Shown one piece after another: positions 1 through 64,000 of a stretch of DNA of 64,000 nt (within the stretch, counting starts at the first letter, position 1; each line of letters starts with the position of its first letter). The notes beneath the pieces are model-generated. The model was not told where the DNA came from, searched no databases, and saw nothing but the letters and a program-made list of their open reading frames with translations. Origin of the DNA: Tachypleus tridentatus (Eukaryota > Arthropoda > Merostomata > Xiphosura > Limulidae); the NCBI RefSeq assembly GCF_004210375.1, contig NW_027467782.1, positions 27,383,276-27,447,275 on the forward strand, read 5' to 3'. The position numbers and the translations under genes were made by a program.

Positions 1-214
1 TGCGCTAGCCGTCCCTAATTTAGCAGTGTAAGACTAGAGGGAAGGCAGCTAGTCATCACCACCCACCGCCAACTTTTGGGCTACTCTTTTGCCAACGAAT
101 AGTGGGATTGACCGTCACATTATACCGCCCCCACGGCTAAAAGGGCAAGCATGTGAACACGCGATCCTCGGATTACGAGTCGCACGCCTTAACACGTTTG
201 GCCATGCCGAGCCC
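1..214 (-). repeat. SINE-A copy (tRNA-derived), cut by window start
   Basis: From the core GCTAGCCGTCCCTAATTTAG to the inverse tRNA-like head GGCATGGCC. In the forward sense the family reads tRNA head (B box GGTTCGAATCC), ACATGCTCGCCC, GGCGTTATAATGTGACGG, GATGACTAGCTGCCTTCC, then GCTTTGCGCGAAATTC and an A/C-rich tail. Confidence 0.93.
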
Positions 215-1450
215 AAAAACAAAGTGTGATTGGAGATGCGAACCCCTCAGCTTAGGAGTCGAATACCCAAACCATCTGGGTTAAAAAAGATGACTTCCCT
301 CTCGTTTATCACTTTACAGTTGGGGATTGTACGAGCAGATATCCCTGGAGTATCTTTGAAAGAAATGAAATGTAAGAACTAACCACAACAACAAACAACT
401 TAATATCTTGTGTTTTATAAAATTGAGTAGCAGTTTCAAAATTTCCTTTAATAAACAACTTGTTTTTTAATTTTTGTATTACCCTCGTTGAAGCGTGTTG
501 ATTTTGGTTTCATCATTGTTCAAAAGTTTTGCAGGGTTTTGTTTAATTTTCGTCAAATATTTTTTCCCATAATCTTTGTTAATGACTTTTTCTATCTTTT
601 GGGTTTTATTATCTTTGAATTTTTTGGAATTACCGTGTTTTAAATATAATTTGTCTCCGACCCGATGTTGGAAATACAAGACATGTTTTAATAACTGTAG
701 ATACTAGCTCTTCGTTACTTTAGGACTAGCCATTAAAAATGACATAAAATGTAGAAGTTCCATTATGTCTTTTTTCTATGACGAATTTTCTTTATAAACA
801 CATATATAATCAAATGAAAGTTGACTATATTTCCACTTATCCAATCAGTTACTATTTGTGGCTGGCATCTGGAATTATAAGGCGCCTCATCTGACGCTTT
901 ATGATAAGGACAAATACAATTAGTAGACAAATACAGTTAGATGACGTATAAAGTGGCTGAACCCTGATGTAATTATAAAGAGAGAGTGAGGAGGAAGGAA
1001 ATCAGCTCGGGGTTTGAAAGAACTATTTTATATCTTCACAAACACTTCTTTAGATAAACGTATCCTTATTCGTCTTGAATCACCAGTTGTTGAGGATCAT
1101 AATGTAATTGTACAACTTCTCTTTTGAGTGGTCATCCAATAATTGAATACTGATTTTCTAAATGAAATTGCTTTGCTCTGTATACTTTTGAAGATGTTTC
1201 GAATGTTACAAAGATCCTAGACTCGATCTCTATTATAACAATATAACTTTAATTCCTAAAACCAGACAGTTCTTGTGTAAAAAAAAAATAATCAAACTAG
1301 ACATTAAAGTTCTTTCTTGCACAGTAATTTATTTGTAAAATTAAAAAGATATATATAAGTTAAAATTTTGTAATAATTCTACACGATTTGGTGGAAACAA
1401 CTCCACAATTTTCCAGATGACGAAGTAAATATAAAGCTTCTCATCAACAT
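215..1450. other. Non-coding stretch, nothing assigned
   Basis: AT-rich sequence with no supportable exon, RNA gene or known repeat. The 66-codon minus-strand frame at 479-679 is Lys/Asn-rich and typical of chance. Confidence 0.5.
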
Positions 1451-1452
1451 GA

Positions 1453-1729
1453 GGCCCCAGCATGGCCAGGTGGTTAAGGCACTCCAGATGTAATCCGAGG
1501 GTTGCGGGTTCGAATCCCTGTCACACCAAACATGCTCGCCCTTTCAGCCGTGGGAGCGTTATAATGTGACGATCAATTCCATTATTCGTTGGTAAAAGAG
1601 TAGCCCAAAAGTTGGCAGTGGCTGGCGATGACTAGATCCTTCCCTCTAGTCTTACATTGCTAAATTAGGGACGGCTAGCGCAGATAGCTCTCGTGTAATT
1701 TTGCGTGAAATTCGAAAACAAACAAACAA
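1453..1729 (+). repeat. SINE-A copy, full length
   Basis: tRNA-like head GGCCCCAGCATGGCCAGGTG and B box GGTTCGAATCC at 1507. The complete body ends in a CAAACAAAC-type tail. Confidence 0.93.
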
Positions 1730-1790
1730 TCATCAACCGATGCATTTATGTAATTAACATATTTTTATAATGGTGCCATTCACAAAAACA

Positions 1791-1905
1791 AGCCTCCCAG
1801 TGGCTGAGCGGTATATCTGCAGACTTACAACGCTAAAGTCCGGGTTTCGATGCCCGTGGTGGGCAGAGCACATTGTGTAGCTTTGTGTTTAATTCAAAAC
1901 AACTT
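1791..1905 (+). repeat. SINE-B copy (second tRNA-derived family)
   Basis: AGCCTCCCAGTGGCTGAGCGG (A-box-like), GGGTTTCGATGCCCG (B-box-like), GGTGGGCAGAGCACA and TGTGTAGCTTTGTG, then an A-rich end. The family shares only the last ~30 bases in style with SINE-A. Confidence 0.85.
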
Positions 1906-2171
1906 CAACAACGATTTCAAAAAATTACTTCCATGAATCCATGGCCTAAATCTTTGTTTATATTAATTCTATTTTTAACAATTTCTAATGATTGTCATAT
2001 ATTTAGTTCAACTCTTTCGGTTACTTGTTTAAATACTTTTACAATATCTCAGTCAATAACATGTGTAGTGTACGAGTAATAGAAAAAGTTTGTTCCTGAA
2101 TCCAAGAGACTGTGGATTGTTGAACGAAATGTTTGTATAGTAATACAACGTAGAGAAGGTTATGTGTAAAA

Positions 2172-2740
2172 AGCGGTTGGTATGGGTAGAGAACAAGAGT
2201 TGGCGGTGGGTGGTGATGACTAGCTGTCTTCCCTCTAGTCTTACACTGCTAAATTAGGGACGGCTAGCGCAGATAGCCCTCGAATAGCCTTGCGAGGAAA
2301 TTCAAAAAACAAACAAACAAACAATGGATAGAGAAAACACTATGTAGAGGAGCGAACAACGTTTCGACCTTCTTCGGTCATCGTCAGGTTCACAAAGAAA
2401 TAAAGAGGTAACTGACCGATAGCTGACCACATGTTTGAAGGGGGGTTATGTAACTGAGTGTAGAAATGTACAGGGTTTGATTGTATTATATTATATTATT
2501 AATATAGCTATAAAGGTGTTCCTTTGTATTGGTTAATTTTGGGCTAGAGTTGTTGTATAAGTAAAGCTTCTTCAATTTTAAGTTTGTTTATTTATTTAGT
2601 ATTTGGATGTTTTTTATGGTTATGTTGTGTTTACTTGATTTGCAGTGTTCAAAATCTTTTTGAAAGTGACTTTTTGTGTTCTTTTTTAAACATATATTTT
2701 TCTCTACAAATGGGTTGTCTCGTCATCACGAATTGAAGTA
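2172..2740. repeat. Foldback repeat with hammerhead-like core, copy 1, split by a SINE
   Basis: The left part carries the inverse of the CTGACGA...GGTCGAAAC core (2355-2395). After GGTATGGGTAGAG it is interrupted by a SINE-A piece (2193-2323). The opposite-facing terminal block (TTCTCTACAAATGGG to CTCGTCATCAC) is at 2698-2730. Confidence 0.55.
2193..2323 (+). repeat. SINE-A copy, 3' part only
   Basis: Starts at CAAGAGTTGGCGGTGGGTGG and ends in a (CAAA)n-like tail. Inserted within foldback repeat copy 1. Confidence 0.9.
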
Positions 2741-2800
2741 GAGAAGGGTTGTTGCTGTTGCTTTGTTGGCAACTGTGAACCAAAGATATTTCGTTAGACC

Positions 2801-2924
2801 AGTCCCCCGCTAGTACAGCGGTATGTCTCCGGATTTACAACACTAAAATCAGGGGTTTGATTCCCCTCGGTGGGCTGAGCAGACAGCCTTTGTGGCTTTC
2901 CTAAAATAAAAACACACACACTTG
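2801..2924 (+). repeat. SINE-B copy
   Basis: CCCCGCTAGTACAGCGG, GGTTTGATTCCCCTCGG, GGGCTGAGCAGACAGCC and a (CA)n end. Confidence 0.85.
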
Positions 2925-2974
2925 TCAGACCAATTCTTCATATTCAACTTCAAGGACTCGATGTTTTGTTTTGA

Positions 2975-3155
2975 AACATTCAATACAACTTTCAAAATAT
3001 ATAAACGTTTGGGTTGAGAAAATTGTAAAGGACCGAACAACATTTCGGTCATCGTCAGGTTCACAAACCTACATAAAACTTTTTTCAACCCAAACCAGCC
3101 GTTTTTACATATATATATATTTCCCTACAACTGGGTTTTCTCGTCATCACTGATT
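2975..3155. repeat. Foldback repeat with hammerhead-like core, copy 2, shortened
   Basis: The arms TTTGGGTTGAGAAAATTGTA and the inverse (TTTTTTCAACCCAAAC) face each other around a shortened core CATTTCGGTCATCGTCAGG. It ends with TACAACTGGGTTTTCTCGTC. Confidence 0.6.
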
Positions 3156-4069
3156 ACAGCTTCCAAAATGCTATTTCAATGTTGATAAACATTTCCAAGA
3201 GTAAGACTATTTTTACTGAGGACAGTTATTTGTCAACCTTGAACTGCACTGTGTGAATGGTTTTCAACATCCTCATAACATCTATGATGCTTTGTGAGCC
3301 TATTAAAAAAATAATAAATGATCTTCAACTATATCTTACGACTTTCCTTATATTAGGTGTAACCACGATCTAAAACACAAAAAGTGCGTCTGGTAGGATG
3401 AATTTATTTTTGTTATTATTGTTTGTACATTGATCTCATTTGATTAGGATTTAATGTTTCTGGTTAACCCCCCTTTGTAACCGGTTTAACTGAAAAACCT
3501 TTGGGACTAAGCCCCTAAAGCTTGTATTGCTTGTAAAACTTACACCATTTAAAGTCTAGGAAAACCATGACTTCCACATAATTTCTGCCAGTTGGTATTG
3601 ACTTTAGTGTAACTTTCACCGGCCTTCTTGAAATCAATTATTTTAGAGGAGGTTATGATCTTCACACATGTTGGAGAAAAACTCATTTAAGAACACAGCT
3701 TTCTCTATAAAAGGTAAACACAAAACATTCATTGTTCTAACACCAAACATCGTTTAAATATAATGTTTGTGCTTATTGTTTGTCACCGTGATGAACAAAA
3801 CGATCTGATCGATCGATTTCCGATCTTAGGATCACTTTTCATTTATTTAACGATCACTCTTTGATAAACATGTTCTTCATGAATTATATCTTATCTGGAT
3901 AAAATATATCTTATTAATTTTTAATAACTTACAAAATGTCTTCTGTAAGATAAACCATTTACATTTAGGACTATGCTGTCCACCCGAATTACAAAAATCA
4001 AACACCCGACGAAGATCAACAGTATACATTATTGAAAGCACCAAAATATGTAGCTATGCTATTGATAGT

Positions 4070-4190
4070 CTTAGCTTGTTTAAAATTAAGCACTAAGCTA
4101 CATAATGGGCTATCTGTGCGCTGCCCACCGCGGACATCGAAACCTGGTTTCTGGCGTTGGGATTCCGAAGACATACCACAAGGAGCCAAA
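4070..4190 (-). repeat. SINE-B copy
   Basis: AAATTAAGCACTAAGCTAC, GGGCTATCTGTGCGCTGCCC and CATCGAAACCTGG, in inverse orientation. Confidence 0.85.
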
Positions 4191-4249
4191 TTTCTGAATA
4201 TAATGAAACCGTGTAAACGCTAAGCGCAGGATCAAACAAGTAGGATCAT

Positions 4250-4518
4250 TGTTTATTTGTTTTGAATTTCGCGCAAAGCTTCTCGAGGACTATCTGCGCT
4301 AGCCGTCCCTAATTTAGCAGTGTAAGGCTAGGGGAAAGCAGCTAGTCATCACCACTCACGGCTAACTCTTGAGCTACTTTTTTACCAACGAATAGTGGGA
4401 TTTATCGAAACATTAATACGCCCTCACGGCTTAAAGGGCGAGCATGTCTGGTGCGACCGGGATTCGAACTCGCGACCCTCAGATTACGAGTCGAATGCCT
4501 TAACAGACTTGGCCATGA
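4250..4518 (-). repeat. SINE-A copy, full length
   Basis: AATTTCGCGCAAAGC through to the inverse B box GGATTCGAACTC and head GGCCATG. An 80-codon plus-strand frame here is a by-product of the repeat. Confidence 0.93.
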
Positions 4519-5884
4519 GTAGGATCATGAAAACAGATCCGCTAATTATTTTAGAAATCTCTTGTAGATTTATTCGTCTATTTCGGATAATTTCTGTAAA
4601 CTGGGATGTGTATTCCCTCCTGGTGGGGAGTACGTGAGAGTGTTGAAAGTTTCTTGTTTCAGATGTTCTTTATGTAAATCAACAATATCTTGAAAATATA
4701 TTGTTTTACTTTGGTGTTTAACTGTTTTTATGACACCAAATAAGTATAAATTTGCTGGGGTGATTAATATGTGAATCCGATGATTCATGGTTCGCGTCCT
4801 ATTATTGTAGAAATGCGCTCTCGTGTCGTTGTACTACTGAAAATTTATAAATAAAAATGTCTTCCGTCTTATGATTTTATTTCTTTATGGGTTGTGTGAT
4901 TCTGACGAGAAGAGAACATATTCCAACATTATCGGACTATACTTTATGAATTATGGTGAGAAGAGGATATATTCCAACTTTATCTAACTATACTTTATGA
5001 ATTATGGTGTTTGTTTATTCTCACTAAAACTCCTCGATTTACGTTTCACGTTCTAATACGTGTTTTTACATCATCTGAGAAAGTACGAAAAATATACAGT
5101 TATTGGAAACGTTTATAAAGTTGTTAAAAGTAAGGAGAAACTCTGCAAATCAAATTACAAATAGTCTTTTATTAAATCGAGTTCACTGCGGGTTTTCATT
5201 CCTTTTTTTACTTCATCTACAACTACGAGAAATCAAAGTAGCAATAATAAAAATATAAAAAGGTCTGTGAAAAGAAGCGGACATGTTGTGTAACAAATTT
5301 TAGGCCTATTGGTATTTCTAATGTTTCGACAGCTTTGGACGTTTAAGCCGTAACCTTGGAAGTAATCACTGTATGAGAAAATCAACCAAACACAGCTGTT
5401 TATATTGTTGATTTATATATGTATATATTTATGTTTCATGGTAGTTTAAAACGGTAGAGAATGGTTCTAAAACTGGTTTGTATTACAATTTAACCTGTTG
5501 ACTGCCAAGTATTTCAGCTGCTACAATACAACTCTAATGCTTCTTTATTTTGTAACTTTATCGTGACGCCATTTTGGATCGAAAGTGAAACAGTTTGTAA
5601 GTAGGTCATGCCAATTTATGGTGCTGACATCGAGCGTTGAAGTTAGGTATTATTGAGAACGAATTAACTCGTCTGTGGCACTGTGTTGCCGATCGGCTTG
5701 GACGAGTTATCTCGTCTACGGCACTGAACAAGTTAATGAACTAAAACATGAATACAAATAAGTAACATTAAACAAAAATTATATGTTTAATTGGAATGAG
5801 TACTGTGAATTTTTAAAAGTCGGAAAGGGTTATTTACTGGACAAACAATATCTAAATGAAAGTTTTATATCTTGTTTAGTAGTA

Positions 5885-6160
5885 GTTAGCATGGCGAGAT
5901 GGTTGGGGCTCGCAACTCCTAATTTGAGGATAGCGGATTAAAATCTTAGTCACATTCAACAAATTTCCCTCTTTAGTCATGGAGAGTTATAATATTACTG
6001 CCAATCCCACCTTTAGTTGGTAAAAGTGTAACCCAAAAGTTAGCAGTGGGTGGTGAAGACTATCTTGCCTTCCTTCTAGTCTTATAATCCGAAATTAGAG
6101 ACGTCTAGTGCAAACAATGCTCGTGCAGCTTTGTACAAAAATTCCAAGAAATAAACACTT
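5885..6160 (+). repeat. SINE-A copy, diverged
   Basis: TTAGCATGGCGAGATGGTTG head and a mutated B box. The body GGTGGTGAAGACTA...CTTCCTTCTAGTC and tail CAGCTTTGTAC are an older copy. Confidence 0.85.
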
Positions 6161-6567
6161 AGCAGTAGTTAAAGTAATCAAAACTTAGATAAAGTGGCCT
6201 CAGTTAGTTTTATATTCCTTGTATTTACGTGACGAAAAGACTCAGCGACTGCTACGTTGGTTTTTTTTATTCTTCTAGGGCTTCGTTATTAATACCGTAT
6301 TTTATGATGACGTTTTCCAACATACAGTAAGTGACATCACACTATCTGACCATATATGACACTGAAATACTGAATATTGGTTTTGTTACTGAAAGGAAAA
6401 CCGTTTTTAACAGTACAACTTGTATAAAAACAAGTTTAAAAGAAGTGTTGATTAACGACTCTTTGTAATTGTTGTCATGTTGTGACAATAAATAAAAACG
6501 AGTAAACACTGATACTGTGTAAAAAGTTCAGCTGTACAAACACACACCTGAGAGACAAAACTAGAGG

Positions 6568-6850
6568 GGCCCGGCATACCCAAGTATGTTAAGGCGTTCG
6601 ACTCGTAATCCGAAAGTCGCGGGTTCGAATCCCGGTCGCACCAAACATGCTCGCCCTCCCAGCCGTGGGGGTGTATAAAGTGACGGTCAATCCCACTATT
6701 CGTTGGTAAAAGAGTAACCCAAGAGTTGGCGGTGGGTGGTGATGACTAGCTGCCTTCCCTCTAGTCTAACACTGCTAAATTAGGGACGGCTAGCACAGAT
6801 AGCTCTCGAGTAGCTTTGCGCGAAATAAAAAAACAAAACAAACAACAAAA
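6568..6850 (+). repeat. SINE-A copy, full length, well preserved
   Basis: GGCCCGGCATACCCAAG head, intact B box GGTTCGAATCCCGG, complete body and an A-rich tail. Confidence 0.94.
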
Positions 6851-7498
6851 GTAGAGAGCTCAGTGAAATTATGGTTTACTTTAATGTAAAAAAAACAACA
6901 CAAGAGTAACAAAACAAAAACAGACTTATTTTTTACTTCAATTTCACAGATAAAAGTTACAGAAGATTTCAAATTGTACTTTTAAAGTAAGTCAGATCCA
7001 CCACTTTATATATATTATACGTCATACGACTTCCTAGTTATTCACTAATCAGACAAACACGTTTCTTTGACAGTATTTTCTCCTTTTTAGTCAAGACGCC
7101 ACAACTTATTAACATTTCTGGTCATATTCCCTCTTGAACTACCAGTTACATTCATGACTCTTTTCTCAATTTGTTTGTGAAGTTATCTTCTTAACATAAA
7201 CTTTAAGTCACTTTTCATATCTTTATACCGATATCTCTATGTGCGAAACGACTGGTTCTTTAAACATTTCCTTAATATTCGAATTAATGGCTTAGCAAGA
7301 CAACTTTGAGAAAACTGTCGAAACCCTTCATGAATGGGGTTGGTATAGACAGCCCACCAGGACTCATGTTGGTTGACTCTTTCCTCTATCGTTAGAAACA
7401 CAGACCCACAATTACAGGTTAACAACAAAACCAATCAACTGTTCTTCAGTGTATTAATAACCCATTCATCAGCTGTTCTTTTTATGCAATACCATCAC

Positions 7499-7631
7499 GG
7501 CTTCCGCTAGAACAGCGGTAAGTCTACGGATTTACAACGCTCAAATCAGGGGTTCGATTCTCCTCGGTGGGCTCAACAGATAGCCCGATGTGGCTTTGCT
7601 AAAAGAAAACGCACACACACACACACACAAT
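7499..7631 (+). repeat. SINE-B copy with (CA)n tail
   Basis: GGCTTCCGCTAGAACAGCGG, GGGGTTCGATTCTCCTCGG and GGGCTCAACAGATAGCCC. Ends in about ten CA units. Confidence 0.87.
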
Positions 7632-8406
7632 ATCATCATACAGCTCCTAGATAAAACTTACAAACTGCTTTATATCAATCCCAGTCCTCGGTCTTTAGAG
7701 CAATTTTGCTGGTACCTGAGGAGAATCTATTATCTCAAACAAGGACGAAGTATCTACGTGTATTCTGCTTGTCAGTCGTTCTACCGGAAACTAACTAAAG
7801 ACACATTCCATTCACGTAGAATATCACATCCAAACAGTTTCATCTACAATTCAAACAGCTACCATGCAGTTTCAACAAGGGTGATATAAAGAAAAGCGAC
7901 TACTTTCAAACTAGAAAATACAAACTCACTCGTGAATGAAAGTTTATCGATAGCCATTTGTTCGATATTTTGACACGTAGGGTTAATCTGAACACACCTG
8001 TTTCCGACAGTCTATGTTTGTCCTTGAGTTTGGATTTTTAGCACTTCTTAGGAACCAGTAAAATCAAATAATATCATTGTTTTATTTGCTTTAATTTAAT
8101 TATTTGGGTAGAAATACGATGAGAAAACCAATAATAGTGTTATTTAATCAAAAGTTGAGCTCAAAATTTTGAATACGTATTAGAAAAAACAATATGTATT
8201 TTTGTTCGTTGTTGGTAAGCTGCACAATAACCCATTTGCGCCATTTTGTTCTCAAGTATCAAAACACTGTTTTAAATATTAGTAGCTTACGACTAAACCA
8301 CTGTGGTATGGAAGAAATGTATTTGTTTTAGATTCATTTAAAAAAGTTTACTTTCATGTGAACCTAACTGCCAACAAATGAAATATCACACAATCGTTCG
8401 TAGAGA

Positions 8407-8683
8407 GTCCCGACATAGACAAGTGTGTTAAGGCGTTCGGCTCGTAATCCGAGGGTCGCGGGTTCGAATTCCGATCACACCAAACATGCTCGCCCTTTCA
8501 GCCGTGGGGGCGTTATAATGTTACGGTCAATCCCACTATTCGTTGGTAAAAGAGTAGCCCAAGAGTTGGCAGTGGGTAGTGATGACTAGCTGCCTTCCCT
8601 CTAGTCTTACACTGCTAAATTAGGGACGGCTAGCGCAGATAGCTTTCGAGTAGCTTTGCGCGAAATTCAAAACAAACAAACAA
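8407..8683 (+). repeat. SINE-A copy, full length
   Basis: GTCCCGACATAGACAAGTG head, CTCGTAATCCGAGGGTCGCG anticodon-region block, full body and a CAAACAAAC tail. Confidence 0.94.
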
Positions 8684-9167
8684 AAGTTCACAGAGATTGT
8701 AGCCAAGTGTCGGTTTCAGATTGTGTTCTCCAGACAGTTCCGGTATCCGACTTCTGAATGTGGTCCTTCTTGTTAGCTTGGCTTAAACCTGAATTAGAAA
8801 CAAACAAAAACATTTTGTGTTCTTAATTTAAACTTAAATTATCATCTGATTTGTCTAATATACTGTTTGTTTTTCTTTGCTTTAATATAACAGCAAAATG
8901 GAAAATATTTGAAAGAGGTACATAAATAAATACAACAAATACGTTGTGAAAGTGAAGAGAGTGAGTATATGTTTACATGCCACTTCTCTCGTTTTGTGAA
9001 TAACTTAAAGAATGAACCGGACTGAGTGAAGACCGAAGACCTCCTCTTACGTCGTCCGACGTTTTAATGACAAAACACCGCTAAAGATTTTTCAAAATAA
9101 TGTCTCTCTGCTAGTATTTCACAGTGACAGATAGATCATTTTTTTTTTACTTTCACAACGAACGATG

Positions 9168-9440
9168 GAATATATATTTTACTTTAACATCAAAAAAATA
9201 TGCTACATCTTTTACTTTGAATGTGAAAGATAGACAATATATATTTTACTTTAACATCAAAAAATATGCTACATCTTTTACTTTGAATGTGAAAGATAGA
9301 CAATATATATTTTACTTTAACATCAAAAAATATGCTACATCTTTTACTTTGAATGTGAAAGATAGACAATATATATTTTACTTTAACATCAAAAAATATG
9401 CTACATCTTTTACTTTGAATGTGAAAGATAAACAATATAT
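9168..9440. repeat. 66-bp tandem repeat, about four copies
   Basis: Unit boundaries at GACAATATATATTTTACTTT recur at 9233, 9299, 9365 and 9431 (last as AACAAT). Because 66 is divisible by three, frames stay open on both strands. The resulting repetitive ORFs are not evidence of a gene. Confidence 0.95.
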
Positions 9441-9896
9441 ATTTTACGGCGACGAACGAACAACGGATTTTAGTGTTATAAGCCCATAGACTTTCTACTC
9501 TCCCACTGGCAAATTAGAATATGCTGATACTTCGATTACTTAGACTAGTGAAGAAACTAGTTAGAATATTAATTATTTTATATATCTTGCAGTACGTCTT
9601 ACTTGACGCAATCTACTATGAAACACCACTTTGAAATACATAATTTTAAAAGACAACTATTAACCGAACCAGCACAGATTTTAATATAAAAATAAAATAC
9701 GTAGTTTAAGTAGATGATCCGGTATAAGCCAGTGTATAAGACGATACTTTTTAGTCTTAAAACAATGTCTGATTTCACCTCTCGTCTTATAAGACCTATG
9801 AATACATAGGCTCGAAAGTAAAGGTGTAGTAAGAACTCTCCGGTCGGTAGCATATTTATCCAAAATTGTGTAGTTTATTTTACTTTGTTTTTAGTA

Positions 9897-9967
9897 GCTC
9901 CCCAGTGTGGTGGGCAAAGCACAGATAGCTCATTGTGTAGCTTTGTGCTTAATTCAAAACAACAACG
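9897..9967 (+). repeat. SINE-B copy, internally deleted
   Basis: GCTCCCCAGT joins directly to GTGGTGGGCAAAGCACAGAT, so the tRNA centre is lost. The end TGTGCTTAATTCAAAACAAC is intact. Confidence 0.82.
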
Positions 9968-10182
9968 TTTTTCAGTAAATGAGTCGATATCATGCCATAT
10001 AGTGTGTTATAATGACATATTTGTCTCGATTTTTACACCTAGAAGTTATTTCTCAAACGTGTTAATTACAATTAATCAAGTCATTTTGATCTGAAATGTT
10101 TTGATCGTATTTGTCATAGTAAAATATTGGTAATATTGTATGTAACACACGTTAGTTTTATTAACATGTTTTTATTGCTCTT

Positions 10183-10448
10183 TTTAATTTCGCGCAAAGC
10201 TACCCGAAGGATATCTGCGCTAGCCGGTTCCTAATTTAATAGTGTATGACTAGAGGGAAGGCACAGCTAGTCACCATCATCCACCACCAAAATTTAGGCT
10301 ACTTTTTTACCAACTAATATTGGGATTGACCGTCACATTATAACGTTAAAAGGCAGAAAGGGCGAGCATATTTGATCAGATGAAGATTCGAACTAGTGAC
10401 TCTCAGATTGCGAGTCGAGCGCCTTTATCACCTAGCCATGTTAGGCCC
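10183..10448 (-). repeat. SINE-A copy, full length, diverged
   Basis: TAATTTCGCGCAAAGCTACC to the head CTAGCCATGTTAGGCCC, with several substitutions. Confidence 0.9.
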
Positions 10449-10888
10449 AATATGGTTTTGTAGAACATCTTAAGGTTTGATATTTTGATTATATAAAACG
10501 ATTTAAAATGTAATGAAAACTTCGTAAAGTTGCTTGTTACATGTTTGTGATATAATGAAGGCCGGATTGAGCTGTGTGTAGCATTTGAATTGCATATACT
10601 ACACTTAACTAGCTCAAAACATCCAGGGTCGTTTTATATTTGGAATCATCTTGTACACCAAAAAATATGGTAGTAGTTACAAACTTAAACAACTATTCTG
10701 GCTAACTATACCGTTATCATTAATTGTTACAGACAAGAAACAATTAGAATATAATTTTAATCATTATACTTTATTTTCACATGTACTACCCTATAAAATA
10801 GTTTATTCTCAGTTTAGGTAATATATGTTAATTAATGAAAGTTAGAACACCACATTACATAATTATCAAACATATAATACATTGAAAA

Positions 10889-11066
10889 CGTGGGGGCGTT
10901 ATAATGTGACGGTCAATCCCACTATTCGTTGGTAGAGTAGCCCAAGAGTTGGTGGTGGGTGGTGCTGACTAGCCACCTTTCCTCTAGTCTTACACTGCTA
11001 AATTAAGGACGGCTAGCGCAGATAGCCCTCGTGTAGCTTTGCGCGAAATTCAAAAACCAAACAAAC
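10889..11066 (+). repeat. SINE-A copy, lacking the tRNA head
   Basis: Begins at CGTGGGGGCGTTATAATG and runs to the CAAACAAAC tail. 5' truncated. Confidence 0.92.
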
Positions 11067-11228
11067 TCAAACCAATAATATTTTATTGATCTAAACTTAT
11101 TAATTTCTACTAATTATGACATTTTCTGAATTATCTTCTCATTATCAATGTTAACATGAAATTATTTTACCATAAAACAAGGTTGACAACTTATATGGTG
11201 AATGTATTTTACATAATTTATAGTAGAT

Positions 11229-12709
11229 GGATATTTTTTTATTTTAAAGAGAAATATGTGTACCTGTAATAACTGTAACAATACCTGTACTCGTAATAAC
11301 GTTACAAGCTCAGAGTATGTGAAGTTACACATGTTAAGGCACTGATTGTCAGACCAAAATGACAATAACAGTTGTGCACTTTGAAAACGGAGGAAAACAT
11401 CGGATTTTTCGCCAAAACGCATTCGTGTTTAATAAATTTTTTGAGATCTGCATGTTCTGCAAGTGAAACATGTGCAAAATCCCTATAAAAGTGACGGGTT
11501 CTCGGTTTCCATAGCTCAGTGTTAAGCTACCGACACGCAATACAGTTACGGCAAGACTGACTGAAGCACAACGCAACAATGCCATTGGTCGCTTGGAAGC
11601 AGGCGAATCTCGATCAGATGTTGCCAGAGCTGTGAATGTCCACCCAAGCACCATCACAAGGCTATGGAATCGTCACCAATAACATGGATCAACTCGTGAC
11701 CGTTCACTATCTGGCAGACCTCGTGTGACCACGCCCGCACAAGATCGCTACATCCGGTTACGTCACCTTCGGGATAGGACCACCACTGCGACGTCTACTG
11801 CCTCAAACATACAAGGGCTGCGTAGGATTTCCGATCAGACCGTACGCAACCGTCTACGAGATGCAGGAATCCGACCTCGACGTCCAGTCAGAGGCATCAT
11901 CCTCACCCAGCAACATCGTCAAGCACGGCTGCAATGGACTCAGGCACATCGGGTATGGTCTCATCGACGATGGAGGCATGTTTGGTTCAGCGATGAATCG
12001 CATTTATGCTTTGTAGGCAGGATGGAAGGACTCGTGTTGACCGTCGCCGAGGTGAACGTTTTGCTGAAAACACAGATTTGGTGGTGGCAGCGTCATGATG
12101 TGGGTTGCCATCGCCTACAATGCCAGAACAGACCTTTTGCACATTCGAGGGAATCTTACGGCTCAACAATACGTCGACAAGATTCTTAGACCCCATGTGC
12201 AACCCATCATGATGAACGTCAACGACGTTTTTCAACATGACAACGTCCGTCCTCACACAGTCCGACTCACCACTATTTTCTTGAGACACCACAACATCAA
12301 CGTTCTGGCCTGGCCCTCCAGATCACCAGATTTAAACCCCATCGAACATCTTTGGGACGAGTTGGACCGACGTCTGCGACGGCGACAACCTCAACCGCAG
12401 ACTCTACCTCAGCTTGCAGCAGCTTTGCAGGCTGAGTGGACAGCCATTCCACAGGATGTGATTCGTCATCTCATCGCTTCCATGGGCAGGATATGCCAAG
12501 CAGTTATTGATGCTCACGGGGGGCATACTCGTTATTGACGTTGAGTGACGTTAAACTTCAACTAGTGAGCGTGGACTTTACCTTTGCAGACTTTGGATGT
12601 TCAGCAGTGAATGTACAAAGTTTCAAAATGTCATACAGAACGACACGGAATAAACTTGTTAACAATTTATCTCAAATTTTGCCTTTTGCGCTTCTTTTTT
12701 TGAAAAGTT
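11229..12709 (+). mobile_element. Tc1/mariner-type transposon, copy 1 (5' TIR tip missing)
   Basis: It shares its whole length with copy 2 at 13038. The left end begins inside the terminal inverted repeat (GGATATTTTTTATTTTAAAG), lacking about 28 outer bases. The right end keeps GCCTTTTGCGCTTCTTTTTT. It carries a broken DD34E transposase and abuts a tandem repeat on its right. Confidence 0.85.
11580..12538 (+). pseudogene. Tc1-type transposase, broken
   Basis: The reading frame starts around AIGRLEAGESRSDVARAVNV (helix-turn-helix, with HPSTITRLW). It has an in-frame TAA near 11681, then TPAQDRYIRLRHLRDRTTTA, and two frameshifts between about 12010 and 12095. Catalytic positions remain visible: D in WFSDES, D in FQHDN, and E in NPIEHLW 35 residues later (DD34E). 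It ends HGGHTRY-TGA. It cannot make an active enzyme as it stands. Confidence 0.85.
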
Positions 12710-12710
12710 T

Positions 12711-13038
12711 AGTTCATCCTCAGCTTTTAAAGGACATACTTCTCTAATCAGTGAATGACACCTATGTTGATGTAGTAGCAGGAAGTAGAAATAGTTCATC
12801 CTCAGCTATTAAAGGACATACTTTTCTAATCAGTGATTGACACCCATGTTGATGTGGTAGCAGGAAGTAGAAACAGTTCATCCTCAGCTACTAAAGGACA
12901 CACTTCTCTAATCAGTGATTGACACCCATGTTGATGTGGTTGCAGGAAGTAGAAACAGTTCATCCTCAGCTACTAAAGGACACACTTCTCTAATCAGTGA
13001 TTGACACCCATGTTGATGTGGTAGCAGGAAGTAGAAAT
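12711..13038. repeat. 82-bp tandem repeat, four copies
   Basis: Units begin AGTTCATCCTCAGC at 12711, 12793, 12875 and 12957 and end GCAGGAAGTAGAAA. The last two are almost identical. The block fills exactly the space between the right end of Tc1 copy 1 and the left end of copy 2. Confidence 0.95.
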
Positions 13039-14194
13039 ATACTCTTCAAAAAAGAAATGCAAAAGGGATATTTTTTATTTTAAAGAGAAATATATGTAAT
13101 AACGTTACAAGCTCAGAGTATGTGATGTTACACATGTTAAGGCACTGATTGTCAGACCAAAATGACAATAACAGTTGTGCATTTTGAAAACAGAAGAAAA
13201 CATCGGATTTTTCGCCAAAACGCATTCGTGTCCAATAACGTTTTTGAGAGATCTGCATGTTCTGCAAGTTCAACATGTGCTAAATCCCTATAAAAGTGAC
13301 GGGTTCTCGGTTTCCATAGCTCAGTGTTTAGCCACCGACATGCAATACAGTTACATCAAAACTGACTGAAGCACAACGCAACAATGTCATTGGTCGCTTG
13401 GAAGCAGGCGAATCTCGAACATATGTTGCCATAGCTGTGAATGTCCACCCAAGCACCATCACAAGGCTATGGAATCGTCATTAACAACATGGATCAACTC
13501 GTGACCGTCCACGATCTGGCAGACCTCGTGTGACCACGCCTGCACAAGATCGCTACATCCGGTTTTGTCACCTTTGGGATAGAACCACCACTGCGACGTC
13601 TACTGCCTCAACAGACCTTTTGCACATTCGAGGGAATCTTGCGGCTCAATGATACGTCGACGAGATTCTTAGGCCCAATGTTCAACCCATCATGGTGAAC
13701 ATCAATGACGTTTTTCAACATGACAACGCCCGTCCTCACACAGCCCGACTCACCTCTGTCTTTTTGAGACACCACAACATCAACGTTTTTCCCTGGCCCT
13801 CCAGATCACCAGATTTAAACCCCATCGAACATCTTTGGAACGAGTTGGACCGACGTCTGCGACGGCGACAACCTCAACCGCAGACTCTACCTCATCTTGC
13901 AGCAGCTTTGCAGCTGAGTGGCCAGCCATTCCACAGAATGTGATTTGTCATCTCATCGCTTCCATGGGCAGGAGATGCCAAGCAGTTATTGATGCTTACG
14001 GGGGGCATACTCGTTATTGACGTTGAGTGACGTTAAACTTCAACTAGTGTGCGTGGACTTCGCCTTTGTAGACTTTGGATGTTCAGCGGTGAATGTGCAA
14101 AGTTTCACACATGTCATACAGAACTACCCGGAATAAACTTGTTAACAATTTGTCTCATATTTTGCCTTTTGCGTTTCTTTTTTTGAAGAGTATA
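13038..14194 (+). mobile_element. Tc1/mariner-type transposon, copy 2, internally deleted
   Basis: Both ends are kept. The left reads TATACTCTTCAAAAAAGAAA and the right is its inverse (TTTCTTTTTTTGAAGAGTATA), flanked by TA. Compared with copy 1, about 330 bases of transposase are missing between TCTACTGCCTCAA and CAGACCTTTTGCAC near 13611. Confidence 0.9.
13375..14020 (+). pseudogene. Tc1-type transposase, deleted copy
   Basis: It lacks the middle of the catalytic domain with the first catalytic Asp. The second Asp (FQHDNARPH) and the Glu (NPIEHLW) remain at 13692-13943. It has an in-frame stop (CAATGATAC region) and a one-base loss in CAGCTGAGTGG that shifts the C-terminus. Confidence 0.85.
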
Positions 14195-14444
14195 TATTCA
14201 ACTATGCTTATTTTATCCATAGTCTGATGTGAGTGTCTTAAACCCTTCAAATTTATATTATTTCGTTTAACTAGAAACTACAATTCTCAGATGTTCATAA
14301 TTTGTATGTTTACCTGGTAGCTAGACCAACATATTTCGTATTATTTGTGAAACTGAAATCATAATCTAATTTATATAACAGAACCAGTTAACTTTTATGA
14401 CCTTATCTTACTCGTGTTATTTGTAATTTTACTAGTTCAAAACG

Positions 14445-14715
14445 TCAGTTTTTGGTTTTACTGGTGGTGTTCACATGTGTCTGTCTTCTAACTCAAAATT
14501 TCATGCTTACATTTTATTGGTAGTGTTTAGTCGTGTCTGTATTCTAGCTCAAAAGTGAAGTTTTGGTTTTACTGGTAGTGTTCACATGTGTCTGTATTCT
14601 TGTTCCAAACATCAAGTTTTGGTTTTACTGGTAGTGTGCACATGTGTCTGTATTCTTGTTCCAAACATCAAGTTTTGGTTTCACTGGTAGTGTTCGCATG
14701 TGTCTGCATTCCAGG
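14445..14715. repeat. ~60-bp tandem repeat, about five copies
   Basis: Units contain GTTTTGGTTTTACTGGTAGT and GTTCACATGTGTCTGTATTC. Copies 3 and 4 are nearly identical and the outer ones are diverged. Confidence 0.9.
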
Positions 14716-15369
14716 TTAACATTGGTTCAGGTGTTGTTCGAAATAAATGGCTGCAAGTAAAGGTCGAAAATAATGAACATTATGAAATGTTTGAAACATA
14801 ACAGTTGAGAACAGCAAGTTTGAACGTTAGTAGATATATTTAACCTAATTTTTGTTTAATTATAAGTTCGGAAATAGAAGTTGTGTATATTTTTGTATTC
14901 ATGAGATCTCGTAGTGCTTGAGCCGCAAGTCGTAGCTGGCTGTGGTACTGTTTGTCATTTAGTATAAGCTAGAATGTTTTAAACTAGGAAGCCTGTAAAT
15001 TATTTTATAGAGTATAAAAGTGTTGAAAAATGTGTTTGTTTGTTGGACTTAAAGCCACTTTGAGCTGTCTAGTATAGGTGTACAAACAGAAATACTGTTT
15101 TATACTATATTTTTTAATTTTGTAATTTAAATGTTCGGTAGTGGGAGTTGCGGGTCCTAAAGATAGTATTGACATGAAAAGGTTTAATAACTTAGGTCAA
15201 GAATACCAAGAATACCTTAGGCCAAGAATTTTCATTTTAAGCTATGAGACATTGTGGAGTGATTAGAGTTGTTTCAACAGCATAATTAGATAAAAGAAAG
15301 TCACGTGGATATTGGGAACCAGTTTGTGTGTTCGCTATCGCTGTTATTGAGTCGTTCTACGTTAATTAG

Positions 15370-15513
15370 TTTGTTTGTTTTGTTTAATTTTGTGCAAGGC
15401 TACACGAAGGTTACCTGCGCTAGTCATTCCTAATTTTGCAGTGTAAGACAAGAGAGAAGACAGCTAATCATCACCACCCACTGCCAACTCTTGGGCTACT
15501 CTTTTACTAACGA
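15370..15513 (-). repeat. SINE-A copy, 3' half
   Basis: TTTGTTTGTTTTGTTTAATT and TGCGCTAGTCATTCCTAATT to GGGCTACTCTTTTACTAACG. The head is missing. Confidence 0.88.
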
Positions 15514-16506
15514 TACATTAAGATACGCGGTTTCTTTTTTCCGCAACAAAACAAAAAAAAAAAAAAAAATGGCAAACCGAGTGTTTGTAATTTCAAAACT
15601 TTAAATAACTCAGAAAAAAAATCGCAGGGTGCGGTATCTATCAGATGCAACAATGATTTAGTAATAAATCTAACTCGAAGTGAGTTTGTGACGGTTAGGG
15701 TCTTTGTTTACTATGATTTCATCTGTTGCTGTATGTGGACAGAGCCAACTACTGAAGATTTCTGTCATTATTTTCAAGAAAGCAACTAATAAAACTGTTT
15801 TGGGTTTGAATTTTGTAGCTGGGAATATGGTTTATAATTATTTTTAACAGTGAGTTTTCGACAGTGAAATGTAACAAAACGATTGTTTGTTTCTTTCTTA
15901 GGTTGGCACAAAGCTCCATATTTTACTATATACTTTCTGTCTACAGCGAGAAATCAAATTCCTGGCTTTAGTGTCATAAGCCCGCTGAACTATTTTTGAC
16001 GCGACAAAACGAAATTTTGTTTTACTTGGATATTTGAACATAAGTACGCAAGAGGTCTCTGTGCTAGCTTTCCCTAATTTTGAACTGATAGATAGATACG
16101 AGCAGCATTTACTATCAACTCTGGAATTGCTCTATTCGAATTCTTCAATCTCACTGCCACTATTAAAACTATTGGCGCGCTTTTATTTAGGTGAAACGTG
16201 AACTATGGATCTTCAGCTGCATTGCCCGAATGTAAATCACTCGGTCAAGCTTAACCCACAAACTATTATGTTTTTTGAAACTCAGTTGAATGAATGGTAA
16301 AATATTATATCGAAACGCCTTCCTCTACACTTTTGTTTCTACAATAGTTGTCGTCCATTTAACTTAAATTCAGTACTAATACTCTGTCAAACAGTGTATG
16401 AAATAATGTTATATTTTTTCTTTTGTCTTTTACTCTAAGATGTACATGTTTCGTAAAGAAATAAGCCTTCTTATGGTATTAGTTTATTGTTTCTTCATCT
16501 ATGCGT

Positions 16507-16778
16507 GGCACGACACGGCCCAGTGGTTTGAGGCGTGAGACTCGTAATCCGAGGCTCGCGGGTTCGAAACCCCGTCGCACCAAACATACGCGCCCTTTTA
16601 GTCCTGGGGGCGTTATAATGTGACAGTCAATCCCACCATTTGTTGATAAAAGAGTATCCCAAGAGTTGGTGGTAGGTGGTAATGATTAGTTGCCTTTTCT
16701 ATAGTCTTACACTGCTAAATCAGGGGCGGCTAACGGAGATAGTGCTCAAGTTGCTTTGCGCGAAATTAAAAAACAAAT
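16507..16778 (+). repeat. SINE-A copy, full length
   Basis: CACGACACGGCCCAGTGG head, B box GGTTCGAAACC, complete body. Confidence 0.92.
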
Positions 16779-16817
16779 CACCCCTAGCGGAGAAAAGAAC
16801 ACACATAAAATGTGGTT

Positions 16818-16915
16818 TGAAATGGTTGAAGTTAAACACAAAACTGCACAATAAGCTATCCGTACTCTGCCCACCACAGAGATCGAAACCTGGTGTTTAG
16901 CCTTCTAACTCTACA
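16818..16915 (-). repeat. SINE-B copy
   Basis: CTGCACAATAAGCTATCCGT, CTGCCCACCACAGAGATCGA and AACCTGGTGTTTAGCC in inverse orientation. Confidence 0.8.
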
Positions 16916-16929
16916 GACATATCGCTTTG

Positions 16930-17172
16930 GTTTGAATTTTGCGAAAAGCAGGACAAGGGCTATCTCTACTTACTTTTCATAATTTAGCAACCATAAACTA
17001 GAAGAAAGATAGCTAAACACCATCCACCACCAACTCTTAGACTATGCTTTCACTAGCAAATAATGGGACTGACCGTCACATATAATGCCCCATGGATGAA
17101 AAGACAAGTATTTTTGGTGACGGAGATTCGAACCCATGACCCTTAAATTCAGAGTCGAGCGCCAAGTATACA
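16930..17172 (-). repeat. SINE-A copy, diverged
   Basis: GAATTTTGCGAAAAGC, TCCACCACCAACTCTTAGAC and the inverse B box GATTCGAACCC. It sits directly next to a SINE-B copy. Confidence 0.85.
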
Positions 17173-17504
17173 ACAGGTGTAATAAGTTATCATAAAAGTG
17201 TAGTGCAGCGATTCACGACCTCTAACCTTGTACCTGATCTCAAAATGAAATTTCTTGGGTTCGAAACGTGCGTATTCAGTTTTATAGTGAATTTATAGAA
17301 GTGGAATATTTAGAGACAAGGATTAATGTTAAATTTTAATGTAATCATAAAACTGATATCTGGACGTATTTTATTACTCACAATCCCCAACTGTTACAGA
17401 TTAGAAGTCTGGGAACAATGTATTTAAGACTATAGAGTGATATACGAACACCTGTAACTATTTATTGTAAGAAAACGTAATTTGAGCTTATTTTTAATCA
17501 GGCA

Positions 17505-17645
17505 AGTGCTAAGGATCGTAACACACAACAGTATCTATCTAGGCAAATACTAGCGATCAGAACATAGATGATTGTTTATCTAAGCAAATACTAGAGATAT
17601 GAACATAGGTTACTATTTATCCAGACAAGTACTAGAAATCAGTAA
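17505..17645. repeat. ~53-bp tandem repeat, three copies
   Basis: Diverged units with AGGCAAATACTAG(C/A)GAT and GAACATAG..TACTATTTATC. Confidence 0.75.
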
Positions 17646-17888
17646 AACGTGCGCATGCCATAAATCACGAGTAAAATTATACACTCTCTTAGCTAGAACA
17701 CAGCATGACATATGAACCATAAAAGCAAGAAATGAAAATACTTGTTACTTTTAATTTCAGTTTGGAAGTACATCTAGTTCACATGGTGTCATTCGTTACT
17801 AAGGTATAGTTTGTTCTTTACCTGGTTTTTTTCTTTAATTTTTGGCTTACTGTGTTTCTCCAAAGAATATTACAAGATGTAGCTTTCA

Positions 17889-18278
17889 GTAGGACCCGGG
17901 AACTATGAGGAAGACAGCACCAATAAAGTTATTGAATGGTGAAGAAGGAAACATTACCGTGTTTTGTAGATAGACCACAAGACAACCTTTAGAATCTTGA
18001 CCGTAGGAGTTTATTTCTGGTGCTGTCATTAGTGAAGATGTGCAATCTCTTACCTTACTGGACCTGTTCATTATCAGGTCACCACTTTAGTTTCATTAGT
18101 CAACGGACTTTCAGAATGACCAGTACGTTGGAATGATCATATGGAGGTAGTGAGAAGATTTGGCACCAAACTAACACACTTCTGGTTTCGGTTCATGAAA
18201 CAACAGTTTATCTCTTTACACGTTTTAAGAGCCAAACTAAAAGAAGAACTGTCTGAGCTGGATAACTTGGTTACATAG
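17889..18278 (+). pseudogene. Degenerate coding remnant, possibly LTR-retrotransposon integrase C-terminus
   Basis: Plus-strand fragments in shifting frames read GPGNYEEDSTNKVIEW, GEEGNITVF, VDRPQDNL and SEDVQSLTLLDLFI. A 48-codon stretch, EVVRRFGTKLTHFWFRFMKQ ... ELSELDNLVT and TAG, follows. The order LTLLDLFI then L.HFW.R....Q.....L recalls the LTPxHFL...FWxRW end of BEL/Pao-type integrases. The likeness is weak. A 61-codon minus-strand frame overlaps (18071-17886) and may be its shadow. Confidence 0.3.
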
Positions 18279-19221
18279 AGTTAGCCATAAACATTATGAC
18301 GAGTTGTATGTCTGACTGCAATGCATCCAAGAGAAGAGAACCTAAAACTTTGCACACATAGTAAGGGGATAGTGTGGGTGTGTACTAAGGTACTATGTGT
18401 TAGATTTGACTCAAAAATGTTCTTTATCCTAATTATTCTGCTTTGTAAAGGTCTATAGAAAAGTATCATTTTCTCTCTCTAACTGAATACAGTATTTTCA
18501 ACATAAACTTGGGAACTCTAAACATTTGAAGTAAACTAAGTTTTGGAAACAGAAATAGAGAATACTGCAGAATTTGAAGACTGAAAAAATTCAGATAAAA
18601 TCACAGTAATAAAATAATCGAATCTGAGAAACTAAAGTAAATCTATTTGTTTTTAAAAAGGGTTGGACTGAATTAAGATTGGAAAATCGTAAAATAACAA
18701 TCATTAAAGAATTGGTGCATTGGGGTAGCGATAAAATTAATTGAAATAAAGGAGACACTTAACTGGTATAGTAAGATCTTAGTGGATCCACTCCTTACTA
18801 TGTTTTAGTACTGTATATAGTGTCCAGGTTAAATGGGTTATAACTAAAATATTCCTGGTTGACCAAGTATGATAATGATTGAAAATGTTTCATGACCAAT
18901 GCTGTCAGTGAACAAAGGTCATGGAGTGACATTATTCACTGGACAAAAAATGTAAGTTGAAATTCTAGATATGAGTATGTTTTCTTTGTACACACCCCCA
19001 CTAAATGATCAAGAAAAAAGATGTTTAACATTACAGATATCAATCTTGAGGTAAAAAGGACTGGAAGGTTAAACACTAACCATTAGTGGAAGAGGAATAT
19101 TATATTGTTTGAAATGGTGAGTTGTACCAGTGATGAATATTAGTTGTCTGTTCTCTTTATTATACTTTTAAAATTAAACAATAAGATATCCTCTTATAAA
19201 CACTCTCAAACTCCTATATTT

Positions 19222-19385
19222 TGTTTTTTCTTTAACTAATTTTTTTTTACCCAGTGTTTTCCTTACATCATTGCAATATGTTACTGATTTGCATGTTTGT
19301 TTGTTTTTCTTTAATTAATTTTTTTTACCTAGTGTTTTCCTAGCATCATTACAATATGTACCTGATTTGCATGTTTGTTTGTTTT
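19222..19385. repeat. ~80-bp direct duplication
   Basis: Two copies of CTTTAA(C/T)TAATTTTTTTT, AGTGTTTTCCT..CATCATT, CAATATGT and TGATTTGCATGTTTGTTTG in tandem. Confidence 0.85.
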
Positions 19386-19786
19386 TTCTCTTTATCATTT
19401 AATACTGAAACTTATGTTAGTGAACTTTTTATTTGTCTTTCCTACAAGAAAACATCTCTTAAATAGCAACTTCTGTAACATTTTAAGAAATAAAAATCAT
19501 TCAATGTTTTTAGGCAAAAATATAATATCTACTATTTCTAAACGATTTGGTTTAGATTTGAATTTTTTCAAAATTGCAAATAAACTTTAAGAATATAATA
19601 TAACAAGCTAGAAACTTAACATCTCCCTCTGAATGCATTAATTAAAATAAAAACTACATGTACTTTAGACTTCAAAGGTTTTATTACATGCATTAATGAT
19701 CTAATGATTTCATTCATATATAATTTCAGTCAGACAATATGGTGAGTGGATGGTAGATAATATTCTAGACATATTAGACAGAATGT

Positions 19787-19910
19787 GTTTGTTTTGTTAT
19801 AGCAAAGCAACATCAGGCTATCTGCTGTGTCCACCAAGGGGAACCAAAACCCTGATTTTAACATTATAAATTCAAACACTAACCTCTGTCCTACTAGGGA
19901 ACAGACAATG
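19787..19910 (-). repeat. SINE-B copy
   Basis: ATAGCAAAGCAACATCAGGC, CCACCAAGGGGAACCAAAAC and ACCTCTGTCCTACTAGG, inverse. Confidence 0.82.
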
Positions 19911-20680
19911 AACACTTGTATAACAGCTGTTATGGAGTGAATACCTTTTCTAAGTTAGCATTCACAAACTTCATATTATAAAAACTGTTGTAATAACAAA
20001 CTACTGACATCAATAGTATTCCAACCACTACTGTAGTTGTTGTATGCCAGTGAGCCTTATAAGCTGTTAAATGCAATGGTAGCCAACATCAAGATCTTTT
20101 GTCAAGGTTAAAATAGTCTTCTTGTTTTCAAATTATAAATTTCTCTAAAAAAAAGATACCTAATTCTTTTAGCTTGTTTCACCACAGTCAAATACATTAG
20201 AATACTGAAGGTTTTTCAATGTGTGTAAATAATCATACTTAAATAATTTTAAACCTTCACACCACCATTATTTTCTAATGGGATTCAAAACATATTTATA
20301 TATGGTGTCTTTGTTGTTAATATTTGCAATAATTTTATCAAGATACAAATAATAGTTGATACTATGGAATAAGAACCAGAATCTCATTTGATTAAGTAAG
20401 TGGTTCAAAAGTTGTATGAAGTTTAAAGTTAGAAAATTGAAAACAGATGTTTCATTTCAAAGAGAATAACTGATATTTACCTGTAAGACAGGAGTATTTT
20501 GCAGTGAAAACAATATTTTATTGTTAAAAAGGCTCCAATGCATACAAAGATTCATTAAAAATTAATCATCATATCATATTATTTACAATAGGAAAATAAT
20601 TAAATGTTTAAAAAAATTACCTTTCAAAATTATACAAGAGTGTACACGTTATCTTGTATAATTATATGAGAGTAGACAAA

Positions 20681-20786
20681 GTGTTGGGGTGGGTAGTGAT
20701 GACTAGTTGCTTTCCTACAGTACTTAATCAGGGACGACTAGCGCAGATAGCCCTCATGTAGCTTTGCACGAAATTCAAAGCAAACC
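20681..20786 (+). repeat. SINE-A fragment
   Basis: GGTGGGTAGTGATGACTAGT to GCTTTGCACGAAATTCAAAG. 3' end only. Confidence 0.88.
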
Positions 20787-21784
20787 AAATTAAAACCAAC
20801 TGGTCGTTTGCCTTCACTTTTTCCTTCAGTATATAATTATTTATTGTTTCTATCAGTTTACATGCTATTCTATCCATGATTCCGATAGCATGTGACCCAA
20901 TTTAAACACGTTACTTTTGGCCTTCTGCCAAATGAATAATTTTTTGTGTTTTTATGCGAGGGGGAGTAGTAAGCTTGAGTAATTACTGCCTCCAGTCGGC
21001 ACTGCAAGTTCACGCTGAGTGATTTAGTGATTTCGATATTAGTTGTAACCTGTTATCTTGAACTCGCAAAGTTGGAGAGAAATTCAGATTCTTTTAAAAA
21101 CAAATCTTAGTCAAAGTGACGCCTGGTAGAAATTGATGAAATAACATTTAATTTCGTTTTGACCCCGATTGTCTCAGTATTTAAATTTATAAAACTATAA
21201 ACATAACCCATATAGCCCTTTTCACTAAAGTTTCTGCTACATTTACGATTTCAAACAATCGTTTATAAACTCACACTCAGTGAACATGCGCAAGTTAAAG
21301 AATTTTGTGAAAACCTATTCTGACCTTCAAGACACGTGTTACTGAAAACCTAGTTTATAGAACATGAAATATAATACTTAAAGGATTGTTGTTTATAAAT
21401 GTTTTTTACCATACCCCAGTTTATATCAATTTGCCACGCTATGAAAACATTTAGTAAAATGAGGGTTTACATTTCTACGTTTTTAAACAACAACTAGTTT
21501 AGTGTTAACTCTAACGTATACCTTACAAAATCAAATATTGGCCTTTTAAGAGGGTTTTAAGCATAGCAGCAACATATATCTATAGACTATGATCTAATTT
21601 GTCTTAATTTAACATTTTAATTAAATAATTATACAAAACATCTTTAGTTAGCATACTTGAACGTCATATAAAATAATTAAGATTCAAATCGAATTAAATG
21701 TTTGTCTTGAAAACTTATCCAACACGTAATCGAACAGTTTTGTGAAACGTTAGGATTAGTGTATTTAACTATTTACGTCACTCG

Positions 21785-22345
21785 GAAAAGGGTTCACTGC
21801 GTCTCATAATGATGGACGTGCGAGAGTGTGGAGACGTCGAGGAGAGCGATTTTCCGTAATGGTTCTGTAATGGTCTAAGCAGGCATATGTTTGGGTGGCC
21901 GCTCCGACTTACTCATACTCAACAGGGGTGCTCTGAATGCACGACAATATAGAGACGAAATTCTGGAACCCATTGTGAGGCCTTTTGCCGGTGCTGTCGG
22001 CGATGGGTTCATTTTCATGCAGGTTAACGCGCTAGCCCCCGTCGCCTAACTGTGCACGCGTATGGACTTCCTTGATGAGGAAGACATATAGACTTTTGAG
22101 TGGTTCGCCAGATCTCCAGATTTAAATCCGATTGAACATTGTTGGGATATGTTGTCGAGGTGTGTTATTGAACGGCACCACTCAGAATGTACAGGAACTC
22201 CGACAAGCCCTGCTAGACAAGTGGGCTCCCATACCCCAAGATAACATTGATAGACTGATTCGAAGTGTGCCAAATCGGTGTCAAAAGTGTATCACAGCCC
22301 GTGGAAGTCACATTAGATATTGAATGTTTCAAACATTTCTTGAAT
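21785..22345 (+). mobile_element. Tc1-type transposon fragment, strongly eroded
   Basis: It belongs to a different subfamily from the 11-14 kb copies. Remnants read FARSPDLNPIEHCWDML (catalytic Glu), ALLDKWAPIPQDNIDRLIRS and a terminal RGSHIRY with stop TGA at 22321. Earlier parts are interrupted by stops and indels. No terminal inverted repeats were found. Confidence 0.75.
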
Positions 22346-22664
22346 AAACGCATGTAAACTGTTTAAAGTATTGTATCGTATGGGATATCAGTTTTTGTGA
22401 TACTAGTCATTTTTTTTAAATTTTATTTCTCCATGTTTTACACTTCATCACACATTAAAAATGGATATAGATGGAACTGAAATAAGACAAAATATCTAAA
22501 AAATAAAAGTATTCTCACATTTGGAACACTGAGATAAATTATATAAGAAAACGTACTTGTTCTTTTAATTTTTAGCAGTTTTTTTATAGCCGTAAGGAAT
22601 TTCAGCTTAAACAGCAATACAGAGGTTCCATCTGGTCAATGAAGATATACTTAGAATATTTCAC

Positions 22665-22955
22665 TTCTGTATTTTGCAGTTTTATGAGCGTTTTTTTTAC
22701 CATTAACCGGTGGTAGATGGATCTTCACCAAACTCGGTATGGTGGTTCATTGGGTCCATGGGGGGAAACACATAGATCTTTTTGAGGCTTACGGTTTTAT
22801 GAGCGTTTCTTTTACAACTACTTCGCCCCTTATTGACCGATCAACACTGAATTTGTCTACGAAGGTTTGTTGAGTCGATGTGAGGATACGTTCAAATTTT
22901 CGGTTTTACATTTTGTCTTTGGCAGTTTTTATGGGCGTTTTATACAATTACATAT
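22665..22955. repeat. Degenerate ~115-bp tandem repeat
   Basis: GTTTTATGAGCGTTT recurs at about 22680, 22794 and (as TTTTTATGGGCGTTT) 22926. Diverged spacers share phrases such as TTGA(C/G) and CCGATC. It is probably an old repeat. Confidence 0.5.
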
Positions 22956-23087
22956 AAGGGAAGCAACTTTTCATGTCCTTGAATAACCATGAATTTACAT
23001 AACTTACGTCACTACTTTTTCACTTTTAACACGATAAATATGATACGCATAAGTAAAATACATAGGTAAATTCAGGATTTATAACGC

Positions 23088-23152
23088 AACAGTTTACCCT
23101 CTAGTAATAGAGCGCAGACAGCTCACAGTATAACTGTAGGCTCAAAACAGAT
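23088..23152 (+). repeat. SINE-B fragment
   Basis: CCTCTAGTAATAGAGCGCAG and ACAGCTCACAGTATAACTGT suggest a deleted copy. Weak. Confidence 0.4.
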
Positions 23153-23705
23153 AAACATAACATAGAAGCAAAATGGAGTATTCAGATCCTAACTTTAAAG
23201 GCTCAAGTCCCAGTTCTTTCAAAAATTACAAATTTCAAGTAAATGGCAATGGACATCTTCAGATCCAAAGTTTTAAGACTCGAGTCAGATGTTTTTCCAA
23301 ATTTACAAATTCCTCGTAAAAGACGACAGTTTAATACAAACTCTTTATTTCTCAGGGTCGTCGTTACGTCGTATTAACTCTATAAACCTTCTATCAATAA
23401 TTACTTGTTTTCCATGCAATATCTCATGATTATCAAAAACCATAACAATGGCTGAAAATATACTGCACGTAGTAAGTTGATACTACTGCCCTCTATAAAT
23501 CATGTTCTTAATAATAATATCTGTATTTCAGTTTGAGTCGCCACAGCTGAAAGCAGAGGGTCAAACGGTATAAAATATCTATTCTTTAGGTCTGTATTTT
23601 TATTACTGTGTGATATGTATACTTTCATAGAGTTTAAAAACATCCTTTTAATTAAAAACTTTAAAACCAAAATACGTTTTACCTTTCTCACGTTTGTTCT
23701 TCAGA

Positions 23706-23797
23706 CTGGATTTCTTAATGGAAAATTAAAACGACAGTTAGAAAATCGTTTGGGATTAGAAATTGCTTTAAGAATATCGTCAAAACAAAAAATATGA
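23706..23797 (+). CDS. Candidate short exon, unidentified
   Basis: Acceptor CACGTTTGTTCTTCAG followed by TGFLNGKLKRQLENRLGLEI... and TGA, 30 codons. It could be upstream of, or unrelated to, the open stretch at 24542. It is too short to assign. Confidence 0.25.
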
Positions 23798-23819
23798 TTC
23801 TTATATATAAATCTTACAT

Positions 23820-24110
23820 CCCTGTATGTACCAGTTTCTGTTAGTCACATCTTAGTTTGTACCAGTTTCAACTAGTTACATCTTAGTTTGTACCAGTTTT
23901 AACTAGTTACATCCTATTTTGTAATTACTTCTGTTAGTTGCATCCAACTTTTTATCTTTTTCTGCTAGTTACATCTTAGCTTGTACCTCTTTTTTCTAGT
24001 TGCATCCTAGTTTGTAACTATTTCTGTTAGATACATCCTAGTTTGTAACTATTTCTGTCAGTTACATTCTATTTTGTTGTTTTTTTCTGACAGCCTTATC
24101 CTAGTGTGTA
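23820..24110. repeat. ~32-bp degenerate tandem repeat
   Basis: Eight or so units of TAGTTTGTACCAGTTTCTGT and TAGTTACATCT variants. The composition is T-rich on the plus strand. Confidence 0.85.
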
Positions 24111-24541
24111 CATGTTTGTATCAACCTCAACAAGATTCTAACCAAGTGTACATTTTTCAAACCAAATTGTAAGTTAATATGATATTTGTAGGTGGTTTTT
24201 CTATAATAGATTATGAATTGTTAAAGTTCAACGTTCAACACAATAAATTGCATGACAGATGGAGTAAAACTAGTGAGGTTGGTGTTTGAAACCAAAAGCA
24301 GTGTGTTATGATTTACTTTCATTTCTTTGACATCCACAGTACCAACATACGAGTATTATGTGATCTCATCCCTCTATGACCTTTGATCTTGTCTTGAATA
24401 TGATAACGTTTATTGTCACGATAAAACAGACTACACTGATTTAAATGTGCTTTACTGTTTCGGTTGTTATTTATGTTTTCTCTTACAGTAGGTAAGTTAT
24501 GTCTAGCAATGTGTTAACTGGTTCTTCTTTTTTTGTATTTA

Positions 24542-24872
24542 GGAGTTGTGTACAGTTATCGAACAACATATCACATTGAGTTTTGACGTTAATGAGTTAT
24601 TGGAGGTTCCTTTGTTTTCCACTTTTTACCAGCGCACTGTCACCCCTCTCTTCCCTAAATGGCAGTATGGGCTGATATGTGAACTCCATGTGACAACCAT
24701 ATTTTATCTTTTTTTTTTAAGGAACCGTTCTTCAAATGACATCGATTTAGCAGGTTTTGTTGTCTGGCTTAATAGTTTCACTTCAAATAAAAACAAAACA
24801 AGCAAACCACCTAAAAGGTACCAATTTGATAATTTAATCAGGAGAATTACAAATAGATATTACAAAAATTGA
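24542..24872 (+). CDS. Candidate terminal exon, unidentified
   Basis: Plus strand, open from an acceptor with a long pyrimidine run (TTTTTTTGTATTTAG) to TGA, about 110 codons. It contains ELCTVIEQHITLSFDVNELL and PLFPKWQYGLICELHV. The C-terminal part is Lys/Arg/Asn-rich. No family is recognised. Confidence 0.3.
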
Positions 24873-25160
24873 CCTCAAGTCATAACAAAATTTTATACTC
24901 TTAATACATCAAGTGATTTATTACGACTTTCTCAATCTATTCAAGTATACACATAATAAAATTTTGAAGGATAGAGTTACCCTTGGAATTTTTTCATGCA
25001 GTCTTTCAAAATAACATTATTTAACATGATTAATTAGGCTTGAAGAAAATAAGATAATTCTACTTTATTTTCCAATTGAAATTTGAGATTTATATCTAGA
25101 AGTTAGACGTATATAATAAATAAATATATTGTGAGCTTAGAATCAAAATATTTTTAATTT

Positions 25161-25432
25161 TCGTTTGTTTTGAAATTCGCACAAAGCTACTCGAGAGCTA
25201 TCTGTGCTAGCCGTCCCTAATTTAGTAGTGTAAGACTAGAGGGAAGGCAGCTAGTCATCACCACCCACCGCCAACTCTTGGGCTACTCTTTTACCGACGA
25301 ATAGTGGGATTGACCGTCACATTATAACGCCCCACGGCTGGGAGGGCGAGCATGTTTAGCGCGACTCGGATGCGAACCCGCGACCCTCAGATTCCGAGCG
25401 CAAGCCTTATCGCGCTCGGCCATGCCAGGCCT
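25161..25432 (-). repeat. SINE-A copy, full length
   Basis: TGAAATTCGCACAAAGCTAC to GGCCATGCCAGGCC, well preserved. Confidence 0.94.
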
Positions 25433-25504
25433 TTCATTTTCGAGAAAGGAACTTCAGAAATCGATCTCAAATTGAAGTTACTTGCTCTATCAGAGAGTAA
25501 GACG

Positions 25505-28500
25505 TTTAGGGTCAGTAATATGATTATGTACTAAAAAAAGACCTACTGTTACAAATATGATCATATAATAAAGGTAGATCTAGTTTTAGGAATATGATCA
25601 TGAGCTAAAGGAAAATCCAGTGTTAGCAATACGATCATGTACTACAGGAAGACCTAGTGCTAATAAATATGATCATGTACTAAAGTAAGATCTAGTGTTA
25701 GTAATATGATCATGAACTATGGATAGATCTACTCAATTATCATATTACTAACACTAGAGTAAGAACTAGTCAAGGTTCATATCACTAACACTAGAGTAAG
25801 AACTAGTCAAGGTTCATATCACTAACACTAGTTCTTACTTTAGTACATGATCATATGACTAACACCATGTGTTTCTTTCGTATATGATCATATTTTTAAC
25901 ATTAGTAACATTATTATGTACTAAAGGAGAATATAGTGTTAGTAATATCATCATCTACTGAAAGAACCTAGGGTTAGTAATATTATCACGTACTGAACAT
26001 CTAGAGTTAATAATATGATCACGCACTAAAGTAAGACCTGGTGTTAGTAATATGATCATGTACCACAGGAAGATCTAGTATTAGTAATATGTTCATGTTA
26101 TAAAGGAAGACCATGTGTTAGTAAAACGATTATGTACTAAAGTAAAATCTAGAGTTCGAAAAATGATTATGCAGTAAAGTAAGATCTTGTGTCAGTAATA
26201 TGATCACATACTAAAGTAAGATCTAGTGATAGTAACACGATTACGTACTAAGGTAAGATCAAGTGCTAGAAATGTGATCCTGAACTAAAGGAAGACCTAA
26301 TGTTAGTACCGTGATCATGTACTAAAGGAAGATTTATGTTAGTAATATGATCTGTACTAATCGAAGATATAGTGCTAGGAATATTATGATGTATTAAAGG
26401 AAACCTAATCTAAGTAATATTCCTAGCACTATACCTAATCTAAGTAACCTAATCTAAGTAATATGATCATTTAACAAAGTAAGATCTAGTGTTAAAAATA
26501 CGATCATGTACTGAAGATCTAGTTTTAGTAATATGATCACGTTCTAAAGGAAGACCTGGTGTTAGTAATATGATCATGTACTAAAGAAAGATCTTGTTTT
26601 AGTAATATGATCATTAACTAAGGATAGATCTAGTGATAGTAATATGATCATGTAATAAAGGAACGCCTAGTGTTATTCATATAATCATGTACTAAACTAA
26701 GACCTAGTACTAGTAATGCGAGATTTTTGTCAGTAATATGATCATCTAGTAAAAAGTGTTCTTGTGTTAGTTTTGTGATCATGCACTAAAGGAAGATCTA
26801 GTGTTAGTAATATCAAAATGTACTAAAGGATGATCTCGTGTTGGTAATATGATCATGTAGTAAATGAAGACCTGGGGTTAGTAATATAATGATGTAGTAA
26901 AGGAAGACCTTGTGTTAGTAATATAATCATGTACTAAACAAAGAACTAGTGTTAGTTATATTACCATGTATCAAAGTTAGTAATATCATCATGAACTAAA
27001 GATCTAGTCTTAGTAATATAATAATGTACTAAAGAGAAACCAATGTGATCATTGTGATTACATTGATCAATTATGATCATGTAATAAAGGAACACCTGGT
27101 GTTATTCATATGATGATGTACAAAACTAAGACCTAGTATTAGTAATAAGATCATCTACCAACGCGAGATTTTTGTCAGTAATATGATCATCTAGTAAAGA
27201 GTGTTCTTGTGTTAGTTTTATGATCATGTACTAAAGTAAGATCTAGTGTTATTCAAATGATTATTTAGAAAAGTAAAACCTAGTGTTAGTAATATGATCA
27301 TATACTAAAGGAAGATCTAATGTTTGTGATATGATCATGAATTAATATAAGATGCAGTGTTATTAATAAGATCACGTACTAATGAAAGGCCTACTGTTAC
27401 CAAGATGATCACGTACTAAAGGAAGTTCTAATGTTAATAACACGATCATTTACTAAATGAAGATGTATTGTTAGTAATATGATCATGAACTAACGTAAGA
27501 TCTAGGGTTAATAATATGACCATTTAGTGAGGACGACCTAGTGTTAGTAATATGATCACGTACTAGAGTATGATTTATTGTGATAAGTCACGTACCAAAG
27601 GAAGACCTAGTATTAGTGATATGATCATGTGTTAAAGGATGATCTAGTGTTAGTGATATGATCATGTAGTATAGGAAGACCTAGAGTTAAAATATGATAA
27701 TGTACTAAAGGAATATCCAATGTTAATAATAAAATCTTGTACTAAAGATCTAGTGCTAGCAACATCATAACGTACAAAAGGAACATCTGGTGTTAGTAAT
27801 ATGATCATGTACAAAAGAAAGATCAAGTATTAGTAAAATGATCATGAAGTAAAGTAAGATCTAGTATTGGTAATATCATCATGAACTAAAGAAAGACCTT
27901 GTGTTAGTAATATCATCATGTAATAAAGGAAGACGTAATACGGTCATGTATTAAAGGAAGAACTAGAGTTAGTAATATCATCAAGTACTAAAGGAAGACC
28001 AGGTTTGAGTAATATGATAATGTACTAGAATAAAATCTAGTGTTACTAATTTGATCATGTACTAAAGGAAGACCTAGGGTTAATTAGGTGATCATGCACT
28101 AAAGTGAGATACATTGTTAGTAATATGATCATGACCTATATTAAGATACAGATATAGTGTGAGTAATATGATCATGAACTAAAGTAAGATCTAGTGTTAG
28201 TAGTGTGATCACGTATTGAAGATATATAGTTAGAAATATGATCATGTTCTAAAGAAATATCTTGTGTTAAAATATGATCAAGTTCTATAGATCTAGTCTT
28301 ACTAATATAATCACGTACTAAAGGAAGATCTAGCGATCGTAACATGATCATGTACTAATGAAAAAAACGTGTTAGTAATACGATCACGTACTAAAGGAGA
28401 CCTTCTGTTAGTAATATGATCACGTACTCAAAGAAACCTTCTGTAAGTAATATGACCATCAAATAAAGGAAGATATGGTGGTAGTAATATGATCATTAAC

Positions 28501-29360
28501 TAAAAAAGTCCTGATGTAGTAATATGATCATTAACTAAAGAAGTCCTGATGTAGTAATATGATCCTGTACTAAAAAAAAATCTTGTTTCAGTTATATGAT
28601 CATGAACTAAGGTAAGATCTGGTGTTAGTAAAATGATAATGTACTAAAGGAAGACCTAAGGTTAAAAATATGATCATGTTCTCAAAGAATATTAAATATT
28701 ATGAATGTGATCATGTACTAGAGGAAGATCTAGAGTTAGTAAAATGATCATGTGGGAAATTAAGACCGAGTGTTTGTAATATGATAATGCACTAAAGGAA
28801 GATCTAGTGTTCGCAATATAGTCAGGTACTAAAGATCTATTGTTAATAATATGGTCACGTACTAAAGGAAGATTTAGCGTTGGAAATATGACCACGCACT
28901 AAAGGAATACCTTGTGTTAGTGATACGATCATGTAGTAAAGGTAGATGTGGTGTTAGTAATATAATCAAGTACTAAAGGAAGATCTGGTATTAGTAATGT
29001 GATGATGTACTAAAGAAAGACCAGGTGTGAGTAATATGATCATGTATTGAAGGATTCTCTAGTGTTAGTAATATGATGATGCACTAATGTAAGAACGAGT
29101 GTAGTAATACGATGGTGTACTAAAGGAAGCCAAGTGTTAAAATACGATTATGTACTAAAACAAGATCTAGATTTAGTAATATAATCATGTACTGAAAGAA
29201 GACCTGGTGTTAGTAATATTGTCATTTTCTAAAGGAAGATCTGGTGTTAGTAATATAATCATGAATTAACGGAAGACCTAGTGTTAAAAATATTATCATA
29301 TACCAAACAAAGATCAAGTGTTAGTAATAAGATCACGTACTAAAGAAGGATCTAGTCACT
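25505..29360. repeat. ~37-bp minisatellite array, roughly a hundred units
   Basis: The unit is close to GATCATGTACTAAAGGAAGA plus CCTAGTGTTAGTAATAT. Units differ by substitutions and small deletions. Orientation reverses for a short block at about 25738-25880. No coding sequence is seen. Stray units occur at 29422-29445 and 29822-29890. Confidence 0.95.
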
Positions 29361-29365
29361 AGATC

Positions 29366-29499
29366 AATTATACGTTGACAATCCAAGAAATACTTCACAT
29401 TTAAATGTTAAAAAGTCTATGAATCTAGTGTTAGTAATATGATCACATAGACTTTTAACATTTAAATGTGAAGTATTTCTTGATTGCCAACGTATAATT
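29366..29499. repeat. Long inverted repeat (hairpin) just past the transporter stop
   Basis: The left arm 29366-29421 (AATTATACGTTGACAATC ... AAAAGTCTATG) pairs with the right arm 29446-29499 with a few mismatches or indels. The 24-base loop is one minisatellite fragment (AATCTAGTGTTAGTAATATG). It starts 67 bases downstream of the stop codon on the minus strand and may be transcribed as 3' UTR. Confidence 0.9.
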
Positions 29500-29565
29500 T
29501 CCAATGTTTGACAGTTGATTCGTTTGAGTTTTGGGAAGCTCGAAATCTTCACCAAGTGCCTTTGT

Positions 29566-29613
29566 TTATTTCTTGGAAGGTCGAAGTGTAGGAGTTATGC
29601 CAGCAATCAGCCG
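29566..29613 (-). CDS. Transporter coding exon 14 (cytoplasmic C-terminus, stop)
   Basis: Acceptor TTTTTCATTTCAG. It encodes [15 protein letters not shown] and TAA. A short basic tail following GSLKD is normal for the family. The bases AATAAA overlap the stop codon. The 3' side is flanked by the 37-bp minisatellite, stray units of which also lie in the preceding intron. Confidence 0.85.
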   Translation of the reverse strand, partial: RLIAGITPTLRPSKK

Positions 29614-32600
29614 CTGAAATGAAAAAAAAAAACGAATTCAATAGTTGAGGTATAACTTCCTAATCTGAATATTAACCTCATTTATCATCATAAATATTAT
29701 ATCTGGAAATATTAACATAAATGATATTTATACGTAAAGAAACTGGTGTATTTCAGTAATATTTTATTTGCCAACTTTGAGACTGTCTCTATAGTCAATA
29801 TAAGTGTTGAAAATCTACTACAATATGATCATATACTAAAGGAGGATCTAGTGTTAGTAATATGATTATGTACTGAAGGAAAACATGATAATAAGTTTCA
29901 GTATAAATAATTTATCAATAATATTTAAAATTTTACTTTTGATAAAGACGAAAAGCAACTCACGTCCTTAAGAGAACCTGGTGTTACCAGCATAAAATGA
30001 AAAGCATATAACGGAATCCATAACATTGAAGCCAGGGCTATCCCCCAGCCTAAGACTTCTCCCCACCAAGGATAAACGTAAGTCTCTGCATACACCAAAG
30101 GCTTGTATCTCAAAACTGAAAACAGGAATATTCCCTAAAGGAAATATGTATTTAGAATTAGAAAAAGACATTCTCTGGTTCTCTGAATGAAACTGAAATA
30201 AAATTGAACATCATTTGTGTGTATATATATATATATATTAGCTACTAAAGATAAGGTATTTATTTATATGTTTTGATACTGTGAGAAACGTAACTGAGTT
30301 AACATAATGCCAGTTTTATCGAGTAAGTGAGAAAAATGATCTGTTATCACAATTAACATATAGTATTCTCACTTGCTGAATGTTCAAGGTTCATTTCGTT
30401 ACTTACAGTGAACAAATGTACAAATCCAGGTCCTCCATTATCCTTAAATACTTTTATAACTCCACCATAGGTGAGGGTCAATACAGTTTACCGTAACTGA
30501 GATATGGCGTGGCTGTTTATGTCAATGTCAGTGGCCGAAATAAATAATACTATTATGCAATCTGTTGTGCTGAAATACAACTAGTTCTCAATATCAGAAG
30601 TGGCGATTGAGGCTCATTAAATGTATCGCCATCTATTGAATGACACCTCAAACAAAAATCAATAAAAAATTCACACTTCTGGTTTGGTTTGTTTTGAGTT
30701 TCGTGCAAAGCTACATGAGGTGTATATGCGCTAGTCGTCCATAATTTAGCGGTGTAAGACTACAGGGAAGGCAGCCAGTCATCATCACCCTCCTCCAACT
30801 CGTGAGCTTCTCTTTACAAACGAATAATGGAATTGACCGTTACATTATTACGTCCCCACGACTGAAAGGACGAACATATTTGGTGTGACGGGAATTCGAA
30901 CCCACGACCCTAAGATTACGAGTCGATTGTCTTAAGCACCTGACCGTATCGGTCCTACATTTTGTGTATTCAAGATTTAAACAATTATAAAAATAATTGT
31001 GGTATGTGTAGCCATCATTTCTTTATCACATAATTATAAATAAAAGTACTGTGTGCTCAACATGAACAGGACTTTCAGTATGTCAAGATCCTGATTAAAT
31101 ACTTATTGATAAATGTTTTAAATGTAATACAAAAATTGCGGTTGTTAAAACTAAATTTAATTTTCAATGAACGGTGCCATCTTTAACACATAAAACATTA
31201 ATGTTTATATCAGAATTGTGCCTTTTCAACCCTGAAAGGTGCCACAAACAAACTCCGATATCAGAGTTGAATTCAACAATCATAGAAATCTATCCTTAAA
31301 TTTTCATTATTCCAGTTGGATTTTCAGTCGAATTTCGTCCTCTTCTTCTTGGAAAGGAGTCTGTGGCATTTAGGTGAGGACGTTTCTGGGACCAAACCCG
31401 AACTCACCATTAACATACCAATAATCGCGTGCTGATATAATCCACTAATTCCAATGTTATACTGTTATTGGTAATATAGGGTATCAAACTTACCAAACAA
31501 ATGGCTGGAGAGACAAAAACCCAGGTAGCGAGGAAGTACCAGTTAGGCCGATATCCTGTCATCTCTTCAATGTTGCTAGACAACCTTTTTACACCTGAAA
31601 TAATTTATTGTTATTAATATTTTAACAAATTTATTGTTTTACTGGTTGTTACCTTCACGTAAAAAAACCACTTGACATAAAACTTGAATTAACTCAAATC
31701 TACAAATTAAAAGTGTATTTGTTAATTAATAGTTCAAAGTTTATAATGAAAACAACTGAAAATCCCACAAAAGATTAAAAAAAAAAGGCCCCTGGTGGTT
31801 AGGGCGCTTGACTCGTAAACTGAGGGTCGTGGATCCGAATCCCCGTCAAACGAAACATGCTCGCCCTTTAAGCCATGAAGGCATTATAAAGTGATGATTA
31901 ATCCCACCATTCGTTAGTAAAAGAGTATCCCAAGAGTTGACGGCGAGTGGTGACACCTAGCTGCCTTCTCTCTAATCTTATACTACTATATTAGTGATGC
32001 TAGCGCAGACAGTCCATATGTAACCTTCGCAAATTTAAAAAACAAAACAAAAGGTAAGAAGATAATTTAAAGGATGAATAGCGAATCTGATCCTTTGTGG
32101 AGATAAAGTTAAAAAAAACTAGAAAAAGTGAAGCGAAGAAAAATTAAGTTGTTAAAAACTATTGACTTTTGAGTACAATAATACAAGGATTAAATGTAAT
32201 GAATAATTAACTATCATCTCTAAAGTGAAACTTGAGTAAGACACAATCTTCTACGGTTAACTTGAGAATAATATATCATCATCTTTAGGAGAGCTTGCAC
32301 ATAGTACAACAGCACATTCTAGAGTTAATTTCAGAATAATATATCATCATCTTGAATATAGCACATCAGCACATTCTAGGGTTAACTTGAGAATAATACA
32401 ACAACATATTTTAAGGGTAACTTGCATATAGTACAACAGCATGTTCTAGGGTTAACCTGCATATAATAAGATACCACCCTTCAAGATTAACTTGTTTATT
32501 GTACAACAGCTCCTCCTAGGATTAACATACGTAAAATACATCATCACATTCTACGGAACAGAATAACAACATATAAATAAACAGATATATAAGAAGTGGG

Positions 32601-35600
32601 AAGTGGCGTAAGAAATAATGCAGGACATGCATTTGAAACTTACCATAAACCCATGTAATAGCTATAGTTTGAAAGAAAACAGTGAACAGTAGAGTCATTC
32701 CACTGGCAGAATAATAATCCATCAGTTGAAATATGTACATGCCCCCCCCTGAAAAGTAAAATGATTATTTTAGTGAATAATACAATCAGTTTAAAGAAAT
32801 CCAATCAGAATTATTTATTAACAGTTTCGTTTTTATTAAATATATTTTATTACAAGTTACAGTTTCCATATTCTAGATACAAGATAACACCATGGTAAAG
32901 CCACAGAAATAAACAGATATATCAGAAGTGGAACGTTACTGAATAAATATAATAGTATTGGGAGTTGTGCTTATGGTAAGTTTTATTTATTACGTCATTT
33001 TTTACAGTGAATAAGATTTGTTTTAGACTATCCACCCAATATTAGACATCATGCACTACACACCCGACATAAGTCTTCATGTATTACACATTATCATGAG
33101 ACATCATGCAATACACATCATCATTAGATCACGTACTACACACCCAACATCAGACGTTATGCACTACACATCAGCATTAGACATTACATACTAAACACTA
33201 AACATTTGACATCATGTGCAACACATCATCATTAGACGTCATGTACTACAGACCAATCATCACATAACAAACTGAGACAGTTATAGATATCTTTCTACAG
33301 GAACTAACATCTCTCTCTACAGCAGTACCTTACTGTTATCATCATTGACGCCATTAATTATGACGTCGTTTATTTTGGATGAGATGACGGCTTGAGTAAC
33401 TTTTTTTTTTTGACGGACAAATGAAACATCTACCATAATGATATTTTCCTTTTACTCGTTTATTGATTTTTTTTTAATATTATGGAACATACCTTAGTGA
33501 CCATTGGTAGGCCTAACATGTATAAGATGATAACAATTACTACGGTAAAAACTTCTCTTCGCGGTCTCAAAAGAGATGGCCATTCGTCCACGATACCTGT
33601 GATGAAAGTTTCCACGGTGCAGAACTGAAAAACAAAAACTGACCAATATCAGTACACATGTTGTCATAATATACAGATCAAAGTAACTTAATAACATAGT
33701 TAGACAGATCTATATAAATTGTATATGTACACTGCTAACCAAAATCTTAAGATCAATGAACAAAAAGAGAAAATATGCATTTTGCGTTGTTAGACTTAAC
33801 CACATATTTGAGTAGAGCTTCGATAAAAGACAATAAGAAAAGGGAAAATAAAAATAAAAAACCTTTTTAGCATTTAATAGGAAAAATGTGAACACTATGA
33901 AATTAGCCTAAATACCAGTTGATCAAAAGTTTAAGACCGTACTGAAATGAAGCGTTAATCGGTAAACACGAAACGAAATTTAGTCATTTGTGTTTAAGCA
34001 TTAGTATTGTCAACATCTTCCACTCGCATCTCCTGTGTAACATTGGGTACAAACATGGCAAAGGCAAAAAAGTTGACAGAGTTTGAACGTGGCAGCATTC
34101 TCGAACTGCAAAATTAAGGTTTCTCTGAACATGCCATCGCTGGTGAGACTGTGCGTAGTAAAACTGCTGTTGCAAATTTCTTAAAAGATCCTGAGGAATA
34201 TGGAACGAGAATTTCAAGTGGTCAGCCCAAAAATATTTCGCCGACGTTGAGTAGGAGGATTCGACGGGTTGTCCGGCAAGACAACAGCCAATCGTCGAAC
34301 CAGATTAAGGCCCTTACGGACACAGAATGCAGCTCAAGAACAATAAGACGGCATCTACGAGAGAAAGGCTTTAAAAATCGTAAACGTTTTCAAAGGCCAC
34401 GCCTCCTTCCACACCACAAAACAGCTCAGTTAAACTTTGCTGAGAAGCACCAAACACGGGGCGTAGAAATGTGGAAGAAAGTTTTGTTTTCCGATGAGAA
34501 AAAAGTTAACCTGGACGGTCCAGATGGCTTACAACGTTACTGGCACGATAAGGATATCACACCGGAAAAAGTTTCTACACGACACAGTGGAGGAGGTTCC
34601 ATCATGATCTGAGGTGCTTTCTCCTTCCATGGAACAATAGAACTCAGATTATTCAGGGCGTCAAACACCAGCTGGCCACATTAGCATGTTGGCGAGAGCA
34701 TTTTTATTGACTGAAGGTTCCCGCTTGAGTGGAAATACCTGGATCTTTCAGCAAAACAACGCTGCAATCCACAATGCCCGCAGGACAAAGGACTTTTTGA
34801 TGACGAATAACGTGATTCTTTGGGACCATCCAGCGTGTTCGCCCGAACTGAACCCCATTGAAAATGTTTGGGGGTAGATGGTAAGAAAAATCTATAGAAA
34901 TGGACGTCAATTTCAAACAGTGCATGATATCCGTAAAGCCATCTTCACCACTTGGAATAATATACCAGCCAGCCTTCTGCGAAATCTTATATCGACTATG
35001 CCAAAGCGAATGTTTGCAGTTATTCGCAATGATGGCTGTACAACTCACTAATGAGACCTCTTATTGGGCATTTCCTACCCTGTTTGGGACTTCTTTCTGG
35101 TATGGTCTTAAACTTTTGATCAGCTAGTATTCAGACTAATTTCATAGTGTTCACATATTTCCCTATTAAATGCTAAAAAAGTTTTTATTCTTATTTTCCC
35201 TTTTCTTATTTTCATTTTTCGAAGCTCTACTCAAACAAGTGGTTGAGTCTAACAATGCAAAATGCAAATTTTTTTGTGTTAATTGGCCTTAAGATTTTGG
35301 CCAGCAGTGTATATATATTTAGTGAATTAATGTTTTATATAATAAAGTTTCAAACATACGTGTTATTATTTAGTTTGATAACGTAATACTTCATCTTGCG
35401 TGAGAGGACGTTTTAAGTTATTAGTTTCTGAAATAGAAGTTTATCTCTATGGATCACTGAAGAATGGTACTTTGAAATTTCTTGCATATTGAAATATTTA
35501 ACCAGCGATAAACAGTTAAACAATATGTGGTTTCGCATCCATTGTTTGATTTGTTAGATATAAAATAGAACATAATGTAAACTCATGTGACGTGCAGCAA

Positions 35601-38600
35601 CAAGTATATGTGCCACACAACAAACATGTGTTAGAGGTCGCAGTTGAAACACACAACAATCTGAAACTAGGACTAGAATAACGTGGTGAGATTTGTCGCA
35701 GGTATCAACCACGTAACTCATTAGTGACATATGTAAGAACTTACAAACATATGTAGCAACTGCAAGAGGTATTAACCATGTAGCTGATATAGTTCATTAC
35801 TGTGACATGTGGCACATAACTAAAAAATGTAACACGTAACAGCCATGTAACTTGTTACTAATATATGTAATACGATAGGAAAACTTAGGAGGTATCCATC
35901 GTGAAGATGATATCTGTTATATGTAGCAAGTTACATACAATTGTAGGATGTAGCATACACACGTATTAACAATTGTATTGTAACTCGACACATGACTTGC
36001 AACCAAATATTTGATAGGGCAGAGGAGGAAATAAAATATATGATATTAGCAACACACCAGAAGGGCTAGTTTTGTTAAACTGAAAAATTATATGTTACAC
36101 GCACACCAGGGAATAATATATGGGAGTCATGGAGTTAAACAGTTCGTAGCTTCTACCGTTAGCTCCTGTTGCTACTCAGGTTGTGAGTGTAATTAATGAC
36201 AATGATATCCTTTCATTTCATCAACTACAAGTTTTACAAATTTCACGTACTAGCCTTACGTTCATTGAGGGATTGGCAGAATTTCTAAATCCCAAAAAAC
36301 AGTCGCAACTTGCTAATTGTTTTCCCCTTACCTATCGGTTCTCTCGTATATCTCTTGTTCTTTGTTGAAATGTGTAATTGGGTAAAATGTAACGGACGTA
36401 CTAAATAACACCCGCACGTTAACGTTACTCACGTTTTTATACTGCTGAAATTGTTTATTTCACTTCCAAGGAGATTCCATACGTTGAACCACGCACAAGA
36501 CGTTAAAACTCCCACCAAGCAAACGATAACAGAAACGTATAAATTTAAAACAAAAACGAAAAGACAGTGTTTAATCCCTGAATATTTCACAATGTTGACG
36601 TACATTAACACATAAACATATTATCTGCTCACCTGACTGTTTATGCCGAGGATTAGCAGCATGAAGAAGAATACAGTTGCCCATAGAGGTGAATTATGCA
36701 ACTGTGAAACAACTTCAGAGTAGGTGATGAATGCCAACCCTGGACCTGAAGAAAATACATCATGTTAGATTATATCTAAACAAGGACCGTGTTTGTACTC
36801 TGAAAATAACACAGCAGGTCACTGTCTGATAATACTTAGTGTATATTAAGATGTTGATACACTGTAACTTAACAATAGACGTTCATTTTAAATGTTTTAG
36901 AACCAAGATTAAAAAAATATATATTAATAAAGTTTGTTCTGAAATATTCTGTTACACGTTGATTTTGTACAGAAACAGAATTTTTAGTGTTTATATAAAC
37001 AACTGAAGCACTAGAAGACTGAATTATCTTACCGGACTTTACAACGTCAGCAACTTCAGTCCCGTCACCTTTCAAGTAGGCCATGTGTCCGAGGACGGAA
37101 AATACAACGCTACCAGCAAATATACTGGTAGCAGGGTTAATAAGACAAAGAATATATCCGTCTCTAGAAATAAAGATAGAGAAACAATTATGAATGTGTG
37201 CAAAGTGTACAATAATATCCATGGAAACAGAAACACTGAAAGAATAACAAATACAGAGTATAGAGAATTATTACATTATTGAACATTTTGTGCAAATCAT
37301 TGTTAAATAATTAAATTAAAACATAAGAAAACATTTCTTAAGAGTTTGTTTGTTACCGGAAGAAGTTGTGGCTAAACTTGTTGTAACTTCCAAGAGTTAC
37401 GACGGAACCGAAACCAACACCAAAGGTGAAAAACACTTGCGTTCCTGCTGTCACCCAGACCTAATAACATTAATACAATAAATTAATACTGATTACAAAG
37501 AGTTCACTTCTTTAAATTTAACACTAATTTAGTTTAGTTTCGTTTTGATTAAAGAATTATTAACTAGTATTAAAGATTGATAGCAAATAAACGAAAAAAA
37601 ATCGCTTGACAGTTACTGATTAACAATGACACTGTTTTCACTAAAGACGTAAATTACAGTTACATTAGATGGGAAGTTTTATTTGTTGCCCAGTCTGGTT
37701 GTTAGTGTTTGTCTTCAGCGTCAGGGGCATTAAAATGTACGGTTAATCCTACTATTCGTTGGTAAAAGAATATGCCATTGGTTCTGTCCAACAACCTTTA
37801 ACATCTAACATTAATATTTACTGGTGTTTATATCGTATATGAATGTAATAATGATAACATTGGAATATTAATATCATAACAATAACACTTAAATCTCAAT
37901 ATAGTAACAATAACACTTAAATCTCAATATAGTAACAATAACATTTATATATGAATATAATAACAATAACATTAGTATATGAATGTAATAACAATATCAT
38001 AAACGAACCTTGGGATCCAAAAGTTTGTCAAATTGTGGACTAATGTAAAAAAGTAGTCCATCTCCAGCGCCCTCTAACGTCACTCCACGAATAAAAAGAA
38101 CGATTAGAATGACGTATGGAGTGACTGCTGACACCTCAATAATCTGCAAACAATGAACAAATAATAAAGTAAAACAGTCCGAAGATATGAAATAATTAAT
38201 GCCAGAAACATTAAAGATTATTGGATTAAATAAAAGGTGATGTTTTCTTATGATTACTGTAATTGTGTTTTATGTCGTTAGGTGATGTTTTCTTATAATT
38301 ACTGTAATGGTGTTTTATGTCATTAGGTGATGTTTCCTTATAATTCATCATTAGGTGATGTTTCCTTATAATTACTGTAATGGTGTTTTATGTCATCAGG
38401 TAATGTTTTCTTATGAATACTGTAATGGTGTTTTATGTCATTAGGTGATGTTTTCTTATGATTACTGTAATGGTGTTTTATGTCATTAGGTGATGTTTCC
38501 TTATAATTACTGTAATGGTGTTTTATGTCATTAGGTGATGTTTTCTTATTGGTTATTACTGTAATGGTGTTTTATGTCATTAGGTGATCTTTCCTTGTGA

Positions 38601-41600
38601 TTACTGTAATGGTGTTTTATGTCATTAGATGATCTCTCCTTATGATTACTGTAATGGTGTTTGATGTCATTAGGTGATGTTTCCTTATGATTACTGTAAT
38701 GGCGTTTGATGTCATTAGGTGATCTTTCCTTGTGATTACTGTAATGTTTTTTGTTACTATGTGATCTGTTCTTGTAATTACAAAATGGTGTTTTATGTCA
38801 TTAGGTGATGTTTCCTTATGGTTACTGTAACACTGTTTTATGCAATCTTTCCTTTCTTTCCAAGTTTTATTTTAGTTTAAATCTTACCTTGCCACTTCTC
38901 AGTAGACCTTTCCAGATGACGAAATAAACCACAAACCAGGCAAGTAACAAACACAAACTCAGTTCCATGTTCTCACCTCCCAAGTCATGTAATCCCGAAG
39001 TAATCTGTAATGTTCGACGCCTTCAAAAGAGTAATAAATACTGTTTTATTGAAATGTACTATTAAACCAATTTCAGTTAGGATTTCATAATTTTTAATTT
39101 TTGAGTATTAAATGATAAAACTGTCTACTATGGTATTATAAGTACCTTTCAAGCCAATAATAGAAACAAGGAAGGTTATTTAAAAACCAATTATACCTAG
39201 AAATATATGTCCTAAACTTTATCTTACAAGATTAACAATAAGGTTAACTGGGTAAAATTCTCACAAGGTACATGGTGCATCATAACTGGCACATGAGGTG
39301 TCCATTATTATTACAGTCATTGTTAGTTGAGTCTATTCCTAGATGTAGCTACAGTAAGCATCATCTGTTTTTAACCAACTTCTACAAAATATACGTATAA
39401 CAAACATTATAACAGAATTAAAATTAAACAGTTATTTTGAATTATCAATCTTATTTCTAAACCATGAGTCACAACAAATAATGTAAGTGGCCATTGCATT
39501 ATGTTGTCAGATAAAATCCAGACACTGATGTCAGACTAGTCAGCAGGTATGTAAAATCATTTAAGGGTTAGAATTTGAGTGCTTAGAAACGTAATATCTC
39601 AACTCCTACTGCCTTTCATAGGGCTGCAGCAACTGTGAGAAGGCAGTTACGCTTAATATTCAGATACAACCTTAAAAGCATCCTAAAAATTCTAAAAGTT
39701 GAAACTTCCAACCTCCACTATTTTATTTAAAAATGATATTAAACAAAATTTAATCAAATTTAAAATTAAACTTTAATAGAAAGATGTTTGAATTCAAAAT
39801 TTAACAATTATTTTACAAATATTTAAATTTTCTCTCATTTATATAAAACACTACTATTAATATTAATTTTAGGTGTTAACATATCTGCTAAAAGAAGTAT
39901 CTTACATTCTAATACAAATTATCAAAAGTAATCATATTTTTTATATTTTTATCTTTAACTTTGTCATTGTTAAGCACAAAGATACACATTGAGATATCTG
40001 TTACTTGCATTATAAGTCTTCAGACAAACCGTTATGCCACTAGGAAGCCACCTTTACTTCTTTTTTTTTACTATTACAAGTATTTATTTCAATTGAAATT
40101 CTAATACAAATAATTTTATTTAAAAATCAGTAGTTTTGTTTTGAAAATCATTGTATAATTTATAAGAATAAGGAGTTTTTCTTCAAAATATTTTCCTTTT
40201 TTTATTAGTAGATTTACATTGTATAACTTTCTAAGATAGTTATTTTGACGTTAGTTTGTTGTTGTTTTTTTAATTTCGCACAAAGCTGTTTTGTTTGTTT
40301 GTTTTTTGGAATTTCGCACAAAGCTACTCGAGGGCTATTTGTGCTAGCCGTCCCTAATTTAGCAGTGTAAGGCTAGAGGGAAGGCAACTAGTAATCACTA
40401 CCCACCGCCAACTCTTGGGCTACTCTTTTACCAACGAATAGTGCGATTGACCGCCACTTTATAACGCCCCCACGGCTGAAAGGGTGAGCATATTTGGTGC
40501 GACCGGGATTCGAACCCGCGACCCGCAGATTACGAGTCGCATGCCTTACGTGCTCGGCCATGCCGACGTTAGTAAATGAATGTTTGTTAATGGAATTTAT
40601 TTCAATAGAATTGGGAAGATCTTTATTACTCTGAGATTTACCTAGATTGAAACTTAATTGTAAAGGATTAGTTGTTTGTTCTACATGCTTAAACCACATA
40701 TATTATAAGTTAATAAATAAATTATATTATCATTTTACATCGTGGTATATCTTAAAATAAATGTTGAAAATCCACTGTGGCTGGACAAGTTAAACATTTT
40801 GGACTATCGACAATATATTTTTCATAAATTAAAGTAGAAAAATATAAATTACTGGTAAACAGTTAACTGGACTAAAAACCAGTGTACAAATGTGGAAAAT
40901 GAATAAATAATAACATTATGTTGATAGAAAATAGTTATTTAATTGTACTCCCATTGTAATATATATATGTATATATATACATAGAAAACAATATTCTGAG
41001 AACACTAGATCCAAATACGACTTTTATTTATTGATCGAAAATAAAAGATTCATCTGAAAAATAAAAAATTAAACCTACTCCCAGAATTCGGTTACAGGTG
41101 ATTTTGCTTCGGTGGCTGTAATATTAAGATTCGTGATGTTGGTTCCCTCTTTCATACAGTATTTTGTGTTCCACCAATTACCACACGATTCCCAAGGCAG
41201 TGGTGACGTCATTGAGGAAAAGAAGTAGAATATAGTCCAAGCTATTATCACCACGTGGTAGATATTATAAAGACAAACGATGGTCATTGAAGCAAAGCCA
41301 ATTCCTAGTGAAAGTATAGATTACATAACATAAGAACTGTTGACATATTTGAGACACAAGTATGAGTTATATTTATCCGGAAAAGGTGAAAAATACCAAG
41401 GCATTAGAAGTGAACAACAATAGCTACCTTTAAAGATAGGAACTAAATTCCAGACCCCGATACCACCAACGCTGAGGTACTGACCAATGGCCACTTCCAG
41501 GAAGAATAGAGGAGCAGCACACAAGACTAAACAGATGAGGTAGGGAAACAAAAATGCCCCTAAATAACAAACAACAACATATAATCCATTAGAACCATCG

Positions 41601-42984
41601 ATTTAACATTTAGTAAGGTAAAGGTTTCATGTATATTTTGTTGGATTAAACCACAAGACACATACCTCCACCATTTTCATAACACAAGTATGGAAATCGC
41701 AATACGTTTCCAAGACCGACAGAGTAGTTTATAGAACTTAAAACAAAGTCCAGTTTTCCTTCCCATTCCCAACGTTCTGGTTCTTTCTCCTTATCTGGAC
41801 TTGTTACCGACTGGATCATTTCATCAGGTATTGTGATCACTACCGACTGGTTCATTTCATCGGGTATTGTGATCATTTCCACTCCATTTTCTACACTGAC
41901 GGCTTCTGATGTTTCATTTTCAGGAGATATGTTATCCAAAGACGTAACTTTAACACAAGCAAATGCTGTAGAAAACAAAATACACTGTCAAGACATATAT
42001 GTATATATATATATAGTTGAAAAAGCATACAGTTATATACATGTACAGTTGAAGCGATGAAGAAATAAATACACCTCAGAAAACCAGTAAAATAAATTTG
42101 TTTAAATGTTCTGTTTCATTTATTCCATTAGACACAACTTCTAAGTGCACCCACACCCTAAATTGTTTCATTTAAAACCATTTTCATGTGCACATATACA
42201 CAATAATTTATCTAGGGAGACATTAATTCAGTACAATCAAATACATTATGTAACTGTGCGTTCCAAGAGATGTCATTTATGTATATTTACGTTTTATTTA
42301 AGTAGATCAATTTTTAAGTTTTGTTTGTTAAAATTTTTATATTTTAAACTGCCACAATTTCTTCTTTGTTTATATAGTTTTCTAAATTTCTTAAACAAAT
42401 TTTCGAGCATAAAAACCTAGAAATGAAATTCAGAAAGATAATATTAAAACTGAGAATATATTTAACAAAATAATTCCAACATTGCAAAGTCGTTGTCATC
42501 CTTATGTACATTTATTAAAGCCAGGATTGGTCAGAAATTAGGATATTTCTTCGTTCTGCACTTTATTGGTTGATTTTCTGTTCACCCTTTGATTTAATAA
42601 AGCAGTAAGTAAAAACCAGTAGAAAGGTGTTTTCTGCTGTTTGTTGTTCGGTTGCTGTGTGAAGTTCATGTCCCGTGCTTCAAACGTCCACTCTTTTCCT
42701 AAGTTAGTTAATATAGTAGTCCTAATATATTCTTAAGTGAGATTTGAAAGTGAAAAACTCTGCCCGTAGCAATTTTATTTCCTTGACGTCATGACAGGTC
42801 TGTTAAAGAAAAGTTACCAAAACCTGAAGGTCGTTTTGTCGGTCAGTTCTGTTTGTGTCTCAATAAAACGTACATAACAAATCTTACTCCAGTTTCCTTA
42901 TTTTTATAAACATCAGTCACTTAAAAACTTCTTAGTGTTAAATAAAAAAATTAGTTACTTACGATGAGGTGGTGACTTCCTCAT
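29566..42984 (-). CDS. SLC6-family Na+/Cl- dependent transporter, GAT-1 (GABA transporter)-like, 14 coding exons
   Basis: A plasma-membrane symporter of the SLC6 family, which moves a small amino-acid-type substrate with Na+ and Cl-. Coding exons (minus): 42984-42963, 41965-41666, 41559-41428, 41304-41079, 39020-38888, 38143-38009, 37460-37357, 37163-37033, 36745-36633, 33624-33493, 32748-32644, 31594-31494, 30134-29964, 29613-29566. All junctions are GT/AG and phases agree, except at exon 11 where a G-run shifts the frame. Repairing that gives about 616 residues, normal for SLC6. Visible family marks are the TM1 block [18 protein letters not shown], the [10 protein letters not shown] disulfide loop with two NIT glycosylation sites, [46 protein letters not shown] and the TM12-region [10 protein letters not shown] glycine (residue 91) sits where monoamine carriers have Asp, so an amino-acid substrate is expected. 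The closest remembered match is GAT-1. Several site residues deviate (see findings), so GABA itself is uncertain. Confidence 0.93.
29822..29890. repeat. Stray units of the 37-bp minisatellite in the transporter's last intron
   Basis: CAATATGATCATATACTAAA and GATCTAGTGTTAGTAATATG follow directly. They match the main array, so the terminal coding exon (29613-29566) lies between array parts. Confidence 0.85.
29964..30134 (-). CDS. Transporter coding exon 13 (TM12)
   Basis: Acceptor TTTCCTTTAG, donor AAGGAC/GTGAGT. It encodes [38 protein letters not shown] and GSLKD. It joins exon 12 in phase 0, which leaves the exon-like segment near 30407 unused. Confidence 0.93.
30407..30490 (-). other. Exon-like segment in the last-but-one intron, not used in the deduced mRNA
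   Basis: The minus strand is open for about 28 codons and reads [22 protein letters not shown], then a perfect donor CACT/GTAAGT. No good acceptor precedes it, and exons 12 and 13 already join in phase without it. It may be an alternative exon, a decayed duplicate or chance. Confidence 0.25.
30682..30957 (-). repeat. SINE-A copy, full length, in transporter intron 12
   Basis: GAGTTTCGTGCAAAGC to CTGACCGTATCGGTCC, moderately diverged. Confidence 0.9.
31494..31594 (-). CDS. Transporter coding exon 12 (TM11)
   Basis: Acceptor AATTATTTCAG, donor TGTTTG/GTAAGT. It encodes [20 protein letters not shown] and the TM11 segment [14 protein letters not shown]. The IEEM.GYRP motif is an SLC6 hallmark. 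Confidence 0.93.
31787..32051 (+). repeat. SINE-A copy, full length, in transporter intron 11
   Basis: GGCCCCTGGTGGTTAGGGCG head to an AACAAAACAAAA tail. Opposite to the gene. Confidence 0.9.
32220..32545. repeat. Degenerate tandem repeat in transporter intron 11
   Basis: Units share TTCTAGGGTTAACTTG, AGAATAATATATCATCATC and ATAGTACAACAGCA in changing lengths. Confidence 0.75.
32644..32748 (-). CDS. Transporter coding exon 11 (TM10), frame broken by a G-run
   Basis: Donor TATG/GTAAGT. It encodes [19 protein letters not shown]..., the TM10 consensus. The acceptor TTTTCAG is followed by seven Gs and one C before ATG, 8 bases where 6 or 9 are needed to keep phase with exon 10. The family has Gly-Gly here (6 bases). 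The excess looks like a homopolymer error or a recent indel. Confidence 0.85.
33035..33265. repeat. Degenerate ~38-bp tandem repeat in transporter intron 10
   Basis: Recurring ATTAGACATCATG(C/T)ACTACACA with CACCCAACAT or TCATC spacers. Confidence 0.75.
33493..33624 (-). CDS. Transporter coding exon 10 (TM8 end to TM9)
   Basis: Acceptor TTGTTTTTCAG, donor ACTAAG/GTATGT. Phase 0, 44 codons. [20 protein letters not shown] is nearly identical in pattern to GAT-1 family members. TM9 and GLPMVTK follow. Confidence 0.94.
33728..35311 (+). mobile_element. Tc1-type transposon with ~200-bp terminal inverted repeats, inside transporter intron 9
   Basis: Flanked by TA. The outer ends read CACTGCTAACCAAAATCTTA and the inverse of CACTGCTGGCCAAAATCTTA. 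The inverted similarity continues for about 200 bases to GATCAAAAGTTTAAGACC (33919) and its inverse (35105-35122). It lies antisense to the host gene. Confidence 0.88.
34055..35051 (+). pseudogene. Tc1/Bari-like transposase, broken
   Basis: Starts [20 protein letters not shown], then an immediate TAA. It continues [36 protein letters not shown] (first catalytic Asp) and WHDKDI. A TGA replaces the usual Trp at 34610, a frameshift follows near 34640, then [12 protein letters not shown] (Asp replaced by Asn) and NPIENVWG, with a TAG after it. It ends at TAA 35051. Confidence 0.85.
35560..36060. repeat. Low-complexity degenerate repeat in transporter intron 9
   Basis: Recurrent short phrases (ATGTAACTTGTTACTAATAT, TATGTAGCAA, GTAACACGTAAC) without a fixed unit length. 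Confidence 0.4.
36633..36745 (-). CDS. Transporter coding exon 9 (TM8 start)
   Basis: Acceptor TTTTCTTCAG, donor AGTCAG/GTGAGC. It encodes [37 protein letters not shown]. The family motif LG(I/L)DSQ here has Asn430 in place of Asp, a second-sodium-site position in GAT-1. Confidence 0.94.
37033..37163 (-). CDS. Transporter coding exon 8 (TM7)
   Basis: Acceptor TTTATTTCTAG, donor GTCCG/GTAAGA. It encodes [29 protein letters not shown] and a hydrophilic loop. Asn360 and Ser364 of the Na1/Cl- sites are retained. The intervening NSxTS serine is proline, and the usual Phe of AGF is serine. Confidence 0.93.
37357..37460 (-). CDS. Transporter coding exon 7 (TM6)
   Basis: Acceptor TGTTATTAG, donor TTCCG/GTAACA. 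It encodes [19 protein letters not shown], then LGSYNKF. The glutamine of the chloride site is kept (residue 324). The next ion-site serine is replaced by threonine (328), a conservative change. Confidence 0.93.
37716..37785 (+). repeat. SINE-A fragment in transporter intron 6
   Basis: AGGGGCATTAAAATGTACGG and ATCCTACTATTCGTTGGTAA from the middle of the element. Confidence 0.75.
37845..38000. repeat. ~31-bp tandem repeat in transporter intron 6
   Basis: Five units of AATA(T/G)(A)GTAACAATAACA plus CTTAAATCTCAA or TTATATATGAA. It ends next to the exon 6 donor. Confidence 0.75.
38009..38143 (-). CDS. Transporter coding exon 6 (TM5)
   Basis: Acceptor TTGTTTGCAG, donor CCCAAG/GTTCGT. Phase 0 at both ends, 45 codons. 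It contains [23 protein letters not shown] and [10 protein letters not shown], matching the TM5 and extracellular loop 3 consensus. Confidence 0.93.
38219..38850. repeat. ~45-bp minisatellite in transporter intron 5
   Basis: About 13 units of GTCATTAGGTGATGTTTCCT TATGATTACTGTAATGGTGTTTTAT with small variants. It sits between exons 6 and 5 and ends about 40 bases before the exon 5 donor. Confidence 0.93.
38888..39020 (-). CDS. Transporter coding exon 5 (TM4)
   Basis: Acceptor CTTTTGAAG, donor GGCAAG/GTAAGAT. It encodes [15 protein letters not shown], then the TM4 hydrophobic stretch ending in [11 protein letters not shown], the standard SLC6 junction before TM5. It begins with the third base of the Glu codon split from exon 4. 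Confidence 0.92.
39590..39728. repeat. Dispersed ~120-bp repeat, copy A
   Basis: TTTCATAGGGCTGCAGCAAC ... GAAGGCAGTTACGCTTAAT ... TTCCAACCTCCACTA matches 50520-50640 in order and spacing. It lies in transporter intron 4. Confidence 0.6.
39960..40055 (-). repeat. SINE-B copy, old, in transporter intron 4
   Basis: TTAAGCACAAAGATACACAT and TTATGCCACTAGGAAGCC in inverse orientation. Confidence 0.6.
40262..40566 (-). repeat. SINE-A copy, full length, with duplicated 3' end, in transporter intron 4
   Basis: ATTTCGCACAAAGCT occurs twice (40272 and 40312), so the tail carries a second copy of the 3' end or a tandem insertion. The head ends in GGCCATGCCGACG. Confidence 0.93.
41079..41304 (-). CDS. 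Transporter coding exon 4 (TM3 and extracellular loop 2)
   Basis: Acceptor TTTCACTAG, donor TGGGA/GTAGGT. TM3 reads [13 protein letters not shown]. The position after NIY, normally a conserved tyrosine that contacts substrate, is histidine (CAC). The loop then has the conserved cysteine pair in [14 protein letters not shown], two N-I-T glycosylation sequons and TEFWE. Confidence 0.93.
41428..41559 (-). CDS. Transporter coding exon 3 (TM2)
   Basis: Acceptor GTTATTTAG, donor AAAG/GTAGCT. It encodes GAFLFPYLI..., the hydrophobic TM2, then [10 protein letters not shown] and [14 protein letters not shown]. The GQY..GG.GVW pattern is typical of the GAT-1 branch. The tyrosine at residue 114 corresponds to the chloride-site tyrosine of the family. 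Confidence 0.93.
41666..41965 (-). CDS. Transporter coding exon 2 (cytoplasmic N-terminus and TM1)
   Basis: Acceptor TTTTCTACAG, donor GAG/GTATGT. It encodes residues 8-107: a hydrophilic acidic N-terminal tail, then KLDFVLSS and the TM1 signature. The tail contains two near-identical 12-residue units ([10 protein letters not shown].) from a 36-bp tandem duplication. TM1 reads [14 protein letters not shown] where the family norm is VGYAVGLGNVWRFP. Confidence 0.92.
42963..42984 (-). CDS. Transporter coding exon 1 (start codon)
   Basis: ATG AGG AAG TCA CCA CCT CAT C, then GTAAGT. The start has A at -3. The single leftover base joins CA of the next exon to make a proline codon, so phase supports this start. 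It fits better than an ATG lying in intronic sequence just before 41965. The 5' UTR presumably extends upstream but its start cannot be placed. Confidence 0.75.
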
Positions 42985-43019
42985 TTTAAATTAACAATAT
43001 ACAGTCGCCTAAGATGTAA

Positions 43020-43450
43020 TTTTCACCTTCAACTGTTATAACAACAACAAAAAACAAAACATTTACTTATGATTTGATAGTACCTTCCATATGTTAGAAT
43101 ATCAATAGTTAGACGCTTAAGGTGTAGTGTTCACTTCCAACATAACAACAAAACAACATTTACTTATGATTTGATTGTACCTTCCATATGTTAGGATATC
43201 AATAGTTAGACACTTAAGGTGTAGTGTTCACTTCCAACCGTTATAACAACAACAACAAAAACAAAACATTTACTTATGATTTGATTGAACCTTCCATATG
43301 TTAGAATATCAATAGGTAGTCGCTTAAGGTGTAGTGTTCACTTCTTACCGTTATAACACCAACAACAAAACAACATTTACTTATGATTTGATTGTACCTT
43401 CCATATGTTAGAATATCAATAGGCAGTCGCTTAAGGTGTAATATTGACCT
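43020..43450. repeat. ~107-bp tandem repeat, four copies, upstream of the transporter start
   Basis: Repeated blocks ACATTTACTTATGATTTGAT, CCTTCCATATGTTAG, ATATCAATAG and TTAAGGTGTAGTGTTCACTTC. The block begins about 35 bases upstream of the ATG on the minus strand. It is therefore in the 5' UTR, an upstream intron or the promoter. Confidence 0.93.
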
Positions 43451-44534
43451 TCAGTTGATCGGAGAACAAAACCAGTAATCTGAGAAGTGATATTGGCTAT
43501 GTGTTGAGATAAAATATTCATTCAGTGTTGTTGAGTTTATCAACAAGTGCGAATAATGAATGACGTGTAGTGATTTGTTTATAAAAAATGCGACGATTTG
43601 TCCTGATTTCTTTGAGTATTACAATTTGAACAATTGTTAGTCAAGTCTAGCACTACAACACTTGCAAATGTGTTTACAGTTATGAAACTTGAAATAGTGG
43701 TTATAAAATAAATTGAAACACTTAAGGTAAGTACATGTACCTCTTTTACTGTTATGTATGTTTTAGGTTAAGATTAAAACACAGCCGGCTTCATTTCGAT
43801 ACTAAATGTGAATCGTATTTGATTAACAAAGATATATAAAATAAACACGTCTTTCGCTTCATAACAAAACCTGTCACGTCATCTAATACATGGCCTCAAA
43901 TGAAAATCTGGTGGACAAAAAGAATGGTGTGTCTTACTGTTAGACATACATTAATACTAAAATGTCGTTCTTCGCCAGCTGATGTAATTAATACCATTTC
44001 CTTTAGCATAGTTAGTTTAATGTTTCATATGCGATAAACAACAGAAATAACCGTATTTCTTACTAAATATTATTAAACACAAAGATTAATACATTTGACT
44101 TATAACAACAAAACAGGAACGAAACGTTTCATATTCCAAGCTGGTAAAAAAACTGTGTCGATAACGATGTGATATTCAGTTTTAAAATTTGATTTGTATT
44201 CCAACCATTTGTTTTAAAGGCGGGGTAATCTCACCTGGAAACCAATGCTATAGCTGTTTCTTACAATGGAAAATGTGATATGAAAAACGAGAAAAAAACG
44301 TTACAAAAGACACCGAATGTTGTGTTCTCTTTCTTCTCGTTTAAATAAAATTACCCAATTGCTTTTTTCTATGGTTTATTCTCGTATTGTAGGTGATGTT
44401 CACTATACTATTTTTGCCTGTTTGTTATTATACTTTAAGAGTAAAATATTTCCTCTATTATAAAACACTTACGAAAAAAACACAAACAACTATGAAGGCT
44501 GTTGAAATAAATCTGTGCATCTAAAAGCACAGAA
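43451..44534. other. Upstream region of the transporter gene, unassigned
   Basis: Upstream of the tandem repeat on the minus strand, so the promoter may lie here. I could not identify a TATA box with a supported start site. No exons recognised. Confidence 0.4.
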
Positions 44535-45192
44535 ACAAAAGTAAGCACCTCCGTATTCACATACCAATTTCCGCATCTGCACGAGAATTTACGAAATAAG
44601 CACCTACACGCACGCCTATACTGGTAATGGAATATATAAAATAAGCACCTGTGCCGTCATTTAGAAATTTATGCACTTTCACGTGCGTGTACGAAGGCAA
44701 GTTCATGTGCGTTGATCTACCAATTTATCTATCTGTGTGCAAATGTGCTAAAATAAGTATTTCTTTAAACCTGCATGTACCAATTTACACATTACTGTGC
44801 CCATTTACGAAAATAAACATCTGCACGCGTGTCTACAAGCTTAGTATTTATCGTGCTCATATACTTTGATAAACTCCTAGACGCAAGTCCAAAAATAAGC
44901 ACCTGCGCGCTCATCTAAGAAGTACAACACCTGCGAGTATGTCTACCAATTTAATAATTTCTGGCAAAAATAACAAAATAAGAATCTGTGCGCGCATCTA
45001 AGATATTCAATACTTGATATGGCATTTATCAATTAATTAACTTCGCTAACATTTAACAGAACAAGCATCTATGCGAGCTTCCACAGAATTAACACCTGCA
45101 CGCTCAACTACAAAATTAACACTTGCGCGAGAATGTTGCAATTTACCCACCAGTCCTCGTATATTGGAAAATAAGCACATGCGCGCGCATTT
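44535..45192. repeat. Degenerate repeat rich in AATAAGCACCTGCGCGC-type phrases
   Basis: The phrases AAATAAGCACCT, GC(A/G)CGC(A/G)(T/C)..TCTAC and AATTTAC recur every 30-60 bases. CpG content is unusually high for this AT-rich window. There is no coding pattern. Confidence 0.6.
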
Positions 45193-45424
45193 TAATTTCG
45201 CACAAAGCTACTCGAGGGCTATTTGTGCTAGCCGTCCCTAATTAAGCAGTGTAAGGCTAGAGGGAAGGCAACTAGTCATTGCTACCCACCGCCAACTCTT
45301 GGGCTACTCTTTTACCAACGAATAGTGAGATTGACCGTTACATTATAACGTCCCAAAGACTGGGAGGGCGAGTATGTTTGGTGCGACGGAGATTCGAACC
45401 CGAATACCTGATCATGCCGGGCCT
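45193..45424 (-). repeat. SINE-A copy
   Basis: AATTTCGCACAAAGCTACTC to GATTCGAACCCG. Part of the tRNA head is deleted. Confidence 0.92.
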
Positions 45425-45593
45425 TCGTTAGTTTAAACAATATCGAAAATTCATAGAATCTTATTTATTTCCTAAAATAATTTGTCTACAAATTGGAAAC
45501 ACATTATGGCCCATATTATTGATTAGGATTGATAAGAAAAACACTTTAATGTTTTAAATTTTTAAATTTTAAACTTTTCCGAGGCTATAACAT

Positions 45594-45716
45594 CACTTCC
45601 GCGGTAGAAGAGTGTTAAATATTAGGATTTGCAAAGCTAAAGTAACGGGTTGGATTTTCCTCAGTGTACATCGCAAATAGCTCATGTGGCTTTGATGTAA
45701 GAAAACATACATAAAC
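45594..45716 (+). repeat. SINE-B copy
   Basis: CACTTCCGCGGTAGAAGAGT, GGGTTGGATTTTCCTCAGTG and GCTCATGTGGCTTTGATG. Confidence 0.75.
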
Positions 45717-47728
45717 ACAATAGAACACCATCATCGGTTTTCACTATATTTGATACATACTTTGGTTAAAAAGGGAAACGTGTCATTTCAACGCAAGAGG
45801 TTATATTCTAAACATACATGCATATGTATATACACACACATGTATATAAAATTATTAGTATTCTACAATGAATAAATTAATCTCATTAATATTAACTTAA
45901 TTATATTTCGAAATTATATTTTCACAAGAAAACTCAGCACTTACAAATTAATCTAAACCTAACAAGATTTAGGCTTTACTTTGGCCAATTAATTTGGCCA
46001 ATGGTGGTAATAACGAATTTCATCACAATACATGAAAAATTAAATTTTTTTCTCACCTAATATAATTGAAATATTATTCAGGTATTTGAAAATATAGTAA
46101 GGTTCTAATGTGTAAAATATTAAAATTATATTTATCAATATTAATCTCGCAAACTTGTTTTCACTGTGAATCTCAGTATAAATGAGATGGAGGTTTCACT
46201 CGTAACTTAGTTTATTAACGGTTTTCCAGAATTTTTCATATTTTTGAATCAATATTCGTTCACGTGTCTACAACAATTTATCTGTGTGACGTAATCAAAA
46301 CAGTACAAGAGATCGCAAGACATGTAAAAGTAATGCGAGAAAGGGTTCAAATCTGATAAAACAAATGTCTATAACAAAACGGATTTTATTATTTCCAACT
46401 TTTAGGACATCACAAAGTGTTATCAGGCACTTTAAACTTATATCGCAAAAATGCTTTGATGTTAAAATAATCCAAAAACCTCGAAGCAGTATGTACGTAA
46501 GTAAATTAGCATTTTATATTCTAACCCTAAACGATTCAGGCTAAATCTCTTTTCTCTATAACACGGTTTAATGCAGCATCATTGCTATAGTTATTTTTTG
46601 AATTAAGTGTGGACTGTATAAATCGTTTGTAAAATTCTATCTCAATACAGTTGGTATGGGTATTAAAACTATAGAAGTAGAGAACAACGTTGTGACCTTT
46701 TTAGGTCATCTTTAGGTTAAAGAGTTTGCAACTATATGAATCATTACAATTATAAAGTACAATGTATCAGTTGAAAGAGTATATCCTTGCTTTTTTGTTT
46801 TTCAACAAAGACAACTTTGACCTTTGTGTGGAAAACTTGTAATTATAAGAGATTGAAGAAAATTACGTTTTGAACGGATTTAAGAATAATACTTTTATTG
46901 TACTTTGTGATGATGTAAGTAGGTTTATGTGTGAAATACAATCAGTAAGTTGAGATAAACAAAACATCTGAAATTTAGAATGTGATTTAATACTAATCAG
47001 AAAAATGATTGTTCTTTAGCAGAAAAGAATGATCGTGTGAAGTGTTAAAATGTAAACATGTGTTATGCTCATTTTCATGTAAGATTGTTGTTGTTATTCA
47101 AGAGAAAAACTTGTAAATATATACAAATTAAACATTAAAAATTTCTTGCTTTCTGTTTATTTCCTGGGAAAAAAGTATGTGCTGCTGGATGTAACAAATT
47201 TTGAAATAAACGTAGATTATTATACATTTTCTAACACTGGGATATTTATTTTATGTACATGGTAAACTGTTAAGTGATTTACTAATATATGGGTCACAAT
47301 CTTTAAATTTGTTATCATTACTCTACCAGCAGTACATATGACTCTGAATAATGGACAGAAAAATATATTTAATAATCTGGTAACTGAATGTATAATATTT
47401 TATATGAAAAGATATCCAAGACTTTTAATTAATTCGTACTGTCAGGCCATTGGTGGGAAAACTGTAACAAAATATAAGTGCTTACCACATAAAGATGGAT
47501 AAAATCATGGGTTACTATAATAAAATTTAATTTCTTTCTTACTCTAAAAAAATTAATCAGAAAGAAAATGAAGTGATTGAAAGATGAGTTTTCTTATGAC
47601 TGTAGAGAAGAAGTTAAGGTTGTTACTGTTTGTTTGTTTTTTAAGACTGTTATGTTATTATCATTTCAATATATTCCTGAAAAAAATGTACATCTTGCTT
47701 CTGGATATTATCTTCATTTGAAATGAAT
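45717..47728. other. Unassigned AT-rich sequence
   Basis: Only the foldback fragment near 46.7 kb is recognisable. No coding pattern. Confidence 0.45.
46650..46745. repeat. Foldback repeat fragment
   Basis: GGTATGGG, AGAGAACAACGTTGTGACC and TTTTTAGGTCATCTTTAGG match the core region of the foldback family with substitutions. It is an old fragment. Confidence 0.4.
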
Positions 47729-47959
47729 TTATCCTATCTTAATAGAGTAAACAGGCTTATCTTTATTTGCTTCTAGAGTTTCTCTTTTGTAAATTAAATC
47801 AAATAATGGGGACTGCAAGGTAGGGAAAGTATGAAAAACATCCCCAGAGTCCTCCTCAGCTTTCAAACTTAAAACTTTAGAGTTTGACAAGTTGGAAGGA
47901 AACCAGCTCTTTCCTCTTTTCCGATAAATGAGGGGGCTTTTGATAAGCATGTAGAGCAA
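47729..47959 (-). CDS. Candidate terminal exon, unidentified
   Basis: The minus strand is open from an acceptor (CCATTTTCTATTTAG) to TAA, 76 codons. It includes SPLIYRKRGKSWFPSNLSN and KAEEDSGDVFHTFPTLQS. It is less AT-rich than its surroundings and uses varied residues, unlike chance frames nearby. No partner exon or poly(A) signal was found close by. Confidence 0.4.
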   Translation of the reverse strand: MLYMLIKSPLIYRKRGKSWFPSNLSNSKVLSLKAEEDSGDVFHTFPTLQSPLFDLIYKRETLEANKDKPVYSIKIG

Positions 47960-49743
47960 CTAAATAGAAAATGGATTGGTGGACAATTTAAATCACATGT
48001 TATTGAGAGAGTACCACTCTAGAAGAGCACAGTGGCAAACATCACTGAAACCAGGAAGATTCTCTTGTTTTGATCAAGGAAGTTTTGCAAGGTATTTCAA
48101 TCAATTAATGAACAGCACAAAAGAAATATCTTGAAAACTAGAATTTTCCAATCAATTCAAGCACTAATAAAACAGTCTATAATACATTACATAAAAACCC
48201 GCAATTTGAAGTTGTATAGGCTTCTAATAAGTTTCATGAGTAAACAATATTTTGAAATACAGTTCATTTTCTAAAGTATATTTGAAAAAGTGTGAACATT
48301 TATCAGTTTGAAAACAATTATATAAAGTTAATGTGAATTTTAACTTGAAATTTTATTCTAGAAAATAGTAATTAAGGTACTTTGTAAGTTTTCTACATGA
48401 GAAACAGTCTTGATGAGGCTATAAAAAAGGTGAATGATAAACATGAGTGTCTGATGAAAAGGTTGAAGAGCATTTGAGAGAAAATTTAAATGTATGTATG
48501 TAAAACATTTTTGTAGAATTGAATATTATCTGTGAAACATCTTCTAATTGTATATAATTTTATATGTTAAGAAAGTGTTATTAAGGCATTTAGTATAAAC
48601 TTATTGAGATTTAATATACCAATTTTGTTAACAATTAAACCCATTCATTGAATAATTGTTTGATAAACATGCCAGTTGCATAATATAAATAAATGAAGGT
48701 TATTAAAATGGAAGATTTAATTTGCTAATGTAGTAACTTGTGGTAAAATCATTTTATCTGTATTTGTTTATTACCAGGTTCTAATGTGACATTGTAAGAA
48801 AAGCTGGAAAAATTAGTTGGAAAAAGAAAGAGAAAAGATAGTCATCAAAAATGGTAATTAAAGTTGTAAAGGTATTGTTATTTTTAAATTTTCTATAAAA
48901 CCTCTTGTTCCACAACTTTGTGGTAACTGTGATTTACAATGTGTCTTTTAAAAATAACAACAGTATAAAAAATGTTCTAGTACAATGAAATTATGCAAAC
49001 TGTAGGGTTAGTCCTTATCCAACCTTTCTACCCTGAGTATATTATCAGCACTAGCTCACAAATAATACAGAATGTATCTATTTATATTGTTGACAGGATA
49101 TATTTAATGAATGATACACAACAAGTATTTTCAATATTCAAAAATGATTCATGTATCATCTTTTATGCATTGACAGTTCCAGGTCAATCTTGATATTGAT
49201 AGGATGTGCAACAAATTCTTGTTTTTATAAGTGTTTTTATTTATGTTTTTTGCAACTTTCCAGATGTTACTTCCTATGATTCATGAATTCCTTTAGATAT
49301 GTCTTTTCATATTTTGGAAAATTATAGCACAGAAAAGGAGTGAAAGAATATCCTTTTTTTTTTTTTTTTGAAAATCCAAAGATTGCTGTTTTTTTTTTTA
49401 TCATTTATTGTTGCAACGTTTTTATGTTACCACTAAATTACAGCCTCTGTTAACCACAATATAACCAAAATTATGTTCAAAGTGGCATATAGTGTCAATC
49501 AATCAATTAGTGAATCTGTTTTACTCTTTCATAGATGTTTTAAAAATGTGTCTTTATATCTTGCACATTAATATGAAACAAGGGAATGATGTCAGCAAAT
49601 TTTACTTTTGAAATATCTTGGATGGCTGAATTATTGATAGAGGTTTTATATTGAAAGTTAGATAGACAATAAGGAAAATGGACTTTGGTTATATTTTATG
49701 ATGTTTGTTATTACATTACATTTCCATTTGCTTTGTCTTTTAG

Positions 49744-49890
49744 AACATTTATGATGATGCAATCTCACAAAGACATTTGGATTTTGCAGATGAGGAGGTA
49801 CCCCATCTTCTGGTATTTATACACAGTCTGCAGGAAATTTTAACAAGATATGATGTTGGTGATAACAAAGGTTTTTATGAAAACCAATAA
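49744..49890 (+). CDS. Candidate exon, unidentified
   Basis: It follows a strong acceptor (TTTGCTTTGTCTTTTAG) and is open to TAA. It reads NIYDDAISQRHLDFADEEVP and continues for 48 codons. A possible internal donor is GAGGAG/GTACCC. No neighbouring exon could be linked with confidence. Confidence 0.35.
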   Translation, partial: NIYDDAISQRHLDFADEEVPHLLVFIHSLQEILTRYDVGDNKGFYENQ

Positions 49891-50517
49891 CATTTGTGTT
49901 GCAATGATGCTATCAACAGTGAGGTATTATGTGTTTGATTTATAATATTCAACCATTTATTCAAAATATTTTCGGATAGTACAACATTGGTTAGTTTTAA
50001 ATGTGTACACTTAATTAAACAGTTCTAACTTGAAAGAATTTTTGCATATTTTATCAAGATCTAAACACCAAATTACTAATTTAGAGAAGTCTTTTAGTTA
50101 GTGTTAATATTTCTACTTGACGCAAGTAAAGTTTCAATTTTGTATAATATACTTTTGTTTATTGTGTAGATTTGTCATCTAAAAACTAATTTATATATAT
50201 AAAGTTTTAATCAAGTATTTGTGGATGTAATTTTACATGTGCATGAAATTTAAACAAAATTTATTTCTTGGTCTTGTAATAAATCAATATACCTACCAAA
50301 ATTGTAATCAGCCTACACCTGTGGTGTTAATGTAATAAATATCTTAAACATGTGAATGTGAAAATTATCTGATGCATGATTTTTAATATATTATAAGTTT
50401 TAAACTTAAAACACTAACATTGTATTGGAATAACATTAGTGTTTAATGGATATTAACAATAGGGTTTAATATGGTGCAAATAAAGTGTAAATATGTTTTC
50501 AAAAATGAACACTTGTT

Positions 50518-50640
50518 TTCATAGGGCAGTTGTGGGAAGGCAGTTACTCTTAATTTTCTTGAATTTGAAATTAAACCACCCAAACATTTCTACATGTTAA
50601 AACTCCTAACATCCACCATTACAAAAGTTATGAAATAGAA
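50518..50640. repeat. Dispersed ~120-bp repeat, copy B
   Basis: TTTCATAGGGCAGTTGTGGG AAGGCAGTTACTCTTAATTT ... TCCTAACATCCACCATTA is the sister of the copy at 39590. The family is unknown. Confidence 0.6.
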
Positions 50641-50686
50641 CTAAACGAAACTACAGATCCTATCTCATAAGATCTTTTAACTTTGC

Positions 50687-50847
50687 TCTCCCTATCAGCT
50701 GTAGGGGACTTGTATTGTGATGATCAGTCTCATTATTTGTTGGTAAGAGAGTAACCCAAGACTTGGTGGTGGGTGGTGATGACTAGGTGTCTTTTGTTGT
50801 TTAATTAGGGATGACTAGTACATATTTAGCAGGTGACTTTGCAAATA
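50687..50847 (+). repeat. SINE-A fragment, old
   Basis: GATGATCAGTCTCATTATTT, GGTGGTGGGTGGTGATGACT and GACTTTGCA remain recognisable. Confidence 0.75.
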
Positions 50848-51927
50848 GTTGCACTAGAAAATAATATTGTAACTATATTTTTAGATTATTAAGACTGGTT
50901 AAGATGCAAGGGTTTCCCCTGAGTGGTAGAAGTAGGTTTTGTCTGTTATAACAGTTGTTATCAAAGTTTTACAGCTATGAAACTTGAGACCAGTGGTTCA
51001 AACTGGTGTATAAATAAACTGAGACACCCAAAGTAGTTTTACTTTATTCTTTGTTTCATGTGTGGGTTACAATATGGACATTATTAAACCCATTATCAGG
51101 CATGAGCCCACTACTGGTAGTAAGAAGTCAGTTTCATTGTTTTGAGGAAATTCATTCCATTATTTGTGTAAATTTATAGTAACAATAAATAAAGTAAAAA
51201 TAATAATCATTTAACGGACCTAACTAACAACAGTACAAGTTATGTAAATATAATAAATGTTATAAAGAACATGTTTATTTCTGTTTGATGTTTTTCCTAC
51301 TAATTTCTTCAATACTGAAGTAGAAATGAAAGTATCTTATTGCAGTCTTCATTGGTTGGTTCTTTTGAACAGTAGTAACAGGATAAAATTTGTAATGCAT
51401 TAGAAGGTGTTTAATGTAAATAAGAAATAAAATGTTCATACATGTATATGCTATCACTTTGGTACCTTGGGTAGAGTAGAAAGTTGCATCTTTGCTAACA
51501 TCAGTTTTTGTATGTATAAATTTGTTTATAATGTTTATTAATTTCTTTACAGTAAATAGGATAATTGTTTATGCAATTTTTCTGGATTTGTCTCTTACAT
51601 TTACCTCTATAATTAATTATCTTTAGTTTTAGGCATTTTGTATTCCATTTGATGCTTTTTATCTTGCTCGTGCAATGGTAGATAATCTTTTATGAGTCTG
51701 AACTTGGAAACTTTAAACATCAGTAAAATTTAAATTCTCAAATTTAGTAGTTTACAAACTTTCTTTATGTAGCACAAACATTTATGTTTTTATACATTGT
51801 ATTAGACTACATCATGTTTAACTATACCCAATATCAGCTTGATCATATTATTAAAATAGCATATGTGTGTAAATTACAATTGTTGAAAATGTTTTTTCAA
51901 TTCACATTAAGAGTATCATTTACTCAG

Positions 51928-52115
51928 TGATGTCGAGAAACCCACTTGTTGAGAAATTTATATGCAAAACAGCTTGTTTGGGTTGAGATAATATTTTGCA
52001 TAGAAGAGCGAACAACCTTTGTGAACCTGACGATGACCGAAGAAGGTCGAAACGTTGTTCGCTCTTCTATGTAAAATATTTTCTCAACCCAAACGAGCCG
52101 TTTTGCATATAAAAG
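51928..52115. repeat. Foldback repeat with hammerhead-like core, copy 3 (best preserved)
   Basis: Perfect arms ATAGAAGAGCGAACAAC (51999) and GTTGTTCGCTCTTCTAT (52053) continue outward through CAAAATATT and GGGTTGAG similarity. They surround CTGACGATGACCGAAGAAGG and TCGAAAC. The tip reads AGTGATGTCGAGAAACCCAC. Confidence 0.7.
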
Positions 52116-52199
52116 TATCATTTACTTTTAAGCAAACAAAAGTTAGATTTTCTTAAATACTAGACTATACATTTTTGTGTACATGTTGGTTATTTTTTA

Positions 52200-52325
52200 A
52201 TCTAGTGAAAATCTACTTGAGAACTATTTGGACTAGCCATCCCTTATTTTGAAGTGACAAACTAGAGATAAAATCAGTGTCACTTAGCTCCAACTTTTGA
52301 CTGTCTCTTACCATTGGAAAGGAGG
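52200..52325 (-). repeat. SINE-A fragment, old
   Basis: CTACTTGAGAACTATTTGGA and TAGCCATCCCTTATTTTGAA match the 3' half with many changes. Confidence 0.55.
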
Positions 52326-52624
52326 TGAGTTTAGATGAATAAGTTTACATCACGGATGAATAACAATATCCACAACACCACCTTACCAATAAGATGCATT
52401 AAAATCATTGTATGACATGACTCTAATTATAGAGATCATAGGTGTTTTGCAATAGTGCTTTGTATTTAAAGCTCTTCATATTTTATATTTACAATAGAAA
52501 GAGAACTGATGCATTCATTATTATGGCTTAGTGCAACTTTCAGTTGATATGCATTACATCTTTTGCAATTGTTATATTTCTTTATATCTGTAGATTTACA
52601 GTACAAGAAACCTGATTTCAAAAG

Positions 52625-52910
52625 GGTGATGTTAGATGTTTGAATATATTTTATATTTATATTATATAATATATTCAAACATCTAACACTGCCCTGTACA
52701 TTGCAACACTCAGTTACACAACCCCTTTCAAACATGTGGTCAGCTTCCGGTCAGTTACCTTCCTTTCTTTGTGAACCTAACGATGACCAAAGAAGGTTGA
52801 AATGTTGTTCCCTCCTCTATGTAAAATATTTTCTCAACTCAAACGAGCCATTTTTACATATATTTTTCTCTACAAGTGGGTTTTCTCGACATCACTGAAT
52901 ACTATTTTAG
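52625..52910. repeat. Foldback repeat, copy 4
   Basis: Mutated core CTAACGATGACCAAAGAAGG at 52768, then the outer block to TCGACATCACTGA. Its inner side shares ATGTGGTCAGCT...GGTCAGTTACC with copy 1 (inverse). It is preceded by a 26-bp AT-rich hairpin (GATGTTTGAATATATT and its inverse, 52632-52685). Confidence 0.6.
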
Positions 52911-53059
52911 ATTTATTATTAACTTTTCATATAGAAATGGTTCAGAGGGTGAAAATTGGGGAACACATAGTTACCAGTTATCATTGCTGTATTAGGTTCA
53001 GCATTTTACTGAATATGAAAACAAGAAATAATAGTATTTAAGTTAAAATTTGAAAACAC

Positions 53060-53162
53060 AATTTATAGCAAAAACATCAGGCTATCTGCTGAGCCCACGA
53101 GAGGAACAACCCTGATTTTAATGTTGTAAATCCAAGACATACCGCTGTACTAGCTGCCAAAA
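53060..53162 (-). repeat. SINE-B copy
   Basis: ACATCAGGCTATCTGCTGAG, CCCACGAGAGGAACAACCCT and ATACCGCTGTACTAGCTG, inverse. Confidence 0.8.
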
Positions 53163-53629
53163 CAATATTGAAGGGTACAACAAGAATTATCTTGTTGTAC
53201 AAATAATTTTTGCAGCTGAGAAAATGGGGATTTACAAACATTTTTCCGACGCAAATATATAATTCTTAAAGAAAGAAAAGAGTAACCACAGGTAAAACAC
53301 AGGTTGCCTTAGAAAGGATATGAGATAGAATTCAAGAAAAGCATAAGAAATTTAAAGTTGTTAGTAGTATAGAAAATCAACAAGAAAGTTAGTCAAACAG
53401 GAAATAAGGACATCCAAAAATATATGTGAAAAATCAACTGAATGAATTATTAATAAGTAATTTAAAAGTACATTAGGAGTAAAGCATATTAGGATGGAGA
53501 TAGGTCTCTTGAGAATGACAAAAGAAGACTTGGATCTGATAATCATGAATTGGCTAGGTTATTATGTTTTTTTTTTTTTTTTTTTAGTGTTTCAGAATAA
53601 ACACTTAATCAGTGTTCTTCATCTGAACA

Positions 53630-54910
53630 ATTGATAGATAAAACTGAAGTTGAAGAAGATAATTGCATAAATTCTGAGCTTGTTAAAATTAAGAAGTTAA
53701 GGCTCATGGGCAAGATAATATTTCCCTCAGGGTTTTGAAGAATTGGATGTCTGAGCCATTTGGTACTATTGTTTTTGTAAGTTCTTGACTAGTCAACAAG
53801 GATTAATGAATTCCAAATTACCTAATATCATTCATATCTTCAAGGGAAGTGATAGCAGTTATACCAGTATTTATAGGCTTATTAATCTCACTTAAATTGT
53901 GGAAAAAGTTTTTGAAAGTCTGAAAGAAGATGCTTTCTGAAGTAATTTAACAAAGTTTAAAATTTTATTGAAAAGTCAACTCTAGGGGGAAATATTGCCC
54001 TAGGAATCTTTTAACATTCTTTGAAAAGGTCATTGCTTATGTAGATGAGGGTAGAAGTACAGATTTGTTATATCTGGATTCTTGAAAATCATTTGACAAG
54101 GTGACACATAAAATGCTGGAAAAAATTCTTTGACTGTGAATAATAAGTTAATTGAGAAGAAAAGAGGTTAGATATTAGAAGTGGAGTATCTCAGGGCTCA
54201 GTCTTGGGATCTTTGCTTCTTTTTATTTACAACAAGATACAAATGAAGGAACACAATAAATTACTTTTAATATTATAGATATACTAAAATGTATTGCTAA
54301 CTGTGAAGAGAATGCTACTGCTTTACAAATGGATTTATCATGTAGAGAGTTCTAGAACTAAATGGCAAATTGGCTTAAATTATAACAAATGTAAGATAAT
54401 GCATATGGTTTACCAGAATTTAATCTATATGTACAAGTTGGATGATAATCACTTTAACAATGTCATAAAAGAAGTGTTCTTAGTGAAATAGTTGATTGGT
54501 CCCTAAAACTAAAGCAGTGTGCTGTTGCTAGTGGTATAGAGGAAAGAGATTTTCAGGTTATGTCTTCAGAAATATTGAACACAAGTCTAAAGAAGTTACA
54601 ATTTCTTTGTATAGGTTATGGTTAGGCTGCATTTGGAATATTTTGTTCAGTCTTGGCCTCATTACTTCAAGAAAGACCTTGAATTGTTGGAAGGGATTCA
54701 GAAGAGGGTTATAAGTGTGGTATCTGGGATGGTTGTCTTATAAGAAGGGATAAAAACTATCCTATTGTTTTCACTTGAAAAAAAGAGAAAATTTGGATTA
54801 AATCTGATGGCAGTGTTCAAGATTGTAATAGGAATTAATAGTTTTGATGCATTTTTTTTTCATATTTAACAGTTAAAGTACAAGAACTAGGGGACAAAAT
54901 TATAAATTTT
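53630..54910 (+). pseudogene. LINE (CR1/jockey-like) reverse transcriptase remnant
   Basis: Degenerate but recognisable motifs appear in order: SFDKVTHKMLEKIL (from the AFDKV block), SGVSQGSVLGSLLLFIYN (from SGVPQGSVLGPLLF), then HLEYFVQSWPHYFKKDLELL and LEGIQKRVI from the C-terminal region. Stops and indels throughout show an old, dead copy. Confidence 0.75.
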
Positions 54911-55126
54911 GGCAAGGTAGGAGTCATCTTCAGTTAAGTCCAATTTTATTTTTCATAGAGGATGGTTGGTCTTGGCTATGGGTTACCTTCTGGTGTTCTG
55001 GATACAGTAAATATAAGCCAGTTTAAAAAAAAAAAGCTTTAAGTGTTGTTTTATGTATTTGTTTATTGATAAATAGTTTTAGTTTATTTTAGACAACAGA
55101 ACTGAGATGTTTTTGTTGTTTTCTAA

Positions 55127-55375
55127 TTTCAAACAAAGCTACACATCTGTGCTAGTTGTTTATAATTTAACAGTATATACTAGATAAAAGGCAGCTAGTT
55201 ATCACCACACTCCACTAATTCTTGGGCTACTCTTTTATTCATAAATATTGAGATTTACTGTCACATTATAATGCTCACATATAAAATTGTGCACATATTT
55301 CATGTAATGGGGATTTGAACCCTCATTCCTTAGATCATGAGTTGAGTGTCAAACCACATGGCCATGTTGGCCCTA
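55127..55375 (-). repeat. SINE-A copy, old
   Basis: AATTTCAAACAAAGCTAC, CTTGGGCTACTCTTTTATTC and the inverse B box GGATTTGAACCC to GGCCATGTTGGCCC. Confidence 0.85.
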
Positions 55376-55639
55376 AGTGAAGATAAACCAATAGGTTTCA
55401 TACTGTCTCAAAACATGTTTATTTCTGAGAGTAACAATACAAACTGAAAAATAATATGCCTCTCGATAGACCTGTGTAATATTCTACAGTATAATGTTTG
55501 GATGGTTTACGGTTCATTTCTGAGAAAATGATTGAGAAACAATTACAGTTGTGTTAGAAAATATAATGAGATTAGTAATAATATATTATGCAATTATAAT
55601 GGCTTTCCAGTATATTTTTCTGTACTTCCACTGTGCTGT

Positions 55640-55890
55640 CTTCCTTTTATTAATGCTTATGAAGTTCTGAAAACAAGTTGAGTTTGTCCTTTAGGTCTAA
55701 AACTAGAAACCAACCAGCTACCAATCTTCCAAACAAATGAACAACATTAGTTGACAATTTGAATAGCCAACTGCCACTTTACTATTCACATCCAGAATAA
55801 CCAATGGAGAGACAACAGTTTGACATTCAAAAAGTTAATAGTCATTCCTCGATTGCCATCTATCTCTGCATATCCCACATTAGTTGTATT
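55640..55890 (-). pseudogene. Protein-like minus-strand segments with frame changes
   Basis: Successive open pieces in different frames (YAEIDGNRGMTINFLN, SPLVILDVNSKVAVGYSNCQ, LFGRLVAGWFLVLDLKDKL) suggest a decayed coding sequence. No family is recognised, and chance open frames cannot be excluded. Confidence 0.2.
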
Positions 55891-56038
55891 TTTTAGTAGA
55901 TAAACATTCAGTAAGGCCACTTTGTATTGTTTTGGAGATAAAACTTGTACTTGCATCTAGATCATTGAAATAACCACATCCTGAGTTACTTATGTTTAAT
56001 AAGTTATTTTATATTATCAACACTATTACTTTTTCACA

Positions 56039-56265
56039 TACCTCAGTTTTCGTACAGTTTCTAGTGAAATATAAAATTATTCTTCAACATGTCTAATTGA
56101 GAAGTGTTCAGTAGACAATACTACTATTTTTTTTACTTGTATGAAATGTACAGTTTGTGTCATGGAAGCTGAAACTGCACTCGCTATTTGTATGGTACAT
56201 TTCCTGATACTTCTGTGACTTTGTATAGTGACAGATGATAATAGTGGAAACTTTCAGTTCAGGAC
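56039..56265 (-). other. Exon-like segments just downstream of the unidentified gene
   Basis: The minus strand is open from an AG at 56266 (PELKVSTIIICHYTKSQ...) to a possible donor in ACAA/GTAAAA. A 19-bp segment at about 56057-56039 has good borders (TTTCACTAG, GAG/GTATGT), and the two agree in phase. They lie after the AATAAA of the gene above, so they may be chance, an alternative ending or a separate gene. Confidence 0.2.
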
Positions 56266-56487
56266 TATACATTGGGTCATTTAATTTTTATTATAATAGT
56301 CTGGGAACAAGTCAGTCATACTTTTCTTTTTATACCAATTATTTCTATAATTATTTTGAATATATTATCTTTTGATATAACATAACCCACACCATTATAA
56401 TATGAAATCATTATAGAATTCAAATTTGAGTATGATCTATTCATCTAGGACATTGAAAATAAGTTAAGAAAAACACAACACAACAAT

Positions 56488-56493
56488 TACTTT
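56488..56493 (-). terminator. Polyadenylation signal of the unidentified gene
   Basis: AATAAA on the minus strand, about 30 bases after the TAA at 56523. The expected cleavage site is 10-30 bases further on. Confidence 0.5.
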
Positions 56494-56522
56494 ATTTAAA
56501 GATGTTAAATAGTGATGAATAA

Positions 56523-56624
56523 TTATTGTAATACAAAACTAGCTTCTACACTAACAATTTGGCCATTGTCTTCGTAGAATAAACACACAGTGTTTGTTCC
56601 ACGGTAGTCATAAGTTACTTCTAC
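56523..56624 (-). CDS. Unidentified gene, terminal coding exon
   Basis: Acceptor GAAGTTTTAAACAG. 33 codons plus TAA, VEVTYDYRGTNTVCLFYEDN to VLQ. Codon composition is richer than the surroundings. An AATAAA on the minus strand near 56493-56488 fits a 3' end there. Confidence 0.62.
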   Translation of the reverse strand, partial: VEVTYDYRGTNTVCLFYEDNGQIVSVEASFVLQ

Positions 56625-59600
56625 CTGTTTAAAACTTCAGTTAAAATGTATACCAACAATTTATGTTTGAGGAGGCTAATAATATAGTGTGTAATATGTC
56701 ATTCCTGTCTATCAATAGAGTTATGTCAACATTATTTTAGCAATAAATACTTCTTTATTTATCATTATTAAGTACTAATGAACACTCATTCAGATATTTA
56801 AAGAAGTTTTTTTGTGTTTAGTGTTAAGCATATAGCTACACAATGGGCTATCTGTACTGTACTTGTACAAACACTGAAACAAGGTTTTAAAATAATGTAA
56901 TGTGTTTCAGTACAATGTGTTGGTCCATTTCAGCTTTCTCATTATCTAAGCCAAACTTAAACTATTAAATAAGTAAATTAACAAATTTAAAACTAGCACT
57001 TTTCATTCACATATCTATCAAGCTTTAGTTTAAAAACTCAATCAAATTTACTTCCTCTGCAACATCTGAAGGCAACCCATTCAATAAGCCAACGATTCTA
57101 TTTGAAATATAAATTATCTTGATTGAAACACTGCTTCTATCTTCCCTAAATCTCTACTTGTCCCCCTCCCAAGTTCTATAATTATTTTGTTCAGTGTGAA
57201 AAATGTTGATCCATGAACATTATCAATTCTTTTTAAAATCTGAAACACTTCAATTAGACCCCTTTAACTTTTTCTAAGACAAAATATTTTTAAGGAAATA
57301 AATCTCTCCTTGTGTGACAGCCCTCCATTACAGGAATCATTCTTTGAAGCCATCAGAACAAGTTGGTGTATTTCCAGAAGTACACAAAACTCCAAATGTG
57401 GTATAATTAGTGACCAAAACAATGAAGTTATAAATTTCAGATCAGTATTCAACATTTCTTTAGATACAACCTAAAGTTCTATTTGCCCTATCCCTAGCAA
57501 TAGCACAGTGCTTGAATGGTTTTAGAGATTGATCAGCTAGTTACACCAAGATCCTTATCTTTCATGACACTATTAAGGTTATTCCTATCCAAATTATACT
57601 TAATTGGAATTATGATAACACAAAAAATTGCATTTATCATACTTAAAACCCTACTGCCGTCTATCTACTATTTCAGGTGTGGAATACTGCTTAATTATTC
57701 CTTAGTGAAAATAAACTATTCAAAATTTAGTAATGCAATCAGCAGATCCTAACTTTCCTTTATCATCCCACTAGGGTCTCACCCACATTTTAACCTTTTT
57801 CTTTACCCCTTATTGTAACTAGATCCTTAGCATTAATATTTAATTTTTACCTAAACTTTTTCAAAACATTCATTTTGATGCCCTAAGTTTCCTTATTTTT
57901 TTTATACCATAACAATTTAAATATCTTAAATTTATTATGCTTTTCTTTAATTTTTTCTTGCTCTTTATGACTCAATCTGGTTTTTATTTGCAAGCTACCC
58001 TTTTCTTTAAGGAATATTTAAAGAAGAATCTCATCTAATCAGTATCTGCAAATAACCCGGATGGATTCAATCTCCTTGCTATTACTTTTTGATATCATCA
58101 ATTTCAACAGGATGCAAATTAAATTTCACGTATAAAACCACTCCTCCTTTTGTTCTTTATCAACAACCTGTAAACCTGCATTTTAGAGAAATTTCTGTCA
58201 TCAACATCATCTATGTGCAAGTTATTCTAGTTACATCAAAATTGTCCATTCCTGTTTGTGCTGTCATCATTTATTTTATATTTCTAGCACCACAGTAGTA
58301 ACAATTAAACCTACCCTTATAACCACTTGTATCAATTCATGCATTAACTCTAAAGATGTTATTAAAATAACCAAATTTTATTTTTATTTTCTTATCTATC
58401 TTACTCTATTTGTGCTGTTGATTTTATTTTCTAGCATAACAAACCACAATTTATAATATTGCTTGCTATGTTTCTTGACCTAGAAACATTATTTTAATGT
58501 ATTAGACAAGTTTTTTTTTTGTTGTTGTTGTTGCAATGCATCTTGTGATTTGAATTGTTATCTTATATCCTGTTGTTTATCAAATGTCTCGCACTTATAG
58601 AAAGTTTAAGTGATTTAGCTAAAAATGTGTAAAGACAGTCCAAATACATTTAATACAAAGGCAGAGATGCCAACTATTTCAAATGACTGAGTGATTGTAG
58701 ACAGAGCCCTTTCACAGTTTTAGTCCTTTTAGATTTGCCAGAAACAAGACAACCTGGTGAAAGAGGCCTCTTTTTTTTCCATCTTGTGAATGATTGGTGT
58801 TTCTATGCTGCTTAGAAAACGAGAAATACCCATCTATGCGAGCACTAATTGGCTAACAAGCACTGATGGTGTAACTATGGATTCCCCCATGTACCCAATA
58901 TGGAGAAGCACCGCACTCAAACTATTGGTAGACAGAGATACAAATATTTTTTATTATTTCAAGCACAAACATGATTATTGCAAGTAGCCATTTGGACTGT
59001 CTTTTATTCATTATCAAAATTTATTTGTATCTAACTAGAAATATTCTTTTCACCCCCTTCAAGCCCTGGGGAAATAATTTATCACTTTATTGTATAGGCT
59101 TATATTGTATATAATAATTTGGGAGTTGCAACAAGTCGTAATATTTGTCTGTATGAGTGTATAGTTGTAATGAATACACCAAAATCATAATGGTTGGCAT
59201 CTCTGTAAAGGGAGCTTAGTTTTGAAACAAAATACTTATTGCTTTTAGGTTGACATTAAACCCATGACATTAACATTAGTTCAATGAAAAAATGTGATGC
59301 CATTTACTTCAAACTTTTGTTACATTGTCAATGAGCAAGGACGAATTGTTTATTTTTCTTACTGCTGAAAGTAAAGGTTGACACTGGTTTAGTAATAACC
59401 TGGGCTCTAGAGGAATTCATGTTACTGTTTTGTTTTTAAACTTATGCCTTGTAGATATTTTAATGTGATTTAGATTGCATTATGCTCTCACTCATGTCAT
59501 GAAATAGAACTGTTAATGAACAAAATCAGTTTTGTGTTGTTTACATTATTCTATCGTATATTGTTATTAATTTATTTCAACTTGACAAACACGTTAAAAC

Positions 59601-62583
59601 ACAGTTTACAGTTCTCTAATTCAAAATTTCAATAGTTAGTTCTCTTAAATAGATAAATACATAACACCAATACACATATTCAGTAAAAAACACTTAACTC
59701 ACTCATCTTGTTTGTCAATCAATAAGAACAAAGCTACACAAAGGGATATCTTTGATCTGCTCACCCAACAAAGCTTGAAGAACCCAGATAGAAAAACTGT
59801 CAACAAATTTCACAGATTCCTTCTCTTTCAGATTCTGAAGCTGAAGAACCATTCTAGGAAGACCGTTTCCATTGATTTCCCACCATCTAAGACGAACAAC
59901 TATGCCTAATGTATGATAACAGAAAGCAATATTGGAGCATCTTCTTTTAAGCCCTCAGGATTTTCTTTGGGTACTGCTGTTTTCCTCCACAACAATGTTT
60001 TGTTGTAGAATCTCAAGGTACCATTGCATACAGACAGAACTTTTCCATTTTTCATTGGCATGATTGAAAATTCTTACACTATTGTAAAGAATTTTGTGAT
60101 TTTAAGACAGGTAACAAATCCTTGATTTTTTTCCTGATTTTGTTGCATTCACTTGTGTCTTCGTTCTTAAGCATTTCTTGCCTTCAACAGGAATATTAAT
60201 GTCAGCTTTGCAGGATATCATTACCATAACAAGTCTTATTGATAAATTTAAAAAAATCAAACCACATGTAATAAAATTTGTATGCTATTCACTTTTCATT
60301 ATATTCCTTATTTAGTTATGAAATTAATATTGTTGTTATTTAACCTATCCATTTAGTTTGGACTTTTTCTTAAAACATAATGTGGTATTTCCATTTTACT
60401 TCTTAATCATCATGTAGAGACAATCACAGGTTGAACAACACGTTGTGATAATTATTAATAATCAAAATTTGTAAAAATACACTCCTTGCACCTTACAAAT
60501 TTTTGTTTGATCCTTGTTTGGGTAATGTTTATTTTTGGTGTTCTAACTGAATGGATTCACTAACCACAACTTGAAATGCAAAATATAATAAAGTTAGGAA
60601 GAAAATCTTAATTAAAAAGACAGTAAAAAGTTTCTTCAGCCGGTGTGGTCTCACTCAAGTAATAATGTTAAAATAAAGATATCAGATTTAAAATACTATT
60701 TGACATAATTATGGTTAAGGAATTTATCATAAGAATTAATATAACATTAAGATGTGTTAGTAATTTTCTTAGTTTATTAATTATTTTATTTCCTTCAACA
60801 TTATTTACAATGTGTATGATTTTAAAATTTTCTATGTGATATTGTTAGTGGTGGGTGATAACAAAGTTGCCTTCCCTCTGGGCTTTTAGCACTAAATTGG
60901 GGACAGCTAGTGCAGATAGTACTCGTTTGTTTAATAAAAATCATGTCAATTATTTGAAATAAAAATAAATAGCTTCTTTTTTTAAGATAAGCAGGAACTT
61001 ACACTATTTGTGTACTCACCACAAATATTTAAGTCTGGTTTTGTCCTTTGACTTATCGCTGTGCCACTATATCTGAAAATACTATCAAATATTGTTTAAC
61101 ATGTAGAACAGAAAACGTTTGAGCTTTGAATCTTTTATTGCTTTTATACACAATAGTGTGATCTTGGCAATTTCTGAGCAGTGGTAATACATAAACTCCA
61201 CTGTTTATTTGAAAAGAAACTTAGTTTTGCTACGATACTAAAGTTCTTATTACAGCTGAGAAACATCTAACTTTAATATGCATTGGATGTTGAATCTGCT
61301 ACATTCCCCAATCATAACAGTGAATTCAAAATAACAAAAATCTTCTCTCATGTTCTGCTGATATCATTTCCTAAAATTATATTTACTGACAATGTATGAG
61401 TGGTTTTCATCATTTGTTTGTACGTTTCATAAGGCAAGTGTTGTTATTGCATCAGTTCTATATGTGGAAGTAGTTTTAGTTGGTAAAAGATGTCTTGGCC
61501 TTACTTCCTGTGTGTTGTAAAACAAATGTTACTGTTGCAAATATAGAAATAGCTGACTCTAATTTTGCATCTGTCATAAACTTACTGTAACTCTCACTAA
61601 GTCTTTATATGTTGTTAACGAATTGCAAATAATTGTGAGGATATAACAGTGAAATGACATGATTCATGTAATTAGAGTTGATGAACGATATTTTTCAGTG
61701 TTTATTAGTTTTAGAGTAGAAATATACAATGGTTTTAATGTACTCTGTCAACTGCAAGAAATGAAACCCCAGATTTTGCCATTACATGTCAGTAAACATA
61801 TCACTAACCCTTGGTGTAGTGTTCAGTATAGAAGTGGGGGAACATGTTTAAAAAGTGTTGGTATTGTTTGTATTTATCACATTGCTAATACAATAAAACA
61901 CATTTCAGGAATATTAGCTGAAAGTTGTAAAGACATCACAGTCGTCTGGTTTCTAGTTTTCAATCAGAAACTGAAGTTTAATGAAATTGAGATTTATCAC
62001 ATTGTTGATTAACAGCTCAGAATTTGTTTCCATTATTATGAGGTTTATGATGCTGAAGCCTTTCACATTTGGAAGAACTCCATGTGATGGTTTTTGAACA
62101 CTAGATTAAAGGGTTCAGATCTGATGTAATATGGTGCTCAAACTTGGGCACTTCTAATTCCATTCCAAACATAATTTCTGAGCTAAGTACCTTAGAATTC
62201 AATGAGTGGTTAGCAGAGATAAATCCAGGCTTTGAAGAAAAGGAAATAGAACCCCGTGGAAAGTGTTTCAGATTGTCATTTACAAAATTAATTGTTGTAT
62301 ATAGACTTTCTAGACAACTTTGAACCTATAAAAAATGCCTAACAACACACTATTCAGTTGTTAAAATAATTCATTTAAATTTGTTCTTTGAAATCACAAT
62401 AAAGTAGAGCATGTTGCTAAGTGTTTCACATATATTTCTGTAACCCAAATATATATATATAAGCCATGAACCTACAACAATATTGTACATTCAAATTACA
62501 TTTATTACTTTAGAGAAAGAACTTCAGAGATTTTAAAATATAGTAACTTACAATTTTACCAAGTTTTCCATCTTTCTATTTTC
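56523..62583 (-). CDS. 3' part of an unidentified minus-strand gene (three coding exons)
   Basis: Exons 62583-62552, 61072-61003 and 56624-56523 join in phase into ENRKMENLVKL, YSGTAISQRTKPDLNICGEY.. and VEVTYDYRGTNTVCLFYEDN..., ending VEASFVLQ and TAA. Splice sites are strong (CTCTTCAG, ATT/GTAAGT, TATTTTCAG, AGT/GTAAGT, TTTAAACAG). An AATAAA lies about 30 bases after the stop. I do not recognise the protein. The last exon looks like a small beta-rich domain and the first piece is helical. The upstream part lies beyond what I can chain. The gene is tail-to-tail with nothing known and runs toward the transporter. Confidence 0.6.
56812..56895 (-). repeat. SINE-B fragment
   Basis: TTAAGCATATAGCTACACAA and TGGGCTATCTGTACTGTACT in inverse orientation. 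Confidence 0.7.
56990..57600 (-). pseudogene. LINE reverse transcriptase C-terminal remnant
   Basis: On the minus strand CAIARDRANRTLGCI, IPHLEFCV, SHKERFISLKIFCLRK and GLIEVFQILKRIDNV follow in the order seen at the end of CR1/L2-type ORF2. Frames shift repeatedly. It lies in the last intron of the unidentified gene. Sequence to about 58.1 kb may be more of the same element. Confidence 0.6.
58662..59205. mobile_element. hAT-like non-autonomous element
   Basis: Ends are CAGAGATGCCAAC and its inverse GTTGGCATCTCTG, the CAGRGRTG style of hAT transposons. Flanking 8-mers (TACAAAGG, TAAAGGGA) are not identical, so a target duplication is unproven. There is no transposase; about 544 bp. Confidence 0.5.
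59725..59770 (-). repeat. SINE-B fragment
   Basis: ACAAAGCTACACAAAGGGAT and ATCTTTGATCTGCTCACCC are the inverse 3' end only. Confidence 0.5.
59935..60050 (-). pseudogene. Protein-like open segment in the last intron of the unidentified gene
   Basis: Minus strand ATG, then about 50 codons (VLSVCNGTLRFYNKTLLWRK, EGLKEDAPILLSV) to TAG. A further open piece, FVLDGGKSMETVFLEWF, follows after two stops. There are no convincing splice borders. It is probably a relic of a mobile element or gene. Confidence 0.25.
60845..60935 (+). repeat. SINE-A fragment
   Basis: GTGGTGGGTGATAACAAAG, TTGCCTTCCCTCTGGGCTTT and AGTGCAGATAGTACTCG. Confidence 0.75.
61003..61072 (-). CDS. Unidentified gene, 70-bp exon with two possible donors
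   Basis: Acceptor GATAGTATTTTCAG. The exon reads YSGTAISQRTKPDLNICGEYTNS, then GTAAGT at 61002. A second consensus donor, GTGAGT at 61019, would end it after NIC plus one base. Only the longer form is in phase with the terminal exon at 56624. Confidence 0.6.
62105..62323 (+). CDS. Candidate exon or gene remnant, unidentified
   Basis: Plus strand, opposite to the gene whose intron contains it. After the acceptor TTTTTGAACACTAG it is open for 72 codons to TGA, with FRSDVIWCSNLGTSNSIPN and LSTLEFNEWLAEINPGFEEK. A 117-codon open frame of no recognised family lies upstream at 61659-62012. The pair could be a decayed insertion. Confidence 0.3.
   Translation: MKGFRSDVIWCSNLGTSNSIPNIISELSTLEFNEWLAEINPGFEEKEIEPRGKCFRLSFTKLIVVYRLSRQL
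62552..62583 (-). CDS. Unidentified gene, 32-bp exon
   Basis: Acceptor CATTGGTTACATCCTCTTCAG and donor ATT/GTAAGT. It reads ENRKMENLVK plus two bases of Leu. It is a micro-exon, supported mainly by the phase match with the next exon. Confidence 0.5.
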
Positions 62584-62871
62584 CTGAAGAGGATGTAACC
62601 AATGAAAGGAGGTGAAAAGCAGGATTATTTTCTGTAAGAAAAATTGATTGTTGTTTTAAGGTTATAAGCACAATAAATATTAAAACAATAATGACTTCAT
62701 TCTTTTATTTATAAAGACTGTATTTCCAATATATAAAATTTATATTTAAATATGAAAAATAAAGTTGTACCATGTGTTATTGTCTGTCATTCAGTGTTAA
62801 TTTCTATAAAATCTACAATAGCCAACAGATAAATGGCAATTACTCCAGTAAATATCACTAAAGCACTGTCT

Positions 62872-62985
62872 TGACATCCTCTGACAACTCAGTGGCAAAC
62901 ATAAGATTTTGATATCCATAGTTGGTTGAGCACATATAGCTCATTCTGTAGTTTTGCTTTTAACAGAAAAAAACAAAAACAACAC
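62872..62985 (+). repeat. SINE-B copy, old
   Basis: AACTCAGTGGCAAACATAAG, GGTTGAGCACATATAGCTCA and CTGTAGTTTTGCTTTTAAC. Confidence 0.6.
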
Positions 62986-63447
62986 TGTAAATCAATTTTG
63001 TTTAATAATGTGTGAAAAAAAATTATAAAATTGTATTTTTATTTACCCAAAAGTATACAGCAAGTAGACCCTAAGTGTAAAAATATTATAGGTTCATAAT
63101 ATTAAATTACCAGAAAGTTTTCATTATATGAGATTAGAAGTGTCTGAGTTCAGATTACCAACAAACATGCTGACCCTCAAATATGGAGCAAACAAGCAGT
63201 CACTCATTTTAACACATGTATGTAAATTAAGTATAAATATATTGCCATCATCTGCATTACAGCCAATATAAATTCAAATAAAAAATAAATTATTTCTCTA
63301 TTAGTTTACTAGCATTAGATACTTTTCACCTAAATATTTTGGGAATTTATGTTGAAAAAGAGCCATTCAGTAAAATAACATGTTTAAATGTGGTCATTAT
63401 TGTAATGTAAATCATAAACTGACCAATGAAATTAAATGTATATTTCA

Positions 63448-63585
63448 ATATGCCCCATCATTATCTAGTGTATAAAGCATTTGCTTCAAATTCTGTGACT
63501 TTTAAATCTTTTTTTAATACAAGGTTAAAGGTAGATACTCTACAAATGTAAACATATTGTAGCTTTGTTTTGTATACTGACAAAT
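63448..63585 (+). repeat. Probable old tRNA-SINE (SINE-B-like)
   Basis: TCTAGTGTATAAAGCATTTG, TGTGACTTTTAAATC and ATATTGTAGCTTTGTTTTGT. A minus-strand open frame over this block is therefore likely spurious. Confidence 0.4.
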
Positions 63586-63943
63586 TGTATCAGTGAATGC
63601 AGGAAATATAGTTAAACAGTACAAATTTGATGGAGGAAGCCAAATCAAACCTTACAGTTAGTAATTTGGAATTTTATGAGTTATTCTATCCAGACAAATA
63701 AGCTTGAAACCATATTATGACATTTATAACTTTATTTTGTATGAAATTTTGGATTAATTATCACAATTTTCAAAAGTGATGGACAAGATTAATACTGAAA
63801 ATTCAGGAAATATTAGTAAAAAAGGAGAGCTATCTGCAGGAAAACTAACTGAAGTGAAACCATTGAGTTACTTTAATATATATACAATCAAAGAATAATT
63901 TCTAAAGCATATTTCATGAGTGCTTTCCAATTAAACAACCTAC

Positions 63944-64000
63944 CTAAAGCCAGAATACTTTGATTATCACGAGACAGAACTATTGCATTCAGGTTTGTAA
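63944..64000 (-). CDS. Possible upstream exon, cut by the window edge
   Basis: The minus strand reads TNLNAIVLSRDNQSILALG before a GTAGGT donor. The pattern resembles one WD40 beta-propeller strand set, but the piece is too short to be sure. It may belong to the gene ending at 56523. At least one linking exon would be missing. Confidence 0.35.

Follow-up and report, generated by a model that had tools for sequence, protein, structure and literature searches.

Does a transporter gene with replaced substrate- and sodium-site residues encode a carrier of changed specificity, or is it a redundant copy under relaxed constraint? The question is raised by a window of 64,000 nucleotides (the whole stretch of DNA analyzed) on contig C19 of the horseshoe crab Tachypleus tridentatus (27.38–27.45 Mb), whose minus strand carries an SLC6 transporter gene with 13 recovered exons running from 41965 to 29566. 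A first-pass annotation had read this gene as a GAT-1-like paralogue with changed substrate or ion coupling. We favor, with a probability of roughly 60%, another account, in which a chelicerate GAT-like gene gave rise to a dispersed duplicate family, the pocket was altered at the level of the clade, and the His140 and Leu68 of the window copy mostly reflect relaxed constraint in redundant copies.

The gene structure extends beyond what had been recognized. The first of the exons found (41666..41965, TM1) holds an in-frame ATG at 41876 and the residues N59, S61, and L68 (GAT-1 numbering); its start codon was placed by comparison with the annotated paralogue P0001, and a further exon may exist upstream. 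Exon 2 (41428..41559, TM2) is bounded by AG/GT sites in matching phase, exon 3 (41079..41304, TM3) places His at GAT-1 Tyr140, and exon 4 (38888..39020, TM4), previously considered doubtful, has AG/GT sites and joins exon 3 in phase to read ..TEFWE-RRTLQ.., which rules that doubt out. Exon 5 (38009..38143, TM5) likewise fits by splice sites and phase and is followed by exon 6 (37357..37460, TM6; Thr at Ser295 and Phe at Leu300), exon 7 (37033..37163, TM7; Pro at Ser328), and exon 8 (36633..36745, start of TM8; Asn at Asp395). The range given by the first-pass annotation, 36633..41965, covers these eight; beyond it lie exon 9 (33493..33624), exon 10 (32644..32748), exon 11 (31494..31594), exon 12 (29964..30134, the last transmembrane segment), and exon 13 (29566..29613), which adds 15 protein letters before a stop at about 29566. 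Every junction but that between exons 9 and 10 has AG/GT splice sites in matching phase.

At that junction exon 9 ends in phase 0 and exon 10, which starts in a run of eight G (32749-32742), falls out of frame in the assembly. The run has six G in all five further copies in which it was read (L024, L029, L030, L031, and L055), and each of these keeps the frame. Because of this break the assembly does not support the 616-residue product reconstructed earlier, which can be obtained only by stepping over it, and the window copy as assembled would yield a protein truncated after exon 9. The longer run may be a true lesion or an assembly error in a homopolymer. The altered protein can nevertheless be encoded intact, since a copy on contig C13 (L021 plus L029) has exons identical to those of the window outside the G run, lacks the frame break, and carries all six changes reported for the window copy, Leu68, His140, and Asn395 included, with 13/13 exons intact. 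Exons 9–13 were read in the window, C13, C9, and C1 copies (exons 9–12 in L031, exons 9–10 in L024). Frame breaks occur in 3/4 of the copies with Leu68 that were read through all exons: the window has the run of eight G, exon 6 of the C9 copy is short by one T, and exon 12 of the C1 copy has an extra G. All three are one- or two-base homopolymer differences, as long-read assembly errors would be.

Membership in the SLC6 (neurotransmitter:sodium symporter) family is supported by PF00209 profile matches (C19:27424200-27424583 and 27424662-27424835) and by full-length alignment to solved members. Matches of the window protein in phmmer were GAT1, BGT1, CreaT, GAT3, and TauT; the NCBIfam model NF037979 scored 49 bits, one below its 50-bit cut-off, and the top PDB match, with the frame break bridged, was human GAT-1 (7sk2, 612.8 bits, residues 68-600 of 601).

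Pocket residues across chelicerate relatives

The six substitutions reported for the window copy are all present in the DNA, and their codons could be located and aligned: GAT-1 Gly59 to Asn (AAC, within 41738-41721), Trp68 to Leu (TTG, within 41711-41694), Tyr140 to His (CAC, within 41266-41251), Ser295 to Thr (within 37436-37419), Ser328 to Pro (within 37144-37127), and Asp395 to Asn (AAC, within 36650-36633). A further change that had gone unrecorded replaces Leu300 by Phe (within 37421-37404), while N66, R69, Y86, E101, Q291, N327, S331, S396, and D451 are retained as in GAT-1 (SLC6A1).

Several of these sites have known roles. Tyr140 corresponds to LeuT Tyr108 and is regarded as a fixed element of SLC6 substrate recognition, and the hydroxyl of this near-universal TM3 tyrosine is credited with connecting the substrate to sodium and to the scaffold. 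A report on the rat GAT-1 structure describes a Tyr140 hydroxyl that touches the GABA carboxylate, a second sodium site to which Gly59, Ile62, Leu392, Asp395, and Ser396 correspond, a Ser295 that takes part in both the first sodium site and the chloride site, and a Leu300 that gives space for the GABA amine where monoamine transporters have Phe; in simulation, Tyr140Phe held GABA more loosely (PMC10352132). Elsewhere, human GAT-1 Tyr140Cys and Ser295Leu are given as severe loss-of-function variants (PMC11179425), and Trp68 is listed among the important residues of rat GAT-1 (PMC3849432) and described as lining the outer S2 site (PMC9687605). Literature searches on GAT-1 W68L, on D395N or Asp-395, and on horseshoe-crab GABA transporters returned nothing relevant, and the available part of a survey that counts 610 SLC genes in Limulus holds nothing on the clade described below (PMC7487162).

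Relatives were taken as the best 120 listed from each of two protein searches and include ticks, spiders, a pseudoscorpion, and others; the residue census covered proteins shorter than 760 aa with a readable residue at the site. In the main tree of 44 proteins (another comprised 74), the genes of the horseshoe crab fall on a single branch (100/100) inside a chelicerate GAT-like clade (97/96) separate from GAT-1. Its other members include spider proteins (P0008, P0011, P0015, and P0017), tick proteins (P0019-P0045), and a protein of the pseudoscorpion Cordylochernes (P0013), with P0006, P0009, P0014, and similar entries grouped by tree position. The window gene carries the Pro328 of this clade. 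GAT-1 orthology fails both by tree, where tick P0060 groups with human GAT-1 (100/99) and the window gene lies elsewhere, and by residues, with Tyr140, Trp68, and Asp395 all replaced. Both the tree and the pocket residues argue against a plain GABA transporter.

Much of the altered pocket is common to this clade. Within the best 120 of each search, Pro328 and either Asn or Ser at 59 occur in every readable clade member. Thr295 is found throughout except in 5/13 proteins of one tick group (tick-B), and Phe300 occurs in all horseshoe-crab, spider, pseudoscorpion, P0006/P0097, and tick-A proteins and in 6/13 of tick-B (all among matches listed). Asn395 is present in 11/11 spiders, 13/13 tick-B proteins, and the horseshoe-crab proteins except L023, whereas Asp395 is kept by tick-A (12/12), the pseudoscorpion (2), P0006/P0097, and L023, as well as by every readable protein outside the clade (again among matches listed). 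Parsimony on the 44-protein tree requires three changes at 395, either three gains of Asn or two gains plus a reversal; a topology that unites all Asn395 proteins in a single clade is rejected (p-AU 0.0007). Tick-B proteins (P0019, P0026, P0032, and others) also have Pro at Thr400, a GAT-1 substrate-site residue, in 11/13 cases among matches listed.

Positions 68 and 140 behave differently. Among matches listed, Trp68 is kept in 38/38 readable chelicerate relatives and in every readable protein outside T. tridentatus, and position 140 of the relatives is Tyr in 26, Phe in 10, Asn in 2, Cys in 1, and His in 0/39. The Phe residues fill 10/10 readable spider proteins, Asn occurs in two Rhipicephalus microplus entries, and Cys occurs in R. 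appendiculatus. Within the clade, His140 and Leu68 were met solely in T. tridentatus duplicates (among matches listed). Of the three states singled out by the first-pass annotation as His168, Leu96, and Asn430 of the window protein, only the last (Asn395) is therefore common in the clade; the sharing of several changes by relatives also refutes the notion that all six are private to the window copy. On these distributions the window substitutions would be of three ages: clade-wide (Asn or Ser at 59, Pro328, and mostly Thr295 and Phe300), repeated (D395N), and limited to the duplicates (Y140H and W68L). Decay, as the annotation had pictured it (relatives keeping the usual residues, and a single deviant copy with further lesions), largely describes W68L and Y140H and does not describe N59, T295, P328, or N395.

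Loss of Tyr140 goes together with Asn395. Among the 145 listed proteins readable at both sites, Tyr140 is absent in 14/25 with Asn395 versus 1/120 with Asp395 (P = 6e-12, Fisher's exact test, a value overstated because the proteins are related), and in the clade proteins compared among matches listed, position 140 changes solely alongside Asn395. The lone Asp395 exception is a turtle GAT1-like protein (P0110, Mauremys reevesii), which has His at the Tyr140 position.

In our reading, Thr295, Phe300, Pro328, and Asn395 mark a real change of substrate and sodium site at the level of the clade. The parent clade would most likely consist of sodium/chloride-coupled carriers with a non-GAT-1 pocket (Thr295, Phe300, and Pro328) and a second sodium site that appears to have changed repeatedly (Asn395). 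Its substrate is probably other than GABA, and a plain GABA carrier is unlikely because Phe300, Thr295, and often Asn395 occupy known GAT-1 sites. More tentatively, and with rather less than even odds, we propose that this SLC6 branch repeatedly lost the second-sodium-site Asp (at least two gains of Asn) and then, solely on that background among the proteins compared, the TM3 tyrosine, so that such carriers might couple transport to sodium, or bind a substrate other than GABA, without the tyrosine hydroxyl. If true, this natural clade, with Tyr140 replaced and the second sodium site changed, would offer ready-made test pieces for coupling.

A dispersed duplicate family in Tachypleus tridentatus

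A block search found exons 1–3 of the gene at no fewer than 40 places in the T. tridentatus genome. This is a lower bound, 40 being the copies scored among 84 candidates, and at least one further exon 3 place (C19:12.698 Mb) lies outside them. Of the scored copies, 25 are on C19, five on C13, three on C6, two each on C3 and C10, and one each on C1, C4, and C9. Introns are kept in the copies, which therefore arose as DNA-level duplications. Such a family of a GAT-like gene, with at least 40 dispersed copies, is unusual, and a single-gene reading of its residues misleads.

Some of the copies are nearly indistinguishable. Those in the window and at C19:22.24, C13:113.98, C9:123.3, and C1:41.58 Mb are 99.8–100% identical over 912 bases, and across all copies, on eight contigs, identity over the exon 1–3 block ranges from 100% down to about 90%. 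The stretch common to the window and the C13 copy spans 28600..52159 in four main pieces (98.5–99.9% identical), and that common to the window and the C9 copy spans 28768-52363 (main pieces 95.3–99.2%); homology to both extends over at least 23.5 kb and is still running at both ends of the compared DNA. Copies L016-L018 are mosaic, with exons 1–3 84–95% and exons 4–8 97–100% identical to the window, and the neighboring copies at C19:27.42 (minus strand, the window copy) and C19:27.49 Mb (plus strand) are inverted with respect to each other.

Lesions are widespread among these copies. Exons 1–3 are free of them in 16/40 (L039 being counted as lesioned for an insertion in exon 3), and of the 21 copies in which exons 4–8 were looked for, exons 1–8 were all found and open in five: the window, L020, L021, L022, and L023. 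Nonsense codons and the exon 3 insertion are common to subsets of copies. The insertion, found in nine (L039, L040, L042, and L044-L049), comprises about 69 bases and a 13-base repeat of the flank, like a small mobile element with a target-site duplication. Assembly gaps fall inside three copy stretches (L009, L013, and L016).

The residues vary among copies. At position 68 the 40 scored copies have Trp in 34, Leu in five mutually near-identical copies (the window, L009, L019, L021, and L034), and Cys in one (L012). His140 is present in 22 (codon CAC in 20 and CAT in two) and Tyr140 in 18, and a good part of the His140 copies bear nonsense codons or frameshifts in exons 1–3. At 395, the 21 copies comprise 12 with Asn, one with Asp (L023), one with Ile (L011, which combines it with His140), four that are broken, and three with exon 8 absent from the stretch. 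By sequence, L020 (C13:113.3 Mb) is the annotated protein P0001 and L022 is P0003, whose model begins within exon 3. P0001, the nearest annotated full-length paralogue, is 91% identical to the window protein and has N59, T295, P328, and N395, but retains Trp68 and Tyr140. L023 (C10:35.12 Mb), the same gene with exons 1–12 open, keeps the ancestral Trp68, Tyr140, and Asp395 and has Ser at 59. One duplicate set would have gained His140, and five near-identical copies would later have gained Leu68.

Could so many copies be an assembly artefact, with one or a few genes multiplied through uncollapsed haplotypes or misassembly and with errors in place of the odd residues? The near-identity of copies, the gaps, and the homopolymer differences point that way, but the spread of identities down to about 90% over eight contigs, the lesions common to subsets, and the presence of His140 in 22 copies under two codons argue against it, and we regard it as very improbable. 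A possibility that we entertain tentatively, and that is compatible with our preferred reading of redundant duplicates, is that gene conversion homogenizes an ampliconic family, that C19 is special as a chromosome (sex-limited or heterochromatic, for example), and that the copies act through dosage or have no effect. C19 (69.8 Mb) makes up about 3% of the 2,167 Mb assembly, yet holds 25/40 scored copies, and it may be an ampliconic chromosome or one set apart in some other way; near-identity between chromosomes, the mosaic copies, and the inverted neighbor of the window copy fit this too, while the copies on C13, C9, C1, C3, C6, C10, and C4 speak against a role confined to C19.

Constraint on the copies and the case for selection

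Coding changes suggest weaker constraint on the window copy than on its sister. We counted polarized changes over exons 1–8 with L023 as outgroup and found 12 synonymous and 5 nonsynonymous changes on the L020 branch versus 14 and 26 on the window branch (P = 0.020, Fisher's exact test). The window branch is indistinguishable from neutral (P = 0.055–0.30 depending on the assumed share), and the L020 branch is non-neutral (P < 0.001), which points to weaker constraint on the former. The open copy L022, with His140 and Trp68, comes near the window's counts (16/26 synonymous/nonsynonymous), and so do the lesion-bearing L013 (12/24), L025 (13/30), and L026 (16/32); other lesion-bearing copies have 13/42 (L018), 5/19 (L011), 5/30 (L027), 6/23 (L012), and 2/1 (L014). 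In the protein tree the window branch has a length of 0.131 versus 0.014 for P0001. Columns near-invariant in 37 chelicerate relatives are broken at 15/190 in the window, 8/190 in P0001, and 8/190 in L023, and at 14/139 and 12/139 in the open copies L021 and L022. Clade-invariant sites are broken in the window as well (G45W, I338V, P369S, P376H, and Y554H).

Comparison of exons with introns gives a less uniform picture. The window differs from the C13 copy at 0/1830 exon and 27/9768 intron positions (P = 0.016), from the C9 copy at 1/1829 and 48/9651 (P = 0.005), and from the C1 copy at 6/1830 and 93/9383 (P = 0.004; Fisher's exact test throughout), and exons less diverged than introns would mean constraint. 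Taken segment by segment, however, 0/9 comparisons within the Leu68 group were significant, whether against all introns or against introns within 400 bp, so the overall contrast may reflect block-wise conversion. Between L020 and L022, divergence is higher in exons than in introns (67/1185 vs. 172/4146, P = 0.03), which counts against constraint; the L020-window pair was dropped from the segment-wise comparison for faulty alignment (135 exon mismatches vs. 58 differences in the codon comparison). As judged from these counts, the evidence on constraint is mixed and leans toward its relaxation.

The first-pass annotation implied instead a neofunctionalized paralogue, in which selection for a new substrate or ion coupling favored His140, Leu68, and Asn395 and drove the amplification of the copies. 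The intact C13 copy with all the residues favors this view, as do the lower overall divergence of exons, the loss of Tyr140 among Asn395 proteins, and the uniform Phe140 of spiders. Against it stand the many His140 copies that bear nonsense codons or frameshifts, the excess of nonsynonymous changes relative to the sister branch, the further clade-invariant sites broken in the window, the lack of any local excess of exon conservation in the segment-wise comparison, and the reversed contrast between L020 and L022. We therefore consider selection for a new function unlikely. Altered substrate or ion coupling holds up at the level of the clade, whose members share the non-GAT-1 states described above, many of them Asn395 included. 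It does not hold up for the residues that headlined the claim, because the nearest annotated paralogue retains Trp68 and Tyr140, many His140 copies are lesioned, and the window copy is itself frame-broken as assembled and lies on a branch indistinguishable from neutral. On the preferred reading, dispersed intron-bearing duplicates of a chelicerate GAT-like gene, His140 and Leu68 would most likely stem from relaxed constraint in redundant copies and not from selection for a new function. A working Leu68/His140 variant may nonetheless exist, since these residues occur in the C13 copy with the frame intact.

Of the 26 nonsynonymous changes on the window branch, seven fall in 13 codons of exon 8 (alignment codons 338-350); the cluster is perhaps a single conversion event from an unseen donor.

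Flanking sequences, repeats, and mode of spread

Probes from 20 kb upstream of the gene and from its 3' end hit overlapping, non-identical sets of places with pieces rearranged. The upstream sequence (window 61600-62500) recurs near many copies on C1, C13, C19, and C9, with pieces inverted, and more distant recurrences lie elsewhere. Gene 3' ends (window 29960-30660) occur at 99–100% identity at C19:5.46, 10.20, 13.62, 14.03, and 39.17 Mb with no exon 1–3 block nearby among the matches listed, and partial gene copies may have spread too.

We considered a virus or giant mobile element as the carrier and rejected it, since the recognized ORFs outside the gene look like Tc1/mariner and the compared flanks show no sharp element ends. 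The window contains ten ORFs of at least 110 aa, and those recognized outside the gene resemble, by eye, Tc1/mariner transposases (11683-12538 and 34118-35060); the latter ORF lies in intron 8, within the stretch common to the C9 and C13 copies. Tandem arrays occupy 25500-29460, downstream of the gene, and 38200-38850 in intron 4. A repeat about 250 bp long, SINE-like by eye and headed by a tRNA-like segment, is found at 40293-40565 and at about 15 other places in the window, introns 3, 10, and 11 included.
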